A program made the position numbers and the translations under genes. A DNA stretch of 64,000 nt from Siphonodentalium dalli. Lineage: Eukaryota; Mollusca; Scaphopoda; Gadilida; Siphonodentaliidae. The DNA lies in the NCBI GenBank assembly GCA_032622095.1, contig CP136069.1:124052126-124116125 (forward strand), in the 5' to 3' direction. This document shows positions 1 to 64,000 of the stretch, piece by piece; position 1 is the first letter of the stretch, and every line of letters begins with the position of its first letter. The notes below the pieces were generated by a model. It was not told the origin of the DNA, ran no database searches, and saw only the letters and a program-made list of their open reading frames with translations.

Positions 1-1054
1 GCTCTGAGCACCCTTTATCCACTCCCAAATCAACACAAAGGCACGGCGGGGGTTAATCAAGTGATTATTTAATGAGCGTTTGTTTTTGACGAATCGCTAT
101 AAAGAGCGTCTGTTTACCATTCAACGTTATTAGCATCTGCAGAGAGATATACTGGAACATTGAGTGGTTTCCTATGCGGGGAGATTTATTGGATGCCATA
201 GTACTCTTACAACATCATTGTTATAGTATGTATGACACTTAGGTCAGGGCTTAGGGGGTAGTTATAGGCATAATGCTTCTCAGAAATCCCGGTTACAAAC
301 CAACACTCACAATTTCGTATTTACGCAAACGTATATGGGAACAAGTGCTTTCCTATTTTTAGAACGCAACACATGATACCAAACAAAATTACGTCGCGTT
401 GGTGATGGCGTTCACGACGGGATTAATTGACTGTCCGCGAGGATGGGGTTCGCGACGGGATTAACTTTGCGGGGACTATTGGCCATCTCGTAAGGGTGGA
501 CAACCTCTGTCAGGCGCTGCTCAATGGCCACGTGCAGGTTAAATAAAATCATACCTCTTCTGGGTCTGGGCGTGTATAGACATGAGCCTGTTGTGTTCCT
601 AAGAACGCGGAGCGTGTTGCGTTCACAAGAACGCGGATCGGGTAAGTTTTTCCGCCCTAGGTGTGCTCAAACTTCGTATATAAGTTTAAAAACACACGGG
701 GATCGTCGACGTCGCATTGTGTGAAACATTCTTATGTCTGTCGTTCCTAGGAACGGGGGAATTTTGAATCGGGTCAGTCTTAACCTTCAAACGGGTACCC
801 ACAAATTATGTATCGTGACAAATGATCAATTCAAGGTCAAATCGGGTAAAATATTGAAAACCCAATATCGTTCATAGGAAGGGGGGATTTCATCGGGTAA
901 ATTTTTCCGCCAGAAACAAAAAATAAAAAAATAAACATGTCATAAAATGTCATGTTTCGGAAAAAAATCAGCATTAAATTAATATTAAAAAATAAACATG
1001 TCATAAAATGTCATGTTTCGGACAAACGCCGCCGGTGGCGGGCTAACCTGCTAG
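1..1054 (+). mobile_element. Helitron-like non-autonomous element A1 (left end outside window)
   Basis: First member of the chain. The right end is GCCGCCGGTGGCGG (self-complementary hairpin) followed by GCTAACCTG and CTAG at 1051-1054, the layout expected of a Helitron 3' end (hairpin a few bases before CTRR). The interior carries phrases found in the other A copies: TATAAAGAGCGT, CGTTCCTAGGAAC and a TCAAGGTCA site at 831-839. Positions about 290-490 reappear inverted at about 21410-21570. No coding capacity is seen; the short open frame at 524-724 is made of repeat sequence. The 5' end is not in the window. Confidence 0.7.
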
Positions 1055-1078
1055 TCTACTATATAATTTGAGACTTCC

Positions 1079-1124
<46 letters not shown>

Positions 1125-1785
1125 ATATGTGTGGGTACTTCATGGAATCCAAAACGCGTGTACAGATTGAGCTCAAATTTCGTATGTAAGTGTAAAATCC
1201 CACCGACACGGCCGTGGTCGCGTTTTGGAGAAGCTCAGAGCACCGTTTCTCCAATCCCAAATCACCGCAATCGGCACTTCGGGGTTAATAGCGTTGGTAT
1301 ATAAAGATCGTTCGTTTTCCGCAGTGTCTATATAAAGAGCGTCGTTTTCGCTATCTACTTATCTGTATGACGGGAGTCTGTAGCTTGTCGCTCGAAATAT
1401 TATGCAGAGGCATTTCACGACGGGAAGCGTTTGTTTTCAATTCAATGCAATGTTATCGCTCGAGCGTTGTCTGTCGTTCCTAGGAAGGGGGGATTTCTAC
1501 GGGTAACTTTTTCCGCCAGAAACAACAAATTTAATTAAAACAGTTTAAAATTAACCAAATTTAAAAATAAAAAAACAATTCAGAAAAACAATATATTAAA
1601 TTTAAAAACATTAAATTCATATTAAAAAATAAAAAATAAAAATAAATAAAAACAAAATAATTTAAAAAATGTCATGTTTCTGACGAAATTTGGTACAAAT
1701 GCAGCACAAGTGTCTCGGAACCTGTTGCAATTGCTTTTTCGAATGGGATGGGACGAATGCCGCCAGTGGCGGGCTAACCTGCTAG
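1055..1785 (+). mobile_element. Helitron-like non-autonomous element A2
   Basis: Begins TCTACTATATAATTTGAG directly after the CTAG of A1 and ends with the hairpin CCGCCAGTGGCGG and CTAG at 1782-1785. The order is ACTTCCG, a (TA)n/(GT)n microsatellite (1079-1125), a block with TATAAAGAGCG, then an A/T-rich tail with ATGTCATGTTTCTGACG just before the 3' hairpin. A microsatellite near the 5' end and a 3' stem-loop are typical of HINE/DINE/MINE-type Helitron relatives. It is non-coding. Confidence 0.75.
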
Positions 1786-2867
1786 TACTATATTTTGAGA
1801 CTTCCGTATATATATATGTGTGTACTTTATAGAATCGAAAACGGATGCACCCATCAAGCTCAAATTTCGTATATAAGTGTAAAAACCCACGTGGATCGTC
1901 CACGTCGCATTTTGGAGAAGCTCAGAGCACCCGTTCTCCAATCACAGTCACAAAACGGCACTGCGGTGGTTAATCAAGTGACGTTGTATATGACGCGTCG
2001 CTATAAAAGAGCGTTTGTTTACAATTCAACGCAACGATATCGCTCGAAATTTAGCATCGAACAAATTTAATTTCTTTTATCAAAAATATAATTACGTGCT
2101 GGACTCTGTCATTTTAAGAATATGTAAGTATTACACACATACACACCAAGTCTGAGCGTAAAATTTTGAAAAATAAGAGTTTTATCGACATAAATCGATT
2201 TTAATGGGAAATCCAATGTTAAAATTTAGCATCGAAAAAATTTAATTTCTTCCATCTAAAACATAATTACGTGTTGGACTGAGTCATTTTAAGAATATAT
2301 AAGTATTACACGCAGTCACACGAAGTCTCAGCTTGAAATTTTGAAAAATAAGAGTTTTATCGACATAAATCGATTTGAATGCGAAATCATGTGTTAATAA
2401 ATTTTGGGGGCTCAGCTGTTCTGTGCAAAATGGTCAACTCGGGACGGGTCAACCGATTGAGCCCAAACTTGCTACCTATGGGTACATTTGTCCTGCAAAT
2501 GTCACGGACGGGTCAAATCGTGTCCCCGATGTGACATTGACCTTCAAACTGGTCAATTCAAGGTCAATTTGGGTAAAACTGGAGGATTTCTGTACTTTTT
2601 TCCTGGGAGTGTTTTGGACGGGTCAAAATTGGGTAAAACTGGCGGATTTCTGTACTTTTGTCCGGGGAGTGCTTTGGACGGGTAAAATCATGACCACGAC
2701 CTGACCTTGACCTACAAAATTGTCAATTCAATGTCAAATCGGGTAAAACTTGCTGATTTCGACGAAATTTGGTACAAATGCAGCACAAGTGTCTCGGAAC
2801 CTGTTGCAATTGCTTTTTCGAACAAAGCCATGAGACGAATGCCGCCAGTGGCGGGCTAACCTGCTAG
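1786..2867 (+). mobile_element. Helitron-like non-autonomous element A3
   Basis: Starts TACTATATTTTGAGACTTCC immediately after the preceding CTAG (the first base pair is TA rather than TC) and ends in the CCGCCAGTGGCGG hairpin and CTAG at 2864-2867. Its interior differs from A2. It holds two copies of a roughly 185-bp module (about 2045-2205 and 2225-2385, both with ATCGACATAAATCGATTT), then a block rich in TGGACGGGTCAAA and TCAAGGTCA (2558-2566) shared with the E subfamily. So it is a mosaic of subfamilies. Confidence 0.7.
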
Positions 2868-3882
2868 TCTCCTATATAGTTTGAGACTTCCGTATATATG
2901 TGTATATATATATATGTGTGTGTGGGTACTTGATAGAATCGAAAACGACTGGTCGAATCGAGCTCAAACTTCGTACATAAGGGTAAAAACCCACAGGGAT
3001 CGTCCGCGTCGCATTTTGGACAAGCTCAGAGCACCGCTTCTCTCTTCCAAACCATCAAAATCACCGCAAACGACACTTCGGGGGTTAAGGCATCAACGAT
3101 CTTTATATTGACCGTATTTGGAGTCGTTAACCGATAAACGCTCTTTATTTCCATCGACGTTGCTAAACGGTTAACCATGCGTTCGAAACTACGGACGCAA
3201 AACGCGAAATGCATTTATCTCGATTAAAAAGGCAGAATTAACGTGTTGTGTGATTCTTATGTCTGTCGTTCCTAGGAACGGGGGAATTTTTCAATCATAC
3301 CTCTTTTAGGGACGGGTACTGCGTGTTGTGTGAAAACAAAAAATGCGTGTTGTGTGTTGTGTGATTCTTATGTCTGTCGTTCCTAGGCACGGGGGAAATT
3401 TTCATCGGGTCACTTTTTCTGCCCGATGTACCTTAAATCATACCTCTTTTAGGGACGGGTACTGCGTGTTTAGTGATTCTTATGTTTTCTTCACCGTAAT
3501 CGTGTAAAATAAGGTCTAATCAGGTAAAATATTGAAAAACCAAAAATTCAATAAAAAAAATTTAAAAATCTAGTAAATTAAAAATGCACGGATAAAATAT
3601 TGAAAATTAAAAAATGAATTAAAAAATGAATTTAAAAAATTAAAAATTGTCATGTTTCTGAGTGTAATCGGGTAAAATATTGAAAAACTAAAAATTAAAT
3701 TCAAAAATTAATCCAAAAAATTAATTCAAAAATCCAGTAAATTAAAAATGCACAATTAACTCATGTTATAAAAAAAAATTAATATTATCTATTAACTCAT
3801 TGGAGAAAAAAAATGTAAATTAAAAAAATAAAAAATTGTCATGTTTCTGACGAACGCCACCAGTGGCGGGCTAACCTGCTTG
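2868..3882 (+). mobile_element. Helitron-like non-autonomous element A4
   Basis: Starts TCTCCTATATAGTTTGAG after CTAG and ends at the hairpin CCACCAGTGGCGG followed by CTTG (3879-3882), a one-base change from CTAG. The interior contains three copies of the GTCTGTCGTTCCTAGG phrase and a long A/T-rich 3' portion. Its CAACGTTGCTAAACGG/AAAAGGCAGAATTAACGTG segment (3160-3245) reappears inverted at about 46300-46390. It is non-coding. Confidence 0.7.
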
Positions 3883-4548
3883 TCTATATATATATTTTGA
3901 GACTTCCGTATATATATATGTGTGTGGGTACTTTATAGAATCGAAAACGACTGGTCGGATCGAGCTCAAACTTCGTCTATAAGGGTAAAAATGCCACGGG
4001 GATCGTCCACGTCGCATTTGGACAAGCTCTGGGCACTCATTCTCCACTCCCAATCAATAAAATCACCGCAAACACGGCGGGGGTTAATAGCGTTGATAGT
4101 TAAAGAGCGTTTCTATCCGCAGTGTAGTTGATAAAGAGCGTGTGTGTGTAATGTGATTCTTACGTCTGGGTCTGGGCGTGTGCGTTAGTATACAGGCATG
4201 AGCGTGTTGTGTGATTCTTACGTACTTAGGGCTTCCTAGGAATGCGGATCGGGTCAGTTTTTCCGCCCTAGGTGATCTTCACTGTGAAACGGGTACCATA
4301 TACGTGTGTGTCCTTTATAGACTCGAACTGATTGAGCTCAAACTTGCTCCCTACGGGAAGTGTCGTGGACAGGTTAAATTGTGACCCCGACCTGACATTG
4401 AAAATGATTAATTCAAGGTCAAACCGGGTAAAAAAAAAATGTAATTAAAAAATTAATTAAAAACATTTGAAATTAAAAAAAATATTTAAAAAAATTAAAA
4501 ATTGTCATGTTTCTGACGAACGCCGCCAGTGGCGGGCTAACCTGCTAG
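3883..4548 (+). mobile_element. Helitron-like non-autonomous element A5
   Basis: Starts TCTATATATATATTTTGAG at the CTTG of A4 and ends with the hairpin CCGCCAGTGGCGG and CTAG at 4545-4548. The shortest A-type unit of the chain (666 bp). It has the A-type 5' block, the TAAAGAGCG phrase twice, TCAAGGTCA at 4413-4421, and the A/T-rich 3' portion. Confidence 0.75.
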
Positions 4549-5062
4549 TCTCATATATATTTTGAAGACCTCTGTTTGTCTGTATGTTTGTATGTTTGTC
4601 TGTCTGTCTGTCATTGATACAAATCTACGATTCTCGACCGATCGGGACGAAACTTGGTACGTGTGTGTAGTTTGACCAGGCGGTGGACGTTGTCGTATTG
4701 GTGAGCCCGTGCGGCGCCCGCTTCGCGCATGCGCAGACGAGATATCGGAAACGGGTGGAGCTATCGACTTGAAATTTGTTACGTGAATGTAACTTGCCCC
4801 GGATACGAATTTTATCGGGTCGCCGAGCCCGTGCGACGCCAGCTTCGCGCATGCGCAGACGAGATCTCGGAAACGGGTGGAGCTATCGACTTGAAATTTG
4901 CTATGTGAATGTATCTTGCCCCGGATACGAATTTTATCGGGTCGCCGAGCCCGTGCGACGCCAACTTCGCGCATGCGCAGACCAGCTCTCGGAAACGGGT
5001 GGAGCTATCGACTTGAAATTTGCTTTTTGAATAGCCCGGACAACGTCGGGCTCATCGGCTAG
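4549..5062 (+). mobile_element. Helitron-like element D1 (122-bp repeat subfamily)
   Basis: Begins TCTCATATATATTTTGAAGA at the CTAG of A5 and ends AGCCCGGACAACGTCGGGCT (stem-loop) CATCGG CTAG at 5059-5062. After a (TGTC)n microsatellite (4569-4612) the body holds about 2.5 copies of a 122-bp tandem unit. The open frames on both strands here come from that GC-rich unit and are not genes. Confidence 0.8.
4700..5026 (+). repeat. 122-bp tandem repeat inside D1 (about 2.5 units)
   Basis: The phrase TCGGAAACGGGTGGAGCTAT recurs near 4744, 4866 and 4989, a spacing of about 122 bp. Each unit contains GCGCATGCGCAGAC and ATACGAATTTTATCGGG. Units differ by scattered substitutions. Confidence 0.85.
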
Positions 5063-5812
5063 TCTCATATATATTTTGAAGACCTCTGTTTGTCTGTCTG
5101 TATGTTTGTCTGTATGTCATTTATACAAATCTACGATTCTCGACCGATCGGGACGAAACTTGGTACGTGTGTGTAGTTTGACCAGGCGGTGTACGTTGTC
5201 GTATTGGCGAGCCCGTGTGGCGCCCGCTTCGCACATCCGCAGACGAGATATCGGAAACGGGTGGAGCTATCGACTTGAAATTTGCTATGTGAATGTATCT
5301 TGCCCCGTATACGAATTTTATCGGGTCGCCGAGCCCGTGCGACGCCAGCTTCGTGCATGCGCAGACGAGATCTCGGAAACGGGTAGAGCTATCGACTTGA
5401 AATTTGGTACGTGAATGTATCTTGCCCCGGATACGAATTTTATCGGGTCGCCGAGCCCGTGCGACGCCAGGTTCGCACATGCGCAGACGAGATCTCGGAA
5501 ACGGGTGGAGGTATCGACTTGAAATTTGGTATGTGAATGTATCTTGCCCCGGATACGAATTTTATCGGGTCGCCGAGCCCGTGCGACGCCAGCTTCGCGC
5601 ATGTGCAGACCAGATCTCGGAAACGGGTGGAGCTATCGACTTGAAATTTGGTATGTGAATGTATCTTGCCCCGGATACGAATTTTATCGGGTCGCCGAGC
5701 CCGTGCGACGCCAGCTTCGCGCATGTGCAGACCAGATCTCGGAAACGGGTGGAGCTATCGACTTGAAATTTGATTTTTGAATAGCCCGGACAACGTCGGG
5801 CTCATCGGCTAG
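5063..5812 (+). mobile_element. Helitron-like element D2 (expanded 122-bp array)
   Basis: Same 5' end (TCTCATATATATTTTGAAGA) and same 3' end (stem-loop, CATCGG, CTAG 5809-5812) as D1. It is 236 bp longer, which is close to two extra 122-bp units. It abuts D1 with no intervening base. Confidence 0.8.
5208..5772 (+). repeat. 122-bp tandem repeat inside D2 (about 4.5 units)
   Basis: TCGGAAACGGG recurs near 5250, 5372, 5494, 5616 and 5738, exactly 122 bp apart. The last three units are nearly identical to one another, which suggests recent expansion of the array. Confidence 0.85.
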
Positions 5813-6441
5813 TCTATTATATATTTTGGGAAATCTGTGTGTGTGTCTGTCTGTTCGCAAAGGACTCGAAAACGGCCGAGCCGATTTCGATGAAACTTGG
5901 TATGTGGGGATACTTTCGGCCGGGGAGTGGCATGGGCCTATGAATTTGCCCGTGCGACGTTACCTTGAAATCGGGTCATTTCAAGGTCAAACGCCCGAGT
6001 ATCACGGGATTTCGATGAAAATTAGTGTCTAGGGATACTTTCGTATGGGGAGTGTCGTAAGCCTATTCGTTTTCCCGTGCGACGTGACCTTGACCTTGAA
6101 ATCGGGTCAATTCAAGGTCAAATCGCGAATTTTGATGGGATTTCGACGAAATTTGATACGTGGGGTCACTTTTGTCCACTGAGTGTTTTGGACGGGTCAA
6201 ATCGTGACCCCGACCTGACCCTGACCTTCAAAATGATCAATTCGAGGTCAAATCGGGTAAAACCGGATGGATTTCGACGGGTACTTTTGTCGGGTACTTT
6301 TGTCCGGGCGGTGTTTTGGACGGGTCAAATCGTGACCCCACCTGACCTTGACCTTCAAAATGGACAATTCAAGGTCAAATCGAGCAATTCGCAGAACAGT
6401 AGAGGGGAAACAACCAGGACGAAGTCGGGTCCACCTGCTAG
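5813..6441 (+). mobile_element. Helitron-like element E1 (AAGGTCA-rich subfamily)
   Basis: Begins TCTATTATATATTTTGGGAA at the CTAG of D2 and ends GGACGAAGTCGGGTCC (weak stem-loop) ACCTG CTAG at 6438-6441. The body has GATGAAACTTGGTATGTGGG and at least seven AAGGTCA-type motifs, including TCAAGGTCA at 5981-5989 and 6112-6120. The same subfamily is found inverted at 17901-18593 and about 21840-22426. The 174-residue open frame through it (6077-6601) runs past the element end and has no recognisable domain. Confidence 0.75.
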
Positions 6442-7368
6442 TATGTATATATTCTCCATGACGGATCGTCAGAACTTATCTGAAGGGTCAAGGTCATTTT
6501 GCAAGGTCAATGTCATTGTCAACAGTTTCAGTTTTCTCACATTACTACCTATTATTTGTCTTTATGATAAAACTATCTCAATTTGTTGCGACTTTTTGTA
6601 AATCACCAGACAAGGCAAATCGAGTACTATCGACCTAAAAAATTGGGACATTCTCCACCCCCCCAAATTCAAAGATGTTCCCATTCAAATGACGGCTCCC
6701 AGAAAAGATCAAACATGTATAATAATTTCTCGTCCATGCATTTTGTAAATTAAGAGTTATCGACATATTCTGAATAACAAGCACATTAATAAACAATTGA
6801 AGATACAAAGGATTATTACAATAAATGTGTTTTATCGTATAGGGACATGTGCACATGTAGATGGAGATGCTATATAATGCCGCGGAGGCTCGTTTAGCAC
6901 AACGTATCTCAAAGGGATCATCGTCAGTCATTCGCTTCCATTGTGCATCAGTACAATAATCTGGTTTCCGAAGACGGTTTATCCCTAGGGATTCGCAAAG
7001 ATTGAAATCCACATTTTAGACTGAATTGCTTCAAATTTCGAATCAATGGAAATATCTTGCGTCAAAAAGTTAATAATTTATTGCGACAATAATTTTCTGG
7101 TTCATTTAATTCTGCTGATGTCATTGCTTCAGGTTACATCAAGATGATAGCTCGATCTTAAACGTTTGGCGGGCTACGTGAAAAATTAACTAGATATAAG
7201 AGAATTCATTGGCACAGGGTTTTCGCAAAATTTCAGGAAGCTCCAGTCACGGAAGGGTTAAAGATCATACCATCAACCTACTGTCTATAATGACATCCGT
7301 ATATGGTACATGTAATATATATAATCTCCAACTATATAATGTAGGCTTAATAAGTTCAACAAAAGACT
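6442..7368. other. Region after the Helitron chain; one weak open frame
   Basis: 6442-6600 continues with AAGGTCA motifs and then becomes unique DNA. The minus-strand frame 7012-6635 begins with GTG rather than ATG. Its first 48 residues have ordinary protein-like composition (including TDAQWKRMTDDDPFEIR), and the rest looks non-coding. It could be the remnant of an exon; I do not recognise the family. Confidence 0.2.
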
Positions 7369-7505
7369 ATATAATAGGTTGTTTGTTGACCTTATTATGT
7401 GAACATTTACCACCAGTGGACATCAAACATTCTGCTCTTGTTTTATCTGTATTTTACTCTGTCGTCTGGTTTTATTTTATGAACACCTGTAAAATGAATA
7501 GTAAA
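7369..7505 (+). repeat. Dispersed repeat, copy 1 (partner near 50990-51115)
   Basis: TTTGTTGACCTTATTAT, GAACATTTACCACCA and TTATGAACACC recur in the same order near 50990-51115 with substitutions. Just upstream, AATAAGTTCAACAAA forms an inverted match with TTTGTTGACCTTATT, as in the other copy, so this is probably a small fold-back element. Confidence 0.45.
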
Positions 7506-7511
7506 CAGTTA

Positions 7512-7513
<2 letters not shown>

Positions 7514-7547
<34 letters not shown>

Positions 7548-7568
7548 CTATATATATATATATATATG
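7514..7568. repeat. (TA)n microsatellite
   Basis: About 27 TA dinucleotides interrupted once by GC, followed by TGTGTG. It explains the short isoleucine/tyrosine-rich frames on both strands. Confidence 0.9.
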
Positions 7569-8280
7569 TGTGTTTATAACTGGATGGGGGAATTAATTTG
7601 GTATTGAAATGGTTAGAGTATATAGTATGGTATGGCCGCACACGATTTCGAGGGTTGTATATAGGAGGTATGTGATACATGTATAAGGATATGGGGTACT
7701 CATCTACCAGTGTATCATATATTAAAATAGCCCGATTTCTTGCGCATGAATTTTCATTTGCGCTTGCAAGATAATATATGTTTTAATTGTCATGATAACG
7801 TTTTTTTTTCTATTTCAAAAATTATCTGTTCCAACATATATCTTTTTGTGGACATAAATAGCTATATCGGTTAGCAGACGATTACATGTATCTACCTATA
7901 CTCACATTCGCCATTCATATAGAACCATAATTATGATATTTATATATTTGACAACTATAACCTACCACGACTATGTTTATAAGTTCTTTCACATTATTTT
8001 CTGTGATACGAAACGTTGACATGTCTATCAGAAGAGAACTTACCATGAACTCGCATTACTGAGTTTTATGTCGTGGCATACGAATTGGTGTTGTCTATAT
8101 AGCCTCACATACAAAAGGGTGTCCATCTTCGAGTTTCCAACTGCATCACTTACTTGAGTTACATGGTATCTAACAAATTTACACTGGTCAGATAATTCCG
8201 ATATAACAGCCCTGTGTTTCGAAAATGGCTACTTCGACCCACTCTGTTAACTGAAAGTACACACGCATCTGTATCTAATT
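7569..8280. other. No gene or element recognised
   Basis: A/T-rich DNA without long frames. The phrase GTGTCCATCTTCGAGTTTCC near 8120 has degenerate relatives at about 45080 and 49745, so part of it belongs to an old dispersed repeat. Confidence 0.5.
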
Positions 8281-8389
8281 ATACCCCAGTAACGAAGTGA
8301 TGTGGGCAGATAGGAATCAGCTTTTTGTCATCCATCTGTTCCCCGTCCATGGACGCAACTTTGTCCCAGCTTGTATTCCTACATTTTTC

Positions 8390-8665
8390 AGTAAATTGTT
8401 TTTAAACTTGGCACATATATTTAGTAACATGCATTGGAACCTGTACATCTGCGATTATGAGGTCCTTCGACTTTTTTTTATTGGAGTTATCCCCTTTTCT
8501 AATTTAATTTTTTTTTCGCAACTTACCAAATACATAATTTTGTCAAAAGTTTGTATTTAATTTATTTCTTGGTTAATTGTTATGAAACTTGACACAGCTA
8601 TTTATAACATCATTGGGACCTGTGCATGTGTAATTATGAGATTAGTCAGAACCATTTTGAACATA
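8390..8665 (+). repeat. Degenerate tandem duplication (unit about 180 bp)
   Basis: AAACTTGGCACATATATTTA...CATTGGAACCTGTACAT (8405-8448) matches AAACTTGACACAGCTATTTA...CATTGGGACCTGTGCAT (8585-8628). Both are followed by an ATTATGAGRT phrase. Non-coding. Confidence 0.55.
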
Positions 8666-8742
8666 GTTTTGTTTTTTCTTTCGAAAAACAAATATGTTAA
8701 TATGGTGTCCTTAATGAAGCCCCAATTGCGTTGTGACTAATT

Positions 8743-9640
8743 ACCGCCCGGACCGCTCGAGACCGCCAGGGACAACCCGGGCGCCCACATGGGCACGTGT
8801 ACGCTATATCTCGATGTTATAAGGTAGCTCGCCCGTCTTCGGCCGGTATTATTAGCCCCGCAAATGCCGATATTGGCTAAGCGAGCCGGGAGAGCCCGGG
8901 TGTCTTCGTGAGGTTTCGGACAGTATAGTTTGATGATGCAATACCACCTGAGTGTGACATTCAAATATTGACTCGCCGATGTTATTAACCCATCAAAACA
9001 CGATAAAATGCCGTAGATCCCAGGAGAGGCCGGGTGTTTCCGTTAACATTTTGACAGTATAGTTTGATGGGTTTTTTTGGTAGTGGAATACTACGTGAGT
9101 GTGAGATTCAGCTACTATCATCCACGGTCGATGTTATTAACCCGCAAATGCCGATATTGGTTAAGAGAGCACGAGAAAGCCTAGTGGTAAACATATTTTT
9201 ATTTCCAAATCCAAACAAATAACATATACAGATGACACATATATATATACAAAATAGAAGAGGTATTGTCTTTGTTTGGTTTCAGACAATATATTTTGAT
9301 GGTGCGCGGTAGTGCAATATCACCTGAATTCCAAATATCGACTCGCTGACGCGTCCACGGCCGATGTTATTAACCCATCAAAATCCTGTAAAATACCGTT
9401 ATAGACTGAAGAACCCGAGAGAGCCCGACTGTCTCATTGAACAATTTGACAGTATAGTTTGATATTTTTTGGTAGTGGAATACTGCACGAGTAAGAATTC
9501 AACTATTGACACATTCGCGCATCCCACGGCCGGTGTTATTAGCCCATCAACACAGGTAAAGTACATGTACAAGTACATTGGACGACAGAGCCCGCGGTGT
9601 TTTCGTTGATATTTTGACAATATCTTGATTATACTAGTAA
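8743..9640 (-). repeat. Left inverted arm of the large element
   Basis: Made of alternating modules marked by TGTTATTAACCCATCAAAA (near 8980, 9364) and TTATTAACCCGCAAATGCCG-type sequence (near 8850, 9132), so subrepeats are about 170 bp in a 340-390-bp period. Shared marker phrases are GATATTGGCTAAG, ACAGTATAGTTTGATG and ACCTGAGTGTGACATTC. In reverse complement it matches 15563-16583. Confidence 0.75.
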
Positions 9641-10479
9641 GGTTTTGATAGAAGAATGCCAGTTGCGGAAGGGGTTGAGTCCAACGTACCAGAAAGTGGC
9701 CACCCTCATTATACATACAGTATCAAAATGGGTGTCGTCCTTGTATTACGAAGCATAATTCGCGATTCTCCGGAAGAGAAAGAGACATTGTTGTGCGATA
9801 AAAAAAAAACATGTATTCCACAACTAGTATATGTATACAAACTTAACAATGACAATATAAACAGTTCTCAATGTCGGTGCTGTTCTTAATCAGAATAGGC
9901 TTATGTCGGTATGCCGTTTATTTTTCGCATCAGTTCCTCTAGCTCAATGGCTTTGGGTTCTGTATATTTTAAATAGACGTTTCTGACGCCTTCTGTCACA
10001 GTATTTTCGGAGTCCGAGACTGTATCCGATGCTTGTTTGTATGGGCGTCTCAGTCTTTCTCAATCTGTGATGCAGGTCACGGAGTTGGTTGTCCAGCAAC
10101 ATAACGTTTGCACAGGCTTTCCGAAAGAGTATGCGAACCTTGTGTACACGGGAACTGTACATCGAAGTAGGTATTTTCAATAGGAATAGAGGAATATTCA
10201 ATCCGATGTCATGTGTTTGTTTTTCATGTGTGGAGGTTTATGAAGATGGTCTTTATTTGGAATTTGGGGAGAACCCGGGAAGATTTGGAAGGGGCTGCAA
10301 CCCTTCCCTACAACCCACTTTTAAATTTTGGAGGGATCATGGACATGGTTTTACGTGGCATGCCATGGTGAGAATGATGAACATGATCTAGTGTTTTTCT
10401 GTCACTTCGTTTTCCTTTTTATTTTTCCTATTGGATGATGATGTTGTTGTTGTCTGTTGAGTGCTGGAGGCGGCTGGAA
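9641..10479. other. Left part of the large element's unique centre
   Basis: No convincing frame. CCCGGGAAGATTTGGAAGG followed by CCCTACAACCCACTTTT (10276-10320) recurs at 17677-17725 in the same orientation with a few changes, marking another short dispersed repeat. Confidence 0.4.
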
Positions 10480-10893
10480 TCAGTTGTTGTGCTTAGCATC
10501 TTGCTCTGAGCTCTGCTGAGTCAGATACACACTCCAGCGCATTGTTGATGCTGTCATGGACCTCAGCAGCAGACGCCGGGCTGTGGTGTATTCCGGCGTC
10601 TCTGGCGTGAATGACAATTCACGAAGTCTGCGACAGGGACGTCCGGTGGCATCGGCATCCCTGTCTCCGCTGGCCTCTATGAAGACTGCATGGACATCCG
10701 GGGTGGCAACGGCGTCCCTACATTCGATGGTATTGTTATTATCGACGGAGGCCAAGTGGGTGGGGGCTGGGCGTCTTTCAGTTCTCCCCTGTTTCAGCTC
10801 AAACAATGGGCCGACTGGAAGCCGCGTTGAGAATGCAGAAGCCCGGTGGGGATTCAAACAGAATCCATTGTGTCCACCGAGTTGCTTTGACAA
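10480..10893 (-). CDS. Unrecognised GC-rich open frame (137 residues)
   Basis: Runs from an ATG at 10893 to a stop at 10480. No family is recognised. It is rich in Arg, Ala, Thr and Ser, with no signal peptide or membrane segment. It contains QGRTERRP (about residues 35-42), which also occurs in the plus-strand frame at 11117-11476 because a stretch of about 50 bp is repeated in inverted orientation (10749-10800 and 11383-11434). The opposite strand of the same DNA is also open (10556-10897), so the coding strand is uncertain. Base composition is clearly richer in G+C than the flanks. It may be a decayed element ORF or a captured exon. I infer no function. Confidence 0.25.
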   Translation of the reverse strand: MSKQLGGHNGFCLNPHRASAFSTRLPVGPLFELKQGRTERRPAPTHLASVDNNNTIECRDAVATPDVHAVFIEASGDRDADATGRPCRRLRELSFTPETPEYTTARRLLLRSMTASTMRWSVYLTQQSSEQDAKHNN

Positions 10894-11434
10894 ATAACTC
10901 CGAGTTCACCCGCGCAGCGCGCAGCTCAGCGTTAGTGCGGCCAACCTCACGAGTGAACCGGTCAACATTGAATATGAAGATGGTTTGCGCAAACGCGACT
11001 CGCGTTGCAATGTGGTGTTTGTTTGGTGACAGCCGACCGCAATTTACTCTTCAATGTCAGCGTTCGACAGATGGCGTATACTGTATACACACACTCTCCG
11101 AGTTTTTTGTTAGACTTTGCTGACCATGGTTGATTTAATCCCCAGCCAATTCTACAGCGTGTTGAGCGGCTGCCAGTCTGACCATTGTGGTAGCTGTTCT
11201 CTCCATGCTAATACGGACAGACTGAATGTGATTTTGAAGTTCCAGGTCACTCCGGTAGAAGCCTCTACCGGCCGTGGCCTGGATGGACCGAACGGACTCC
11301 ACCGGTCCGGGGCTGCCAAGGTTGCCGAGAAGAGGAAGAAGACCACATTAAGACGCCGCATGAACGCCATCAGGAGGGCCAAGTGGAGACAGGGGAGAAC
11401 TGAAAGACGCCCAGTCGCCCCACTTGGCCTCCGG
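10749..11434. repeat. Inverted repeat of ~50 bp (arms 10749-10800 and 11383-11434)
   Basis: The reverse complement of the left arm reads ACAGGGGAGAACTGAAAGAC, then GCCCAG and CACTTGGCCTCCG. The right arm reads the same apart from a small length difference in a GC-rich stretch. The two frames that contain the arms point away from each other (head to head). Confidence 0.75.
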
Positions 11435-11937
11435 GCAGAAAAACCAGCCGACCGATGTCGCCATCACCACCACTAGCGGAAGCAGGCAAGCCGAAGTCAG
11501 ACCGGAGGTACCTGTCACAAGTTGGATGGAGACCATACCATCACTTCCATCGTCTCCAGACCCGGATGCAGCGGAGGACTTCAACCCACGGACACCGAGA
11601 CCTCCGGTGTCCTCCGACTGCATCGCGGAGGAACAACGGGAACCACCACCCCCTGCTCCTGCTGAAGAAGGGATGTCAGAGTCAGCATTATCAGAAAATT
11701 TGAGAAAAACTCAGATGTAATTGAATACCGCAACAAGAGTTATGGTATAAAGAAAAAAGAAGAAAGAGAACTCCAAATCGAACAAATGGTACAGCAAATG
11801 AAGAGACAGCAGTCAACAACAAAATCACCCCCTTCTCCAGAGAAACATCCACAGAAAAAAAAGAAAGAAGAGGTAACATCCGAAAAAAAGAAAAAATGCT
11901 TTTCTTTTTTGATTGTTTATAATTAAAGGCCAAAATA
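11111..11937 (+). pseudogene. Unrecognised Pro/Lys-rich reading frames
   Basis: Three consecutive plus-strand frames look protein-like in composition: 11117-11476 (basic stretch KRKKTTLRRRMNAIRRAKWR), 11424-11720 (Pro/Ser/Glu-rich) and, after a frame change near 11695, a Lys/Glu/Gln-rich stretch ending at the TAA at 11935-11937. Together they could be one disordered, basic protein broken by frameshifts, as in the ORF1 of some non-LTR elements, but no zinc knuckle or RRM is visible. It lies in the unique centre of the large inverted-arm element. Assignment to ORF1 is inference only. Confidence 0.25.
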
Positions 11938-12562
11938 TTAGGGGCTAGCCCCCCAGATCACAATTTCACCGGTGACGGACCATACGATGGAAGCTATCCG
12001 GGCGGCTGAGGTTTGACGGAGCAAACATGTTTCACGCTCATTCAGGGCTGTCTCTCGGGCGGTCCCGGCCTCTCCAAATCAAAATCAAATGCGTTTATTT
12101 CTCATCACCATTTTTCAACGGTATTTCAAGAAAAGTACAAAATGATTTATACACTGGCTGCCTATCCCAATAATTACAAAAAAAAAACAAAAAAAACAAT
12201 AGATATGAAATGGCAACATTATGAATGTGATACAAAAAGAGCGAATATATAGTTCATGCCACCTGTCAGGGGTGAGGTTTGGACTACCAGTGTATATACA
12301 ATAAATTTACGCATACGCCAAACGGGCACGCACCGCTACAAGTTCATCGATTTCAGACGTTTAATAACGTATTGTTAAACAATTATATGGACACATTACT
12401 TTATTAACTGTTTGTTGCTCCTATTCGACCTGGTTTGAATCGGTGGGAGTTGACACATCTGAAAAGGGATATTGTATTGGGGAGGGGGGTATGTTTACGG
12501 GTGGGAGGGGGTGGAGAGGTATTCATTTATGGTTCATTTCATATATATTCATTGTGTTTATA

Positions 12563-13471
12563 TTATTTATTATAGTACAGCTTGTTTATTTGAGTTATCA
12601 GTTTGCAGATTCCACGCATTACCTTCGTGTTTGGGTTGTTAAATAGTTGCGCTAATTTCCAGTTACTCGGGTGTGTGTAGTAATATTTTGCTATATAGTT
12701 TCGCCTTAAATCGTTCAAGGCATCGCATTCAAGAAGTGTATGTAGTTCATTAACTGGCGCGTCTTTGTCGCACAATTTGCAGTTTTTTTCATCATCGGGT
12801 AAGTTCATCCAGTCTCCTGTTTCTATTGGTAAGCGATGATTTCGAGTACGGAATTTAAAAATTAAAATAGAATCGTTTGTATGCAATTTCGAAAAATATA
12901 CCTCTTCTCGGTAGATTGTTTTGATATATTGATACGTAATATACTTGTCAGAAGAATACAATGTTTGCCACCAACTTTGAATATAAAGATCTTGAAGTTG
13001 CTGTTTTGTAGCCTCGCAGAATAGTTTCAGGGGATTGGGAGCGTGTGTAGCCCATGTGCCACTGAGCCCAAGTTCATTTAATAAAGAGTAAATATAATTG
13101 ATCCATTTGGGTTTGTTATTAACATATCTGTCCCTTTGGTTGTATCTACTACACAGTGTCCAGTATAGATTATACGCGATCTTGTTTCTACTTCCGCTCA
13201 CTAAGTGACCCCAATAATTCAACATCTGATGTTTGATTTTCATCGTGACTGGGAATATCCCAAGTTCATCGTATATCATAGCATTTGGCGTGGACCGTTT
13301 TGCTTTGAGTATATATTTAAGGAACCATAATTCCAATCGCTGTATAATATTGTTGTTCCTAAAACCCCAAACTTCCGCTCCATAAGTCAATATCGGGACA
13401 ATCGATATTTGATAGAGTTCGAGAACGCATTTTAAAGGGAGATTCATGGTTTGCATCTTGCTTGTTGACAT
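12563..13471 (-). pseudogene. LINE-A C-terminal region (thumb and CCHC motif)
   Basis: 302 residues downstream of the RT core. ILTYGAEVWGF near the start is a conserved post-RT block of this LINE group, also seen at about 24110 and 38815. Near the end, C231-X2-C234-X9-H244-X4-C249 forms a CCHC-type knuckle. The frame overlaps the RT frame at 13444-13471, so one small indel separates the two. In the intact element these would be one polyprotein. Confidence 0.8.
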
Positions 13472-14895
13472 CGTATTTTGTTTTCTTCGACAAAAGAGCC
13501 GTTACTACTAAATGTCGTTCCAATGTACTTATACGTTTTCGTTACTTCAATCTGCTCACCATTCAGCATAAAATGCACATCTTTTTTCCTTTTGTTTCCA
13601 AATATAACTACATTACTTTTTGCATTATTGATTTCCAATTTCCAGATACGGCAATATTCGGCATAATCATTTAACATGCATTGTAGTCCTTCCGCAGAAT
13701 ACGATAAAAGAACGGTATCGTCAGCATACAGGAGGCAGAACAATTTCAAGTAATGAAGGCTCGAACCACAAGGCACGTCTGCTAGAACTATACCGCAATT
13801 TTCGTTTTTGCGTAAATACATTTCTAAGTCGTTTGTGTATATGGAAAAAAGGAGAGGGGAAAGATTAACACCCTGTCGGACGCCCGTTTCGCATGGAAAT
13901 AATGCTGATATAACACCATTATGTGCAACACAAGACTTTATGTTCTTATACATATTTATTATCACGTTTAGAATCGTACCTTCTATTCCAATATGCAATC
14001 GTTTTCTCCACAGTCCTACCCGCGAGACCCGATCGAAAGCCTTCGATAAATCGATGAAAGCACAATATAAGCTACGCTTGCGGGCTTTAACAAGGTCAAT
14101 AAGACTATTTAATGAGAATATATGATCCAGTGTCGAATAATGTTTTCTAAATCCAGCTTGATTTTCTTCTAATAGTTTGTTGGTTTCTAGGAAGCTTTGG
14201 ATACGTTCGCTCAAGATAGATGTGAACACCTTTGATATACAACTTACTAGAGTGATTGGTCGATAGTTATTTGGCTTTTTCGGGTCATTTGATTTAAATA
14301 TCGGCTGAATAATACCAATTCCCCAGTCGTCTGGTACAATACCGCTTTTTAGAATCAGGTTAAAATATGTCTGAAGATGAGTCGTTAGTTTTCCAGAAGC
14401 CATTTTAATGTATTCATTTTTAATTTCATCTATTCCACTGGCCTTACCGAATTTCAAGCTGCGTAGCGCGTTATCGATCTCTTGGAGTTCAATGTCACGG
14501 TCCAGATGAGACATATACCATGTGAACTGGAGATATTCATCATAACTGTGATCTACGTTTGTCGAATTTGTTTCTGCAAAATGATCATAAAATTGGTTAA
14601 TTGTGGGCGATTCCACAGGTTGAGTATTTGCGCGCTTCTTTCCAACTAATTTCCAGTAGTCGCGAACGTTCGTGCGTTTCAAATTTAAAATATTGTCCTG
14701 CAATGTCATATTATAATTTGCTCTGCACCTTTTTATTTTATTTTTATATGCATTTCGTATGTTGGTCAGATCTATTCTGTTCGCTTCTGTGCGGCTACGC
14801 TGATAACGTTTCAGTGTGGTGCGATATTGTTTTCTGATATTATTACAATCTTTCGAGAACCACGGTTTCGTATTCGATTTGTTTTTCGGTTTGAT
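13444..14895 (-). pseudogene. LINE-A reverse transcriptase
   Basis: Reverse transcriptase for target-primed integration of the element's RNA. Counting from the Met at 14709, NNYRPITLVSC (147-157), AFIDLSKAFD (217-226), GVRQGVNLSPLLFSIYTNDL (276-295) and the catalytic YADD (328-331) are all present. The frame stays open upstream to about 14895 and includes the linker WFSKDCNNIRKQY. It is followed by the C-terminal frame after a frameshift at 13444-13471 and preceded by the endonuclease fragment after another frameshift near 14896. The catalytic residues are intact, but the frame is broken at both ends. Confidence 0.85.
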
Positions 14896-15562
14896 TTATT
14901 TCCTTGGCCGGGTACCCAACGCGGAAATTGCGGCATTTCGATAAAAAAAATTCAGGTTGCAATTGGCATCTGTTATATCGTTCTCAGTTATAGTAGCCTT
15001 GACTTTCAGTGTCTCAAGGTGTTCGGCAAACTGAGTTACGCGCGATTCATCTATGTTTTGTACAAAGTGTATTTCCTTGTCACTGCTCCAGCTATTGATG
15101 GGAAATACACGATTTGTAGACATGCTATGAGATACGTTGGGAACATATATATTGTTCTCTAGATTTATATGATGATAGTTTTTTGGCCCATCTCCCATTA
15201 AGAGTTCAAAATACAGAGCACACTGGTTAGCGTATTTTGGTCTCTCACTTGAAAATTTACAATATGTGTCATCATCGTGTAATTAAATAGCAGATAATCA
15301 ACTATGCTAGCATTCTTGCATGTCAGACGACCAATCCCTTTGTCGAAGCCTAATCTGCCATTAGCAATCAAAATCTCGGCTTGTCTACATAAATCAATTA
15401 ATTTATAGCCAAAATTGTTCGTTCGTCTATCTAGAGATGCACGCGGTGGTATATCTGAAACATCCAAAACAGAGTCATCATTTATGTCTCCCGGAGAGAA
15501 GTCACGAAGCTTGGCAGTTCGTGCGTTGAAATCCCCGAGAAGTAAGATGTTACAACCATGTC
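14896..15562 (-). pseudogene. LINE-A endonuclease fragment
   Basis: C-terminal half of an APE-like endonuclease in two frames (15562-15198 and 15198-14896). LLLGDFNARTAKL holds the GDFN catalytic block, with CKNASIVDYLLFN downstream. The N-terminal catalytic Asn and Glu blocks are missing through 5' truncation, so it cannot be active. Confidence 0.8.
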
Positions 15563-16583
15563 CCTCTCGGACTCTTTTTGTCTATATGGTATTTTATCGG
15601 ATTTTGAGGGGTTGATAACATAGGCCGTGGACGCGTCAGCGGGTCGATATTTGGATTTCACACTCAGGTGGTATTACACTAACACGCATTATCAAACTAT
15701 ACTGTCCGAAACCACATGAAGACACCGGGCTTCCGGTCTCTCTTAGCCAATATCGGCATTTGAGGGGTTAATAACACCGACAGGAGAAGTCAGAGCGAGT
15801 AAAATTTTCTAGTATGTCCTCAGGTGGTATGTCGCTACCTTCTAACTTCGAGATATACGGTTCCATGGCCACGCCCGGGCCTCCCGTGTGTCCCGGCCTC
15901 TCCCGGGCACTTTGTTTCTATATGGTATTTCACCGGATTTTGAGTGGTTAGTAACATTGGCTGTGGACGGGTCAGCGAGTTTATATCTGGATGTCACACT
16001 CAGATTGTATTGCAATACCGCGCATCATCAAAATATACTGTCCGAAACCACACGAAGATACACGGGCTCCCCCGGGCTCCCCGGGCCCCCGGGCTCTCTT
16101 AGCCAACAGCGGTATTTGCGGAATTAATAATACCGTCCGGAGATGAACGATCGAGTAAATTTTTTATGTTGTCATCAGGTAGTATGTCTCTCCCTTATGA
16201 CGTCGATATATAGTGTCCTCGGACCCATGGGGGAGCCCGGGCTCTCCCAAGCGGTCCCGGTCTCTCCTGGACTCTTTTTGTCTATACGGTATTTAATCTG
16301 ATATTGAGGGGTTAATAACATCGTCACACTCAGGTGGTATTGCACTACCGCGCATCATCAAAATATACTGTCCAAAACCACACGAAGACACCCGGGCTCC
16401 CCGGGCTCGCTTAGCCAATATCGAAATTTGCGGGGTTAATAACACCGGTCGGCGACGAGCGAGCGAGTAAACTTGTCTAGGTGGGCACCATAGGTAGTAT
16501 GTCGCTACCTTATAGTGTCGAGATATAGCTACCCATGGGGGCGCCCGGGTGTTCTCTGACGGTCTCGGGCGGTCCCGGGCGGT
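15563..16583 (+). repeat. Right inverted arm of the large element
   Basis: Reverse complement of the 8743-9640 arm. Three copies of a CTTTTTGTCTATAYGGTATTT-like phrase (15572, 15907, 16272) define a period of about 335-365 bp; GCGGGGTTAATAACACCG and CATCATCAAAATATACTGTC recur in each period. A short detached part of the same arm, including GGGCGGTCCCGGCCTCTCC, lies left of LINE-A (about 12044-12075). Confidence 0.75.
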
Positions 16584-16679
16584 AATTGCACTGCTGTGTA
16601 TCCGTAGTCCTACTGGGACAACCATACCTCTAGTTTTAAATATTGGCCAAATTGTAGATCACACCATGACACTGAGCAA

Positions 16680-17105
16680 CACAATTAGAGGTGAATTCAA
16701 TTCATTTATTTCCCATTCCCTTAATAAAAGTATGGAGATAATGATATGTACATATATTTACATATATACATGTGGTCAACATGGCTCATCTAGAACCGTT
16801 ATAATATGTCGTATTAGTATACATAGCCGGCGATACAACTGTTTGTCGTTTGTATTTAGCAATTTGCTCATGACTATAACATTTGGCCTTTCTGTGAATT
16901 CTTTCGGCAGTGGGGGGTTTCCAAGTAGATTGATTTTTTCACACTTAATGAAGTAGTGGAATTCATCGCCAACGCTTGGTGAAGAGCATAAGGTGCAAAT
17001 GCGATCTTTGATATCAATGTCTTGACATCTACCCACCTCAGGTCGTAGGCACTCACACGTCTTACAAAACCTGTCCAATACGCGAGACTTATTGGTTAAC
17101 ACGCC
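16680..17105 (-). pseudogene. LINE fragment, C-terminal end and 3' tail
   Basis: About 108 residues with CTLCSSPSVGDEFHYFIKC, the same CCHC knuckle as in LINE-A and LINE-B, followed by the conserved C-terminal block. The 3' end has GGGAAATAAATGAATTGAATT-type sequence, a possible polyadenylation signal and simple-repeat tail. It is cut on the 5' side near 17105. Confidence 0.75.
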
Positions 17106-17408
17106 AAGATATTAGTCTGGCGAATTAGGGATTTTAGAGACAGAGCTTAAGAGTATAGTTCACGCTAATGCCAAACTCAATCACCGGATCGCTACGTCTT
17201 GCTTACACAATATTGACAAGACAAACTCCCACCAACCAGACACAAATTGGCAATCAGTAAGATTAGCGGCTTTAGGCTGCGACATCAGATCTCCGTCGGT
17301 TCCACTACAGCTAGCAAATGTGACTGTACTAATGGCCTCCACTAACAAAGAGTGTCGACTCAGTATACACAAACGTGTAAAGATCAACACCATTAAGGTG
17401 CTTTCACA

Positions 17409-17648
17409 GACATGCGGCTGACACATGCCGCCAACGCACGCGGCCAATGCTCGGGATTATCGGGTTAGGCGCAACGTTTCAAACAATATACATATGTCAC
17501 TGGGGTTGCGGCTGACGCAGTTAAACGCATCCTATTTAAATAAGTTTTGAAATCGGTCAGCCGCAACCACAGTGATATATGTATGTTTTGAAACGTTACG
17601 CATATGACCCGATAGCCGCTTGCGTTGGCTCCATGCGTCAGCCGCACA
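17409..17648. repeat. Fold-back element, arms about 115 bp
   Basis: ATGCGGCTGACACATGCCGC at 17412 pairs with GCCGCATG-type sequence near 17645, and AACGTTTCAAACAATATACA (17471) pairs with TATGTATGTTTTGAAACGTT near 17580. The centre is near 17540. The outer left flank, GGTGCTTTCACAGACATGCG, resembles the terminal repeat of the Harbinger-type element at 62714, so it may be a relic of a related family. Confidence 0.7.
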
Positions 17649-17900
17649 CCGCAAGTTTGGAGTGTGGGATGATACCCGGGAAGATTTGAAAGGGCCGTCG
17701 GCCCTCTCCTACAACCGACTTTTGGATGCTGTAATTCCGCTGAAGAGCGTTTGTAGGATTTCTGAGTTTGTAAGTAGATTACTATCTGCCCGTGCACAGT
17801 AGGTATTTGCCTACTGTGCATGGGGTGGATGCCACCGCATCAAGAAGCAAAGCCCCCCCCATTCCGAACCAGGACCGGCGATGAAGACTTATATATATTA

Positions 17901-18593
17901 CTAGAAGGTGACCCGACTTCGTCCGGGCTTTGACCTTGAATTGACCATTTTGAAGGTCAAGGTCAGGTGGGGTCAAACACCAACACCCCAAAAATGGTGG
18001 AAATCGGCCCAGCGGATACCGGGAAATCGTATATAAACGCGCCTCATATACACACGCTCATTAATTATCAAGTTTCAACGTAAAGATAAATTACCATCGG
18101 TGCCCGAGATATCGCCAAGACGTCTGAAACAGTCAAATGCATCGGCCGGTTAAGCGTTAACGTGATCTAACGTTATGACCTCTAACGACGTCATAGAAGT
18201 TACGCATTGTTTTTATCCTGATGGAAGATAGTACCACTTCTTCTTGATAATTGAGGCAGATAACTAAAACGGATACATGCGCATTATATATCGTTGGAAA
18301 GAGGAAACACGAAAGATTCTCACAGTGTCATTATTATGACTGGCATTTTATTATTCGCGCTGTTTCGAATCGATTTGTAAGCACCGAACTCAAATGAAAG
18401 TCCCGTAACACAGCGCAAAATCATATTTGACCTCGGCACGTGAAAAGTTGACCTCGGATCTGAATATCAATAGGCCTATGTCACCCCCGGCCGAAAATAC
18501 CCCCACATACCAAGTTTCATCGAAATCGGGTCGGCCGTTTTCGAGTTCATCGCGAACACACAGACACACAGATCTGCCAAAATATATAATAGA
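17901..18593 (-). mobile_element. Helitron-like element E2, inverted relative to the first chain
   Basis: On the minus strand it begins TCTATTATATATTTTGGCAG (18593) and ends GACGAAGTCGGGTCACCTT CTAG (17904-17901), followed by T. It carries the same GATGAAACTTGGTATGTGGG block as E1. The left part contains several AAGGTCA motifs. Its 5' end abuts the CTAG of the next element. Confidence 0.75.
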
Positions 18594-18726
18594 CTAGCAG
18601 GTTAGCCCGCCACTGGCGTGGTTGGTCAGAAACATGACATTTTAAAAATTATTTTGTTTGTATTTAATTTTGTTTTTATTTTTTAATATTAATTTAATGT
18701 TTTTTAAATTTAATATATTTTGTAAT

Positions 18727-19727
18727 ACGACCCTGCCTGACTATGGTTAAAAGCCATGTCCTGATTGGCCAGTGGCCCGAGTTACCATGGCTATCTCGTT
18801 CCAGTTTTGTGGTACAATTCTACTTTTTCCAATTGTACCACGAAAAAAATCGGTTTATTCAGATCGCCGCACGCGACTTTTCCCGTCTTTTCTAACTCCG
18901 CGCAAACGGGGCATCAACGGAGTACACCCGCACCCGTAACTCTTTGAATTTTGCTACATCTTGACAATCTTGCGAATTTTCTAGCGATTTGTCGCTTGAA
19001 ACCAGTTTGGTTGCCAATGAATATGGTCCAAATGATGTTATGTTATATTGATATATGTTACGACCAAAGAAAGTTACTTAATAAGTATATTAAATGACAA
19101 AATAAATCCATGGGGCCGGGCTGTGCATTCGTCGATTCGAATCTCGATCATATTCGATATTTCGGAATCAAGTTGAAAATGAAAGCGTGTGTTCACCAGT
19201 ACAGAAGGGGAATAAGATTAGTTTAGTAAACTAGAACACTTAGATCGCTTAGATGATCATATTCATGTCCCAACAACGTTCAAAACAGAAATGACGGCAA
19301 TCGTATTTCATGTACAATTTAAATGAAACGCACGGGCGCCGCTGAAAACACATCGTTTTTTAGCCAATCACAACGATTATTTCTAGAAGAGGTGCCTCGA
19401 AAAGTCAACGGAGGAATTTCATAACAAGACAAGACATTACCAGAGTACTCCATGCAATGAAATCGAGTACGCCCAATACGAATTACACCACGAAATGTTT
19501 TCTCACCTGAGACCGAAAAAGCGCAGTATTTCGTTGACTATTCAGTCGAATTGTGACCATAAACTTTCAGTCGTATTACAAAAGAAATAAATACACGGTG
19601 TATCGGTGTGTATGGTCAAGTTGTACCACAAAAAACTGATTGTAGGACTCCGCTACGCGTCGTCCTACAATCAGTTTTTTGTGGTACAACTTGACCATAC
19701 ACACCTCTACACCGTGTATTTATTTCT
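18727..19727. mobile_element. ~1-kb insertion in A6, TAAT on both sides
   Basis: TAAT at 18723-18726 and 19728-19731 flank the segment, which is absent from the other A copies. It has no coding frame. Two hairpins are visible: GTGGTACAATT/AATTGTACCAC (18810-18842) and the long one at its right end. Both contain the phrase TTGTACCAC, so the hairpins may be element termini. The family is unknown. Confidence 0.5.
19583..19727. repeat. Near-perfect 66-bp hairpin with 13-base loop
   Basis: Arms 19583-19648 and 19662-19727 are complementary over 66 bp, apart from a few bases around the GTGTATC/GTGTAGA position. The loop is TCCGCTACGCGTC. Such low divergence points to a recent origin. Confidence 0.9.
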
Positions 19728-20433
19728 TAATTGTTTCTGAATTTTTTAATATTTATTAAATTTTAATTGTTTTAATTAAATTTGTTGTTTCTGGCGGAAA
19801 AATTTACCCGATGAAATCCCCCCTTCCTAGGAACGACAGACAACGCATTCTTTTTTTTCTTTTTTTTTAACCTGCCCGTACCCGTCCTAATGTCGTGAAA
19901 TATCTCTGCATAATATTTCGAGTGATAACATTGCATTGAATTGAAAACAAACACTTCCCGTCGTGAAATCTCTCTACGATAACATTGTATTGAATTGAAA
20001 ACAAACGCTTCCCGTCGGGAAATCTCTCTGCATAATATTTCGAGTCTGCCGTACGTACCCGTCGTAATGTCGTGAAATCTCTCTGCATAATATTTCGAGC
20101 GATAACATTGCATTGAATTGAAAACAAACGCTTCCCGTCGTGAAATCTCCGTCATACAGATAAGTAGATAGCGAAAACGACGCTCTTTATACAGACACTG
20201 CGGAAAACGAACGCTCTTTATATATCAACGCTATTAACCCCGAAGTGCCGATTGCGGTGATTTTGATGATTGGGAAGGGAGAAACGGTGCTCTGAGCTTC
20301 TCCAAAACGCGATCACGGCGGTGTCCATGGGATTTTACACTTATATACGAAATTTGAGCTCGATCCGACCAGGCTTTTTCGATTCTATAAAGTACACACA
20401 TATATATATACGGAAGTCTCAAAATATATAGTA

Positions 20434-20890
20434 CTAGCAGGTTAGCCCGCCACCGGCGGCTTGTCCGAAACATGACATTTTTTTATATATTTTTTTTTTA
20501 TTTTTAGCTCCACGCGTTTCAATAAGACAAATTTGTACCCGGTAGCTCCACCCGTTTCCGAGATCAGGTCTTCGCATGCGCGAAGCTGGCGTCGCACGGG
20601 CTCGGCGACCCGATAAAATTTGTACCCGGCGCAAGATACATTCACATAGCAAATTTCAAGTCGATAGCTCCACCCGTTTCCGAGATCTCGTCTGCGCATG
20701 CGCTGCACGGGCGTCGCACGGGCTCGCCAATACGACAACGACCACCGCCTGGTCAAACTACACACACGTACCAAGTTCCGTCCCGATCGGTCGAGAATCG
20801 TAGATTTGTATGAAGTACAACACACACACAAACATAAATATATAAGAGAGATATGTAAATTAGATAGATTGTATCAAAATATATAGGAGA
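20434..20890 (-). mobile_element. Chimeric Helitron-like element: A-type 3' end, D-type body
   Basis: The 3' end is the A hairpin (GCCCGCCACCGGCGGC) with CTAG at 20434-20437, but the interior (20519-20800) carries D-type 122-bp repeat units (GCGCATGCG, ACGGGTGGAGCTATC on the minus strand). The 5' end TCTCCTATATATTTTGATAC is at 20890. It combines two subfamilies in one element. Confidence 0.65.
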
Positions 20891-21036
20891 TATATGTAAA
20901 TGATCTACACACCATTACTGGTGTTTGTCAAAGTTTAGGGGGGTATATCAATACTCATTCACGATCATATCATTGATGTCCGGAGGGTGTGGGCTATCTC
21001 TCGAATACACGGAGTTCTCAAAATATATAGGATAGA

Positions 21037-22426
21037 CTAGCAGGTTAGCCCGCCACTGGCGGCATTCGTCCCATGGCTTTGGTCGATCCATTAATTTTAG
21101 TTTTTCAATGTAACCCCGTACAGGACCGGGCTACTCAAAAACCAAATTTCAAGTCGATAGCTCCACCCGTTTCCGAGATCTGGTCTGCGCATGCGCGAAT
21201 CTGGCGTCGCACGGGCTCGGCGATCCGATAAAATTCGTATCCGGGGCAAGATACATGCACATACCAAATTTCAAGTCGATAGCTCCACCCGTTTCCGATA
21301 TCTCGTCTGCGCATGCGCTGCACGGGTGTCGCACGGGCTCGCCAATACGACAGCGACGACCACCTGGTCAAACTACACTCACGTACCAAGTTTCGCCCCG
21401 ATCGGTCGAGGTGTTGGTTATTGATGCAAAAGACGAAATTGTGAGTGTTGGTCAATAGTCCCCGCCGTGAACCTCATCGTCGCAAAGAGCGGACAGTCAA
21501 TTAACCCCGTTGTGAACCTCAATCACCAACGCGACGTAAACATGTGTTGCGTTCTAAAAATAGGAAAGCACTTTCTCTCTGCATAATTCTGCAGATGCTA
21601 ATAACGTTGCTCCCCGTAGGTAGCAATATCGTTGTTGTTGATATTTACGGCTTGGGGGCTATTTTCTTATTTAGCAAGTTTGAGCTCAATCGGTTAGAGT
21701 CTATAAAGGACACACTCATATATATGACACTTCCCGTAGGTAGCAAGTTTGAGCTCAATCGGCATTCCCTGGAATTTCCCGTAGATTGGCAGATTCCAGT
21801 AGCTTTATAACGGTATATCTGGGGAGAAATCTGATGCTATATTCGTGATTATCTGGGATGATTTCGGTATATACCGTCAGGTCGGGGTCACGATTTGACC
21901 CGTCCAAAACACTCACTTGACAAAAGTACCCACATGTATCAAATTTCGTCGAAATCCCATCAAAATTGGCGATTTGACCTTGAATTGACCCGATTTCAAG
22001 GTCACGTCGCACGGGCAAATGAATATGCTTATGAGACTCCCCATACGAATGTACCCCGCATACCAAGTTTCATTAAATCCCGTAATATTTGGGCATTTAA
22101 CCTTGAAATGACCCGATTTCAAGGTCAATGTCACGTCGCACGGACAAATTAATAGGTTTATGCCACTCCCCGGCCGAAGATACCCACACATACCAAGTTT
22201 CATTGAAATCCCGTGATATTCGGGCGTTTGACCTTGAAATTACCCGATTTCAAGGTCAAGGTCACGTCGCACAGGTAAATTAATAGGCCCATGCCACCCC
22301 CCCCCCCCCGGCCGAAAATACCCCCACATACCAAGTTTCATCGAAATCGGCTGGGCCGTTTTCGAGTTCATCGCGAACACACAGACACACAGACACACAA
22401 ACAGATCTTCCAAAATATATAATAGA
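21037..22426 (-). mobile_element. Composite Helitron-like element (A, D, A and E parts)
   Basis: The 3' end has the A hairpin with CTAG at 21037-21040. Next come D-type 122-bp units (21145-21405), a stretch matching 290-490 inverted (21410-21570), then an AAGGTCA-rich E-type body whose 5' end TCTATTATATATTTTGGAAG lies at 22426. No internal CTAG joint was found, so it may be one rearranged element or fused deletions. Just to its left, 21012-21036 is a solitary 5' end (TCTATCCTATATATTTTGAG). Confidence 0.6.
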
Positions 22427-22469
22427 TAGATTTTGAGATGTGAATGGTCGTAATTTATTGTCATATTTT

Positions 22470-22530
22470 GTGCTTGCAATGACTCCAGTTGCCTTAGTCA
22501 ACCGCAGATATGTGAAAGCAGCTTTATATT
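22470..22530 (-). repeat. Possible solitary Harbinger-type terminal repeat
   Basis: On the minus strand, AAAGCTGCTTTCACATATCTG (22528 leftwards) resembles the start of the terminal repeat of the element at 62714. No partner end is seen nearby. Confidence 0.3.
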
Positions 22531-23795
22531 GTTCAGTGTGAGATCCATTCCGTAAATTCAATTCAATTTAATTATGCAATGCATCATATGGCGATATTAC
22601 AGATCCGCGATGTGTTTTGACATTGCCGCTCCCAACACTGTGTACACAGCGGGAGTGGCATCTGTGGGGTCTGTGCAAAATGGTGTAATAGTCAGCACGA
22701 AATCATTTGCGTTATCAAGAATTATGTTAAGGCGCTAAGTGAACACTATGTTATACCATGCTCCATGCAAAATTGATCAATGCAATGATTCTTCATTCTC
22801 ACAGAAAAATAAACTTCTTTTATAATTTATCGGTCATTCCAAAGTTTCTGTGTATGCATGGCTGGAAAATTCCGCATTCTCCTCGAAAACCAGGCATTCA
22901 CCCCGGGAATAAACAAAATGATCCAACGAGACAGTGTTGACCAATCAGAGGTTGAATTGAGTGCACGGCGTCATCTTGCGAAATCAAAACATAAACAATT
23001 CGATTACTATTGATCTCACAACAACGCCCAACGTGCCTGTGTTGATATCTATCAAACGTACATGCTATAATTAAAGTACTTAGACACTGATTGTGGGATA
23101 TCTATTTATATGGATGTATATTTAAACACATTGTGTTGCTGTCAACTGAGGATTCGGAAATAGGTTTGTGCAATTGTAAACAATTATAGCTGGGGGCGAC
23201 TCAACCACATTGAACGTATGTGGGAGTGTATGGGGTTGCAACATAACCACGTGATATATGTGAACCATGCAGTTATGTTCAGCAAGTGAGAGTATTTTAT
23301 AAACCAGGTGTATACTGAGGATTCATACCCTGCTGTTAGTCGGGATTCGGGATTCACACCTCGTTATTCCAGAATACCTGGTATTCGGGATTAAAAAAAA
23401 TACTGGTAAGCTACATTAATAGCGGCAATTTATGATATCTGATGGCTAGAACGGTTGTTTGCATGCAGACATTTTTACCCCATTTCGGATATCGTTCTAT
23501 AGGTTACCCCCGTGACAGGCATTCGCAGAAATTAATAGGTGGTATTGAAGTGTGAAATCTCTGTCCTCTATATCACATATTTTCTGAGCTGGTATTCGAT
23601 ATTCACCCCGTGTTACCTGATATTCAGGGGAGACACACTCACATGTTAATGCCCCTCTATTGTTTCACGAGAGATCGATTCTGTAATATGTTATCCCTGC
23701 AGTTTAAGAATTATATATTCACATACGGCGCGATGTACGAAGTTTGTTTATTATACTCACGCATGCATCCACGGCATATACTCAAGTAATACACA
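22531..23795. other. No gene recognised
   Basis: Low-complexity, mostly unique DNA. Phrases of the GGTATTCGGGATT type recur at 23340-23400 and 23590-23640 (a relative is at 50740), suggesting an old minisatellite-like repeat. CAATTCAATTTAATTATGC near 22560 resembles a LINE tail. Confidence 0.4.
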
Positions 23796-23799
23796 AAAG

Positions 23800-24253
23800 A
23801 AGCATTGTTTGTGTATTGCGCCATTGTGCATGTATTGTACACTTTGGGAATTGAATGTGAACATTGCTAAAAGAAACGTTGTCGTTTTTGGACATAAGCT
23901 GACAAGCAAGCACCAGCTACAGACGTTCACGATTAAAGACCACATCATTGAACATGTTGATAATTTTAAGTACCTCGGAATAACATTCCACAAACGAGGA
24001 TCTTTCACAATGGAAAGAAATCTAAAATACCAATCCGAGAAAACGGCTATAATAAGCTCACTATAAAATGTATCCTGGAGATCTAAGAAAAATCGATGCA
24101 CCAATCATGACTTATGGAGCGGAAGTGTGGAGCTTTGAAAACCTAACATGCTTTGAAAAACTGGAATTATGGTTCTTAAAACTCGCCCTTAATAAGCTAA
24201 TTGAAGTCGGTTATCTCGGTATTTCACATCACCATAAGAATCATTCGACATAA
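23800..24253 (+). pseudogene. LINE fragment (post-RT region, related to LINE-A)
   Basis: LWELNVNIAKRNVVVFGHK and FKYLGITFHKRGSF (23838-24005), then after a frame change and deletion PIMTYGAEVWSFENLTCFEK (24103-24160). This matches the order in LINE-A (KLEINNAKSNVVIFGNKR, YKYIGTTFSSNGSF, PILTYGAEVWGF). Both ends are truncated, and the YADD box and zinc knuckle are missing. Confidence 0.75.
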
Positions 24254-24319
24254 ACTATCTCGAATAAACGACATTGGCAGCGTAAATATTATGTATATAT
24301 GTTTTGCATTGTTCTACCT

Positions 24320-26992
24320 TAAATGGTAGCTTACGCAATAAAGCATTCATTCACAGCGAAAATGTTGACGTTATTTGTTTTTCTGAAACTCACTTATGTG
24401 GAACCTTCAAGCTAGCTACGAATCCCTGCATACTCAGAACCTATTCAGAAAGATAGGGACCAATACGGAGGGGGTATGTATGTACATTTCTCCCAGACTC
24501 TCCTGCAGGCGTCGCGTGCATGGACTTGGAAGCCGACGATAGTATATGGATCGAATTTTGTATAAAACATGCTATTTAATTGGATTGTCAGATAGATCTG
24601 AACAATTCGTCAGTCTTAATTACTGGGATGATCTTAAAATCTCAATTGAAAATGCTCTGGAAACCAAGAAACCAGTGGTACTAGTAGGTGGTTTTAATTC
24701 TAATATGCTACAAATAAACTCCAAGTTATCAGATATTAAGTCACGGAAACATCCCCACAATTTGATTGTTAACCCGACCCGAGTAACCGCTAGAACCCAG
24801 ACTCTACTGGAACCAGTTCTAGTCAGAGACAATGTTGTTTGTCACGATACTGGTACCATTGACCACTTTGGGGTTTATGCAGTTTTATCATTTAATTCTG
24901 AATTAAATACTTTCTTCAAGCGAACAGATTGGAATTTTAAAATGGTAATTTTAATGACGCGCGTAGTTTGATCCAGGCCTTTGAGTGGCACAACTTTTTG
25001 CAACCACTCTCCATTAATGATGCTGTTAAAAATTTCACTGAAATGTTCTTGGATATAATTTTTTTAAAACTACTCCGAGCACTGAGGTGTCAATCAGACC
25101 TAATCAATTATGATATAAGGAGATCACTCCAGGAGAACTTTTATTAAAAGTCAGAAACATTCATATCTTGATACTTTTAAGAGAATCAGAAACAAAGTTA
25201 ACAACATGATGAAATACGCAAAGAGTTCCCTTGAATCAAACCTATAAAACAATATTGAAAGGTCCAACTCTCCGAATTTTTTCTGGAAAGTAGCCCGTAA
25301 CTTGATGGGGGGGGGGACGTTCTTTTATTCCTCCCCTTTATTTTAAAGACAATATAGCTCCAAAACTAATTAAACACCCATTATAATTAATGACACAGAA
25401 AAAGCCATCCAAATCAATGATACCTTCATAATTAATGGGAAAATCGACAACGTACCTTAGAGTTTTCCTGATTTTGATACACGATTTGACAGTATCATCG
25501 GTGTCTATTGAGACAAAAAAACATTCCCGGAGAAATCAGGTCTCTCAAGATTTATAAAGCCCATGGTCATGATGGAATAAGCGCCAGCATGCCGAAGGAA
25601 ACTGCTGGAGTCATTGTGGAATTTCTTTATATAATTTACAAAAAATCTATTGATACTTGCACATTCCCCATGACAAGGAAACAAGCAATTATCATTCATA
25701 TCTTCAAAAAAGGTGATCTTGTTGATGCAGGTAATTACCGCCCAATATTCCCTTTGTGTTGTGTTGGGAAAAATTAGTCTTGAAAACTTTAACTCGACAT
25801 TTTAAACCAATCACCTGATGTATAAGCACCAACCTGACGTCCTTCCTGGACACACTGTAGCACTGCATTCTCGCTATTGGAGTTACACCATGACATATGC
25901 CGCTCTCTCGAAGGTAATTTGCATACATATGCTGTATTTTGTGATGTTTTAAGCCTTCGAGAGAGTTTGGCACCGAGGTCTTCTTCTCAAACATAAGACG
26001 CATTGGGTTACCGATGACCTCTTAACTTGGCTCCAGTGCTATCTAATGGGCAGAGAGCAAATGATAATTTGAATAAGACTGCATCCCCTTTCAGACCACT
26101 TTCACCTGGATTCCCCAGGGCCCAGTAACTGGCCATATCTTATTCCTCATATACGTTAATGATATTCACCAATATTTAGAACCCCTGACTAGACTCTATG
26201 CTGACGATAATTGCATCACTACAACTGAAACTGACGCGACCCTCCTTGTTACAAAAGTCAACAATGACATGGACAAACTCACCGATTGGTAACAAAAATG
26301 GCTAGTCAATTTCAACCCCACCAGAACTACTCTCATACGATTTCAAGTATCTCCCCAAAAAGTCTCACCAACATTGCCCAATCCTTTTTGGTGACACCCA
26401 ATTTAAGGAAAAACACATCGGTTGAACTTTAGGGTGGGATATACAAACAATTGATATGGTAAATCGTGTTTCTTGTCGATTATCTATGCAAAGGAAAATG
26501 AAATATAAACTTAGTCGCAAATCCCTAAATCTAATGTACACATCTTACATTCTTCCGTTTATGGAATATGGAGATATTATCTGGGACTGAGCTCCCGATT
26601 CCCTTCAAATTACGCTAGACAAATTACACATATAGATGCGACTCGAATTGTATCAGGAATAACTCGCTTGTGTGTCATACATAAATTATTTACAGAACTG
26701 GGTTGGCAATCAGTGCAATATCGAAGAAAATTTCATAAATTAAAAATGTCTACCTCGTTGGAAGCCGGGACAGGAACATACTACACATTAAACTGTGAAG
26801 CAGTTGTAGTAATCTTAATTTCGATAAACACATTAATCACATTGCCGATATTGTTGTGGTGCACCCGAGGAAACAGCATATCACGATTTCTTCGAATGTT
26901 CTACTTTATTTATGAAATATTAAAACTCCTAGATAGTATATCTAAACTGGGTATACTAAATTTTCCGGCTCCACTCATGAGACTGTGCAAAT
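24320..26992 (+). mobile_element. LINE-C: decayed APE-type non-LTR retrotransposon
   Basis: Fragments follow in the correct order over 2.7 kb in changing frames. They are endonuclease VDVICFSETHL (about 24360-24395), the GGFNSN block (24680-24700) and an IDHFGVYAVL-type end (24860-24890). The RT pieces are KAHGHDGISA (25556-25586), AGNYRPIFPL (25728-25758), IPQGPVTGHILFLIYVND (26111-26164) and LYADDNCI (26198-26221). The C-terminal pieces are YILPFMEYGDIIWD (26550-26590) and ITRLCVIHKLFTELGWQ. Many stops and indels make it inactive. The C-terminal blocks differ from LINE-A and LINE-B, and I place it tentatively in the Jockey/CR1 assemblage. Confidence 0.8.
25508..25777 (+). pseudogene. LINE-C reverse transcriptase, N-terminal part
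   Basis: An open stretch of 89 residues with GHDGISA (the usual GxDGI block), then KGDLVDAGNYRPIFPL (the NYRPIS block with Phe for Ser). The RT continues in other frames through 26221 (LYADD). Three or more frame changes separate the blocks. Confidence 0.75.
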
Positions 26993-28240
26993 AAATTACA
27001 AGTTATTCATTATTGCTCAACAGTAGATTATAGAAACACACCGATTTATATATACTGATTAATAGTATACCAAAACCAGCGAATAATAATACATAAATTG
27101 GGGAAAAAATATCACATCATCGATCGACAGTTGATGACAGTTCACCCCGCCCATTTTCACGCAAATAATATACTTTCCATTTGACATCTTAACTTGTGTC
27201 CCCACTTTATATTCATATTTTATTCACACAAGTGCTCTTTGTATACCTTTTTATTTCACACCCATCGACGTGAAGCACGTGTATTCAACGTAATCCCAGC
27301 CATTGAATAAATATTAGTGTATACCTCTAGTGGAATACAAGCCGGAACTATTCTTGTTGACGTTGTCGCCAAGAAAGATGACGTACATTATGTCGATCAT
27401 CCGCTTCCGGTGATCCCCCCATAATTACTGGTTATTTGTCAGACTTAAATCACAATAAAGGTAGCTATAGTAACAAGAAGGTGCATTCATGGATTGAACT
27501 TATCTGACTGAACGGTGTAGAATAATACAGAACACAACTTGCATCATAATCTCGAATCTTTTATCGAACCCGTTGCGGACGGCGCATAGTTACATTTCGC
27601 TCGAGCTACGCTCTCGCAAAATATATCATTGCGCCATCAGCAACTCATTAGATAAAAGAGTCTCGATTAAAATGCGCGTTGTGTTCTGTCTATGTATTAT
27701 ATGTATTGCAGGCAGGAAGCCTAACTGTTTTTGTTAATTGTCAATTGTTTGTTGGAAAGGGGCGTAATATGTTAGCAATAATTTGGGTACCAATCCAATG
27801 AGCTATTTTTGTTAATAAAATATGTTTAAACTAACTAATTGAATTGAATTGTAGCCACGGCTGACCATTATTATTATTGTCTTGCTATGATGTATTTGCT
27901 TGATAGAACAATAATTTGCTAACATCGGGTGGTAGATGGCATTGAGATTAACATTTGTATTATCATGTTGGTGCATACTTAACCCTTTGAACCCTGATGT
28001 TCTGAACGTTAAATGACCCAACCCGATTCGCCTGACATTTTATAGTGTTCCGACGACGTAACTCATAAAGCTCTTAATTGGGACGTATATATTGATACAT
28101 GTATACACGCTCAAATATATGGCAATCTACTATGCTAACTGAACAAGTGTGCGGTGAAATATGTCACAATGTATTTCAACGAGACAGTCTATTCCACGTT
28201 CAATATGTACATGTACATGTATATAGATATATTGCGGCTT
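26993..28240. other. No gene; one decayed fold-back at 27548-27672
   Basis: AATCTCGAATCTTTTATCGA (27550) pairs imperfectly with ATAAAAGAGTCTCGATT (27653-27669), with GTTGC/GCAAC next to it, giving a hairpin of about 125 bp. The rest is A/T-rich unique DNA. Confidence 0.5.
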
Positions 28241-28625
28241 CCTTTGGTCGCGCTATATATTTATAACGAAATTCTTACACTTTTCCTACAATAGAAGGCA
28301 TTTCTCAAATTGCACCTGTGTGCTTGCGCGAAGAAACAGACCATCTGTTTCCAATTTGGCTGCTAAAATCAGAGGTATGAACATGTGACTCATTCGCACA
28401 AAGTATAGAAGCACTATTCTAGTTAATTTGGGCTTTGATCGCGAAATTTCTAACGAAATACTTCCCCTTTTCCGACGATAAAAAGCGGGGTTTTTTTCCC
28501 TCGAAATAGGCCTCTGCGCATGCGCAAAGAAACAAGCCCTCTGTCATCAGTTTGTTGTTCAAAGTCACGTGGGTAAACATGTGACACGTGTGTGCAAAGT
28601 AGAAGTACAACTCTAGTTGATATGT
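28241..28625 (+). repeat. Direct duplication (unit about 190 bp)
   Basis: GGTCGCGCTATATATTTATAACGAAATT and GCGCGAAGAAACAGACC in 28247-28430 match TGATCGCGAAATTTCTAACGAAATACT and GCGCAAAGAAACAAGCC in 28436-28625, including the shared GAACATGTGAC/AAACATGTGAC and CTCTAGTT endings. The copies are moderately diverged. Confidence 0.6.
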
Positions 28626-28671
28626 GCATTTATTGAGCTGTAATTTAGTGTCAAATATCGTCTGATTTCCG

Positions 28672-28738
28672 GACCGGTATTCCGGTCTCCCGGGATATAG
28701 GAATATAAGGATTGGACCGGTATTCCGGTCTCTCGGGT
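28672..28738. repeat. Duplicated palindromic motif ACCGGTATTCCGGTCTC
   Basis: Two copies 45 bp apart, each followed by YCGGG; GACCGGTATTCCGGTC is nearly self-complementary. Confidence 0.6.
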
Positions 28739-28740
28739 TC

Positions 28741-30895
28741 AAAGGTTTAAGCTCGTTCACAGTTCATGAAATTGGTCAATTGCGAAAAGAGATTAAGAGA
28801 AGCTCTTTTCATTGGATATTGCACATTATTTTTCAATTTCGGCGTTTTGATTTCTGGAATTGTAATATAGATACCCCGTTCCTTATGGTAATGTTACGAT
28901 TGATAACCAGCTCTCACTGACGACAAGAAGGGCAGACTTCCCCGATGGTAGATAGACACCTTACACTATATTATGTACTATGATTGCATTGATATACAAA
29001 AGATGCATGCCATGAATTATTTTATGATCACACATGAATTAATTTACAAAGAATTAATCATGTATATTTGGGATATATTATTGTCAAACCAATGGTAATT
29101 CGACATGTATTTGGGATAATGTTTACTCATATTGGGTAACAGAAGCACATACATCTTTGGCTGGGACTCTAATATATACTTTCCCTATACACGATATATC
29201 ACCTTTGGCTGAAATAATGAGTGACATCAGTTTCAACCAGAATCGACAAGTATATATATCAATGTAATTATTTGTCAACAGAGGGCACTGGTTGTCGACA
29301 GTCTCGTCAAACTTTATATGCACTATTCGATAACACAGCGCGATTTCACTGCGTTGGTTAATTGGGTGTATAAATATTTATGGGTTGACCGCGACACGAG
29401 CAGCCGGATTCAGATTTCAGCGACAATAACCGCCGCTCAATTGCATCCTCACGAAATTGCCAGAGGAATCAACGAGATGGAATGAGTGATAGTCTCGGAA
29501 CATAGGCTCAGCTTTCTCGTAAATAGATTTGCCAAAACCGATTCCTCCGAGATGGTTCTTTACATTTCATTTTGCAATTGAACGAATCCGATTTAAAGTC
29601 AATCAGTCCCGTATCCACAGAAGTAGATGATAACAGGGTTTGGCAGGAATTCCACCAATCTGATTTGGTAATTCGTGGGTCAGTAGCCTTCGGTTAGAAT
29701 GAATATAATTTTTCACCAGTTTATTTGATTTGGAATATATCTAACTCGATCGTGGATCTTCTGATTTCATAACAAACAAGGGGAAGCGACATCACGTGAC
29801 CACTAATTTACTGAAACGAATCCTCGCCGGATCAGACCTCACATGATGTAATTTTGACAATGGTCCCACAATAGACCTTGTTTAAAACGAGTCATATGTT
29901 CAATGTGAACCCATTTCAACACAAAATGTAAGTTCAGTACGGTGTTATCAAAAGAGATTTGTCTTATTTCTGTTATTATGATATTTCTCGTGGGATGGAG
30001 CAGTATAAAGTCAGTTCAAATGAACTGAATAAAAATATCTGCAGGTCCACGTCAGATAGATGTACCAAGACATTCTGTTATTAGATTGCACACGCAAGCG
30101 CGCGTTCTGATTAGCAGTTCTTGCGAATTAATTGGTTTGTTCAGAACTGCACTAGCATTGCAGGGTTCACGCATTTTAAATTGCGTAGTGAGTTGCAGTG
30201 GAACGTGGCAAAGAAAATGATCACATTTAAAGACCATGACCGTCGGCATCGCCAGAAGTACAATAATGTTTGACACGACTGCTTTATTAGATATCGAATC
30301 AAAGCCTTCGATAGAATCAATATTAGTCGCACAGCGCTCGACTCGGCATATCATTCATTCCAAACTATACAAGGCATGTTCAGTACGCTGCTACGCTGGT
30401 CTGGCCACCATCATCACGAAATATCTCATTTTTTTTATCTAAGTAATGTAAGTAATGCTTTATAATTTTCAGCCATTATACATGGTACATGCGAAAACGT
30501 ATATACACTATATGCAAATTAGAACTTTCCGGGTTTGTTCCGAATATTGGAACTTATAATACTGTAATTACAAGTATACATAATAAAATACAATGGACAC
30601 AAATAATCAGATACGATCCAATATTGCATTATCATGTCCGGAACAGAAAAATAAGACTTCGTCAGAACTATCTAAAGATTCTAAGCGAACCAAAAAAGAA
30701 ATAGTTACATTGTGTATACATCATGATCAACATTTAGTCTCTATACAGTGGTGTTTTGTCATTGTTTTTGAGGCCAAGATGTTGTAAATAACCATAGGCT
30801 GTACATCAATTACGTAAACTATTAATTAATATATGGCGATGTACTAATATTACGTACATGATTATTATTATGATTGAAAATGAGTTGTATAATAT
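28741..30895. other. No gene or element recognised
   Basis: No long frame, no terminal repeats and no strong simple repeat. Short frames on both strands lack protein-like features. Confidence 0.5.
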
Positions 30896-30897
30896 AT

Positions 30898-31050
30898 AGA
30901 GGATCTACAACGAGTCCCCAGTTTATAGCGGAATTATCAAAACGAGTTCAGTAAATTAGGTCTGGACCAAGCCTTTGACGATGTTCACACCTAATTTACT
31001 GGACGAGTTTTGTAAATTCCGCTATAAATTGGGAACGAGTTGTAGATTCT
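30898..31050. repeat. Fold-back element, AGAGGATCT family, copy 1
   Basis: Left arm GGATCTACAACGAGTCCCCA and TATAGCGGAATT pair with AATTCCGCTATAAATTGGGA and ACGAGTTGTAGATTC on the right; the inner AGTAAATTAGGT pairs with ACCTAATTTACT. Arms are about 65 bp. Related copies lie at 56032-56146 and 60793-60942. Confidence 0.75.
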
Positions 31051-32520
31051 ATTTCTTACATGATCCAAAACCTCGACAAAACATACTTAAATAAACAAAT
31101 GGGACGAGAAACTAAAATCGGCTTCTATAAGGCATGCGATGACGTTTTACATAACTATGCGTTGTTTGTCCGCGTAAGAAATAGTCCCAAATAAACAAGG
31201 ACTCTGGCGTATTTAATGGCGTATATTTAATGTGACATTACTTTTCAAACTCTTCATTCATTATAGTTTGTTGGAATAAATATTGGAAGCCATAGTATTT
31301 TTGAAACGTAGCATACGGAATGAAAACAGGCAACAAATCGGAAGTCAAAGGTCACCTGGCACTATTTCCTGTTATTAAACGAATGTTTAATATAACAATT
31401 TATAGAATGGGTTTATTGAATGGAATAAGGGCAGGAATTATGGAATAAATATATATATCCTTTTATTCCTCCTCCATGGGGGAGTATATTGAGATAATAT
31501 ATATTAACATGACAAAAAAGGTGGATATTACACATAGAAGTACAAAGTGTAAAAATCAATATATATGTACGTAACATATAATGGGTATTTTTATGTACAT
31601 TGCATTCGTGTGCACTATACTATAGTTTAATTTTATATGACTCGAATCATAGGGAGAGTGATTAATAATTTACCTAGAATCGGAAGCTTTTGGATCACCT
31701 ATGTATTATATTAATGGCAGACATGAATTGATAATCAGAACTGATTCTGGTTCATGTGGAATCTAGTATAAGCACACGTATGTATGTCTGTATGTATGTT
31801 CACACATCTCGTTTACATTCCATTCTGCATTATTATTAGTGAAATCGAACTGTCCAATATTCATTTGGAAATTGCCTAGATAAAATCAGAATGAATTGTA
31901 TAACCGACACACGGCGACTTGTGCTCCAAATTACACGTAATAATCTTCGCTTTTGAATTTTTCCAGGTATCGAAATAGGTCGATACATACTTGAAATACC
32001 TTTTTGCGGGCATCATGTGTCACAGAAAGACGCATTGAAGTCTCTCAAAATACTACTTTGAACGCAGCGGTTGAATCCCAAAACAAACAACAGACATGTG
32101 CACGGCATGGCACAGAAAAGAGCGTTCCGTGTTAGTATATTCTTGATATTGTAAAAATAAGGAGCGTTTGTTTCAATGTTGTACGACCACTTTAAAACAG
32201 TTGGAAAATGGCTGTGATCATGGCAAGTATTATTTTTAGAGCACATGAATCCGGTATATCAATATTTCGTGTATTTGTCAACCTATCTTATACCTCCTTC
32301 CAAATAACGTAGACACAACTTGGAAGCTGGAATGAGCCATGTTCGTTTAATTATAGATATATACGAGTGTAGTGTATATATATAGTATTCAGACCAGCGT
32401 AGCGAGGGGACTGAACTCTGCCTTGCAGTTTGTATTCATTCAAACCACGACTGGGAAACTCAATACTCCATTGGCTTTGTCTGTTCCTTGCGGTGGCTGG
32501 TTTAGGACATGGTAAAAAAA
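31051..32520. other. No gene or element recognised
   Basis: A/T-rich DNA with scattered short frames. Nothing can be supported beyond short TATATA tracts. Confidence 0.5.
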
Positions 32521-33105
32521 TGCTCGAACGTGCGAGCCCTTACGTTCGAACGTGCGAGCCATTACGTTCGAACTGCGAGCTCTTGCGTTCGAACGTGCGA
32601 GCCATTACGTTCGAACGTGCTAGCTCTTACGTTCGAACGTGTGAGCCCTTGCGTTCGAACAGCGAGCCCTTACATTCGAACGTGCGAGCTCTTGCGTTCG
32701 AACGTGCGAGCCCTTACGGTCGAACGTGCGAGCCTTTGCGTTCTAACGTGCGAACCGTTGCGTTCGAACGTGCGAACTCTTACGTTCCCACGTGCGAGTA
32801 TTTACGTTCCCACGTGGGAACTTTTACACACTCTTTCAACATGGACGCGAGGCATGCTGCTAATAGGGACCTAAGATCTCGCACGTTCGAACGCAAGGGC
32901 TCGCACGTTCGAACGCAAGGGCTCGCACGTTCGAACGCAAGGGCTCGCACGTTTGAACGCAAGAGCTCGCACGTTCGAACGTAAGAGCTCGCACGTTCGA
33001 ACACAAGGGCTCGCACGTTCGAACCCAAGGGCTCGCACGTTCGAACGCAAGGGCTCGCACGTTCGAACGCATGGGCTCGCATGTTCGAACGTAAGAACTC
33101 TTGGG
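32521..33105. repeat. Strand-switching array of a 22-bp repeat
   Basis: The left block (32521-32824) holds about 14 units of CGTTCGAACGTGCGAGCCCTTA or close variants. After a spacer of about 55 bp (32825-32876), about 10 units run in reverse complement (CTCGCACGTTCGAACGCAAGGG) to 33105. Each unit contains the palindrome ACGTTCGAACGT or a close form. The last left unit contains the 16-bp perfect palindrome GTTCCCACGTGGGAAC. Because 22 is not a multiple of three, three units return to frame, so all frames stay open. The peptide repeats this creates (for example ERASPYVRTCEPLRSN) are products of the DNA repeat, not evidence of a gene. Confidence 0.95.
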
Positions 33106-35163
33106 AGCCTAACATCGAGGTAATTATACTCTTGTAATAAACAAATGTACATTTCACTTTCGTGTTGCATGTAATATTCAATTTTATGGAAATGAAATTG
33201 AAGATAAGAATGCGATTAGAGAATATTTCTGAGTATTCCTTAATCTTTTCATTGGAGTTAGATAGTTTTCCTACGTGCTATATATTGTGTCACCCACCTC
33301 TGCCAAATGTCAGCGTAATCGGAACGTGACATTCTGAATGTCTCAGTTATCAAAGCTAGAATGGATTGTCGCACTGTGTTTCTATCCTGTCTGATAGTCC
33401 TTGATCACGCGAGATCCGATTTAATCTCAATTGTATTCATTGGTGTCTTGTGTATATTGTACAGTGTTACCGTGCTATATAGACAGAATATCCGCAAAAC
33501 CCACCGCACGCATGCAGGGACTCAATTAGTGACTGCATGTATCACATGATGGTTACAATGGCGTAAATATGGGTAGTAGGCCTCTAACGCAGATGGTGAT
33601 GATGATGATGGTGACGAAGATATCGACGACGACGAATTACACTTAGGGACCACGACCGCCAAATGCAACGGCCATGCATACTAACATTGTGGACATAGCT
33701 CTGTATATACGTTTTCACTCTGTATACATGCAAATTATGATTGAGTGAAATAAAGCAATTCAACACAAGGGCGCTATTTATGCCCTGTTGCGCAGGCTCC
33801 ACAGGCCCCATTCGACGCCAAATAAAGACTCCCATAGTCCCTGTTTCAACTAGTTATATATATTACAAGAAATGATAGCACTTGGGTCTCTGCGAAATAC
33901 TCACCATTGCTGAGACATACACGCATCAAAAACATATTTATCAAATTATCCGTTCATCTCGACAGCGTTTATACTTCTTTTGAGATCGTTCCTGAGATTA
34001 CGTATCAAAGAGTATTCCCAAATATTAACAAACCAGATCTGAATAATTGTATATCAAACTTCAAAACTTGTATAATTTTAGCTAAATATCTCTATGTATA
34101 ATACATTGCCATCAATTATACATGCCATCTATTGAAATTTAGCCGACAGTCATTGCTACAAGCTATTATATAACCGAGGAAAAATATTAGGGTTCATATG
34201 AGAGCCTTTATTCAGCGTCGGGGTGGGGGGGGGGGGGGGCATGCGGCCCCTGCACAAAAGGGCATTTGAAGTGCACATCCTTTATTCAGCCCGTGCACAT
34301 TTTATATTTTGGTCGTTTATACATTTTGATTTTTTTTTTAATTTAATTACTTTCCTCACATTGAGCTCCTTGCTCAATTAAAACAAATATGTTATTTTTG
34401 TTTATTTTTTAATTCAAAATTTTGGGAAACAAACTAACTCCGTTATAACATCCGCCACGGTAGGTACCCCTTGTCAACACACCAAATTTGGCTGAAATCG
34501 TTTCAGGGGTCTGGGGGGATCCGAACAGCGGACACACATCATACGCTTATATTATGAGAATCACACACAACCGGTTTACGGATCAGTGTGTTGTAATACT
34601 GAATTCAGCATTCTATCCTTGATATGGGGTAAATCGTGCACCAACACACTGCATGGGAATGAGTACCCATACGTTCTGAATGTGCAGGTAAAGAGTATAT
34701 GGTTTCCGAATAAATTGGGGAATTAATGGTTAGATTATATATAGTACACATGCAATTGCAAAAATAGTGTCCTACTAATTTGATGTTCTCTATTCTAACT
34801 GTTTATTACATTTAGCAGTTGGCAGTTCAGACTTGTTTAATATAGAGGTTCGGCATTTGGCTTGTGAGTTGTAGCTTGTGAACAAATGACAGCACTCCAG
34901 GGCGACAGTAAGAATATGAGACAACGGAAACAACTATTTTCAATTATTGAACATCCCGTTTCACCGATTTCGAACAACACTTTATTTGGCAGTGGTATTT
35001 ATGTTTTAACTCGTTTCACTAGAACAAACATAAACAATTTATAGAATAACAACTACGAATTGTAGAAACGGAAGTTTTAATCTAGGTATAAACGTATATT
35101 GCTTCAGTTTGAATATCGTGCAGCATATTACAATAGTCAGTAATGTATAATTTTCGAAGCAGA
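33106..35163. other. No gene; simple repeats and one element relic
   Basis: (GATGRT)n near 33592-33618; a run of 15 G at 34225-34239; and at 34460-34565 a phrase (CACACCAAATTTGGCTGAAATC ... GGACACACATCATACGCTTA) of the type found at the 5' side of Helitron/MINE-like repeats, here without a recognisable 3' end. Confidence 0.5.
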
Positions 35164-35225
35164 GGGTAATCGGTAACAGAATCGACGAGGCGCTTGCGCC
35201 GAGTTGATTCTTAACCGATTACCCG
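35164..35225. repeat. Short fold-back, arms 30 bp
   Basis: GGGTAATCGGTAACAGAATC pairs with GATTCTTAACCGATTACCC; the GCGC/TT/GCGC centre is at 35193. A few mismatches in each arm. Confidence 0.8.
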
Positions 35226-35989
35226 ATGCTGAGAATATTATCTAACTTAAACCCCATCCACCGAACAGTCTTTTGAGCCAACTATCCAATTGGTCTGGCA
35301 TACAGCTCTGTCTGATATTACATGTGTATACGCCCACAGTTCAGCACGGACAGTTATTGTTGTCCAAGGCGAAGAGTAACACGTTTCAATTTTTATTTAA
35401 TTCGAATCCTGACTCGCCAGTTGAGGGATGTTTCCTCTGAAGTTTGCCGTTGCGCTGTGGATTCAGCTAGTGTGAGCTATATATTTCTATCCAATTTTAT
35501 CTGTTGATTTTTTTCTTTGTTGATTTAAAGATACCCCATCCAATTCAACATCAAATAAGTTAACATTCCATAAGATATTTATCAGGCAAATAAAACATGA
35601 GTAACTATGGCAATCGACGATGGTCGTTATACATAAATATGCATCACAAATACAGCAACACATCCAAAATAATGTGATCAGAATGAGCATAAATAGCTTA
35701 TTTTCGAAATTGTTCGTAAATTTTCATCTTTGGTTGGCAATGAAGTAAGACCGCTCTTTATAAAATGTGATTTTTCGAATATTCTGGCGTCGAACAACAC
35801 GAAACCTAGTAAAACTTCCTCATTCAGAAGTCAAAAGCACACACGAAGCTTGCATAAATTGGTTTACTGATTCTTTCTCATTGTCGCTTGGTGTAGAATA
35901 CGTAAGAATATAAGTGTCTAATCGTATGAGGTTTTTTGAATTTCCAATTATTATCTGAAAGACACTTACTAGATTGAATCATCCTTTGA

Positions 35990-36260
35990 CTTATGAATTG
36001 AATTGTTTATTAGCAAAGTCAACATCTAAGTTGCAACATGCCATACAACTTATTTACACAACATTATACAAAAAATACACAACATACATATATATCAATA
36101 AATGAGTTCATCATATTATATGATATTGATAATAAATACAAATAATTCTAATACATTTGGGAATATGTTTTCTGAAATGGTTTCATATAATATTTACATT
36201 ATATATAATATAATGTAATACTTGCTTCATGCATAGTTTATGGACAGGGGCGTGGCTGGA
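35990..36260 (-). repeat. Probable LINE 3' tail fragment
   Basis: GAATTGAATTGTTTATTAGC (35996) resembles the GAATTCAATTCATTTATTTCC tail of the LINE fragment at 16692. No coding part is attached; the left boundary is inferred only from this tail. Confidence 0.35.
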
Positions 36261-37514
36261 CGTGGCTTAGAGCAGTATGACCATTTAATTTCTCACACCC
36301 ATCCCATAAGGTTACTGTATGGTATCCTAACAAATTTCATTTGCTTCCCACACTGTGGCATGGAATCACCTAACTGTACCGATTGTGGGGAAGAATCATG
36401 AAACAGTTTGAAATATGAGCCCGAACACTGCAAAATCCTAACATGTATAAAAGTCTAACTCCATGAAAATCCAGGCCTCCATTGGTTATTTGTTTTGAAT
36501 TTTTTTTTAATCCGAACCTTACTGAAATATGTAGTTCTATAATATAAATACATGTATAGGTCTAACTACAGACAAATTCAGACCGCGTTTTTTTTCTGTT
36601 TGTTTTATTTGTAACTTGTAATTGATTAGCAGATTTTGACTGGCCAATGATCAGTGAGGTGGGAGCACATTTAATTTTTTTAATTTGACTGCCTTTCAGA
36701 TTTCCAAGTGTTGAAAATTTCCAAACTGACACTGAGATTGGAAATTCTCGTCGAAAGTTATGACCGAATATATGAAAGTTGTCTAAAACCCAACAAATTC
36801 CCCGCTAATTACTAATTACCCCCACCCCTATATCAACACCCGAGTCCCTGTTATAACAATCGTTTTATGTATACACTCTTAGAAAATACTGTCAGTTTGA
36901 CGGTGTCAGACCGTCGTAATCGGACGGGCCCATACCTTTCATCAGTTGTACGGCGAATCACCGCTGTTTTATGCGCCCCCTCACTGTTAAAAAGGTGCGT
37001 CAAAATTCAACAATATATTTATCGGCGACCAAATTATATACGGCAGTGACTCCATACAGCATGACTGAATCTGACTGTTGATATTTATTATTTATTATTA
37101 ATTGTTTGTATTCAGTGCAATGATCCGGTATATTCATTCTGTGCAATACACAGATCCGTCTTGTCTTGCGCCCGTATAATTACGTTATTTTCATGAGTCG
37201 CTACTTTTATCACTCACCAATTTCTTTCTCCGTGTCATCGCCACGCTGAAAACACAATTGTTTTGGGGGGGGGGGGGGGAATGTTATCTATAAAGTTGCG
37301 GACTAATGTTAAAACTGTCTGACTTCGGTTCCAAAATGAACGGACAAGTTCCAAATCTGCGAAAACCGGCTTAATCATTGATATTTTCCTCTAAATTGTG
37401 ACAACTGGGTTGTCTTCGAGGTGTCATTTCGAGCTGTCGGCTATGACTTGTCTTCTTTCGTCTCAGTGTTCACGTTGAAATTGACTGTGCTGTGACTATC
37501 AAAACACAGATACA
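36261..37514. other. No gene recognised
   Basis: Unique DNA; a run of 15 G at 37265-37279. No terminal repeats that I can pair. Confidence 0.5.
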
Positions 37515-37931
37515 TTTACTGGTGTTGTAATGTTTTATTATGTCTTTGCTGTTTATCACAGAACAAAAGTACATTAGTAGACATTAGTAAACATAATATA
37601 TATTAATAACTTAATGAATTAGTTGGTTTTATATACATACATATTTACACGCTAAGTCCACCTATGCGTGTATAGACATGATATAAACAATGCATGATGT
37701 CATGCTATGCTATTGATATATATGCCGTATACTCTGTCCAATGTCTTAAGTTGCGACGGGCAGAAAGCATTAAATGATTTCCATTTTCAATTTGGACTTA
37801 TAATATAATTTCGTTGATAATCTAATTATATTCTCATCGTGTATAGACGCACATGATAAATACCAAGTTAAAACTATGTAACTGTGTGCATACGGTGTAA
37901 TACAATGTGTCGAATGTAATCTATGAATGCA

Positions 37932-37990
37932 AGCTTATCGATTCTGATATCAGCTTTCCGGGAAGAACTGATATCAGAAGCACATAAGCT
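37932..37990. repeat. Small hairpin with two TTCTGATATCAG arms
   Basis: AAGCTTAT ... TTCTGATATCAG, then CTTTCCGGGAAGAA, then CTGATATCAGAA ... ATAAGCT. It lies in the 3' untranslated part of LINE-B and could be a structured RNA element of the transposon. Confidence 0.6.
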
Positions 37991-38027
37991 CATTCATGAT
38001 ATATGTCTCCGATAGTTCACGACAGTC

Positions 38028-39722
38028 TCACGTGTCACACAGTGCCTGTTTAATAAATATACATACCCTCTTCATAATTTCTAGATTATCAATAGACAGA
38101 AGACCAATAAATTTATCAAGGTTGGGAAGCTCCCAATAATACGATGGTATGAATTTCTCTCTGATAACCTGGAATTTTTTGCATACGATAATAAAATGAT
38201 ATTCATCACCGAGACCCTCCCCACATGCGGAGCAGAGTCTTTGTTCTCGTGACACGGCTTTCCATCTACCACTCTCAATGGCCAAACGATGGTTTGTTGT
38301 TCTAATCTTTGTCATGTATTCTGCCAGATATGTAGGCAATTTTAGCAAATAGCCACTCATTTTAAGGTCGGACTTTATTTCTTTGTAAAGGATACCCTTT
38401 GACGAAGAAAGAATATTTTGGCGCCATTCTAATTCAAATTGACTTGTCATGTCCATTTTAAATTGTCTGATGGTCCCCTTAGACAAGGGTGAGTTAGCTG
38501 AGCATGAACTTTTGGCATTTACCTCTTCGAAAATCACCTGTATAAATTCAAACCATTTCAAATAAGTACTGGGAGACTCAGATAACACTCGCGACAATTT
38601 ATATAGTTTCTTCACTAGATTTGAACCATATTCAGAAACGGTTCTTGACCAAAATGCCAGTGCACGGCATTTGATCTCAATTCCAAGTGGGTGTCGTCCT
38701 GTTTCTCCGTACACCATGTAATTCGGTGTACTGGACTTCATACCAAGTAGAATTTTGCTAAATTTTAAGTGGACGAATTCGATGTCCTTGGTGGGCTCAT
38801 AACACCAAACCTCACTACCATATAGCAATATGGGGGCTATTTTGTAATCAAAGAGAGTTAACATCATATCTAAAGGGAGATTTAGTGATCTCACCTTATT
38901 AAATAAAGCATACATTGCTTTCAGGGCAAGGTTCTTGTTTTCTTTAATAGATCTACAGAAACGACCATTGTAGAAAAATTTAACGCCTAAATAGGTGAAT
39001 TCCTTCGTGATTTCTAGTGTATGTTCTTTAAATATAAATATCGGAAGATTTTTTTGCATTTTTTTGCAAAAAATTACAACTTTTGTTTTCTTTGTATTAA
39101 CTTCGAGTTTCCATGCATCTGAATAGTCAGCAAATGCTTGGAGTGCACGATGCATACTGCTTTCGTTATCAGCCATCAATACAGTGTCATCAGCATATAA
39201 CATACATAATAATTTAACATATATTCCAATATTCTCTTGAAAAAGATCACTCAAGTATGTCAAACCGTCTATAGCACAGTCAGATAAAAAGTCGCTAATA
39301 TCATCAATATAGAGGGAAAATAGGAGAGGGGACATAAGTTCACCTTGAAATAAACCTACGTTGCTCGAAAAGAAATCTGACAAACCCTCGTTGCTTTTTA
39401 CACATGACTTTATCTTGCCATACATACTTCTGACGACATTAAACAGTTTACCATTGATATTTCGTTCCAATAATTTAACCCAGAGTCCATCTCTCCAGAC
39501 GCTATCAAAAGCCTTTCGGAAATCAATGAAAGTACAGTAAAGTTTTTTCCCACTAGATAAATACATATCGATGATAGTCTGTAGGACATATATGTTATCA
39601 ATAGTAGAGTGTTTACGCCGGAAACCCGTTTGATACTCGTTGATTAAATGCTCTTCATCGGAAAAGTTAGTTAATCTTTTGTTCATGATAGAAGTGAACA
39701 TCTTAGCTATACAGCTTAACAA
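38028..39722 (-). pseudogene. LINE-B reverse transcriptase and C-terminal domain
   Basis: 564 residues. RT blocks: GFRRKHSTIDNIY (33-45), CTFIDFRKAFDSVW (63-76), GLFQGELMSPLLFSLYIDD (123-141) and catalytic YADD (176-179). The post-RT block ILLYGSEVW follows. The C-terminal knuckle is C497-X2-C500-X8-H509-X4-C514. The frame remains open about 60 bases upstream of the Met (PIYKKSGDRDNP ... YRGITLLSC), so the real start lies in the upstream frame. No stop interrupts this half. It performs target-primed reverse transcription in the intact element. Confidence 0.9.
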
Positions 39723-39724
39723 TG

Positions 39725-41880
39725 TTATCCCACGATACGAATCTGGGTTATCACGATCTCCTGATTTTTTGTAAATAGGTCATCTGGGAAGCACCCAGTA
39801 TTTAGGATAAAGTTAAATAGTTTGCAATATAAGGGTGTCATGATGTCAATTGATGCTTTCAAATATTCATTGGGTATGAGATCAATTCCTGGAGATTTAT
39901 TTGCTTTCAAATTCGCAGTAGCCACTCTAATTTCTTCTTCAGTTATCGGATCGTTTAAGGGGCCCGAAAATCGTTCGTCATAGATTTCATCGATTTTGTT
40001 CCCAAGTTTGTCGATTAGGTCGTCAGGCAAGCTGAGGCCCTTAAAATGACCATATAATGTGTCTAACGGAATTTTACATTCTTGTTTCCTAATTCGGCTA
40101 GATTTAGAATGTTTGTCTAGAGTTTTCCAAAATTCTTTGCTAGATGTTCGGCTTAATGATTTCAATTCTTCCACAATATTTTTTCGCTCACATTTAATTT
40201 TTGAATCCATCGTTTGTCTGAAACGTTTCGCGGATTCTCTCATTTTTATTTTATTGTCGGCGCTTCTACACTTCTTGTATGCGCGCTTCGCCAAGTGAAA
40301 TTGTTTTCGCATATGTTTGCAATCTTTGTCAAACCATGACTTATTTGTTTCGCGTTTTTCTTTCCAATTCTTATTGACATTAACTTTTCCAAATGTTTCA
40401 ATACCAGCGCCCATTAATATATTTACTATGCGTGTGCATACCGATTTGGATGCGTTTTCAAATTCCTTCGAAGACAGTTTTTCCAAATCTCGGTTAAGCT
40501 CGATCAATAAGGTGCGGTCAATATTATCAACGAATGCATTCCCTTTCTCTGGGGCCCATCTCCTGGGGTATCCCACAGATTTGTCAACATTTGAGTGTGG
40601 TGCATCGTCGTTAGGTTCGTTTGGAAGTAAACTAACATCAGGTATGCAGAGTTCCAAAAACAACGAACTGTGAATATCAGAATTTAGGGGGGAAAAGTCG
40701 TTCACTCTGAAATTAGATATCATGTGAAGGACATTCTTTGACCCGAGAAAATAATCAACTACACTACAATCATTACAAGTTAATTGACCAATTCCATCGT
40801 CTTCACCATACCTACCATTTAGAATGTATATATTAGTGCTCATGCATAACGCGATCAATTTGTAACCGTAGCTAGTGGGCTTTCCCAAGTCTTGCGAACA
40901 CCTCATAGTTAAGTCACCGTTAGGATCACCGCTCGCCGTAGAACAATCGAGAATGTAATCTAACAGTGACTCCGAATTCATGGATTCAAACAAGTGCCCT
41001 AGTGCATCCACGTCATATGGTCGGAAAACGTCGTCCAATGTCTTTGTCCGTGCGTTAAAATCGCCCGCTAGTATAACGGCATCTGAATCTGTTCTCACCC
41101 GACGAACTTCGTTTTCCAACTGAGTACCCCAATCATCGTTTGCGTACCTAGTACCGGACGGTGGTACATACACCGACCCAATGAGCAAACTAGTGTGTGA
41201 ATTGATAATTAATCTCGCCCACACAACATTAGAGCATTCAGAGTCGACAATAGATATATCGCAATTTAGTGACGATCTAGAAGCCAAGAGAATACCACCG
41301 CACCGTTTCCCTGAACCAATCTTCTTGCCTCTCGAGACACGGATGTCAAAATTTGGAATGTCTAATTCATCTTCCTTAAAGGCTTTAGTTTCTGACAAGC
41401 ATAATATGTCGTATTCATCTAACATTTGGACAAAATCTGGATATCGAACTCGCTTTTCTAACCCACACACGTTCAGTGCTAAAATTCGTAATTTCGCGGT
41501 TGAATGACCTGACCCTGACGAGTGGTGTTCATCTGATTTCGGATTCTGGGGTTCATATAAATTGTTTTCGGCATTGCCGCTTTCCCCCGAGTTATTTCCC
41601 ATAGGATGACACTCGGGGGAAGCGGTGATACAGAAAAGTTCGTTCATCTCAGAATGTAGATCACTGCACTCGTTTGAATCCGTATCATAATCGATATTCA
41701 AATATTCAGAAATTTGTATATCACAATCGGCAATAAAGCAATCAACAATGTCAATATCATCAATTATAAAACAATCATCAATATCTGTAACTGAACTATG
41801 CTTATTGTGTGGGGCACAAGCCGAATGTGTACTTCTATTGTTCCGACTGACACAACAGGATACGGGTACATCTTCTAGAA
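39725..41880 (-). pseudogene. LINE-B endonuclease and N-terminal part of RT
   Basis: An APE-type endonuclease that nicks the target. Numbering starts at the TTG at 41701; the frame is open back to a stop near 41880 (acidic stretch DIDDCFIIDDIDIVDCF) and shows no early ATG. The catalytic blocks LALNVCGLEKR (Asn77), CLSETKAF (Glu104), LAGDFNARTK (211-220), CSVVDYFLGS and SDIHSSLFLEL are all present. The linker (NKSWFDKDCKHMRK) and the first RT blocks (KANKSPGIDLIPNEY, LNTGCFPDD) follow. After PDD, a small deletion shifts the frame, and translation ends within about 20 residues. Apart from this the domain looks intact. Confidence 0.85.
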
Positions 41881-42145
41881 TAATTCACAGAAGCTGCGAT
41901 GTCAACCACTAGTGACGATAATAATAACAACAACAACAACAACAACAACAACATCGTAGCAGCTAATAGAATGTTGACAGTGTTGCCATTCTTTTTTGAC
42001 TTGACCATTCAATCCAGTTGACAGTGTTCTGATAGTTTTGAAGCACATACTTGTACATCTACACGAGAGGATATACTGTATGCACCAGAGTAATTCACAA
42101 GAACTTTGATGTAAACAACAACAACAACAACAACAACAACCACAC
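41860..42145 (-). repeat. Duplicated LINE-B leader monomers with (GTT)n
   Basis: AATAATTCACAGAAGCTGCGATGT (41879) and AGTAATTCACAAGAACTTTGATGT (42089) begin two related monomers about 210 bp apart, each followed by a CAA trinucleotide tract (about 41930-41952 and 42114-42140; GTT on the LINE sense strand). CAGTTGACAGTGTT and TGTTGACAGTGTT are also repeated in between. Monomeric 5' leaders are known from several LINE families. Confidence 0.7.
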
Positions 42146-42571
42146 GGTAAACAATGAACTGACGCCGCGCAGTGACGGATGATCACATATCATACAATTC
42201 CAACTTACGAGTACAACAATTACAATTACACGGACCGATCCATCCCATGTTCGTCAATTTTCATTGAAATGTGGATATGAGACATTTAGCTGAGTCATCT
42301 GACCGTTATTAGTTACGATCTTGATATTAATTAAACATAGTAAGCAATTAACGCGGTCATAAAAGTTACATACTGCAACAATGAGACAAAACAAATATCC
42401 GCGAAAACCTGAAATGCGTTATCCTGCTGTAGCTCCATTGACACGACCAGATCATCCTTACTACAATTTCCTAAAATAACTCGCATCGCGTGAAACGCGA
42501 AATTTTATGTCCTGCCAGATATCCCCATCGCCCCATAGGCACGGCCAGATCAGCGTAGAAGTAAACAACCA
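42146..42571. other. No gene or element recognised
   Basis: Unique DNA between LINE-B and a Helitron-like element; nothing further supported. Confidence 0.4.
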
Positions 42572-43008
42572 TCTCATATATATTTTGAAGACCTCTGTTT
42601 TGTCTGTATGTTTGTTTGTCTGTATGTCTGTCATTTATACAAATTTACGATTCTCGACCGATCGGGACGAAACTTGGTACGTGTGTGTAGTTTGACCAGG
42701 CGGTCGACGTTGTCGTATTGGCGAGCCCGTGTGGCGCCCGCTTCGCGCATGCACAGACGAAATCTCGGAAACGGGTGGAGCTATCGACTTGAAATTTGGT
42801 ATGTGAATGTATCTTGCCCCGGATACGAATTTTATCGGGTCGCCGAGCCCGTTCGACGCCAGCTTCGCACATGCGCAGACCAGAGCCCGTGCGAGCCCGT
42901 GCGACGCCAGCTTCGCGCATGCGCAGACCAGATCTCGGAAACGGGTAGAGCTATCGACTTGAAATTTGGTTTTTGAATAGCCCGGACAACGTCGGGCTCA
43001 TCGGCTAG
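42572..43008 (+). mobile_element. Helitron-like element D3, clean A/T insertion
   Basis: Starts TCTCATATATATTTTGAAGA, has the (TGTC)n tract and about 1.5-2 of the 122-bp units (42700-42950), and ends AGCCCGGACAACGTCGGGCT CATCGG CTAG (43005-43008). Flanks are ...AACAACCA and TATATATAGGG, so it lies precisely between A and T with no target duplication, as expected for Helitrons. A local GAGCCCGTGCGAGCCCGTGC stutter (42884-42904) marks a small internal duplication. Confidence 0.85.
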
Positions 43009-43583
43009 TATATATAGGGAATAAATGTAATTATAACCTAGGCTGACCTTTTAAAAGACCTTTGTTCATTGATGATGGGAATGACTTCTTCAGTCACGAG
43101 TTCTTGTTTGTTTGTTGACTGGTCATGCAGGGCCACACGGTTACGACATATTCGAATTCGTACAATCATACAAACCACTTGGTAACCACATCCAGTATGC
43201 CACCTCAACATGATATATACATGGACGTCCGAGTCGTGGTCTGAAACGGACAATCACAGGAAGTAGTTGCCTATTTAGACCGAATCTATCTGTGCACGCG
43301 AGGATTTCATCGGCATATCATGACTGTCTATTATTATAACACGAGATCTCCGTCAATGCCGAACTATATCAGTGTTCGACTAACGCTATCAAGACATCGC
43401 GTAAACGAAGACTCGACATGCGATATGCCCATATAAGAACCACAAATCGTGTTGTTATTCTATGTGTGAGCAGTATCAATCGGTATCTAAAGCTTTCCAT
43501 CTCTAGGGCGAGCAGTCAACCTATGCCTGGATTTTGACTTTGTAGAATCAGAATGGATTTATATTGACAGCAGTACATTGTTA
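43009..43583. other. No gene recognised
   Basis: Unique DNA; short frames on the minus strand show no domain. Confidence 0.4.
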
Positions 43584-43744
43584 CAGTAATGCCCCAATTA
43601 ATCGACTGCTTAACCACAGCAGAATTATGGGTAACTTTCGAGAGCTTTCAGATGAATGGCAACAAGCCATATTTCCGACTAAATCCTGAAAAGTTACCCA
43701 TAATTCTGATGTGGTTAAGCAGTCGATTAATTAGGGCATTACTG
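43584..43744. repeat. Fold-back element, arms about 55 bp
   Basis: CAGTAATGCCCCAATTAATCG at 43584 pairs with CGATTAATTAGGGCATTACTG ending at 43744, and GAATTATGGGTAACTTTC pairs with AAGTTACCCATAATTC. Only about three mismatches are seen. The loop is about 45 bases. Probably a young MITE; no target duplication is evident. Confidence 0.85.
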
Positions 43745-43938
43745 TGTGTATGTTTATATGAATTAGACACTATAGATTAGGTCGTGGCTCCGTTTACGGT
43801 GTCATAAATAAGTGCTCATGAGAGGTTATAAATTAAGTTTTTGTAGACATGAGTAGCTTTACTCACCGGTCGTGTTTGACAAATGTTAAGCGACATCTCC
43901 CCTTTAAGTAGGCACCATTGTATTGTACGAAATAATTA

Positions 43939-44116
43939 TCATGTCTAATTACGCGTTCCAATACAGACCCCCATACGCCACCAATGTGGCGTACACTGGA
44001 CAACCGTACCATAGGAGATGGCAACGTCACTACCCGATTCGGTATATCTTGGACGGTTTGTTAGTTATTTTCCGGTATAGTCGCTGGTTTCTGCACGCAG
44101 CAGTGATATACCGGTA
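43939..44116 (+). CDS. Candidate first coding exon, or chance frame
   Basis: ATG at 43939 opens a 58-codon frame whose N-terminal half is Tyr/Pro/Arg-rich (NYAFQYRPPYATNVAYTGQP, then HRRWQRHYP) and whose second half is hydrophobic (IRYILDGLLVIF), like a short cytoplasmic tail leading into a membrane segment. The frame meets CCG|GTAAAT at 44113-44120, a fair splice-donor match, just before its stop. It is not inside a recognised repeat. No family is recognised, and no second exon was found. It could equally be chance. Confidence 0.2.
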
Positions 44117-45178
44117 AATTAACCCTTTGAGAGTCTCTAATCATAAAACTGACATGTTGTGTATGGCCTAGCAACATAAAACAACGATAAACCTAAAATA
44201 GACCATATCAAACCACACACAGAAACCAGATTTAATTTTATTGTAGGACAGGCGGCACCGATGCACAACAGTGGTTAACCGGGTTGTTATGTTCTCTGAT
44301 ATCAGGATCGACCAAATGGACCACATAAATGGACTAGTTCTATTGAGGGCGAGTCTTCATCAAAGGCCCGCACTATGTGTGTATTTATTCATTTGCGTAT
44401 TTCCTTTCATTTCATCTCAGAGGATATGAGAGCTTTTTACCTTTTCCATTATAGAAATTAATTTTTATTTCAACGCCGATAAGCCCTGTCTATATATTGG
44501 GTAAGCTTTATAGATGAGTATTTATTATTTATCGATAGCGTTTCACTGCCTGATTCAGTTGACTAGTATATGTCCACGGTTTAATGTAACGGTTGATATA
44601 CTTACACAAGATAAATAGATTGTAATAGAACAGATAATATTTGCGTGATAATAACGATTGATGGTGCCTGGATACATACTTGCATGTATTCGTATTAAAT
44701 ATCGTGTATTTGGCGATTTACAAGGGAATTACAGGTCGTCTAATATTTGTCCGATGGCAACCCAATCATTACGTATATGTACAAATATTTCTCCGTCAAG
44801 GAGGCAATAAAGAATCTCTCGCTTGAAGTAGTTGTTCGCACGACAACCCATACAATGTACCTATCGTGGACGTTCCGTTTAAATCATTAGCAACCTTCTC
44901 TTGATATTTATATCAGAGGTGGCGTCAGGCTTTCACCAACGCAAGGGCTATACATGATGTCATGATCCCCGACATGGGGGCTGTATGATCCCGGAAGTTA
45001 CCGGGTGGGTGGGGTGGGGATACCCCCATGTAGCCACCTGACTCCTCTGATTCCACTCCTGTACTTCATTCGGGAAAGAGTGTCCAGCTTTGGGTTCCCA
45101 ACTACGGCACCTTTCATTTCGTGTGTTATAGGCAAAATTTACAACTATATATGGACTTTTTAATTAAAACATATTATA
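44117..45178. other. No gene recognised
   Basis: Unique DNA. The phrase GTGTCCAGCTTTGGGTTCCCAAC at 45080 is a degenerate relative of sequences near 8120 and 49745. Confidence 0.4.
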
Positions 45179-45350
45179 CTAGCCGATGAGCCCGACGTTG
45201 TCCGGGCTATTCAAAAACCAAATGTCAAGTCGATAGCTCCACCCGTTTCCGAGATATGGTCTGCGCATGCGCGAAGTTGGCGTCGCACGGGCTCGGCGAC
45301 CCGATAAAATTCGTATCCGGGGCAAGATACATTCACATAGCAAATTTCAT
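45179..45350 (-). mobile_element. Helitron-like element D4, 3' part, interrupted
   Basis: On the minus strand, AGCCCGGACAACGTCGGGCT CATCGG CTAG ends at 45179, followed by T; one 122-bp unit lies inside. It stops at the terminal repeat of the element starting at 45351. Beyond that element, 46232-46420 continues with A-type Helitron sequence, so the host Helitron was probably an A/D mosaic. Confidence 0.7.
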
Positions 45351-46231
45351 GGTACACCCTAAATCTAGTTGGATAAGAAGTTATCCAACAGTCAATCAAC
45401 CGTTGTATGCCCACAGCACCTATCTAAGTTGTGTGAAAAGTTGCATGACAATTTTGTTGGATACACTTTTACACAACGTTGCATATATATTTACTACCAA
45501 CGGTTGTATGTTAATTATACAACGTGTTGGATAAAATTTCACACAACACTCAATCAACGTTAATTGCCCACAGCACCTATCTACGTTTATTGAACTGTTG
45601 GGTAGAGTTGGATGACATTTGTTGATTGGAAAGTTTACCCAACGTTGATTGGAAAGTAAAATGGGGCAAGATGTCGTGGATAGCTTTGCCGGTATAGTAT
45701 ACCATTGTTATAATTATTCTTTGTACGATACACTGATTATGTAGGCTTTATGTGTTGAGTGTATGAGTGTACTATACTTTAGTCAAATTAGTGCCGTCAG
45801 CAGTTGTGTAAATTTGTAAACTTCAAAATTTGGCAAATATAAATGAATATACACTCAATACATAAAGCCTACATAATCAGTGTATCATACAAAGAATAAT
45901 TATAACAAAGGTATACTATACCGGCAAAGCTATCCACGACGTCTTGTCCCATTTTCCAGTCGCTCAGGAGTTTTCTCACACAGTCGTCCATCTTGTTTTG
46001 AAATATTTGGAGCCAAAAACTCGCAAGCTCGCCCGCACCGGAAACGCGCTGCTATTGGATGACCCGGTCACGTGGCGGTTTTATAGAATGTGGTATGAAA
46101 GTAATAACACAGAAGACAGTTCACGCAATCAGTTGTGTACATCGTACTAAACTGTTGGATAATAAGTACACAACAAATTCGCACCCAACGAGTTGTATAC
46201 AACGTTCATCCAACTAGATTTAGGGTGTACC
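45351..46231. mobile_element. 881-bp element with 24-bp terminal inverted repeats
   Basis: Left end GGTACACCCTAAATCTAGTT (45351) and right end AACTAGATTTAGGGTGTACC (46231) are perfect inverted repeats, extended by GGAT/ATCC. Internal short motifs (GTTGTGTG, CAACGTTG, GTTGGAT) recur on both sides, and the phrase GCCCACAGCACCTATCTA is repeated 157 bp apart (45410, 45567). There is no coding frame. No clear target duplication is visible. A non-autonomous DNA transposon of unassigned superfamily, inserted in a Helitron-like element. Confidence 0.8.
45658..45955. mobile_element. 298-bp fold-back nested in the 881-bp element
   Basis: Arms 45658-45764 and 45849-45955 (107 bp each) are complementary with only a few mismatches, from AAAATGGGGCAAGATGTCGT to ACGTCTTGTCCCATTTT. 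The loop is about 84 bases. Probably a separate young MITE inside the older one. Confidence 0.85.
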
Positions 46232-46420
46232 CGTCCCTCAAAGACTGACCCGATGAAAAATTCCCCTGTTCCTATGACATATATGACACAACAACCCATT
46301 CTGCCTTTTTAATCGAGATAATTGCATTCCGCGTTTCGTTTTGCATCCGTATTTTACGCATGGGTAGCCGTTTAGCAGCTTCAATTGCTCAATTACAAAT
46401 CATGTGCGTGGGCACAAAGG
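46232..46420 (-). mobile_element. Helitron-like A-type fragment right of the 881-bp element
   Basis: On the minus strand it matches A4: TTAAAAAGGCAGAAT, then GTCATAGGAACAGGGGAATT and TTTTCATCGGGTCAGTCTTT. No 5' terminus was identified. Confidence 0.6.
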
Positions 46421-46494
46421 CGGACTTCAGTTGGAAGATAGTAGCACATGTTTCCAATTTATGTTACTGGTTATAAACATGGAAAAAATACATC

Positions 46495-46935
46495 CCTAAA
46501 ACGTTTATAGACCAGTTCACCCAGCAGTGGTGGTTAGATATAGAATCATCATCACGAGGAATTGTTCACAAAGAACTGAAGTCAACCTTCCGCTTAGAAA
46601 ACTATATACCGATTTCACCTATAAACATTCGTACATGCAATCATAGATTGGAAGTCGAAACAAGTAAATGGGATAAGCGAGGGGCAAAGAGAGATTTATG
46701 AACAGCTTGTTAAAAATGAACTGGGTGATGAATACCATTTTGTTATGAAATATAATGGTAAAATACATATCCTAACACTATTGGAATCCATCATCTAAGA
46801 AAAAGATTTACGAGCTACTGACTGTCTGGTCGCGTTGACTTGAGAAACTTAACCATTTATCTGAAATTAGCGTACACACAGAAATAGAAATTTGTAGAAA
46901 GAATATATTTTATTAATGCTATTGAAATTTCACGC
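46495..46935 (+). pseudogene. Decayed LINE C-terminal fragment
   Basis: RGIVHKELKSTFRLENYI and INIRTCNHRLEVETSKWDK match the region before the zinc knuckle of LINE-B (GILYKEIKSDLKMSGYL, KIRTTNHRLAIESGRW). ELGDEYHFVMKY follows, where LINE-B has GLGDEYHFIIVC, so the last Cys of the knuckle is lost. It is broken by several frame changes. Confidence 0.7.
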
Positions 46936-46946
46936 TATATTGCCAC

Positions 46947-46947
<1 letters not shown>

Positions 46948-46979
<32 letters not shown>

Positions 46980-46980
46980 A
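46948..46980. repeat. (GTT)n microsatellite
   Basis: About eleven GTT units followed by TATTATTATTG, directly after the LINE fragment. It may be its 3' tail. Confidence 0.85.
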
Positions 46981-47127
46981 TTATTATTGCTTTAATAAGA
47001 CATCCTCGAAAAACCTAGACTGATATAATATATTATATGAATATAAAAATTACGATAACGAGGACTGATGATGGATAACAGAGAGACTACCACCATATAC
47101 ATGTATATATCTATCGATCTTCTTCTC

Positions 47128-47178
47128 CTTCCTCTTCTGTCTCTTCTTCTTCTTCTTCTTCTTCTTCTTCTTCTTCTG
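47128..47178. repeat. (CTT)n microsatellite
   Basis: CTT trinucleotides interrupted by CCT and TGT. It explains the arginine-rich frame on the minus strand. Confidence 0.9.
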
Positions 47179-47821
47179 TTGTCTGTTGTGTATATTGTAC
47201 ATGTATATATATAACACTTAGCACTTAGTAAATAATACACATCTCACCAGTAGTATGCGAATTCATGTCTTAGAGATTAAAGCATAGCATAGTGAAATTC
47301 TCAAAATAACTACAAGCTGGAAATCTATATATTAAAGAGGGCTGTATCCTAAATCCAGCCATTTATGGGACAATCTCCTATTATACTCAAAAGAATATAT
47401 GTAGTTGTTAAGGATTCATGGTCAGGATTCAACAACGGTGCTTGTACTCAGCATTTATATAGCATCAAGTTGTATTTTGTTAGTATTTCTTATACAAAAT
47501 ACTGATGTACTGTAGTTCAGTCTTCATGTATCTTGATGTGTTGACGTTTATGTAAATTACTTCTGCAAATGTGTGAACATTATCGTATTGTTATGAACTA
47601 ACCTTGACTTGTAATATATATTTTCTTAATCTGGGGTCAGTACTATGAAGCGTTTTCTTTGTAAGAATCTACAATTGTTTGTAAGAAATAATAATTTATC
47701 ATTCCTCTAATACTATGAACCTACGATTACAAACATAAATCACAAATAGTACGTGTTCTTTGTATTTACAAACATCTCCCAATCACAAAGAATGTTCGAG
47801 TACTATGAAAGTTAATTGAAA

Positions 47822-48505
47822 GTTATAACGTTGAGGAACGTGATTAGACGGTCTTCATATTGTGTGTCCAACATAATTTTTCAGTTTTCGCACCCTTAAC
47901 CCGGATAATATACCAATATATGATACGCAGGGACGTGGCGACAGGGGTCGATTCACCCCCTTGTGAAAATGTTTTGTCAGCTGGAAATCACATGTACAAC
48001 CCACAGGGACGTCGGACAAAGGGGTTAGGTTATGTTTCTCGTCCCCAAACATTTTGTCAACATGTTTAACAATTGGAAATTTGATACCTGAATTGGAAAT
48101 TTTACAACAACAATAGGTTGAACTTGTTCTCTTATTTTGTTTTTTCCAACAATGTATTAGAGGATATGTGTTTGTTTTAGACCAACATTTGCATATTTAC
48201 CTCCTTTGGTCAAAAGTTTGGATTGAAATGGCCTATATTTAGAAATTGTCAAACCTTAGGGGGTGTCAGCTTGGATGTGAGGTAGCAGTATGTGTTCCTT
48301 GTAACTACTAAAATTACCCAATTTATTGAAAGTTACAACGTTAAGGAACTTGTCTAGAAGGTCTGTATATGGTGCCAAACATAAATTGTTGATGTTCACA
48401 CCCTTAAACCGGACCATATAACCATCTCTGATTCGCAGGGACGTAGCGCCCCCTTATGAAATGTTTTATCAATGGAAATCTCATAAACAGGGACATGGCG
48501 ATAAT
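47822..48505 (+). repeat. Direct duplication, two ~190-bp copies 507 bp apart
   Basis: AAGTTATAACGTTGAGGAAC ... GCAGGGACGTGGCG ... CAGGGACGTCGG (47822-48015) matches AAGTTACAACGTTAAGGAAC ... GCAGGGACGTAGCG ... CAGGGACATGGCG (48329-48505). Confidence 0.65.
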
Positions 48506-48809
48506 GGTCTTGGGAACACGATGCCTGTCATAGTACAGCTGTTCAAAATAGGAAGGGGCGAGTCGCCGCCAAATCGTATGAGTCACAACGTCTCTGACAA
48601 ACGTTGGTGATTGATATAAATAGTGAGTGATACTTACGGATTATAGCCAACATTAGCATGTTACATGTACTTACCACAATCAACGATATCTCCAATAATG
48701 TTAACGGTGAGTGAAGTTTGTCCGATGTATACTCGCCTCTTGATAAACGATTCCATCGCTATGTGGAATTTATAGGCAATTTTTTATTCAAAGGTTGCAT
48801 ATTGAAATT

Positions 48810-49050
48810 ATAGGATGGACACCCCATCACCAAACGGAACCCATATAGCCACGCCCTATCTCGATATATTATAAGATATCGGAGCAGTTGGAAATTATAA
48901 AATGACCACCCCTCCTATAACTGAGAGCCTTAGCACGTCCCTGCTTCGATACTGTGATGGACACCCCCTGATAAAATGGAGCCACGTTCCTGCCTCGATG
49001 TGTTATAATAAGAGCAGCCGATCAGTTTGAAATCATAGGATGGGCACAAT
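48810..49050 (+). repeat. Degenerate ~110-bp tandem repeat
   Basis: GGATGGACACCCCATCACC ... TCTCGATATATTATAAGATA ... GGAAATTATAAAATGACCA is followed by TGATGGACACCCCCTGATA ... CCTCGATGTGTTATAATAAG ... GAAATCATAGGATGGGCAC. Confidence 0.5.
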
Positions 49051-50004
49051 ATATATAATGTTATACCATCAAAATAATATATAGTTGTAATTTGTGAAAA
49101 CAATGATACCAAATTGGTTGTAGTACTCGATAATACACTGACTTGTACTTACATACACACTCCACACACGAACAGTTTATTAGTTAACTTTGCGCAGACA
49201 AGTGGGCATCAACTTAGCAATCCGTGTACCGATTGTATAGCTCTGATAAGCGATCAACCTCTCAACTTATGATTGGTTAATTCTTTTGTAACTTTGGCTT
49301 GCCGTGATTCAATATATTGTGAATCACTCACAGGTGACGGTTTACCCGTAAGCAATCTACAATAATCAACAGTTTATCTTTGTAAAATTGGCGAGATTTT
49401 GTTAGTTCATCGTTTCTTAGTACCGGCGATATCACTAACACAAAATAATAGCACGCATTGTGACTTTCCCATATAAATTGTTGTCAGTTATTTTAGCTCT
49501 GCATGTCCGTCTAATTTGAACTAGGTATTCAGATAACACTGATAACGGGTGAATGGGAGCAGAGTGGTGAGTTATGTTTTTTACAAGTTTTAGGGGTTTC
49601 ACCCCTCGCCCAGTCTAAGGTGTTACAATAATTTATATCCATAACACTCGCAGCATATCGGGTGCATATGGAATTTAGATGTGGACACTCCTCCTCTCAA
49701 CTGAAAAAGTAACAACATATTCGGACAAATTTGAGTGACGATTGAGTGTCCACCTTTAATTTTCCAACTGCATCCCGGTATTGAACAAGTTATATCTGAT
49801 GGCCATTTATACCATAATTTTCAACAAAAGTCAAAAATATGCTAGTGAATCAGACTGAATGGTCTCCAAACACAGTTCCCACTTATTATTGGTTGTGAAA
49901 TTAAACAATAATGACAACGTGAGCTTATATGTGGTGTAAACTGTTTGTGTCAACCTATCGGTATGAAATATCCAACTGTTGAGAAATATTTTGACCAAAG
50001 TTGG
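49051..50004. other. No gene recognised
   Basis: Unique DNA; the phrase GTGTCCACCTTTAATTTTCC (49745) belongs to the old dispersed repeat also near 8120 and 45080. Confidence 0.4.
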
Positions 50005-50440
50005 GGGGCACCCAATCATGTTTTACCAATCATGTTTTACCAATCGAAATTGGGCGCTGGAATAAAACACCGTTATTGGAGAGAACGTGCACTTTATGTG
50101 AAACAAATATTGTCGGTGACGAGTATCACTTTATACTTGAGTGTCCCTCTCTATCACAAGAACGGAAACTATACATAAAACATGCATATTGGAAGTATCC
50201 CAATCGTCGCAAACTGTCCATTCTTCTCTCAAATAGAAAGCCAAGTATTATACGCAACCTTTGTAGATTCATACACATTATACATAAAAGAGCGAGTTGC
50301 TCTCCTGGTTCATCTGACCCTTAAAGTTATCACAACCATCGTCATTGCGACCTTGTTTGTTTGTTTATGTATTTATATATGTAATACCATGTATATTCTT
50401 AATACCATTGTACTATGGTGAAAGAATTAAATGATACTAC
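50005..50440 (+). pseudogene. LINE fragment: CCHC knuckle and 3' end
   Basis: GRWNKTPLLERTCTLCETNI, then VGDEYHFILECPSLSQERKL: a complete C-X2-C, H, C knuckle with the conserved GDEYHF block, then the C-terminal block ending at 50324. The 5' side is truncated at about 50030 after a GTTTTACCAATCATGTTTTA duplication. The 3' part includes TTGTTTGTTTATG and ends near 50440. Related to LINE-A and LINE-B. Confidence 0.75.
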
Positions 50441-50948
50441 ATACTACCCACCAAGCCGTCCAACACCCCACATGTCACACCCCCGCGTCGTCCTGTCACT
50501 ATTAGGACGAAATGTATGGTCGGGAGACGATAACAATTAAATATTAAACTATTAATAATATGTTTGTATATTCATAATTTAGTGTACAAATAATACGGCT
50601 AAGTTTTCCGTGTACTATGAAACCACTGTGATAGTTAACACAAATTTGTAATTACAAATTAATAAATACTATTGTATTTACAGGTATAAAATTGTTCATA
50701 GTATTGACCCCTGTACGCAGGATTGACCAATCTCTGGTAACTGGTATTCAGGATTCATGGGAGTATAGGGGGTGACACTCTCTTTGAGATCAAAACCGCG
50801 TGGCTTTAAAATTCGACCTTCCTATTTTGACACCATACGACTACCACTGGTACGCTTTCTATACGAGAAATTAATTAGAACATGACAATGATTCCATTAA
50901 CCATCTCTCTATACTAAATACTCATTGACGATAATATTTCCCATAGGA

Positions 50949-51003
50949 AAGATTATAAGTTGAACAAACGTAGGTGACGGTGAGTCGTTTGTTGAACTTA
51001 TTA
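50949..51003. repeat. Hairpin of the ATAAGTTGAACAAACG type
   Basis: ATAAGTTGAACAAACG and CGTTTGTTGAACTTAT are inverted with one mismatch; the loop GTAGGTGACGGTGAGT is 16 bases. Together with 50990-51115 it forms the second copy of the dispersed repeat at 7369-7505. Confidence 0.65.
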
Positions 51004-51194
51004 TCCGAACACTTCCCACCAATTAATAGTAATTCCTTGGGCACTTTCGATTACCTGGCGTCTGCTTATGTTTCATGAACACCCATCCAGATGAATATAA
51101 TAATACCATTCCAATGTATACTGATACAGCTGGGTTTGATAATCCATTTAGTAAAGACATGGCTAATATGAAGTTATGGTGGTTAAAGATCATT

Positions 51195-51510
51195 TGATTT
51201 TCAGAAGGGGAAGTTTTAACACGTTTTGAATTTGTGTCAGCCTAGCAAAAATTCCAATGATCGCATATGATAAAGAGCGTTCGTGCTTTCTTTTTTCAAA
51301 ATATACAATAAAGAGCGTTCTAAATTATGACAGATTGTTTTCGTTTTAAAACGCAAAACAACTGGTGGATGCTTTTGTTGATATTAGCTATGCCTGTTCC
51401 ATACCATGGCGGTGAAGGTGATATAAAGTATATATCTCTCTCTCTCTCTTTTGCCTGGTAAGCTGAAAATTACTTAACGGAAGTTTTGTCTAATTTGGTG
51501 CCATGTAAGT
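51195..51510 (+). repeat. Dispersed repeat, copy 1 (partner at 57030-57310)
   Basis: GGAAGTTTTAACACGTTTTGA, CAATGATCG, CAATAAAGAG, CCTGTTCCATACCATGGCGG and CCTGGTAAGCTGAAAATT are met in the same order and spacing in copy 2, with substitutions. Copy 1 additionally has a (CT)n tract (51440-51452). It ends close to the 5' boundary of LINE-D and could include its leader. Confidence 0.6.
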
Positions 51511-51689
51511 CGTCCGGGATCTTTAACAAGATATACCGGTTTCGTGATTTCGCTGACAGCGTCGGAATGAACTCCCGAGATTTTATACCATTTTCCCGTC
51601 TCACGTTGCTGCCTTTCATTTGTTTTAGTGATTACGAACGGTTACTTAATGGTTACTTAATGATATACATTGTCGCACTCGCTACCAAA

Positions 51690-53775
51690 ACTGCAATTCA
51701 CGCTGGATACCAATGTTGCAAGGAGCAAGGCAGGGAAGTACCCTTGCACCACTTTTTTATACCTTATACATTGACAGCTTATTGTGAGAGCTTAATAACT
51801 CAGTTTATGGTTTCGCCATGAAGGATGCGAAATGCTGCTGTCCGACACACGCCGATGATATGGTTCTCCTGTCGCTCACCGCAACAGGGTTGCAGTCCTT
51901 AATTGACGTTTGCATGCAATATAGTACAAAGTGGAGGTATAAATATAACCCGTCTAAATCACATGTCATAGTATTCAATGAATCAAAAACCGCGGCACTA
52001 AAGCGCACAACAAACTGGTTTATTGGTACACATCGAGTGGATGAAGCTGAATGCGTTACTCACTTAGGTATCCCTCTCAGAAAACATAACTTTAGAGCAT
52101 GTTTTGTTGAAGATATCTGCTCCAAAATGAGGAAAACATACTTTGCACTATCAAATATTGGTATTTATGCCGGCGGAATAACACCAATGAGTTCCCTTAA
52201 AATTTACAATTCAGTTATAATTCCCAAAGGCTTATATGGAAGCGAAATACTATGTGGGCTAACACATACAGAATGTGACCGCCTCGAACGTGCTCACCGC
52301 CTGTGTCTTAAGCACATTCAAGGTATCCACATGAGAACACGAACGGATATGGTACTGGGCTTACTGGGTTCTCCTCCTTTAATGCATTATATCCATCGAC
52401 GTAAACTATCACTACTCTGTTCTTTATGCAACCTCACTTCCGAGAATGTGGTTAAAAAGGTATTCCTTATCAGACTATTACAATGTGTTCATGATTGTAA
52501 CAATGCTAACAGAAATATCTTTTTCAGGGACTTACGAGATATCCTTCATCAATTTGGTTTGACTCAGTACTTGTCTGAGTACACGGTAACTGCCACCTTC
52601 CCTAATAAAGGTAGTTGGAAGCTTCTTGTGAAACAAGGATCTTTGTTTTGGAAAGATGATTGGTTGGTTCGAATTCACAGTGACCCTTCTTTTGAACGAT
52701 TTCGTTTAGTGCATAGTAGTCCAGATATCGCATTCATGTGGCGTGTTTGTAAGTATTATCCCAAAGAGAAAGAAGGCTTCCACGTTGCATTGCAGTTACT
52801 GTGTGTTCCGACATCTGCAGACGAAACCAAATGTACTGCATGCCAGATGACATATACTGACATGGTTCAACATTTCTTAATATTCTGCCCAGCACTGGCA
52901 GTCACCCGTAATAAATTCTGGTATTTGTTCATCGACCGCTTGCCAGTTACAGCATATCAGTTTGTTGACAATCTCCCGATAGAACAACAAACTGCACTTT
53001 TCTTAGGTAATTTACCACCGGGTCTTGTCCATGTTAGTCAAATACCTGTAACACATTTACTGCGATTTTTCATCCAAGCAACAAAAATCTTCTGGTATGA
53101 ATGGAGTTCGTTTCTGGAAACTCCTTCAAAAATGATATTCTATCGAAGTTAATTATCCCCCTTGTAATTGTTAACGCACTCTTACTTCAAATTTTGTACA
53201 GAATACTGCGCTATGTGCTCGATGGCGCTGTACTCTGCTCTCTTGGATTACATCCTTTAGTGTAAATATGTTCTTTAGTTAATACAAGAATTGAATGGTG
53301 TTGTCTTAGCTCTCTTGGAGCTTTCTAACAAGATAAACAACTATGAGTCTATACAGCTGACCCAGTCCGTGTGGGTAGGGGGTTGTGGCCGCCACTAAAT
53401 GAGTGGGTTTCAGTTTTGTTCGTAATTGCGAGTCATGTGGATATATGTGTGTATGTGAGAGTTTGTACATGCGTGCGTGTGTGTATGTGTATGTGCTGAC
53501 AGTGTGTGGTTTCCCGTAGTCTTGTACATAATGTTCATTAATCTGTGAGCGAATTGGTGTGACTGTGCTCGAATGTGGTTTTGTGTTTGTATGGCGCGAA
53601 TGTATACATGTGCGGTGATGAATAACTGCTTTAGTATATATTTCTATATCTTGTTCTCCAACATTTTTTTTGGGGTTATGGTATGTTCATGTTTTGCTTA
53701 TGTTTCTTTAATTTGTTTCAATGTATTCTTGTAATAATCTTCTACAAAGGAGGAATTAAAGATATATATAATATT
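51690..53775 (+). mobile_element. LINE-D: 5'-truncated non-LTR retrotransposon, distinct lineage
   Basis: Begins within the RT (QGARQGSTLAPLFYTLYIDS at about 51719-51778, interrupted by one in-frame TGA), continues through the 444-residue frame and a 3' untranslated part of about 620 bp, and ends near GGAGGAATTAAAGATATATA (53750-53770). The 3' part contains a (GT)n tract (53440-53495). Its sequence is unlike LINE-A, -B and -C in most blocks, so it represents a different family. Confidence 0.75.
51818..53152 (+). pseudogene. LINE-D RT C-terminal half, thumb and zinc motif
   Basis: 444 residues open. PTHADDMVLLSLTATGLQSL is the catalytic box with His in place of Tyr/Phe (HADD). Then YNPSKSHVIVFNES and THLGIPLRKH, and the post-RT block IIPKGLYGSEI. 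A C-terminal knuckle C-X2-C, H, C (CTACQMTYTDMVQHFLIFC) lies near residues 338-357. The reading frame is intact from the ADD box to the stop, but the N-terminal RT and any endonuclease are absent, so it is a dead 5'-truncated copy. The His substitution may be a lineage trait or a mutation. Confidence 0.8.
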
Positions 53776-54458
53776 TTCACCCCAGCTTACAGCCGCGTGG
53801 CTGTGTTTAGCCCCAAATAGTGCTCGCCTGTCTCACGGGCAAGCCAATACGCACACGATTGGGTAGCTAAATATAATTAATCGGGGTTCACGATTAGAGA
53901 GCGATTGATATTAAATTGCAATAACACGTCGTGGCACGCGAGGTTAGGATTGAAGCTAGGCTTATTGTCGAAATAACGGAGATGTTTGAATAAGTGTTTG
54001 TAAAGAGTGTCACGGATTATTCAGTATGCGGCAATAAAGAGCGTCCATTTGTATAGTATAATCATAATATGGTATTGGTAAAGAGCGATTATCTCGCTGC
54101 TGTGCCACTCGCTGAAAACCTGCTAGAAATTCGTTACCGACTTCGGTCAGTTGTTTCAAATTAGTATAAACATATTGACTACTTTGGCATGGAATGGCTA
54201 GAACAATTTTCCGGAGGTGGTGACTTTTGAACAGCATGTAGGACCATTGGCCGAGGTCAGTGTAGTCCTGCTTGGAGTTCAGAAGACAACAAAGAGGGGG
54301 AGTATAGCACTCACTGTTCCACCACAAGGAAAACGATATGTGTTTTTTTTTTATTATTTATGATAAATCCTCGTATCACAGGCTGGTAATAGCGCGACTA
54401 CTAAAGCCCGGGCGGTAGTTCGCTTGACAAAATTCTCGCCCACACTAACCGTGACATC
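53776..54458. other. No gene; older relatives of the next fold-back
   Basis: ACTTTTGAACAGCATGTAGGACC at 54226 matches TCTTTTGAACAGCAAGCAGGACT at 54779, so 54010-54330 seems to be a diverged copy of the neighbouring element. TAAAGAGCG phrases (54030, 54074) recall Helitron A interiors. Confidence 0.4.
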
Positions 54459-54867
54459 GGCGGGTAATAGTTCGAAGACTATAACCCAGACGATAGTTCG
54501 CTTGTCCGACAACGGTCAATACTACTCTCTGACACGTGATAGCGCAATGTCAAATCAAAAGACAGTAAGTCTATATGACCGTCTGTTAACTCTAAATATC
54601 GCAATGTACAGTATGACAATATCGATACGAAATGAAAAAATTCTTAACGCTCTCTGAAGCAAGCGCATTTGAAGCAATGAACACTCATACTGACCTATGC
54701 CTCCATAATTCTGATATATTATACCATATTGCCTGCCTTGTGCGGTCAAATAGCGATTAATCTTTTCCCGAGATCCATGTCTTTTGAACAGCAAGCAGGA
54801 CTATTGACCGAGGCCACGACAAGCGAACGATCGCCCGGGGGATATTCTTCGAACTATTACCTACCCA
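54459..54867. mobile_element. 409-bp fold-back/MITE with ~50-bp inverted ends
   Basis: Left GGGTAATAGTTCGAAGACTA ... CGATAGTTCGCTTGTC (54462-54507) pairs with GACAAGCGAACGATCG ... TATTCTTCGAACTATTACC (54817-54863), roughly 80% identical. GGTAGTTCGCTTGAC just outside (54413) is a further partial copy of the end. Non-coding. Confidence 0.7.
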
Positions 54868-55456
54868 CCACATATATTCCGAAATTTCGTGTAGTTATCG
54901 ACCTACAATATATTTTACCTGTTACCAAATTACGTATGCATATTTATGAGTTTTGTATCAGCGTTGTCCGTTGTCCCTAGTTACATGGCTTCGTGTGCAA
55001 AAACATGATTTAGTCTGAGCACCGATGGCAACACTATACATTACTAAATCAAGTTTACGTGTATGTTTCCTAGTTTTGTGGATGGAAATAGCAAACTGTA
55101 AATATTCCTGTTTTTACCTGTCGTACATGTGTACAGATACATCAGGTGTTATACACGACTCACCATATTCACATCATATTCAGACTAAAATATATGAACT
55201 TACCGCACAATTAGCGCTGTTTGTTGACAACATTTTAATCGCTATAACAGTTTTGATTACATTACACTGGTTTCAGCACGCGGAGTCCCGTTATTGGGGA
55301 CTATTAATAATAAATATAAGATAAAGTTTATCTTTTTTTCCATGTTTTTCTTAGTTGTGATGTTTTCACAGACACCTATACATTTTTTGACCATTTACTT
55401 ACTGTGTGCATTGGGTCCCTTTAAACAAAGCCAGCCCACTATTGCAAACGACCTAT
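54868..55456. other. No gene recognised
   Basis: A/T-rich unique DNA. Frames at 55025-55324 are hydrophobic by composition only. Confidence 0.4.
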
Positions 55457-55512
55457 GGCAGTATGCAATCAGATGGTATACAATCAGATGGCATACAACC
55501 AGATGGCACACT
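55457..55512. repeat. Minisatellite, ~16-bp unit, three copies
   Basis: ATCAGATGGTATACA, ATCAGATGGCATACA and ACCAGATGGCACAC in tandem. Confidence 0.8.
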
Positions 55513-56031
55513 ACAGGAAACTGACAGACACGTCTGGTGAAATTACTCAACGAGAACGATGGATCTAGGCCTGATGGAATCATTTTGTATTAATGGAATT
55601 AACTTAGTAACGGGGATATTGTCCGGCTTGGGATTAACTTGCCAAATTAATCTTTGTATGATATGAAAGACTATACGCTTCAATTCCTTGTAACAGCGCA
55701 GGCCAGGAATGCGTTACTATCATATAGATATACACAAAGCTTACATTTAACATAATTCGTAGACATAAGATAACTCCCAGCCGGCCGCAATTGTGGGCAT
55801 TAGAAGAGTAGCGGGATGAGACTCGGTCAAAAACAGCATCCACCAAACCGATAGCCAAAGACTGGGTCTAGCTCTGAAGAACTTTTGGTCGACTAAAGAA
55901 ATGCACATGTATAATTTAAACACATACAAATCATATCAATATACAGTTAATATTAATAACATACATGTTAGCAATGTTGTTCAAATGATCATTTAGATTA
56001 AAGACCCGAACCATCAGAATAATGTCAATAG
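55513..56031. other. No gene recognised
   Basis: Unique DNA; nothing supported. Confidence 0.4.
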
Positions 56032-56146
56032 AGAGGATCTCTAATGAGTCGTAATTCTATACGAAATTTATTTATCGCATTTAGTGAACGAGGTTAATAA
56101 AGTTCTTATATAATTGCGACGAATTTGTTATCTCATTATCTCACTT
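56032..56146. repeat. Fold-back element, AGAGGATCT family, copy 2 (degenerate)
   Basis: AGAGGATCTCTAATGAGTCG, CTATACGAAATTTAT and TTTAGTGAACGAGGTTAATAAA follow the order of the copies at 30898 and 60793; the right arm is shortened. Confidence 0.55.
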
Positions 56147-56370
56147 TAGCAAGAAAAAAGATTATGGAAACGGATGGGGTTAAACCAGTTAATATTGATG
56201 TCTTTATCACAACCAAAGAGGAAGTAAAGACACATTCAAGAACAAATATAGTTCCATTTTAAATGTGTCTTTTCATGTTGACAAAATTGTTCAACACCCG
56301 TATCACCCATGTTTACATCACAGTCATCACTGAATAACCCAACACAAATCGAATAATAATTATATTCGAA

Positions 56371-56812
56371 CTAGCTGATGTGCCCGACTTAGTCGGGGCT
56401 ATTTAGGGATTTCTTTGCCAGAAACATGCCTATATGAGCGTATATGAACGAGGTCAAGGTCAATGTCAAGGACACGGTCGCACGGGGACCCGTTCATATT
56501 GTGCTCGGGATCAAGTAGGCCTACATACCAAATTTGAGTCGGATTTGTCGAGGTCCAGAAACATGCCTATATGAGCGTATTTGAGCTAGGTCAAGGTCAA
56601 GATCAAGGACACGATCGCACGTGAAATTGGACCCGCGCATATTGTTGCCGGGTTCAAAGTAGGCCTACATACTAAATTTGAATCGGATCGGTCCAGCAGT
56701 TTTCGATTCTATAACACACATACATACACACATACATACATACACACATACATATATAGATAAAATACATACATACATACAGACAGACAGAAGTTCCAAA
56801 ATATAAAATAGA
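56371..56812 (-). mobile_element. Helitron-like element F, clean A/T insertion
   Basis: Minus strand: starts TCTATTTTATATTTTGGAAC (56812), then a long TGTATG/TGTC microsatellite (56790-56715), two related body modules with GAACCCGGCAAC/ATCCCGAGCAC and AAGGTCA sites, and ends GCCCCGACTAAGTCGGGCA CATCAG CTAG (56374-56371). Minus-strand flanks are ...TTAA and TTCGAA, i.e. A before and T after. A fourth subfamily with the same architecture as A, D and E. Confidence 0.85.
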
Positions 56813-57029
56813 TTAACATATAATAATAAAGTTCCGGAATTGTCATCGACATCATGCGCTAAACTTTTACGTCACTGTACGTTCCGATAATACACGTGTG
56901 TCTTACTAAAATATGAGGCCGGATTTAGGGACTAATTATATGATATATACATGTATCAGTATGAAGAGATAAAGTGACACAATAAAACTATCATGTGTAC
57001 GTGTTATAATGGTATTGATTGTCAAATAT

Positions 57030-57310
57030 TGACTTTCAAGAGAGGAAGTTTTAACACGTTTTGATTGTTTGTCAGGTGAGCACTAATTGCAATGATCGTC
57101 TTTGATAACAAGCATCCATGCTTTAATTTGCTAAAATCGGTTAACAATAAAGAGATTTATAAACTACGAATGTAATATGATTTTGTAGACTTTCGCGAAG
57201 CCTGTGCCATACGAATGGTGGCGATTGCAACTATTTTTTATTTTATTTTCCTGGTAAGTGGAATATTGGATTAGATAATTTTGAATAATTTGGTGTCAGA
57301 TCGGACCATG
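57030..57310 (+). repeat. Dispersed repeat, copy 2 (partner at 51195-51510)
   Basis: GGAAGTTTTAACACGTTTTGA, CAATGATCG, AACAATAAAGAG, GAAGCCTGTGCCATACGAATGG and CCTGGTAAGTGGAATATT are collinear with copy 1. Confidence 0.6.
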
Positions 57311-57674
57311 CATCTTTAATTAATTCCTTTTTATCGAAAATCTAACTTCACCCATTATATTACTACACATGACAATGATAATATTGCTTGCTTTGTCGCA
57401 CCATTTTATATTATGTCCACCGATGATAAGGTCACTTGTGGAGACGGCATATATAAGCCATATAGGCTTACAGCCGAATCCACCCCCATACACAAGGAAC
57501 ATGGTAACATGAATTACCAATATATTATATTGTATCAAATTATTATTGGGAATAAATATTATTAAACCAAGACAATGATACCCTTTCAACCACGCTTATA
57601 TTAGACATCTAATCCATGGGCCAGTCTTTATCCCATTATTATTTACATCCAATATCACAACGCGACTTATGTTC

Positions 57675-58072
57675 CAGACTATACATCGTGTGTGTTCCAT
57701 GGACTAAATTGTGGTACCGATGTCATGTTCTCCCATCGGGAACATAGGAATGGTCTCAGTTAAGGGAACAACCACATGTTACACAGGAAGCTTAGACTCA
57801 GGGACATATGGATGGGCTTCAATTCCAATTTTGGTTAATTCAAGTCTCTTTGGTTAATGTCATATATGGCGGTTTTGGAGCCACAAATGTACCTAACTAT
57901 CCCATGTGCTAGACTGCCTGTTGTGTGTTCCGTGGATTAAATTGTGGTACCAATGTCATGTTCTCCCACCGCAAGCATAGGAATGGTCTCAATTGAGGGA
58001 ACAACCACATATTACACATGCAGGAATCTTAGGGTCGGGAGGCGGATTCTCAATCCAACTTTGGCTAACGTC
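57675..58072 (+). repeat. Direct duplication, unit about 233 bp
   Basis: GTGTGTTCCATGGACTAAATTGTGGTACCGATGT (57690) and GTGTGTTCCGTGGATTAAATTGTGGTACCAATGT (57925) start two copies sharing TAGGAATGGTCTCA and GGGAACAACCACAT. Confidence 0.75.
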
Positions 58073-59865
58073 GTATTTTAACTGAAAAGGTCATTTGCTG
58101 GAAAACACCCAAACTGAATGTAAATAGGGGTGATATAAATAAATGCAGCTTGGACATTTCCAATAATAGGTAAGCTTGATGAACCAGATGGAAAATTTCA
58201 ACCCAAATGGGACAATGCGGCATTTGTCTTGATCAAGGGGAGCGCGGCTGAAGTTGGAAATTCAAAGTTTCAGTCCCCACTAAAAATTCCATCTAACCAC
58301 ATACGTATAGCATGTCGGTACTCTAAGCCAATTGTTCAAGAAATTTGTCAACCATAGTCTTATATTAGAATTGACCGTATAACACCCATACACATTCATT
58401 TGGGAGCTCCCCAAGTCCTCATAATTACATATATCTCTGTATAATGGTTCTGGAATTTACAAGGGTGTTTGTATACCCATAACTATCGTTGGTATTGATG
58501 CTAACTATATAGAGTATATTATGTTTAGGAAAATTGAAGAAACCAAAATTAATGGTCATCAAAATATTGAAGGTTTGTTTTAACCACGCATGTAGTCTTA
58601 CTGAGTGTGGCGATTTTCGCGCAGGGAGTCATTGATGAAATTGTGGGTACCCCTTTTTCCATGTTGAACAGAGATAGTTTCGTCACTCTGTATATGGAAA
58701 AGTAAATGTGCGTTTTCGATTTATCTTAATTACATTATTACAATATCACGGTATACCTGTGTACGTTATAACTCAGGAGAATACAGATTCAGACATGTGG
58801 GGATTAAAAAACATTTTTTTTAAAAGTTATTGAAAATCAGGTGCGCATAAGGCATTGGAGGCAAAATTTCTATGGAAAATATTAAAGCTACACAAATGGA
58901 TACTGCCCCATCTCGAGATAACTTATCGCCATTCCGGGACAATGAACTTCCACATGCTGTGGAATGCAGAATAGTGTCGGGGGGCAAGCAATTCCGCCCT
59001 GCACCATTAATTTGAACTGGATATAATCGTAAATTCTGCCACTGGAAACCGCATGGCTGTGCCATGTGACAAATGCTGATGCAAAATGAGATTTCTCGAA
59101 CAGCTTTTCGATATTGACTCAACTGTTTTTCATGCAAATTTACTGCAAGGTTCGTATAAATGCTGCGCGCGTATAACCTTTTGGTGACATGGACGTAATT
59201 GCGAAAGACGTTGTGTGGGATGAGGTTTCTCATCTCCCTAGTTAAAACAAATGGAAATACATGTACGTAGCTCTTAACTGCGTCAGTCGAATGTGAGGAT
59301 ACTATATATAGCTATTTATTGGAATAATAAAATTATTATTAATGAACTTCGATGCTAATATCATTCTCAAATGAAATATTGATTTTGATCGCTACGCTGT
59401 CACTAAAACTGTGCGTGGGCGCTTATAATTCCTCATAGTAAAACATGATGCTAATTCCGACTAGTCTGTGGCCATAGGGTATCGCGACCGGTTTGGGGGT
59501 GTCTATAAAAACAATATTGAACAATGCACGTAATAGCACCGGTTGGCCAGTTCTGACTGGATACATGGTCTGATAGTTTAAATTTCCAACATAACTTTAA
59601 GTATGTGGGATTTAAGCCATTCTTCGATTTTTCAATTTTCTCATTCCAGTCCAATTCCGAATTTTAAAATGAAATGGATTGCATTTGGAAAATGTCCCAC
59701 CACGCACAGCGGGCTGTTATCTCAGGTGCAATTTTCCAACATTTAGAAAGCTTGTGACACATATAAGAGTATCCCGCAAAAGTATTTTTCGCTGAGGTTT
59801 CTTCATTGTCTGAGGTGGCTCAATTCGAAAGCTGCCTTAATCCGGCATGTGATGACTGGGGTGGC
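58073..59865. other. No gene recognised; one 137-codon minus frame
   Basis: The frame 59233-58820 has an ATG and a stop but no domain, signal peptide or repeat support. I regard it as probably non-coding. The remainder is unique A/T-rich DNA. Confidence 0.3.
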
Positions 59866-59985
59866 AAATACTACCGCACGAGGATATACCGCATGTGCAA
59901 ATATTATCGCATGATGATACTATCGCATGTGAAAATACTATCGCATGAGGATACTATCGGGTGATTCTACCGTACATGAGCAAAC
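59866..59985 (+). repeat. Minisatellite with CGCATG/ATACTATCG unit
   Basis: Units of about 17 bp (ATACTATCGCATGTGAAA, ATACTATCGCATGAGG, ATTATCGCATGATGAT) repeat about six times. The same motif recurs at 62234-62270 (CCTATCGCATGTGCACATAC). Confidence 0.75.
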
Positions 59986-60010
59986 CCATGTCCTGGGTTA
60001 TTAGTTCATC

Positions 60011-60277
60011 CTATGAAAAACAATGGCCACCATACATAAAAGTGATGGTAATGATCTTGTAGCTCACGATACAGGCATTTATTAGAGACATTTCGGGTTT
60101 AGTATGGACGTGTGACAAGATATATGCCATGTGTATATTACAGGCTACGTACCCTGGAACAGCATGTCCCAAATCAAAGGCATTCAACTTCCCTGATTGT
60201 TCCCATTCGACACCGAACGATTTATCTTTAAACCAATTAATATTCTTGTGCGGAATTTTGCACTGAACGCCATGCAA
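60011..60277 (-). other. Weak candidate exon ending in a GTACGT donor
   Basis: A minus-strand frame without ATG (IPHKNINWFKDKSFGVEWEQ ... LNAFDLGHAVPG) has ordinary protein composition for about 45 codons and then meets GG|GTACGT near 60150, a strong donor-like sequence. Beyond it the composition looks non-coding. Family not recognised; possibly a decayed exon. Confidence 0.15.
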
Positions 60278-60343
60278 TTCGTATAATTTTTATGAAATTA
60301 AATATTTAGTTAGTGGCAAGCATGTCCCGTTATATAGAATCAT

Positions 60344-60741
60344 TACCCAAACGCACGATAAAAGACGGCTGATATTTTCACCAGATACATAGCTTGTTCA
60401 TATCTTTGGTTGTATCGTGGAGTAAATATCCTTTAATGTCTAGAAAAAATAAACCCAGGTTATGTTTCCTTGAATAATTTTTCAAAATCAACCTTTGAAA
60501 CTAGAAATCGCTAGCGTAGGTTTATTCAGCGTCATTACACAAACGCAGACCATTTGAATGTTACATGCTGTAGGCGAACGATTAAGAGTTTTTTTCGAAA
60601 GCTCACAGCGGTTGTTTGTTCATAAACTAGTTCATTTTCATAGGTGATGGATATTCAAAATATAAGAGCGCGCTGAAACGAAAATCGTCATTACCCAAAC
60701 GCGTCATTACCCAAACACTCCTTCTGTTTGGGTAATGACGC
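60344..60741. repeat. CATTACCCAAACGC motif cluster with a perfect hairpin
   Basis: TCATTACCCAAACGC-type sequence occurs at 60343, 60530 (TCATTACACAAACGC), 60687 and 60703. At 60701-60741, GCGTCATTACCCAAAC and GTTTGGGTAATGACGC are perfect 16-bp inverted arms around a 9-base loop; outside, GGATATTCAAAAT and ATTTTGAAATATCC also pair. Probably a small fold-back element plus fragments. Confidence 0.7.
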
Positions 60742-60792
60742 AATTTTAATTTTGAAATATCCAGAGACGCAAAAACGATCTAACAAATAAAT

Positions 60793-60942
60793 AGAGGATC
60801 TCACATGAGTTTCTATTTTATACGGAATTTATCAACCGAGTTCACTAAATTCGATTTGAGCCGAGGTTTACCGAGGCTCAAATAGAATTTAGAGGACGAG
60901 GTTGATAAATTACGTATAAAATAGGACGAGTGTGAGATACCT
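60793..60942. repeat. Fold-back element, AGAGGATCT family, copy 3
   Basis: Left TCTATTTTATACGGAATTTATC and AACCGAGTTCACTAAATT pair with AATTTAGAGGACGAGGTT and GATAAATTACGTATAAAATA on the right; GAGCCGAGGTTTACCGAGGCTC is the loop region. Same layout as 30898-31050. Confidence 0.75.
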
Positions 60943-62303
60943 TTTATCACATGATCAAATAAACCCGAAGCAACGCGAAATATTCATAGAAAATAACAAT
61001 CATAAACTACAGCGATCGCAAGTTATTTGAAGAACGCCGTGACGTCATCGCACGCGCTGATATTAAACGTGTCTATTACCGATAATTATGAAACTGCTTT
61101 TATGGCCAAATTATGTGATAAAACATGTTAAGGGATGATCTGGGTGTAGATAAAAAGAACAAATATGACATATGGATTAGTTTTAGTGCGTTTATATACA
61201 ATCGGGGGGGGGGGTGAGTGAATGAGTGGTGGTGGTTGGGGGGGGAATCTAATCTAATCTAATCTGACGTTTACATCAAACAATCTCAGTGAGAAGCAGA
61301 TGACAGTTTGAAAGTCAATTATTTCCGTACTGTTCAACAATCGTTTCGCCTGCGGGGCGATTTCGGCTCGTGTGTTATAGCAACGGCGTCAAAATACACA
61401 TTTTGGACCATCAGAATATCTCACTGACAATTATATCTGATTGAGCGCACCGAGAAACCCCTAAATACCAAATTTCGGTTCAATATCTTGAAACATGTAA
61501 GAGAAATCCATCGACAATGTTTTCTACTCTAAATTATCATTTCAATTTGGCGAACCCCTTGGGGCACAGACTTTGATTGACGTATGTTCACGTTGTCTAC
61601 ATCAGAGTTCCTCGATCGTTTGGCGTCAAACCAAGTGTACGGGGGACCAGGGCATGCCCGACTTGATAGGAATCGCCTTTTATGCGATCAAAATCTGTTT
61701 CCAATTATCATATCTGAACGTTGTATTCGTTGACCTCTTAGAGAGTTTGAACTCTAACTCACGCACACAAAGCACATCAATTTCCACGACGTATATATAT
61801 TCAAATGGCTGTATCTCATAGACGTCTCAACGTGCGGAGCTACGCAATACGTCGTTTGGACGGATACATCATCGGCTACTCAAACAATATACACTCATAA
61901 CGACAATTCAACTATTAAAGGTCACATGTCAACAAAGTGGTTCAATTTTGTTTGGTTTCCATTAATCATGATATTCGAATTAAACACAAGTTTTGGAGAA
62001 AGAGCGAATTTGACAATGACGTTGCCCTGATTCAACCCCAAAACAAAAGTCATTGGCACATGCTGTAATGAATGACCTTGATTGACCTTGACCTGGCCCT
62101 ATAATTTTGCCAAATGTCCTTTTCGTGGTCACCAATATCTGTGCTACATACTCACATAAAATTCATCGGCATGTGACAAACTTTTTCCCCCCAGAATTTT
62201 CTGGACGAAATTGTTCATTTAATGGAGAATCACCCTATCGCATGTGCACATACTATCACATGCGGATATCTTTCATGTCACTGTGGACTTGTAGTTATAA
62301 AAA
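60943..62303. other. No gene; simple repeats only
   Basis: A run of 11 G (61204-61214), (AATCT)n at 61246-61264, and unique DNA. Short frames show no domain. Confidence 0.4.
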
Positions 62304-62390
62304 CAAGTCGTTATAACGACTTGTAGAAAAATTGACTTTTTATTTCTACAAGTCGTTATAACGACTTCCGACAACTCGTTATAACGACTT
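62304..62390. promoter_or_regulatory. Three copies of an 18-bp palindrome AAGTCGTTATAACGACTT
   Basis: Perfect palindromes at 62305-62322 and 62350-62367 and a one-base variant at 62373-62390. Copies one and two are also flanked by TTGTAGAAA/TTTCTACAA, so the first two form a larger inverted pair. Three near-identical palindromes within 87 bp could be a protein binding array or a very small fold-back. Which of these is inference. Confidence 0.5.
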
Positions 62391-62621
62391 GATTTGACTT
62401 GAAACATATTTTATTTGCATAATATACAGATGGGATCGGGGCACACGTTTTTTGCAACTTATAAAGCCCCTCCCCCGATACAACATTACAACACACATGC
62501 AATCAAGATGACGATACAAACGCATTTACATGGTGATACGTTTTGAGATTTGATAATGCCTTCCAGAGATTATCGGGCCAGATCGAGGTTGGCTCTTGCT
62601 AATTAAATTTGTTTTTAAAGA

Positions 62622-63035
62622 ATGTCGCTACATAATGGATGTTTGGTACGATTAGCGCGAGTGCTAATACTGTTAGCTATTATTAGTATTTGTACCTTGG
62701 AGGTAAAAAGTAAAGCTGCTTTCACATACATGCGCTTAACGCATGCGTTTTACGCATCCGTACGCGCATCGTTTCGGTCTCCAATGTTATCACTGGGGCT
62801 TTCACATACCATCCGCAAAACGCGCGTGCGTGCGCGCATAACTTTTCGCTCCGAGACAAAAAACCTATCCTCTAAGCGCACAAGCGGACAGGGGTATTCG
62901 GTGCGATGTCGTAATCATGGGAGATACCGCAGATATTTTGTGGTGTTTACGAATGAGAATGCTATTATATGTGGGGGCGTATATGATAGCTGGCACCATG
63001 TTATCTATTCTTGGGTCAAATTAAACAAGAATTAA
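62622..63035 (+). other. Open frame spanning the Harbinger left end; probably not a gene
   Basis: 137 codons from an ATG outside the element, across the terminal repeat and into it. The first 25 residues are hydrophobic (VLILLAIISICTLEV), like a signal peptide, but the frame continues through the terminal repeat (KAAFTYMRLTHAFYASV). It is either chance or an older exon into which the element inserted. Confidence 0.2.
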
Positions 63036-63758
63036 ATAATTGTGATGGCAGGTATAGGTCAAAATATACATTAAATGACATATAATGCCATGGTTTTGTG
63101 GGAAGTTAGCATTTTTGCTGGCAGTATCGCATATATATATAGGAGCATAGGTATACCAGGTATACCATGCCTAAAAAGAATAGGTACGACGCTTGTTTTG
63201 ACGAGAAACTTATAGATTCAGTACGGAAATATGAACACCTCTTCAATCCTAAAAATATTGGATGCCACGATGCACAGATGTCCCAAAATTCATGGGAAAC
63301 TATTATAAACAACATGAAGAACTCGGGACATGGAGAATATGAAGGCAATTCAGATCTCAGTTCATGCATATGGCAGGGTGACACAGTGTGTATAGTATTT
63401 GTTTATTTTGGGGAGGGTATAGTTCATCAGTTGTTGTAACTGACGCTAAATTCAAGTCAACATCAATATAGATTAAATATTCACTATATTATACCATAAT
63501 TCAGCATTTGGTATGTCGGTATTTCTGATAAACATATCAATATCATGGGATGTATTACCAAATTATATTGCTAAACGTCCTCGTCGCCGGGGGAATCCAT
63601 GACGAAAGGACAATATGTAAACACAAATAATTCTTCACGCATCCGCTAACAGACGCGTACGCGCAGAGGTAAACGGAGGTATGTGGAAGCTTAACGCGGA
63701 CGTCCGCCTAAGGCATCCGAAAAACGCATGCGTTAAGCGCATGTATGTGAAAGCAGCT
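62714..63758 (+). mobile_element. PIF/Harbinger-type element (TAA target duplication)
   Basis: Terminal inverted repeats are identical over 38 bp (AGCTGCTTTCACATACATGC...) and TAA lies on both outer sides (62711-62713, 63759-63761). A 3-bp TWA duplication is the hallmark of PIF/Harbinger transposons. Subterminal CpG-rich repeats (CGCATCCG, GCGTACGCGC) are on both sides. At 1045 bp it lacks a DDE transposase, so it is non-autonomous. It carries the MADF-like frame at 63167-63439, matching the accessory Myb/MADF-type DNA-binding protein these elements encode. Confidence 0.85.
63167..63439 (+). CDS. MADF-like DNA-binding protein fragment of the Harbinger element
   Basis: 90 residues from an ATG at 63167. 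Residues 11-45 (DEKLIDSVRKYEHLFNPKN, then HDAQMSQNSWETIINNM) fit the first half of a MADF/Myb-SANT-like domain: LI-x2-V-x2-Y at the start and the SW-x2-I tryptophan further on. The second half of the domain is not in this frame (after MKNSGHGEYEG the sequence turns hydrophobic), so it is truncated, frameshifted or continues in another exon. PIF/Harbinger elements encode such a protein to bring the transposase to the element ends; here it would act alone or not at all. Assignment rests on motif spacing and on the element context. Confidence 0.5.
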   Translation: MPKKNRYDACFDEKLIDSVRKYEHLFNPKNIGCHDAQMSQNSWETIINNMKNSGHGEYEGNSDLSSCIWQGDTVCIVFVYFGEGIVHQLL

Positions 63759-64000
63759 TAATGGTACAATTGTATTCGCTTTTGGTTAATGTTGTGCACT
63801 GGAAGACAATGCAGATAATTAATCATAACGAAATGTTTGAATGTGAGGTTTGTCCATAGATAGATAGGTAGATTTATCGACATATACGCCCACTCGAGGC
63901 CGATGTCAAAACAATTACACAAATAACGGGACATGACAATCTGCGGGATGGGATGGGATATGGGACAAAACGACAATCTGCGGGACAGAATTTCAAATTG

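Follow-up and report, generated by a model that had tools for sequence, protein, structure and literature searches.

Helitrons joined head to tail have been described before. At the maize r1 locus two different Helitrons lie adjacent with a CTAG|TC joint, that is, a G/T junction (Du et al. 2008), and the available part of that account (PMC2267711) states two models for the pair, in which the newcomer enters between A and T, at the resident's 5' boundary, or between G and T, at its 3' boundary, and leaves the order open. The same source mentions maize lines that carry only the left Helitron; on their face these would favour growth on the 3' side, unless excision occurred. Perfect head-to-tail junctions are also reported for the tandem Helibats of Myotis lucifugus (Pritham and Feschotte 2007, as cited in PMC2267711). 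The FoHeli elements of Fusarium form composites that combine several 5' termini with a single 3' terminus, and a three-copy tandem is known from Metarhizium (PMC5148889). Helraiser has TC and CTAG ends and an A|T target with AT-rich DNA on the 3' side, and in vitro its single-stranded DNA is cut both at the 5' terminus and, on the other strand, at an internal AT (PMC4778049, PMC5876387). Helentrons and DINE-1 elements are rolling-circle transposons with non-autonomous copies, some carrying internal tandem repeats, that insert at TT (PMC4067079).

Whereas maize r1 provides one pair, the genome of Siphonodentalium dalli contains thousands of joints, together with cut 5' ends that mark direction. 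Helibats are read as tandem repeats, whereas S. dalli neighbours are usually of different subfamilies. FoHeli composites resemble CTGCCAA|TCTA composites in S. dalli, but the FoHeli and Metarhizium elements have Helitron2-like termini and are single cases, and we found no genome-wide count in the portion of PMC5148889 available. Helraiser shares the TC and CTAG ends and the A|T target; the available sections of PMC4778049 and PMC5876387 report no preference for resident elements. Helentrons and DINE-1 share the non-autonomous copies and internal repeats but differ in their TT target. Head-to-tail Helitrons and both insertion models are thus already published; the scale of the phenomenon and the direction-marking footprints seem to be new.

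The chain in the window and the class of its elements

The window is a stretch of 64,000 nucleotides from S. dalli (GCA_032622095.1, contig CP136069.1, positions 124,052,126 to 124,116,125, forward strand). The original prediction described eight Helitron-like units joined head to tail from base 1. All seven of its joints were found (1054, 1785, 2867, 3882, 4548, 5062 and 5812; CTTG in place of CTAG at 3882), as was its tally of subfamilies by 3' end (five A, two D, one E). The start of the chain was misplaced: the first unit begins 128 bases 5' of the window and abuts the CTTCTAG of another element in the 10 kb upstream, making nine units, and the extra unit is preceded by host sequence ending A|TCTA|TCTATT. 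The joints were said to be exact CTAG|T(C)T junctions; that at 1785 reads CTAG|TACTATATTTTG and has no TC start. The missing TC later proved informative. At the outer 3' end of the chain, 6441, the next DNA is no element start.

Shared motifs are enriched, with 21 matches to TATATTTTG in the window against 2.24 expected, and 15 to GGCTAACCTGCTAG at up to three mismatches against 1.94 expected. GC-rich palindromes precede CTAG in subfamilies A and D, while in the window's E unit the hairpin is damaged. The hairpins that had been claimed were thus visible as palindromes, but their predicted energies were no better than those of shuffled sequences (z = -0.29, -1.62, +0.56 and -0.43), and folding added nothing further. 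The two single copies sit between A and T (A|TC...CTAG|T flanks), as predicted, and no target-site duplication was visible by eye at either.

Table 1. Helitron units and chains in the window
Feature	Positions	Strand
Unit A, 3' part; start 128 bases upstream with TACTATATATTTTG after CTTCTAG	1..1054	+
Unit A, 5' TCTACTATATAATTTG, 3' hairpin and CTAG, joint on each side	1055..1785	+
Unit A, split 5' end (TACTATATTTTG, no TC) after CTAG	1786..2867	+
Unit A, 5' TCTCCTATATAGTTTG, 3' CTTG	2868..3882	+
Unit A, 5' TCTATATATATATTTTG, 3' CTAG	3883..4548	+
Unit D, 5' TCTCATATATATTTTG, internal 122-bp repeats, 3' CTAG	4549..5062	+
Unit D, more 122-bp repeats than the neighbouring D unit	5063..5812	+
Unit E, 5' TCTATTATATATTTTG, 3' CTAG then T	5813..6441	+
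Second chain, four units, joints 21037, 20434, 18594	about 17901..22426	-
Single D copy, A|TCTCAT...CTAG|T	42572..43008	+
Single copy, further subfamily, A|TCTATTT...CAGCTAG|T	56371..56812	-

The elements are mostly non-autonomous Helitrons. A 5' TC terminus is present at ends outside joints and at exact joints and is absent from split ends, and CTAG closes 10907 exact A-type 3' ends. Insertion follows the A|T rule of canonical Helitrons (Helitron1), with A before 35 of 37 5' ends outside joints (G and T precede one each; a further 5' end, at L018, follows GTAG six bases beyond a damaged 3' end and was scored as a joint) and T after all 60 3' ends sampled on one large contig, C1. Judged by insertion site and ends, the elements do not fall among the Helentrons, having A|T and CTAG rather than TT. 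Canonical Helitrons have an autonomous partner that encodes a RepHel transposase, an HUH Rep combined with a PIF1-like helicase. At least 151 matches to PF14214 occur in the genome, compared with none in 14 control genomes. A RepHel element with the shared 5' end lies inside such a chain (L026; its 5' part is in view): bases 3-195 of the unit are 86% identical to window positions 1096-1288, and positions 6725-10000 of the locus carry a Helitron_like_N domain (2.5e-55) as well as the beginning of a PIF1 match, which falls short of Pfam's cut-off and is interrupted by the end of the locus.

Frequency of joints and choice of target

Genome-wide, at least 6678 of the 10907 exact subfamily-A 3' ends (61%) adjoin the 5' end of another element, so that on this count, which the original prediction had proposed, joints are far commoner than random adjacency. 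Among 60 consecutive A-type 3' ends listed for C1, 44 are joints; one 42-kb cluster supplies 12 of the 60, each of them a joint, and leaving it out gives 32 of 48. The adjacency is exact rather than regional, since T follows all 60 ends and an element core lies within 200 bases of only one of the 16 ends that are not joints. The sequence TACTATATATTTTGAGACTTC occurs 7660 times, 1766 of them immediately 3' of CTAG. Loci L010-L028 were picked from matches to a query containing two joints and their joint frequencies are therefore biased; the frequency claims made here rest on the genome-wide A-type counts and the 60 consecutive C1 ends. With thousands of joints on nine large contigs, local misassembly is an unlikely source of them.

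The original prediction argued from the G|T appearance of the joints that they depart from the A|T rule. This argument fails. A resident of the form host-A|TC...CTAG|T has an A|T target at its own 5' boundary, and a copy inserting canonically at that point leaves precisely CTAG|TC. The direction of growth is unreadable from exact joints alone.

The 5' end is chosen far above what local sequence predicts. ATATA or TATAT occurs in the first 14 bases of 29 of 34 right flanks outside joints, compared with 248 of 3052 background A|T sites. (Forty flanks were gathered, four with element bodies or odd ends were dropped and two duplicates removed; two of the 34, L015 3197 and L016 4177, later turned out to mark insertions within element bodies.) From this motif, 5' ends should receive about one tenth of insertions into elements and, if 100,000 elements are assumed, less than 1% of all insertions (at most 0.7%). 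The C1 sample has 44 of 60 at 5' ends and none detected in element bodies. Body insertions do occur, as six right flanks begin inside element bodies, against 80 joints in the biased loci. Ranked among host A|T sites, the exact 5' boundary stands between the top 1.6% and the top 27%, depending on subfamily, while the site at +4 scores in the top 1%; the body of each unit contains about ten sites that score as well as a TCTACTATATAATTTG-type boundary, yet these are rarely hit. Because the boundary is not an outstanding motif match, the cause of the preference can only be inferred.

Split 5' ends as footprints of insertion

Seventeen of the 44 joints in the C1 sample lack a TC start, and 13 of these read CTAG|TAC. 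We interpret CTAG|TAC as the right half of a 5' end that was cut at the next A|T (TCTA|TACTATAT). A separate subfamily with a TAC terminus was considered and rejected, there being no clear free copy with that start among 67 occurrences of TACTATATATTTTGAGA in the sequence examined. These are preceded by TCTA (41), CTAG (20) or other strings (six); one of the six (L104) is preceded by an A within a degenerate TCTA run, and a clear host A precedes none of the 67, which is why the TAC starts look like cut ends.

If the newcomer enters on the 5' side, the left half of a cut end should lie upstream of the split joint. Seven of 11 split joints have an extra TCTA on their upstream side and none has one downstream (p = 0.005 by shuffling within chains; Fisher p = 0.001 for the association by chain). 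Two joints with damaged upstream 3' ends (L018 5143 and L021 5308) were taken out of this set and L018 7185 was added by hand; an alternative scoring gave 7 of 12 upstream (p = 0.004). No left half was in view at the other four of the 11, one of which is in a locus truncated on its left. In the window, one TCTA stands against two split joints in the main chain; the second chain has a split joint at 20434 (CTAG|TACTATATATTTTG) and a left flank reading A|TCTA|TCTATT, the left half of a split 5' end. Upstream stretches obtained later carried TCTA at L091, L092, L095, L099 (two for three split joints), L101, L102, L104 and L109, and none at L100 and L107, where the left flank was reached. Counting of these brackets is imperfect, because a TCTA run stands without a recognised split joint at L019, L095 has an apparent excess, and TCTA can belong to an element's own end (L026 5204).

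Origin of the chains

We conclude, with a probability of roughly 0.77, that canonical A|T insertion, preferentially at the 5' ends of resident elements, builds chains toward the 5' side. The newcomer would enter by the ordinary A|T rule, with the host A and the resident's first T forming a target that each insertion restores. Stepwise growth on that side would make the rightmost unit the founder, which in the window would be unit E. The RepHel transposase may bind the resident 5' terminus and nick it, as it does when transposition starts; the nick would then take in the arriving copy. Some chains have also been lengthened by local block duplication: units 2 and 5 of L020 are 99.9% identical, and joint spacing near 49.03 Mb on C1 recurs at 1301-1302 and 1118 bases. 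Tandem duplication cannot account for every chain, as neighbours mostly differ and, in the loci examined, no pair of units recurs as a close copy.

That resident copies are preferred targets, as originally suggested, is supported by the joint frequency and by the choice of 5' ends beyond motif prediction. That the 3' CTAG end is the target, one of the two ideas offered, is not supported. Insertion there, between CTAG and the host T, would extend chains on the 3' side and yield an identical exact joint, and the one maize pair is polymorphic as this predicts; but A precedes 35 of the 37 5' ends outside joints and G one, and such insertion gives neither the CTAG|TAC joints (non-TC joints are 17 of 44 in the unselected sample) nor the upstream TCTA halves, footprints that map insertion to the 5' end. 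We consider growth at the 3' end improbable. Nor is ordinary target choice, in which the AT-rich 5' end would simply be a good site and the element itself would not be recognised, a likely explanation. A TATATA-like stretch is common to element 5' ends and to right flanks outside joints, and the +4 site is excellent, but the boundary itself is not outstanding, equally good sites in the bodies are seldom used, and an expected share of at most 0.7% (under the assumed 100,000 elements) compares with the 61% seen.

Rolling-circle copying past the 3' end could produce multimers (concatemers) that integrate as a block, and in bats and plants both tandem arrays and head-to-tail junctions have been taken as support for rolling-circle transposition (in the part of PMC5876387 available). 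Same-type neighbours are in excess in S. dalli (18 of 67, where shuffling gives a mean of 11.0 with sd 2.95), and one adjoining pair, in L012, is 99.6% identical. Near-identical neighbours are nevertheless not the pattern: 5' type differs in 49 of 67 adjacent pairs, so that repeated copying of one circle fails to explain the mixed subfamilies, as originally argued, and 9 of the 10 same-type neighbours that can be aligned do not surpass the highest identity between loci. When neighbour pairs were compared between loci, both halves aligned in 32 of 2007 comparisons, the best at 93.3% and 94.3% identity, and multimers alone do not produce split ends. End-to-end joining during rolling-circle copying, the other mechanism originally offered, is thereby disfavoured and in our judgement very improbable. 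Fusion of circles before integration would fit both the split ends and the A|T targets, and active Helitrons are known to form circles with precise CTAG-TC junctions (available text of PMC4778049 and PMC5876387); several copies of a fused pair might, however, be expected, and among the 67 neighbour pairs in the loci examined no two-unit combination recurs as a close copy. We therefore regard fusion, too, as a poor prospect.

Serial insertion at resident 5' ends has a broader possible consequence, on which we are evenly divided: this may be a self-targeting transposon, in which the site where the transposase starts, the resident 5' terminus, is also the preferred site of integration. One nick would serve for leaving and landing, and a target regenerated at each insertion would give open-ended mixed arrays without dispersal. 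Head-to-tail Helitrons have elsewhere been cited as evidence of rolling-circle multimers; in this genome serial canonical insertion is the better reading, and the footprints give direction without polymorphism data. With more than 6600 joints and open RepHel frames in one genome, the old ambiguity about chain formation can now be put to the test, and maize, rice and bats are open to the same footprint analysis. By preferring its own ends, a transposon would also gain a way to pass from dispersed elements to satellite-like arrays and a means of limiting damage to the host.

Joints across the genome

The chained elements are canonical Helitrons, most of them non-autonomous relatives, as indicated by their termini, by Pfam matches and by one unit with a long open frame. 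TC starts, CTAG ends and A|T insertion are all present, and the Helitron_like_N domain (PF14214) has at least 151 matches in the genome, several in open frames of more than 1600 codons, and no match in 14 control genomes. The L026 locus has an open frame, at least 1092 codons long, in which Helitron_like_N is accompanied by the beginning of a PIF1 match that falls below the Pfam cut-off; the frame includes LPHAHILTW, which we take to resemble the HUH motif. The unit that holds this frame itself starts at a joint, CTAG|TCTATCTATACTATATATTTTG, and its bases 3-195 share 86% identity with window 1096-1288.

All of the joints predicted between 1054 and 5812 in the window were recovered at their positions, and Helitron end motifs there far exceed the chance expectation. 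The chain of eight units proposed to begin at base 1 holds for its joints and not for its start: one more unit lies in the 10 kb upstream (L009), where its CTTCTAG directly abuts the 5' end of the unit ending at window 1054. The minus strand of the window carries a second chain, of four units.

The genome is assembled as 9 contigs totalling 2.23 Gb. Exact copies of the subfamily-A 3' end, GGCGGGCTAACCTGCTAG, number 10907 (backward control, 0), and at 6678 of them the 5' core of another element, TATAWTTTGRRA, lies 2-28 bases past CTAGT (control, 0), a lower bound because the count requires an intact core. Right flanks of the first 60 among 100 listed A-type 3' ends on one contig (C1) revealed joints at 44 (27 TC starts, 17 non-TC) and no joint at 16; the base after CTAG is T at all 60. 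Both frequencies bear out the original prediction that joints exceed random adjacency. One 42-kb cluster supplies 12 of the 60 ends, all joints, and joints are found at 32 of the remaining 48. Of the 16 joint-free ends, one is followed by a further element core inside 200 bases, at 50. These flank counts indicate that unit adjacency is exact and is not a by-product of regional clustering. The C1 cluster listed in the table has the appearance of a very long chain, or several, with an autonomous copy among the units.

Features located in the window and at other loci
Feature	Location	Strand	Remarks
122-bp minisatellite	window 4703-5772		within D units; copy number varies between neighbours
Scattered GGACAGTATAGTTTGATGATGC-like repeats	window 8924-9453, 15701-16367		apparently unrelated to Helitron ends
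Non-LTR retrotransposon frame	window 12563-15581	-	reverse transcriptase
Non-LTR retrotransposon frame	window 38028-41884	-	reverse transcriptase, endonuclease domain
22-bp repeat	window 32524-33095		two nearby arrays in opposite orientation
454-codon open frame	window 51788-53152	+	by eye like a retrotransposon remnant; no Pfam match
Cluster of A-type 3' ends	C1:13715580-13757769	-	at least 19 among those listed, within 42 kb
Helitron_like_N match	C1:13743912		open frame 1614; within the cluster
Body-internal second 5' end	L010 910	-	
Body-internal second 5' end	L016 2379		
Body-internal second 5' end	L098 262	-	
Body-internal second 5' end	L100 1588		

Origin of the joints and direction of growth

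The G|T joint had been read as a sign that the 3' CTAG is a target, a reading that lapses because canonical A|T insertion at a resident 5' boundary also yields CTAG|TC. An inserted copy reads host-A|TC...CTAG|T-host, with a left boundary that is itself an A|T dinucleotide, and canonical insertion there would give A|TC...CTAG|TC...CTAG|T, with the newcomer on the left. Du et al. 2008 (PMC2267711) state the A|T model for one maize pair, with a G|T target at the resident's 3' end as the alternative, and leave the order open. Intact 5' ends outside joints are preceded by A in 35 of 37 cases, by G in 1 and by T in 1 (four types; 332,788 bases examined); TCTA precedes 17 of the 37. Another end, which follows GTAG at L018, was scored with the joints.

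End-to-end joining during rolling-circle transposition, which would make the chains concatemers, is favoured by a common 5' type in 18 of 67 adjacent pairs at the loci examined, an excess over the shuffled mean of 11.0 (sd 2.95). However, just 1 of 10 alignable same-type neighbours (L012, 99.6%) tops the highest between-locus identity, and of 2007 comparisons of neighbour pairs across loci, both halves could be aligned in 32, reaching 93.3% and 94.3% at best. Multimers are therefore an unlikely general origin. Local block duplications are present within some chains (L020 and, from joint spacing, C1 at 49.03 Mb). At several loci a second 5' end lies at the same point within the element body (GGAATCTGCCAA|TCTA..), and such composites may have multiplied.

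For insertion at resident 5' ends, direction can be read from split joints. Many joints are CTAG|TACTATATATTTTG rather than CTAG|TC. The longer 5' end, TCTATACTATATATTTTG, has an A|T just after TCTA; a newcomer entering there would leave TCTA upstream and TACTATAT downstream, an order that later arrivals between the halves would preserve. Genome-wide, TACTATATATTTTGAGACTTC occurs 7660 times, directly after CTAG in 1766. The 67 occurrences of TACTATATATTTTGAGA in examined sequence follow TCTA (41), CTAG (20) or other strings (6); because five of these six are TC-type starts or variants and the other (L104) follows A in a degenerate TCTA run, the 67 include no clear free A|TAC copy.

Among the 10-kb loci and the window, extra TCTA lies upstream of 7/11 split joints and downstream of 0/11 (within-chain shuffling, p 0.005), and the two are associated by chain (Fisher p 0.001). 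Examples are L009/window, L015 5002-5636, L017, L020, L022, L024 and the window minus chain; the window's own chain has two split joints versus one TCTA. Further upstream stretches, fetched mostly for chains with known split joints, carry extra TCTA at L091, L092, L095, L101, L102, L104 and L109, and L099 has two for three split joints. Extra TCTA is absent at L100 and L107, where the left flank was reached. The chain runs past the stretch in L089, L090, L105 and L106; L093, L096, L103 and L108 are uninformative on TCTA, and L094, L097 and L098 contribute nothing to the test. At L019 a TCTA run has no recognised split joint (the next joint is CTAG|TTTGAG), L095 has runs in apparent excess, and the run at L026 5204 belongs to the element's own start; TCTA runs can therefore also be inherited or slip, which limits the test.

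Preference for resident 5' ends

The 34 distinct right flanks begin with T and continue with a stretch consisting mainly of A and T. ATATA or TATAT occurs in the first 14 bases of 29 of them, compared with 248 of 3052 background A|T sites from two window stretches free of these elements. Element 5' ends are similarly A/T-rich. Scored with a position table built from right flanks, the exact 5' boundary matches only moderately (likelihood ratios from about 0.1 to 33, depending on subfamily); the ratio is 68 at the +4 site, and A|T sites within an average unit sum to 819. If the boundary is given a value of 10 and the +4 site one of 68, motif alone would send about 1/10 of the insertions that hit elements to the 5' end; assuming 100,000 elements, the 5' end would take 0.7% of all insertions. 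Among the 60 3' ends listed, 44 lie at 5' ends and none was detected in an element body (library of 93 units). Loci whose choice was biased gave 80 joints (82 scored minus two with damaged 3' ends) versus 6 right flanks starting inside an element body; two of these, L016 4177 and L015 3197, lie in (TA)n runs. Observed joints exceed the motif-only expectation, so local composition alone does not account for the choice of the resident 5' end.

Near-identical 3' flanks occur at distant sites (L041 and L043; L039 and L040), explained by segmental duplication or else by insertion into a different repeat family that begins TTTATATATAAAAGAG.

Tandem or adjacent Helitrons are already known, in the accessible literature, from maize, bats, rice, Drosophila and fungi. 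Accessible sources, mainly non-subscription journals, yielded no case of insertion favouring resident 5' ends across a genome and no use of the split-end footprint as a direction marker, which is weak evidence that both are new. In vitro work on Helraiser (PMC4778049) saw single-stranded DNA cut at two places, the 5' terminus and an internal AT on the opposite strand, and saw no cleavage of double-stranded DNA. Direct support exists for canonical A|T use at ends that are not part of joints, for the split-end footprints and for a preference beyond motif. Recognition of resident 5' ends by RepHel, the Helitron transposase, would match the recognition that starts transposition, and the nick that takes up the incoming copy would fall at the A|T of the boundary or at the following one, four bases inward.
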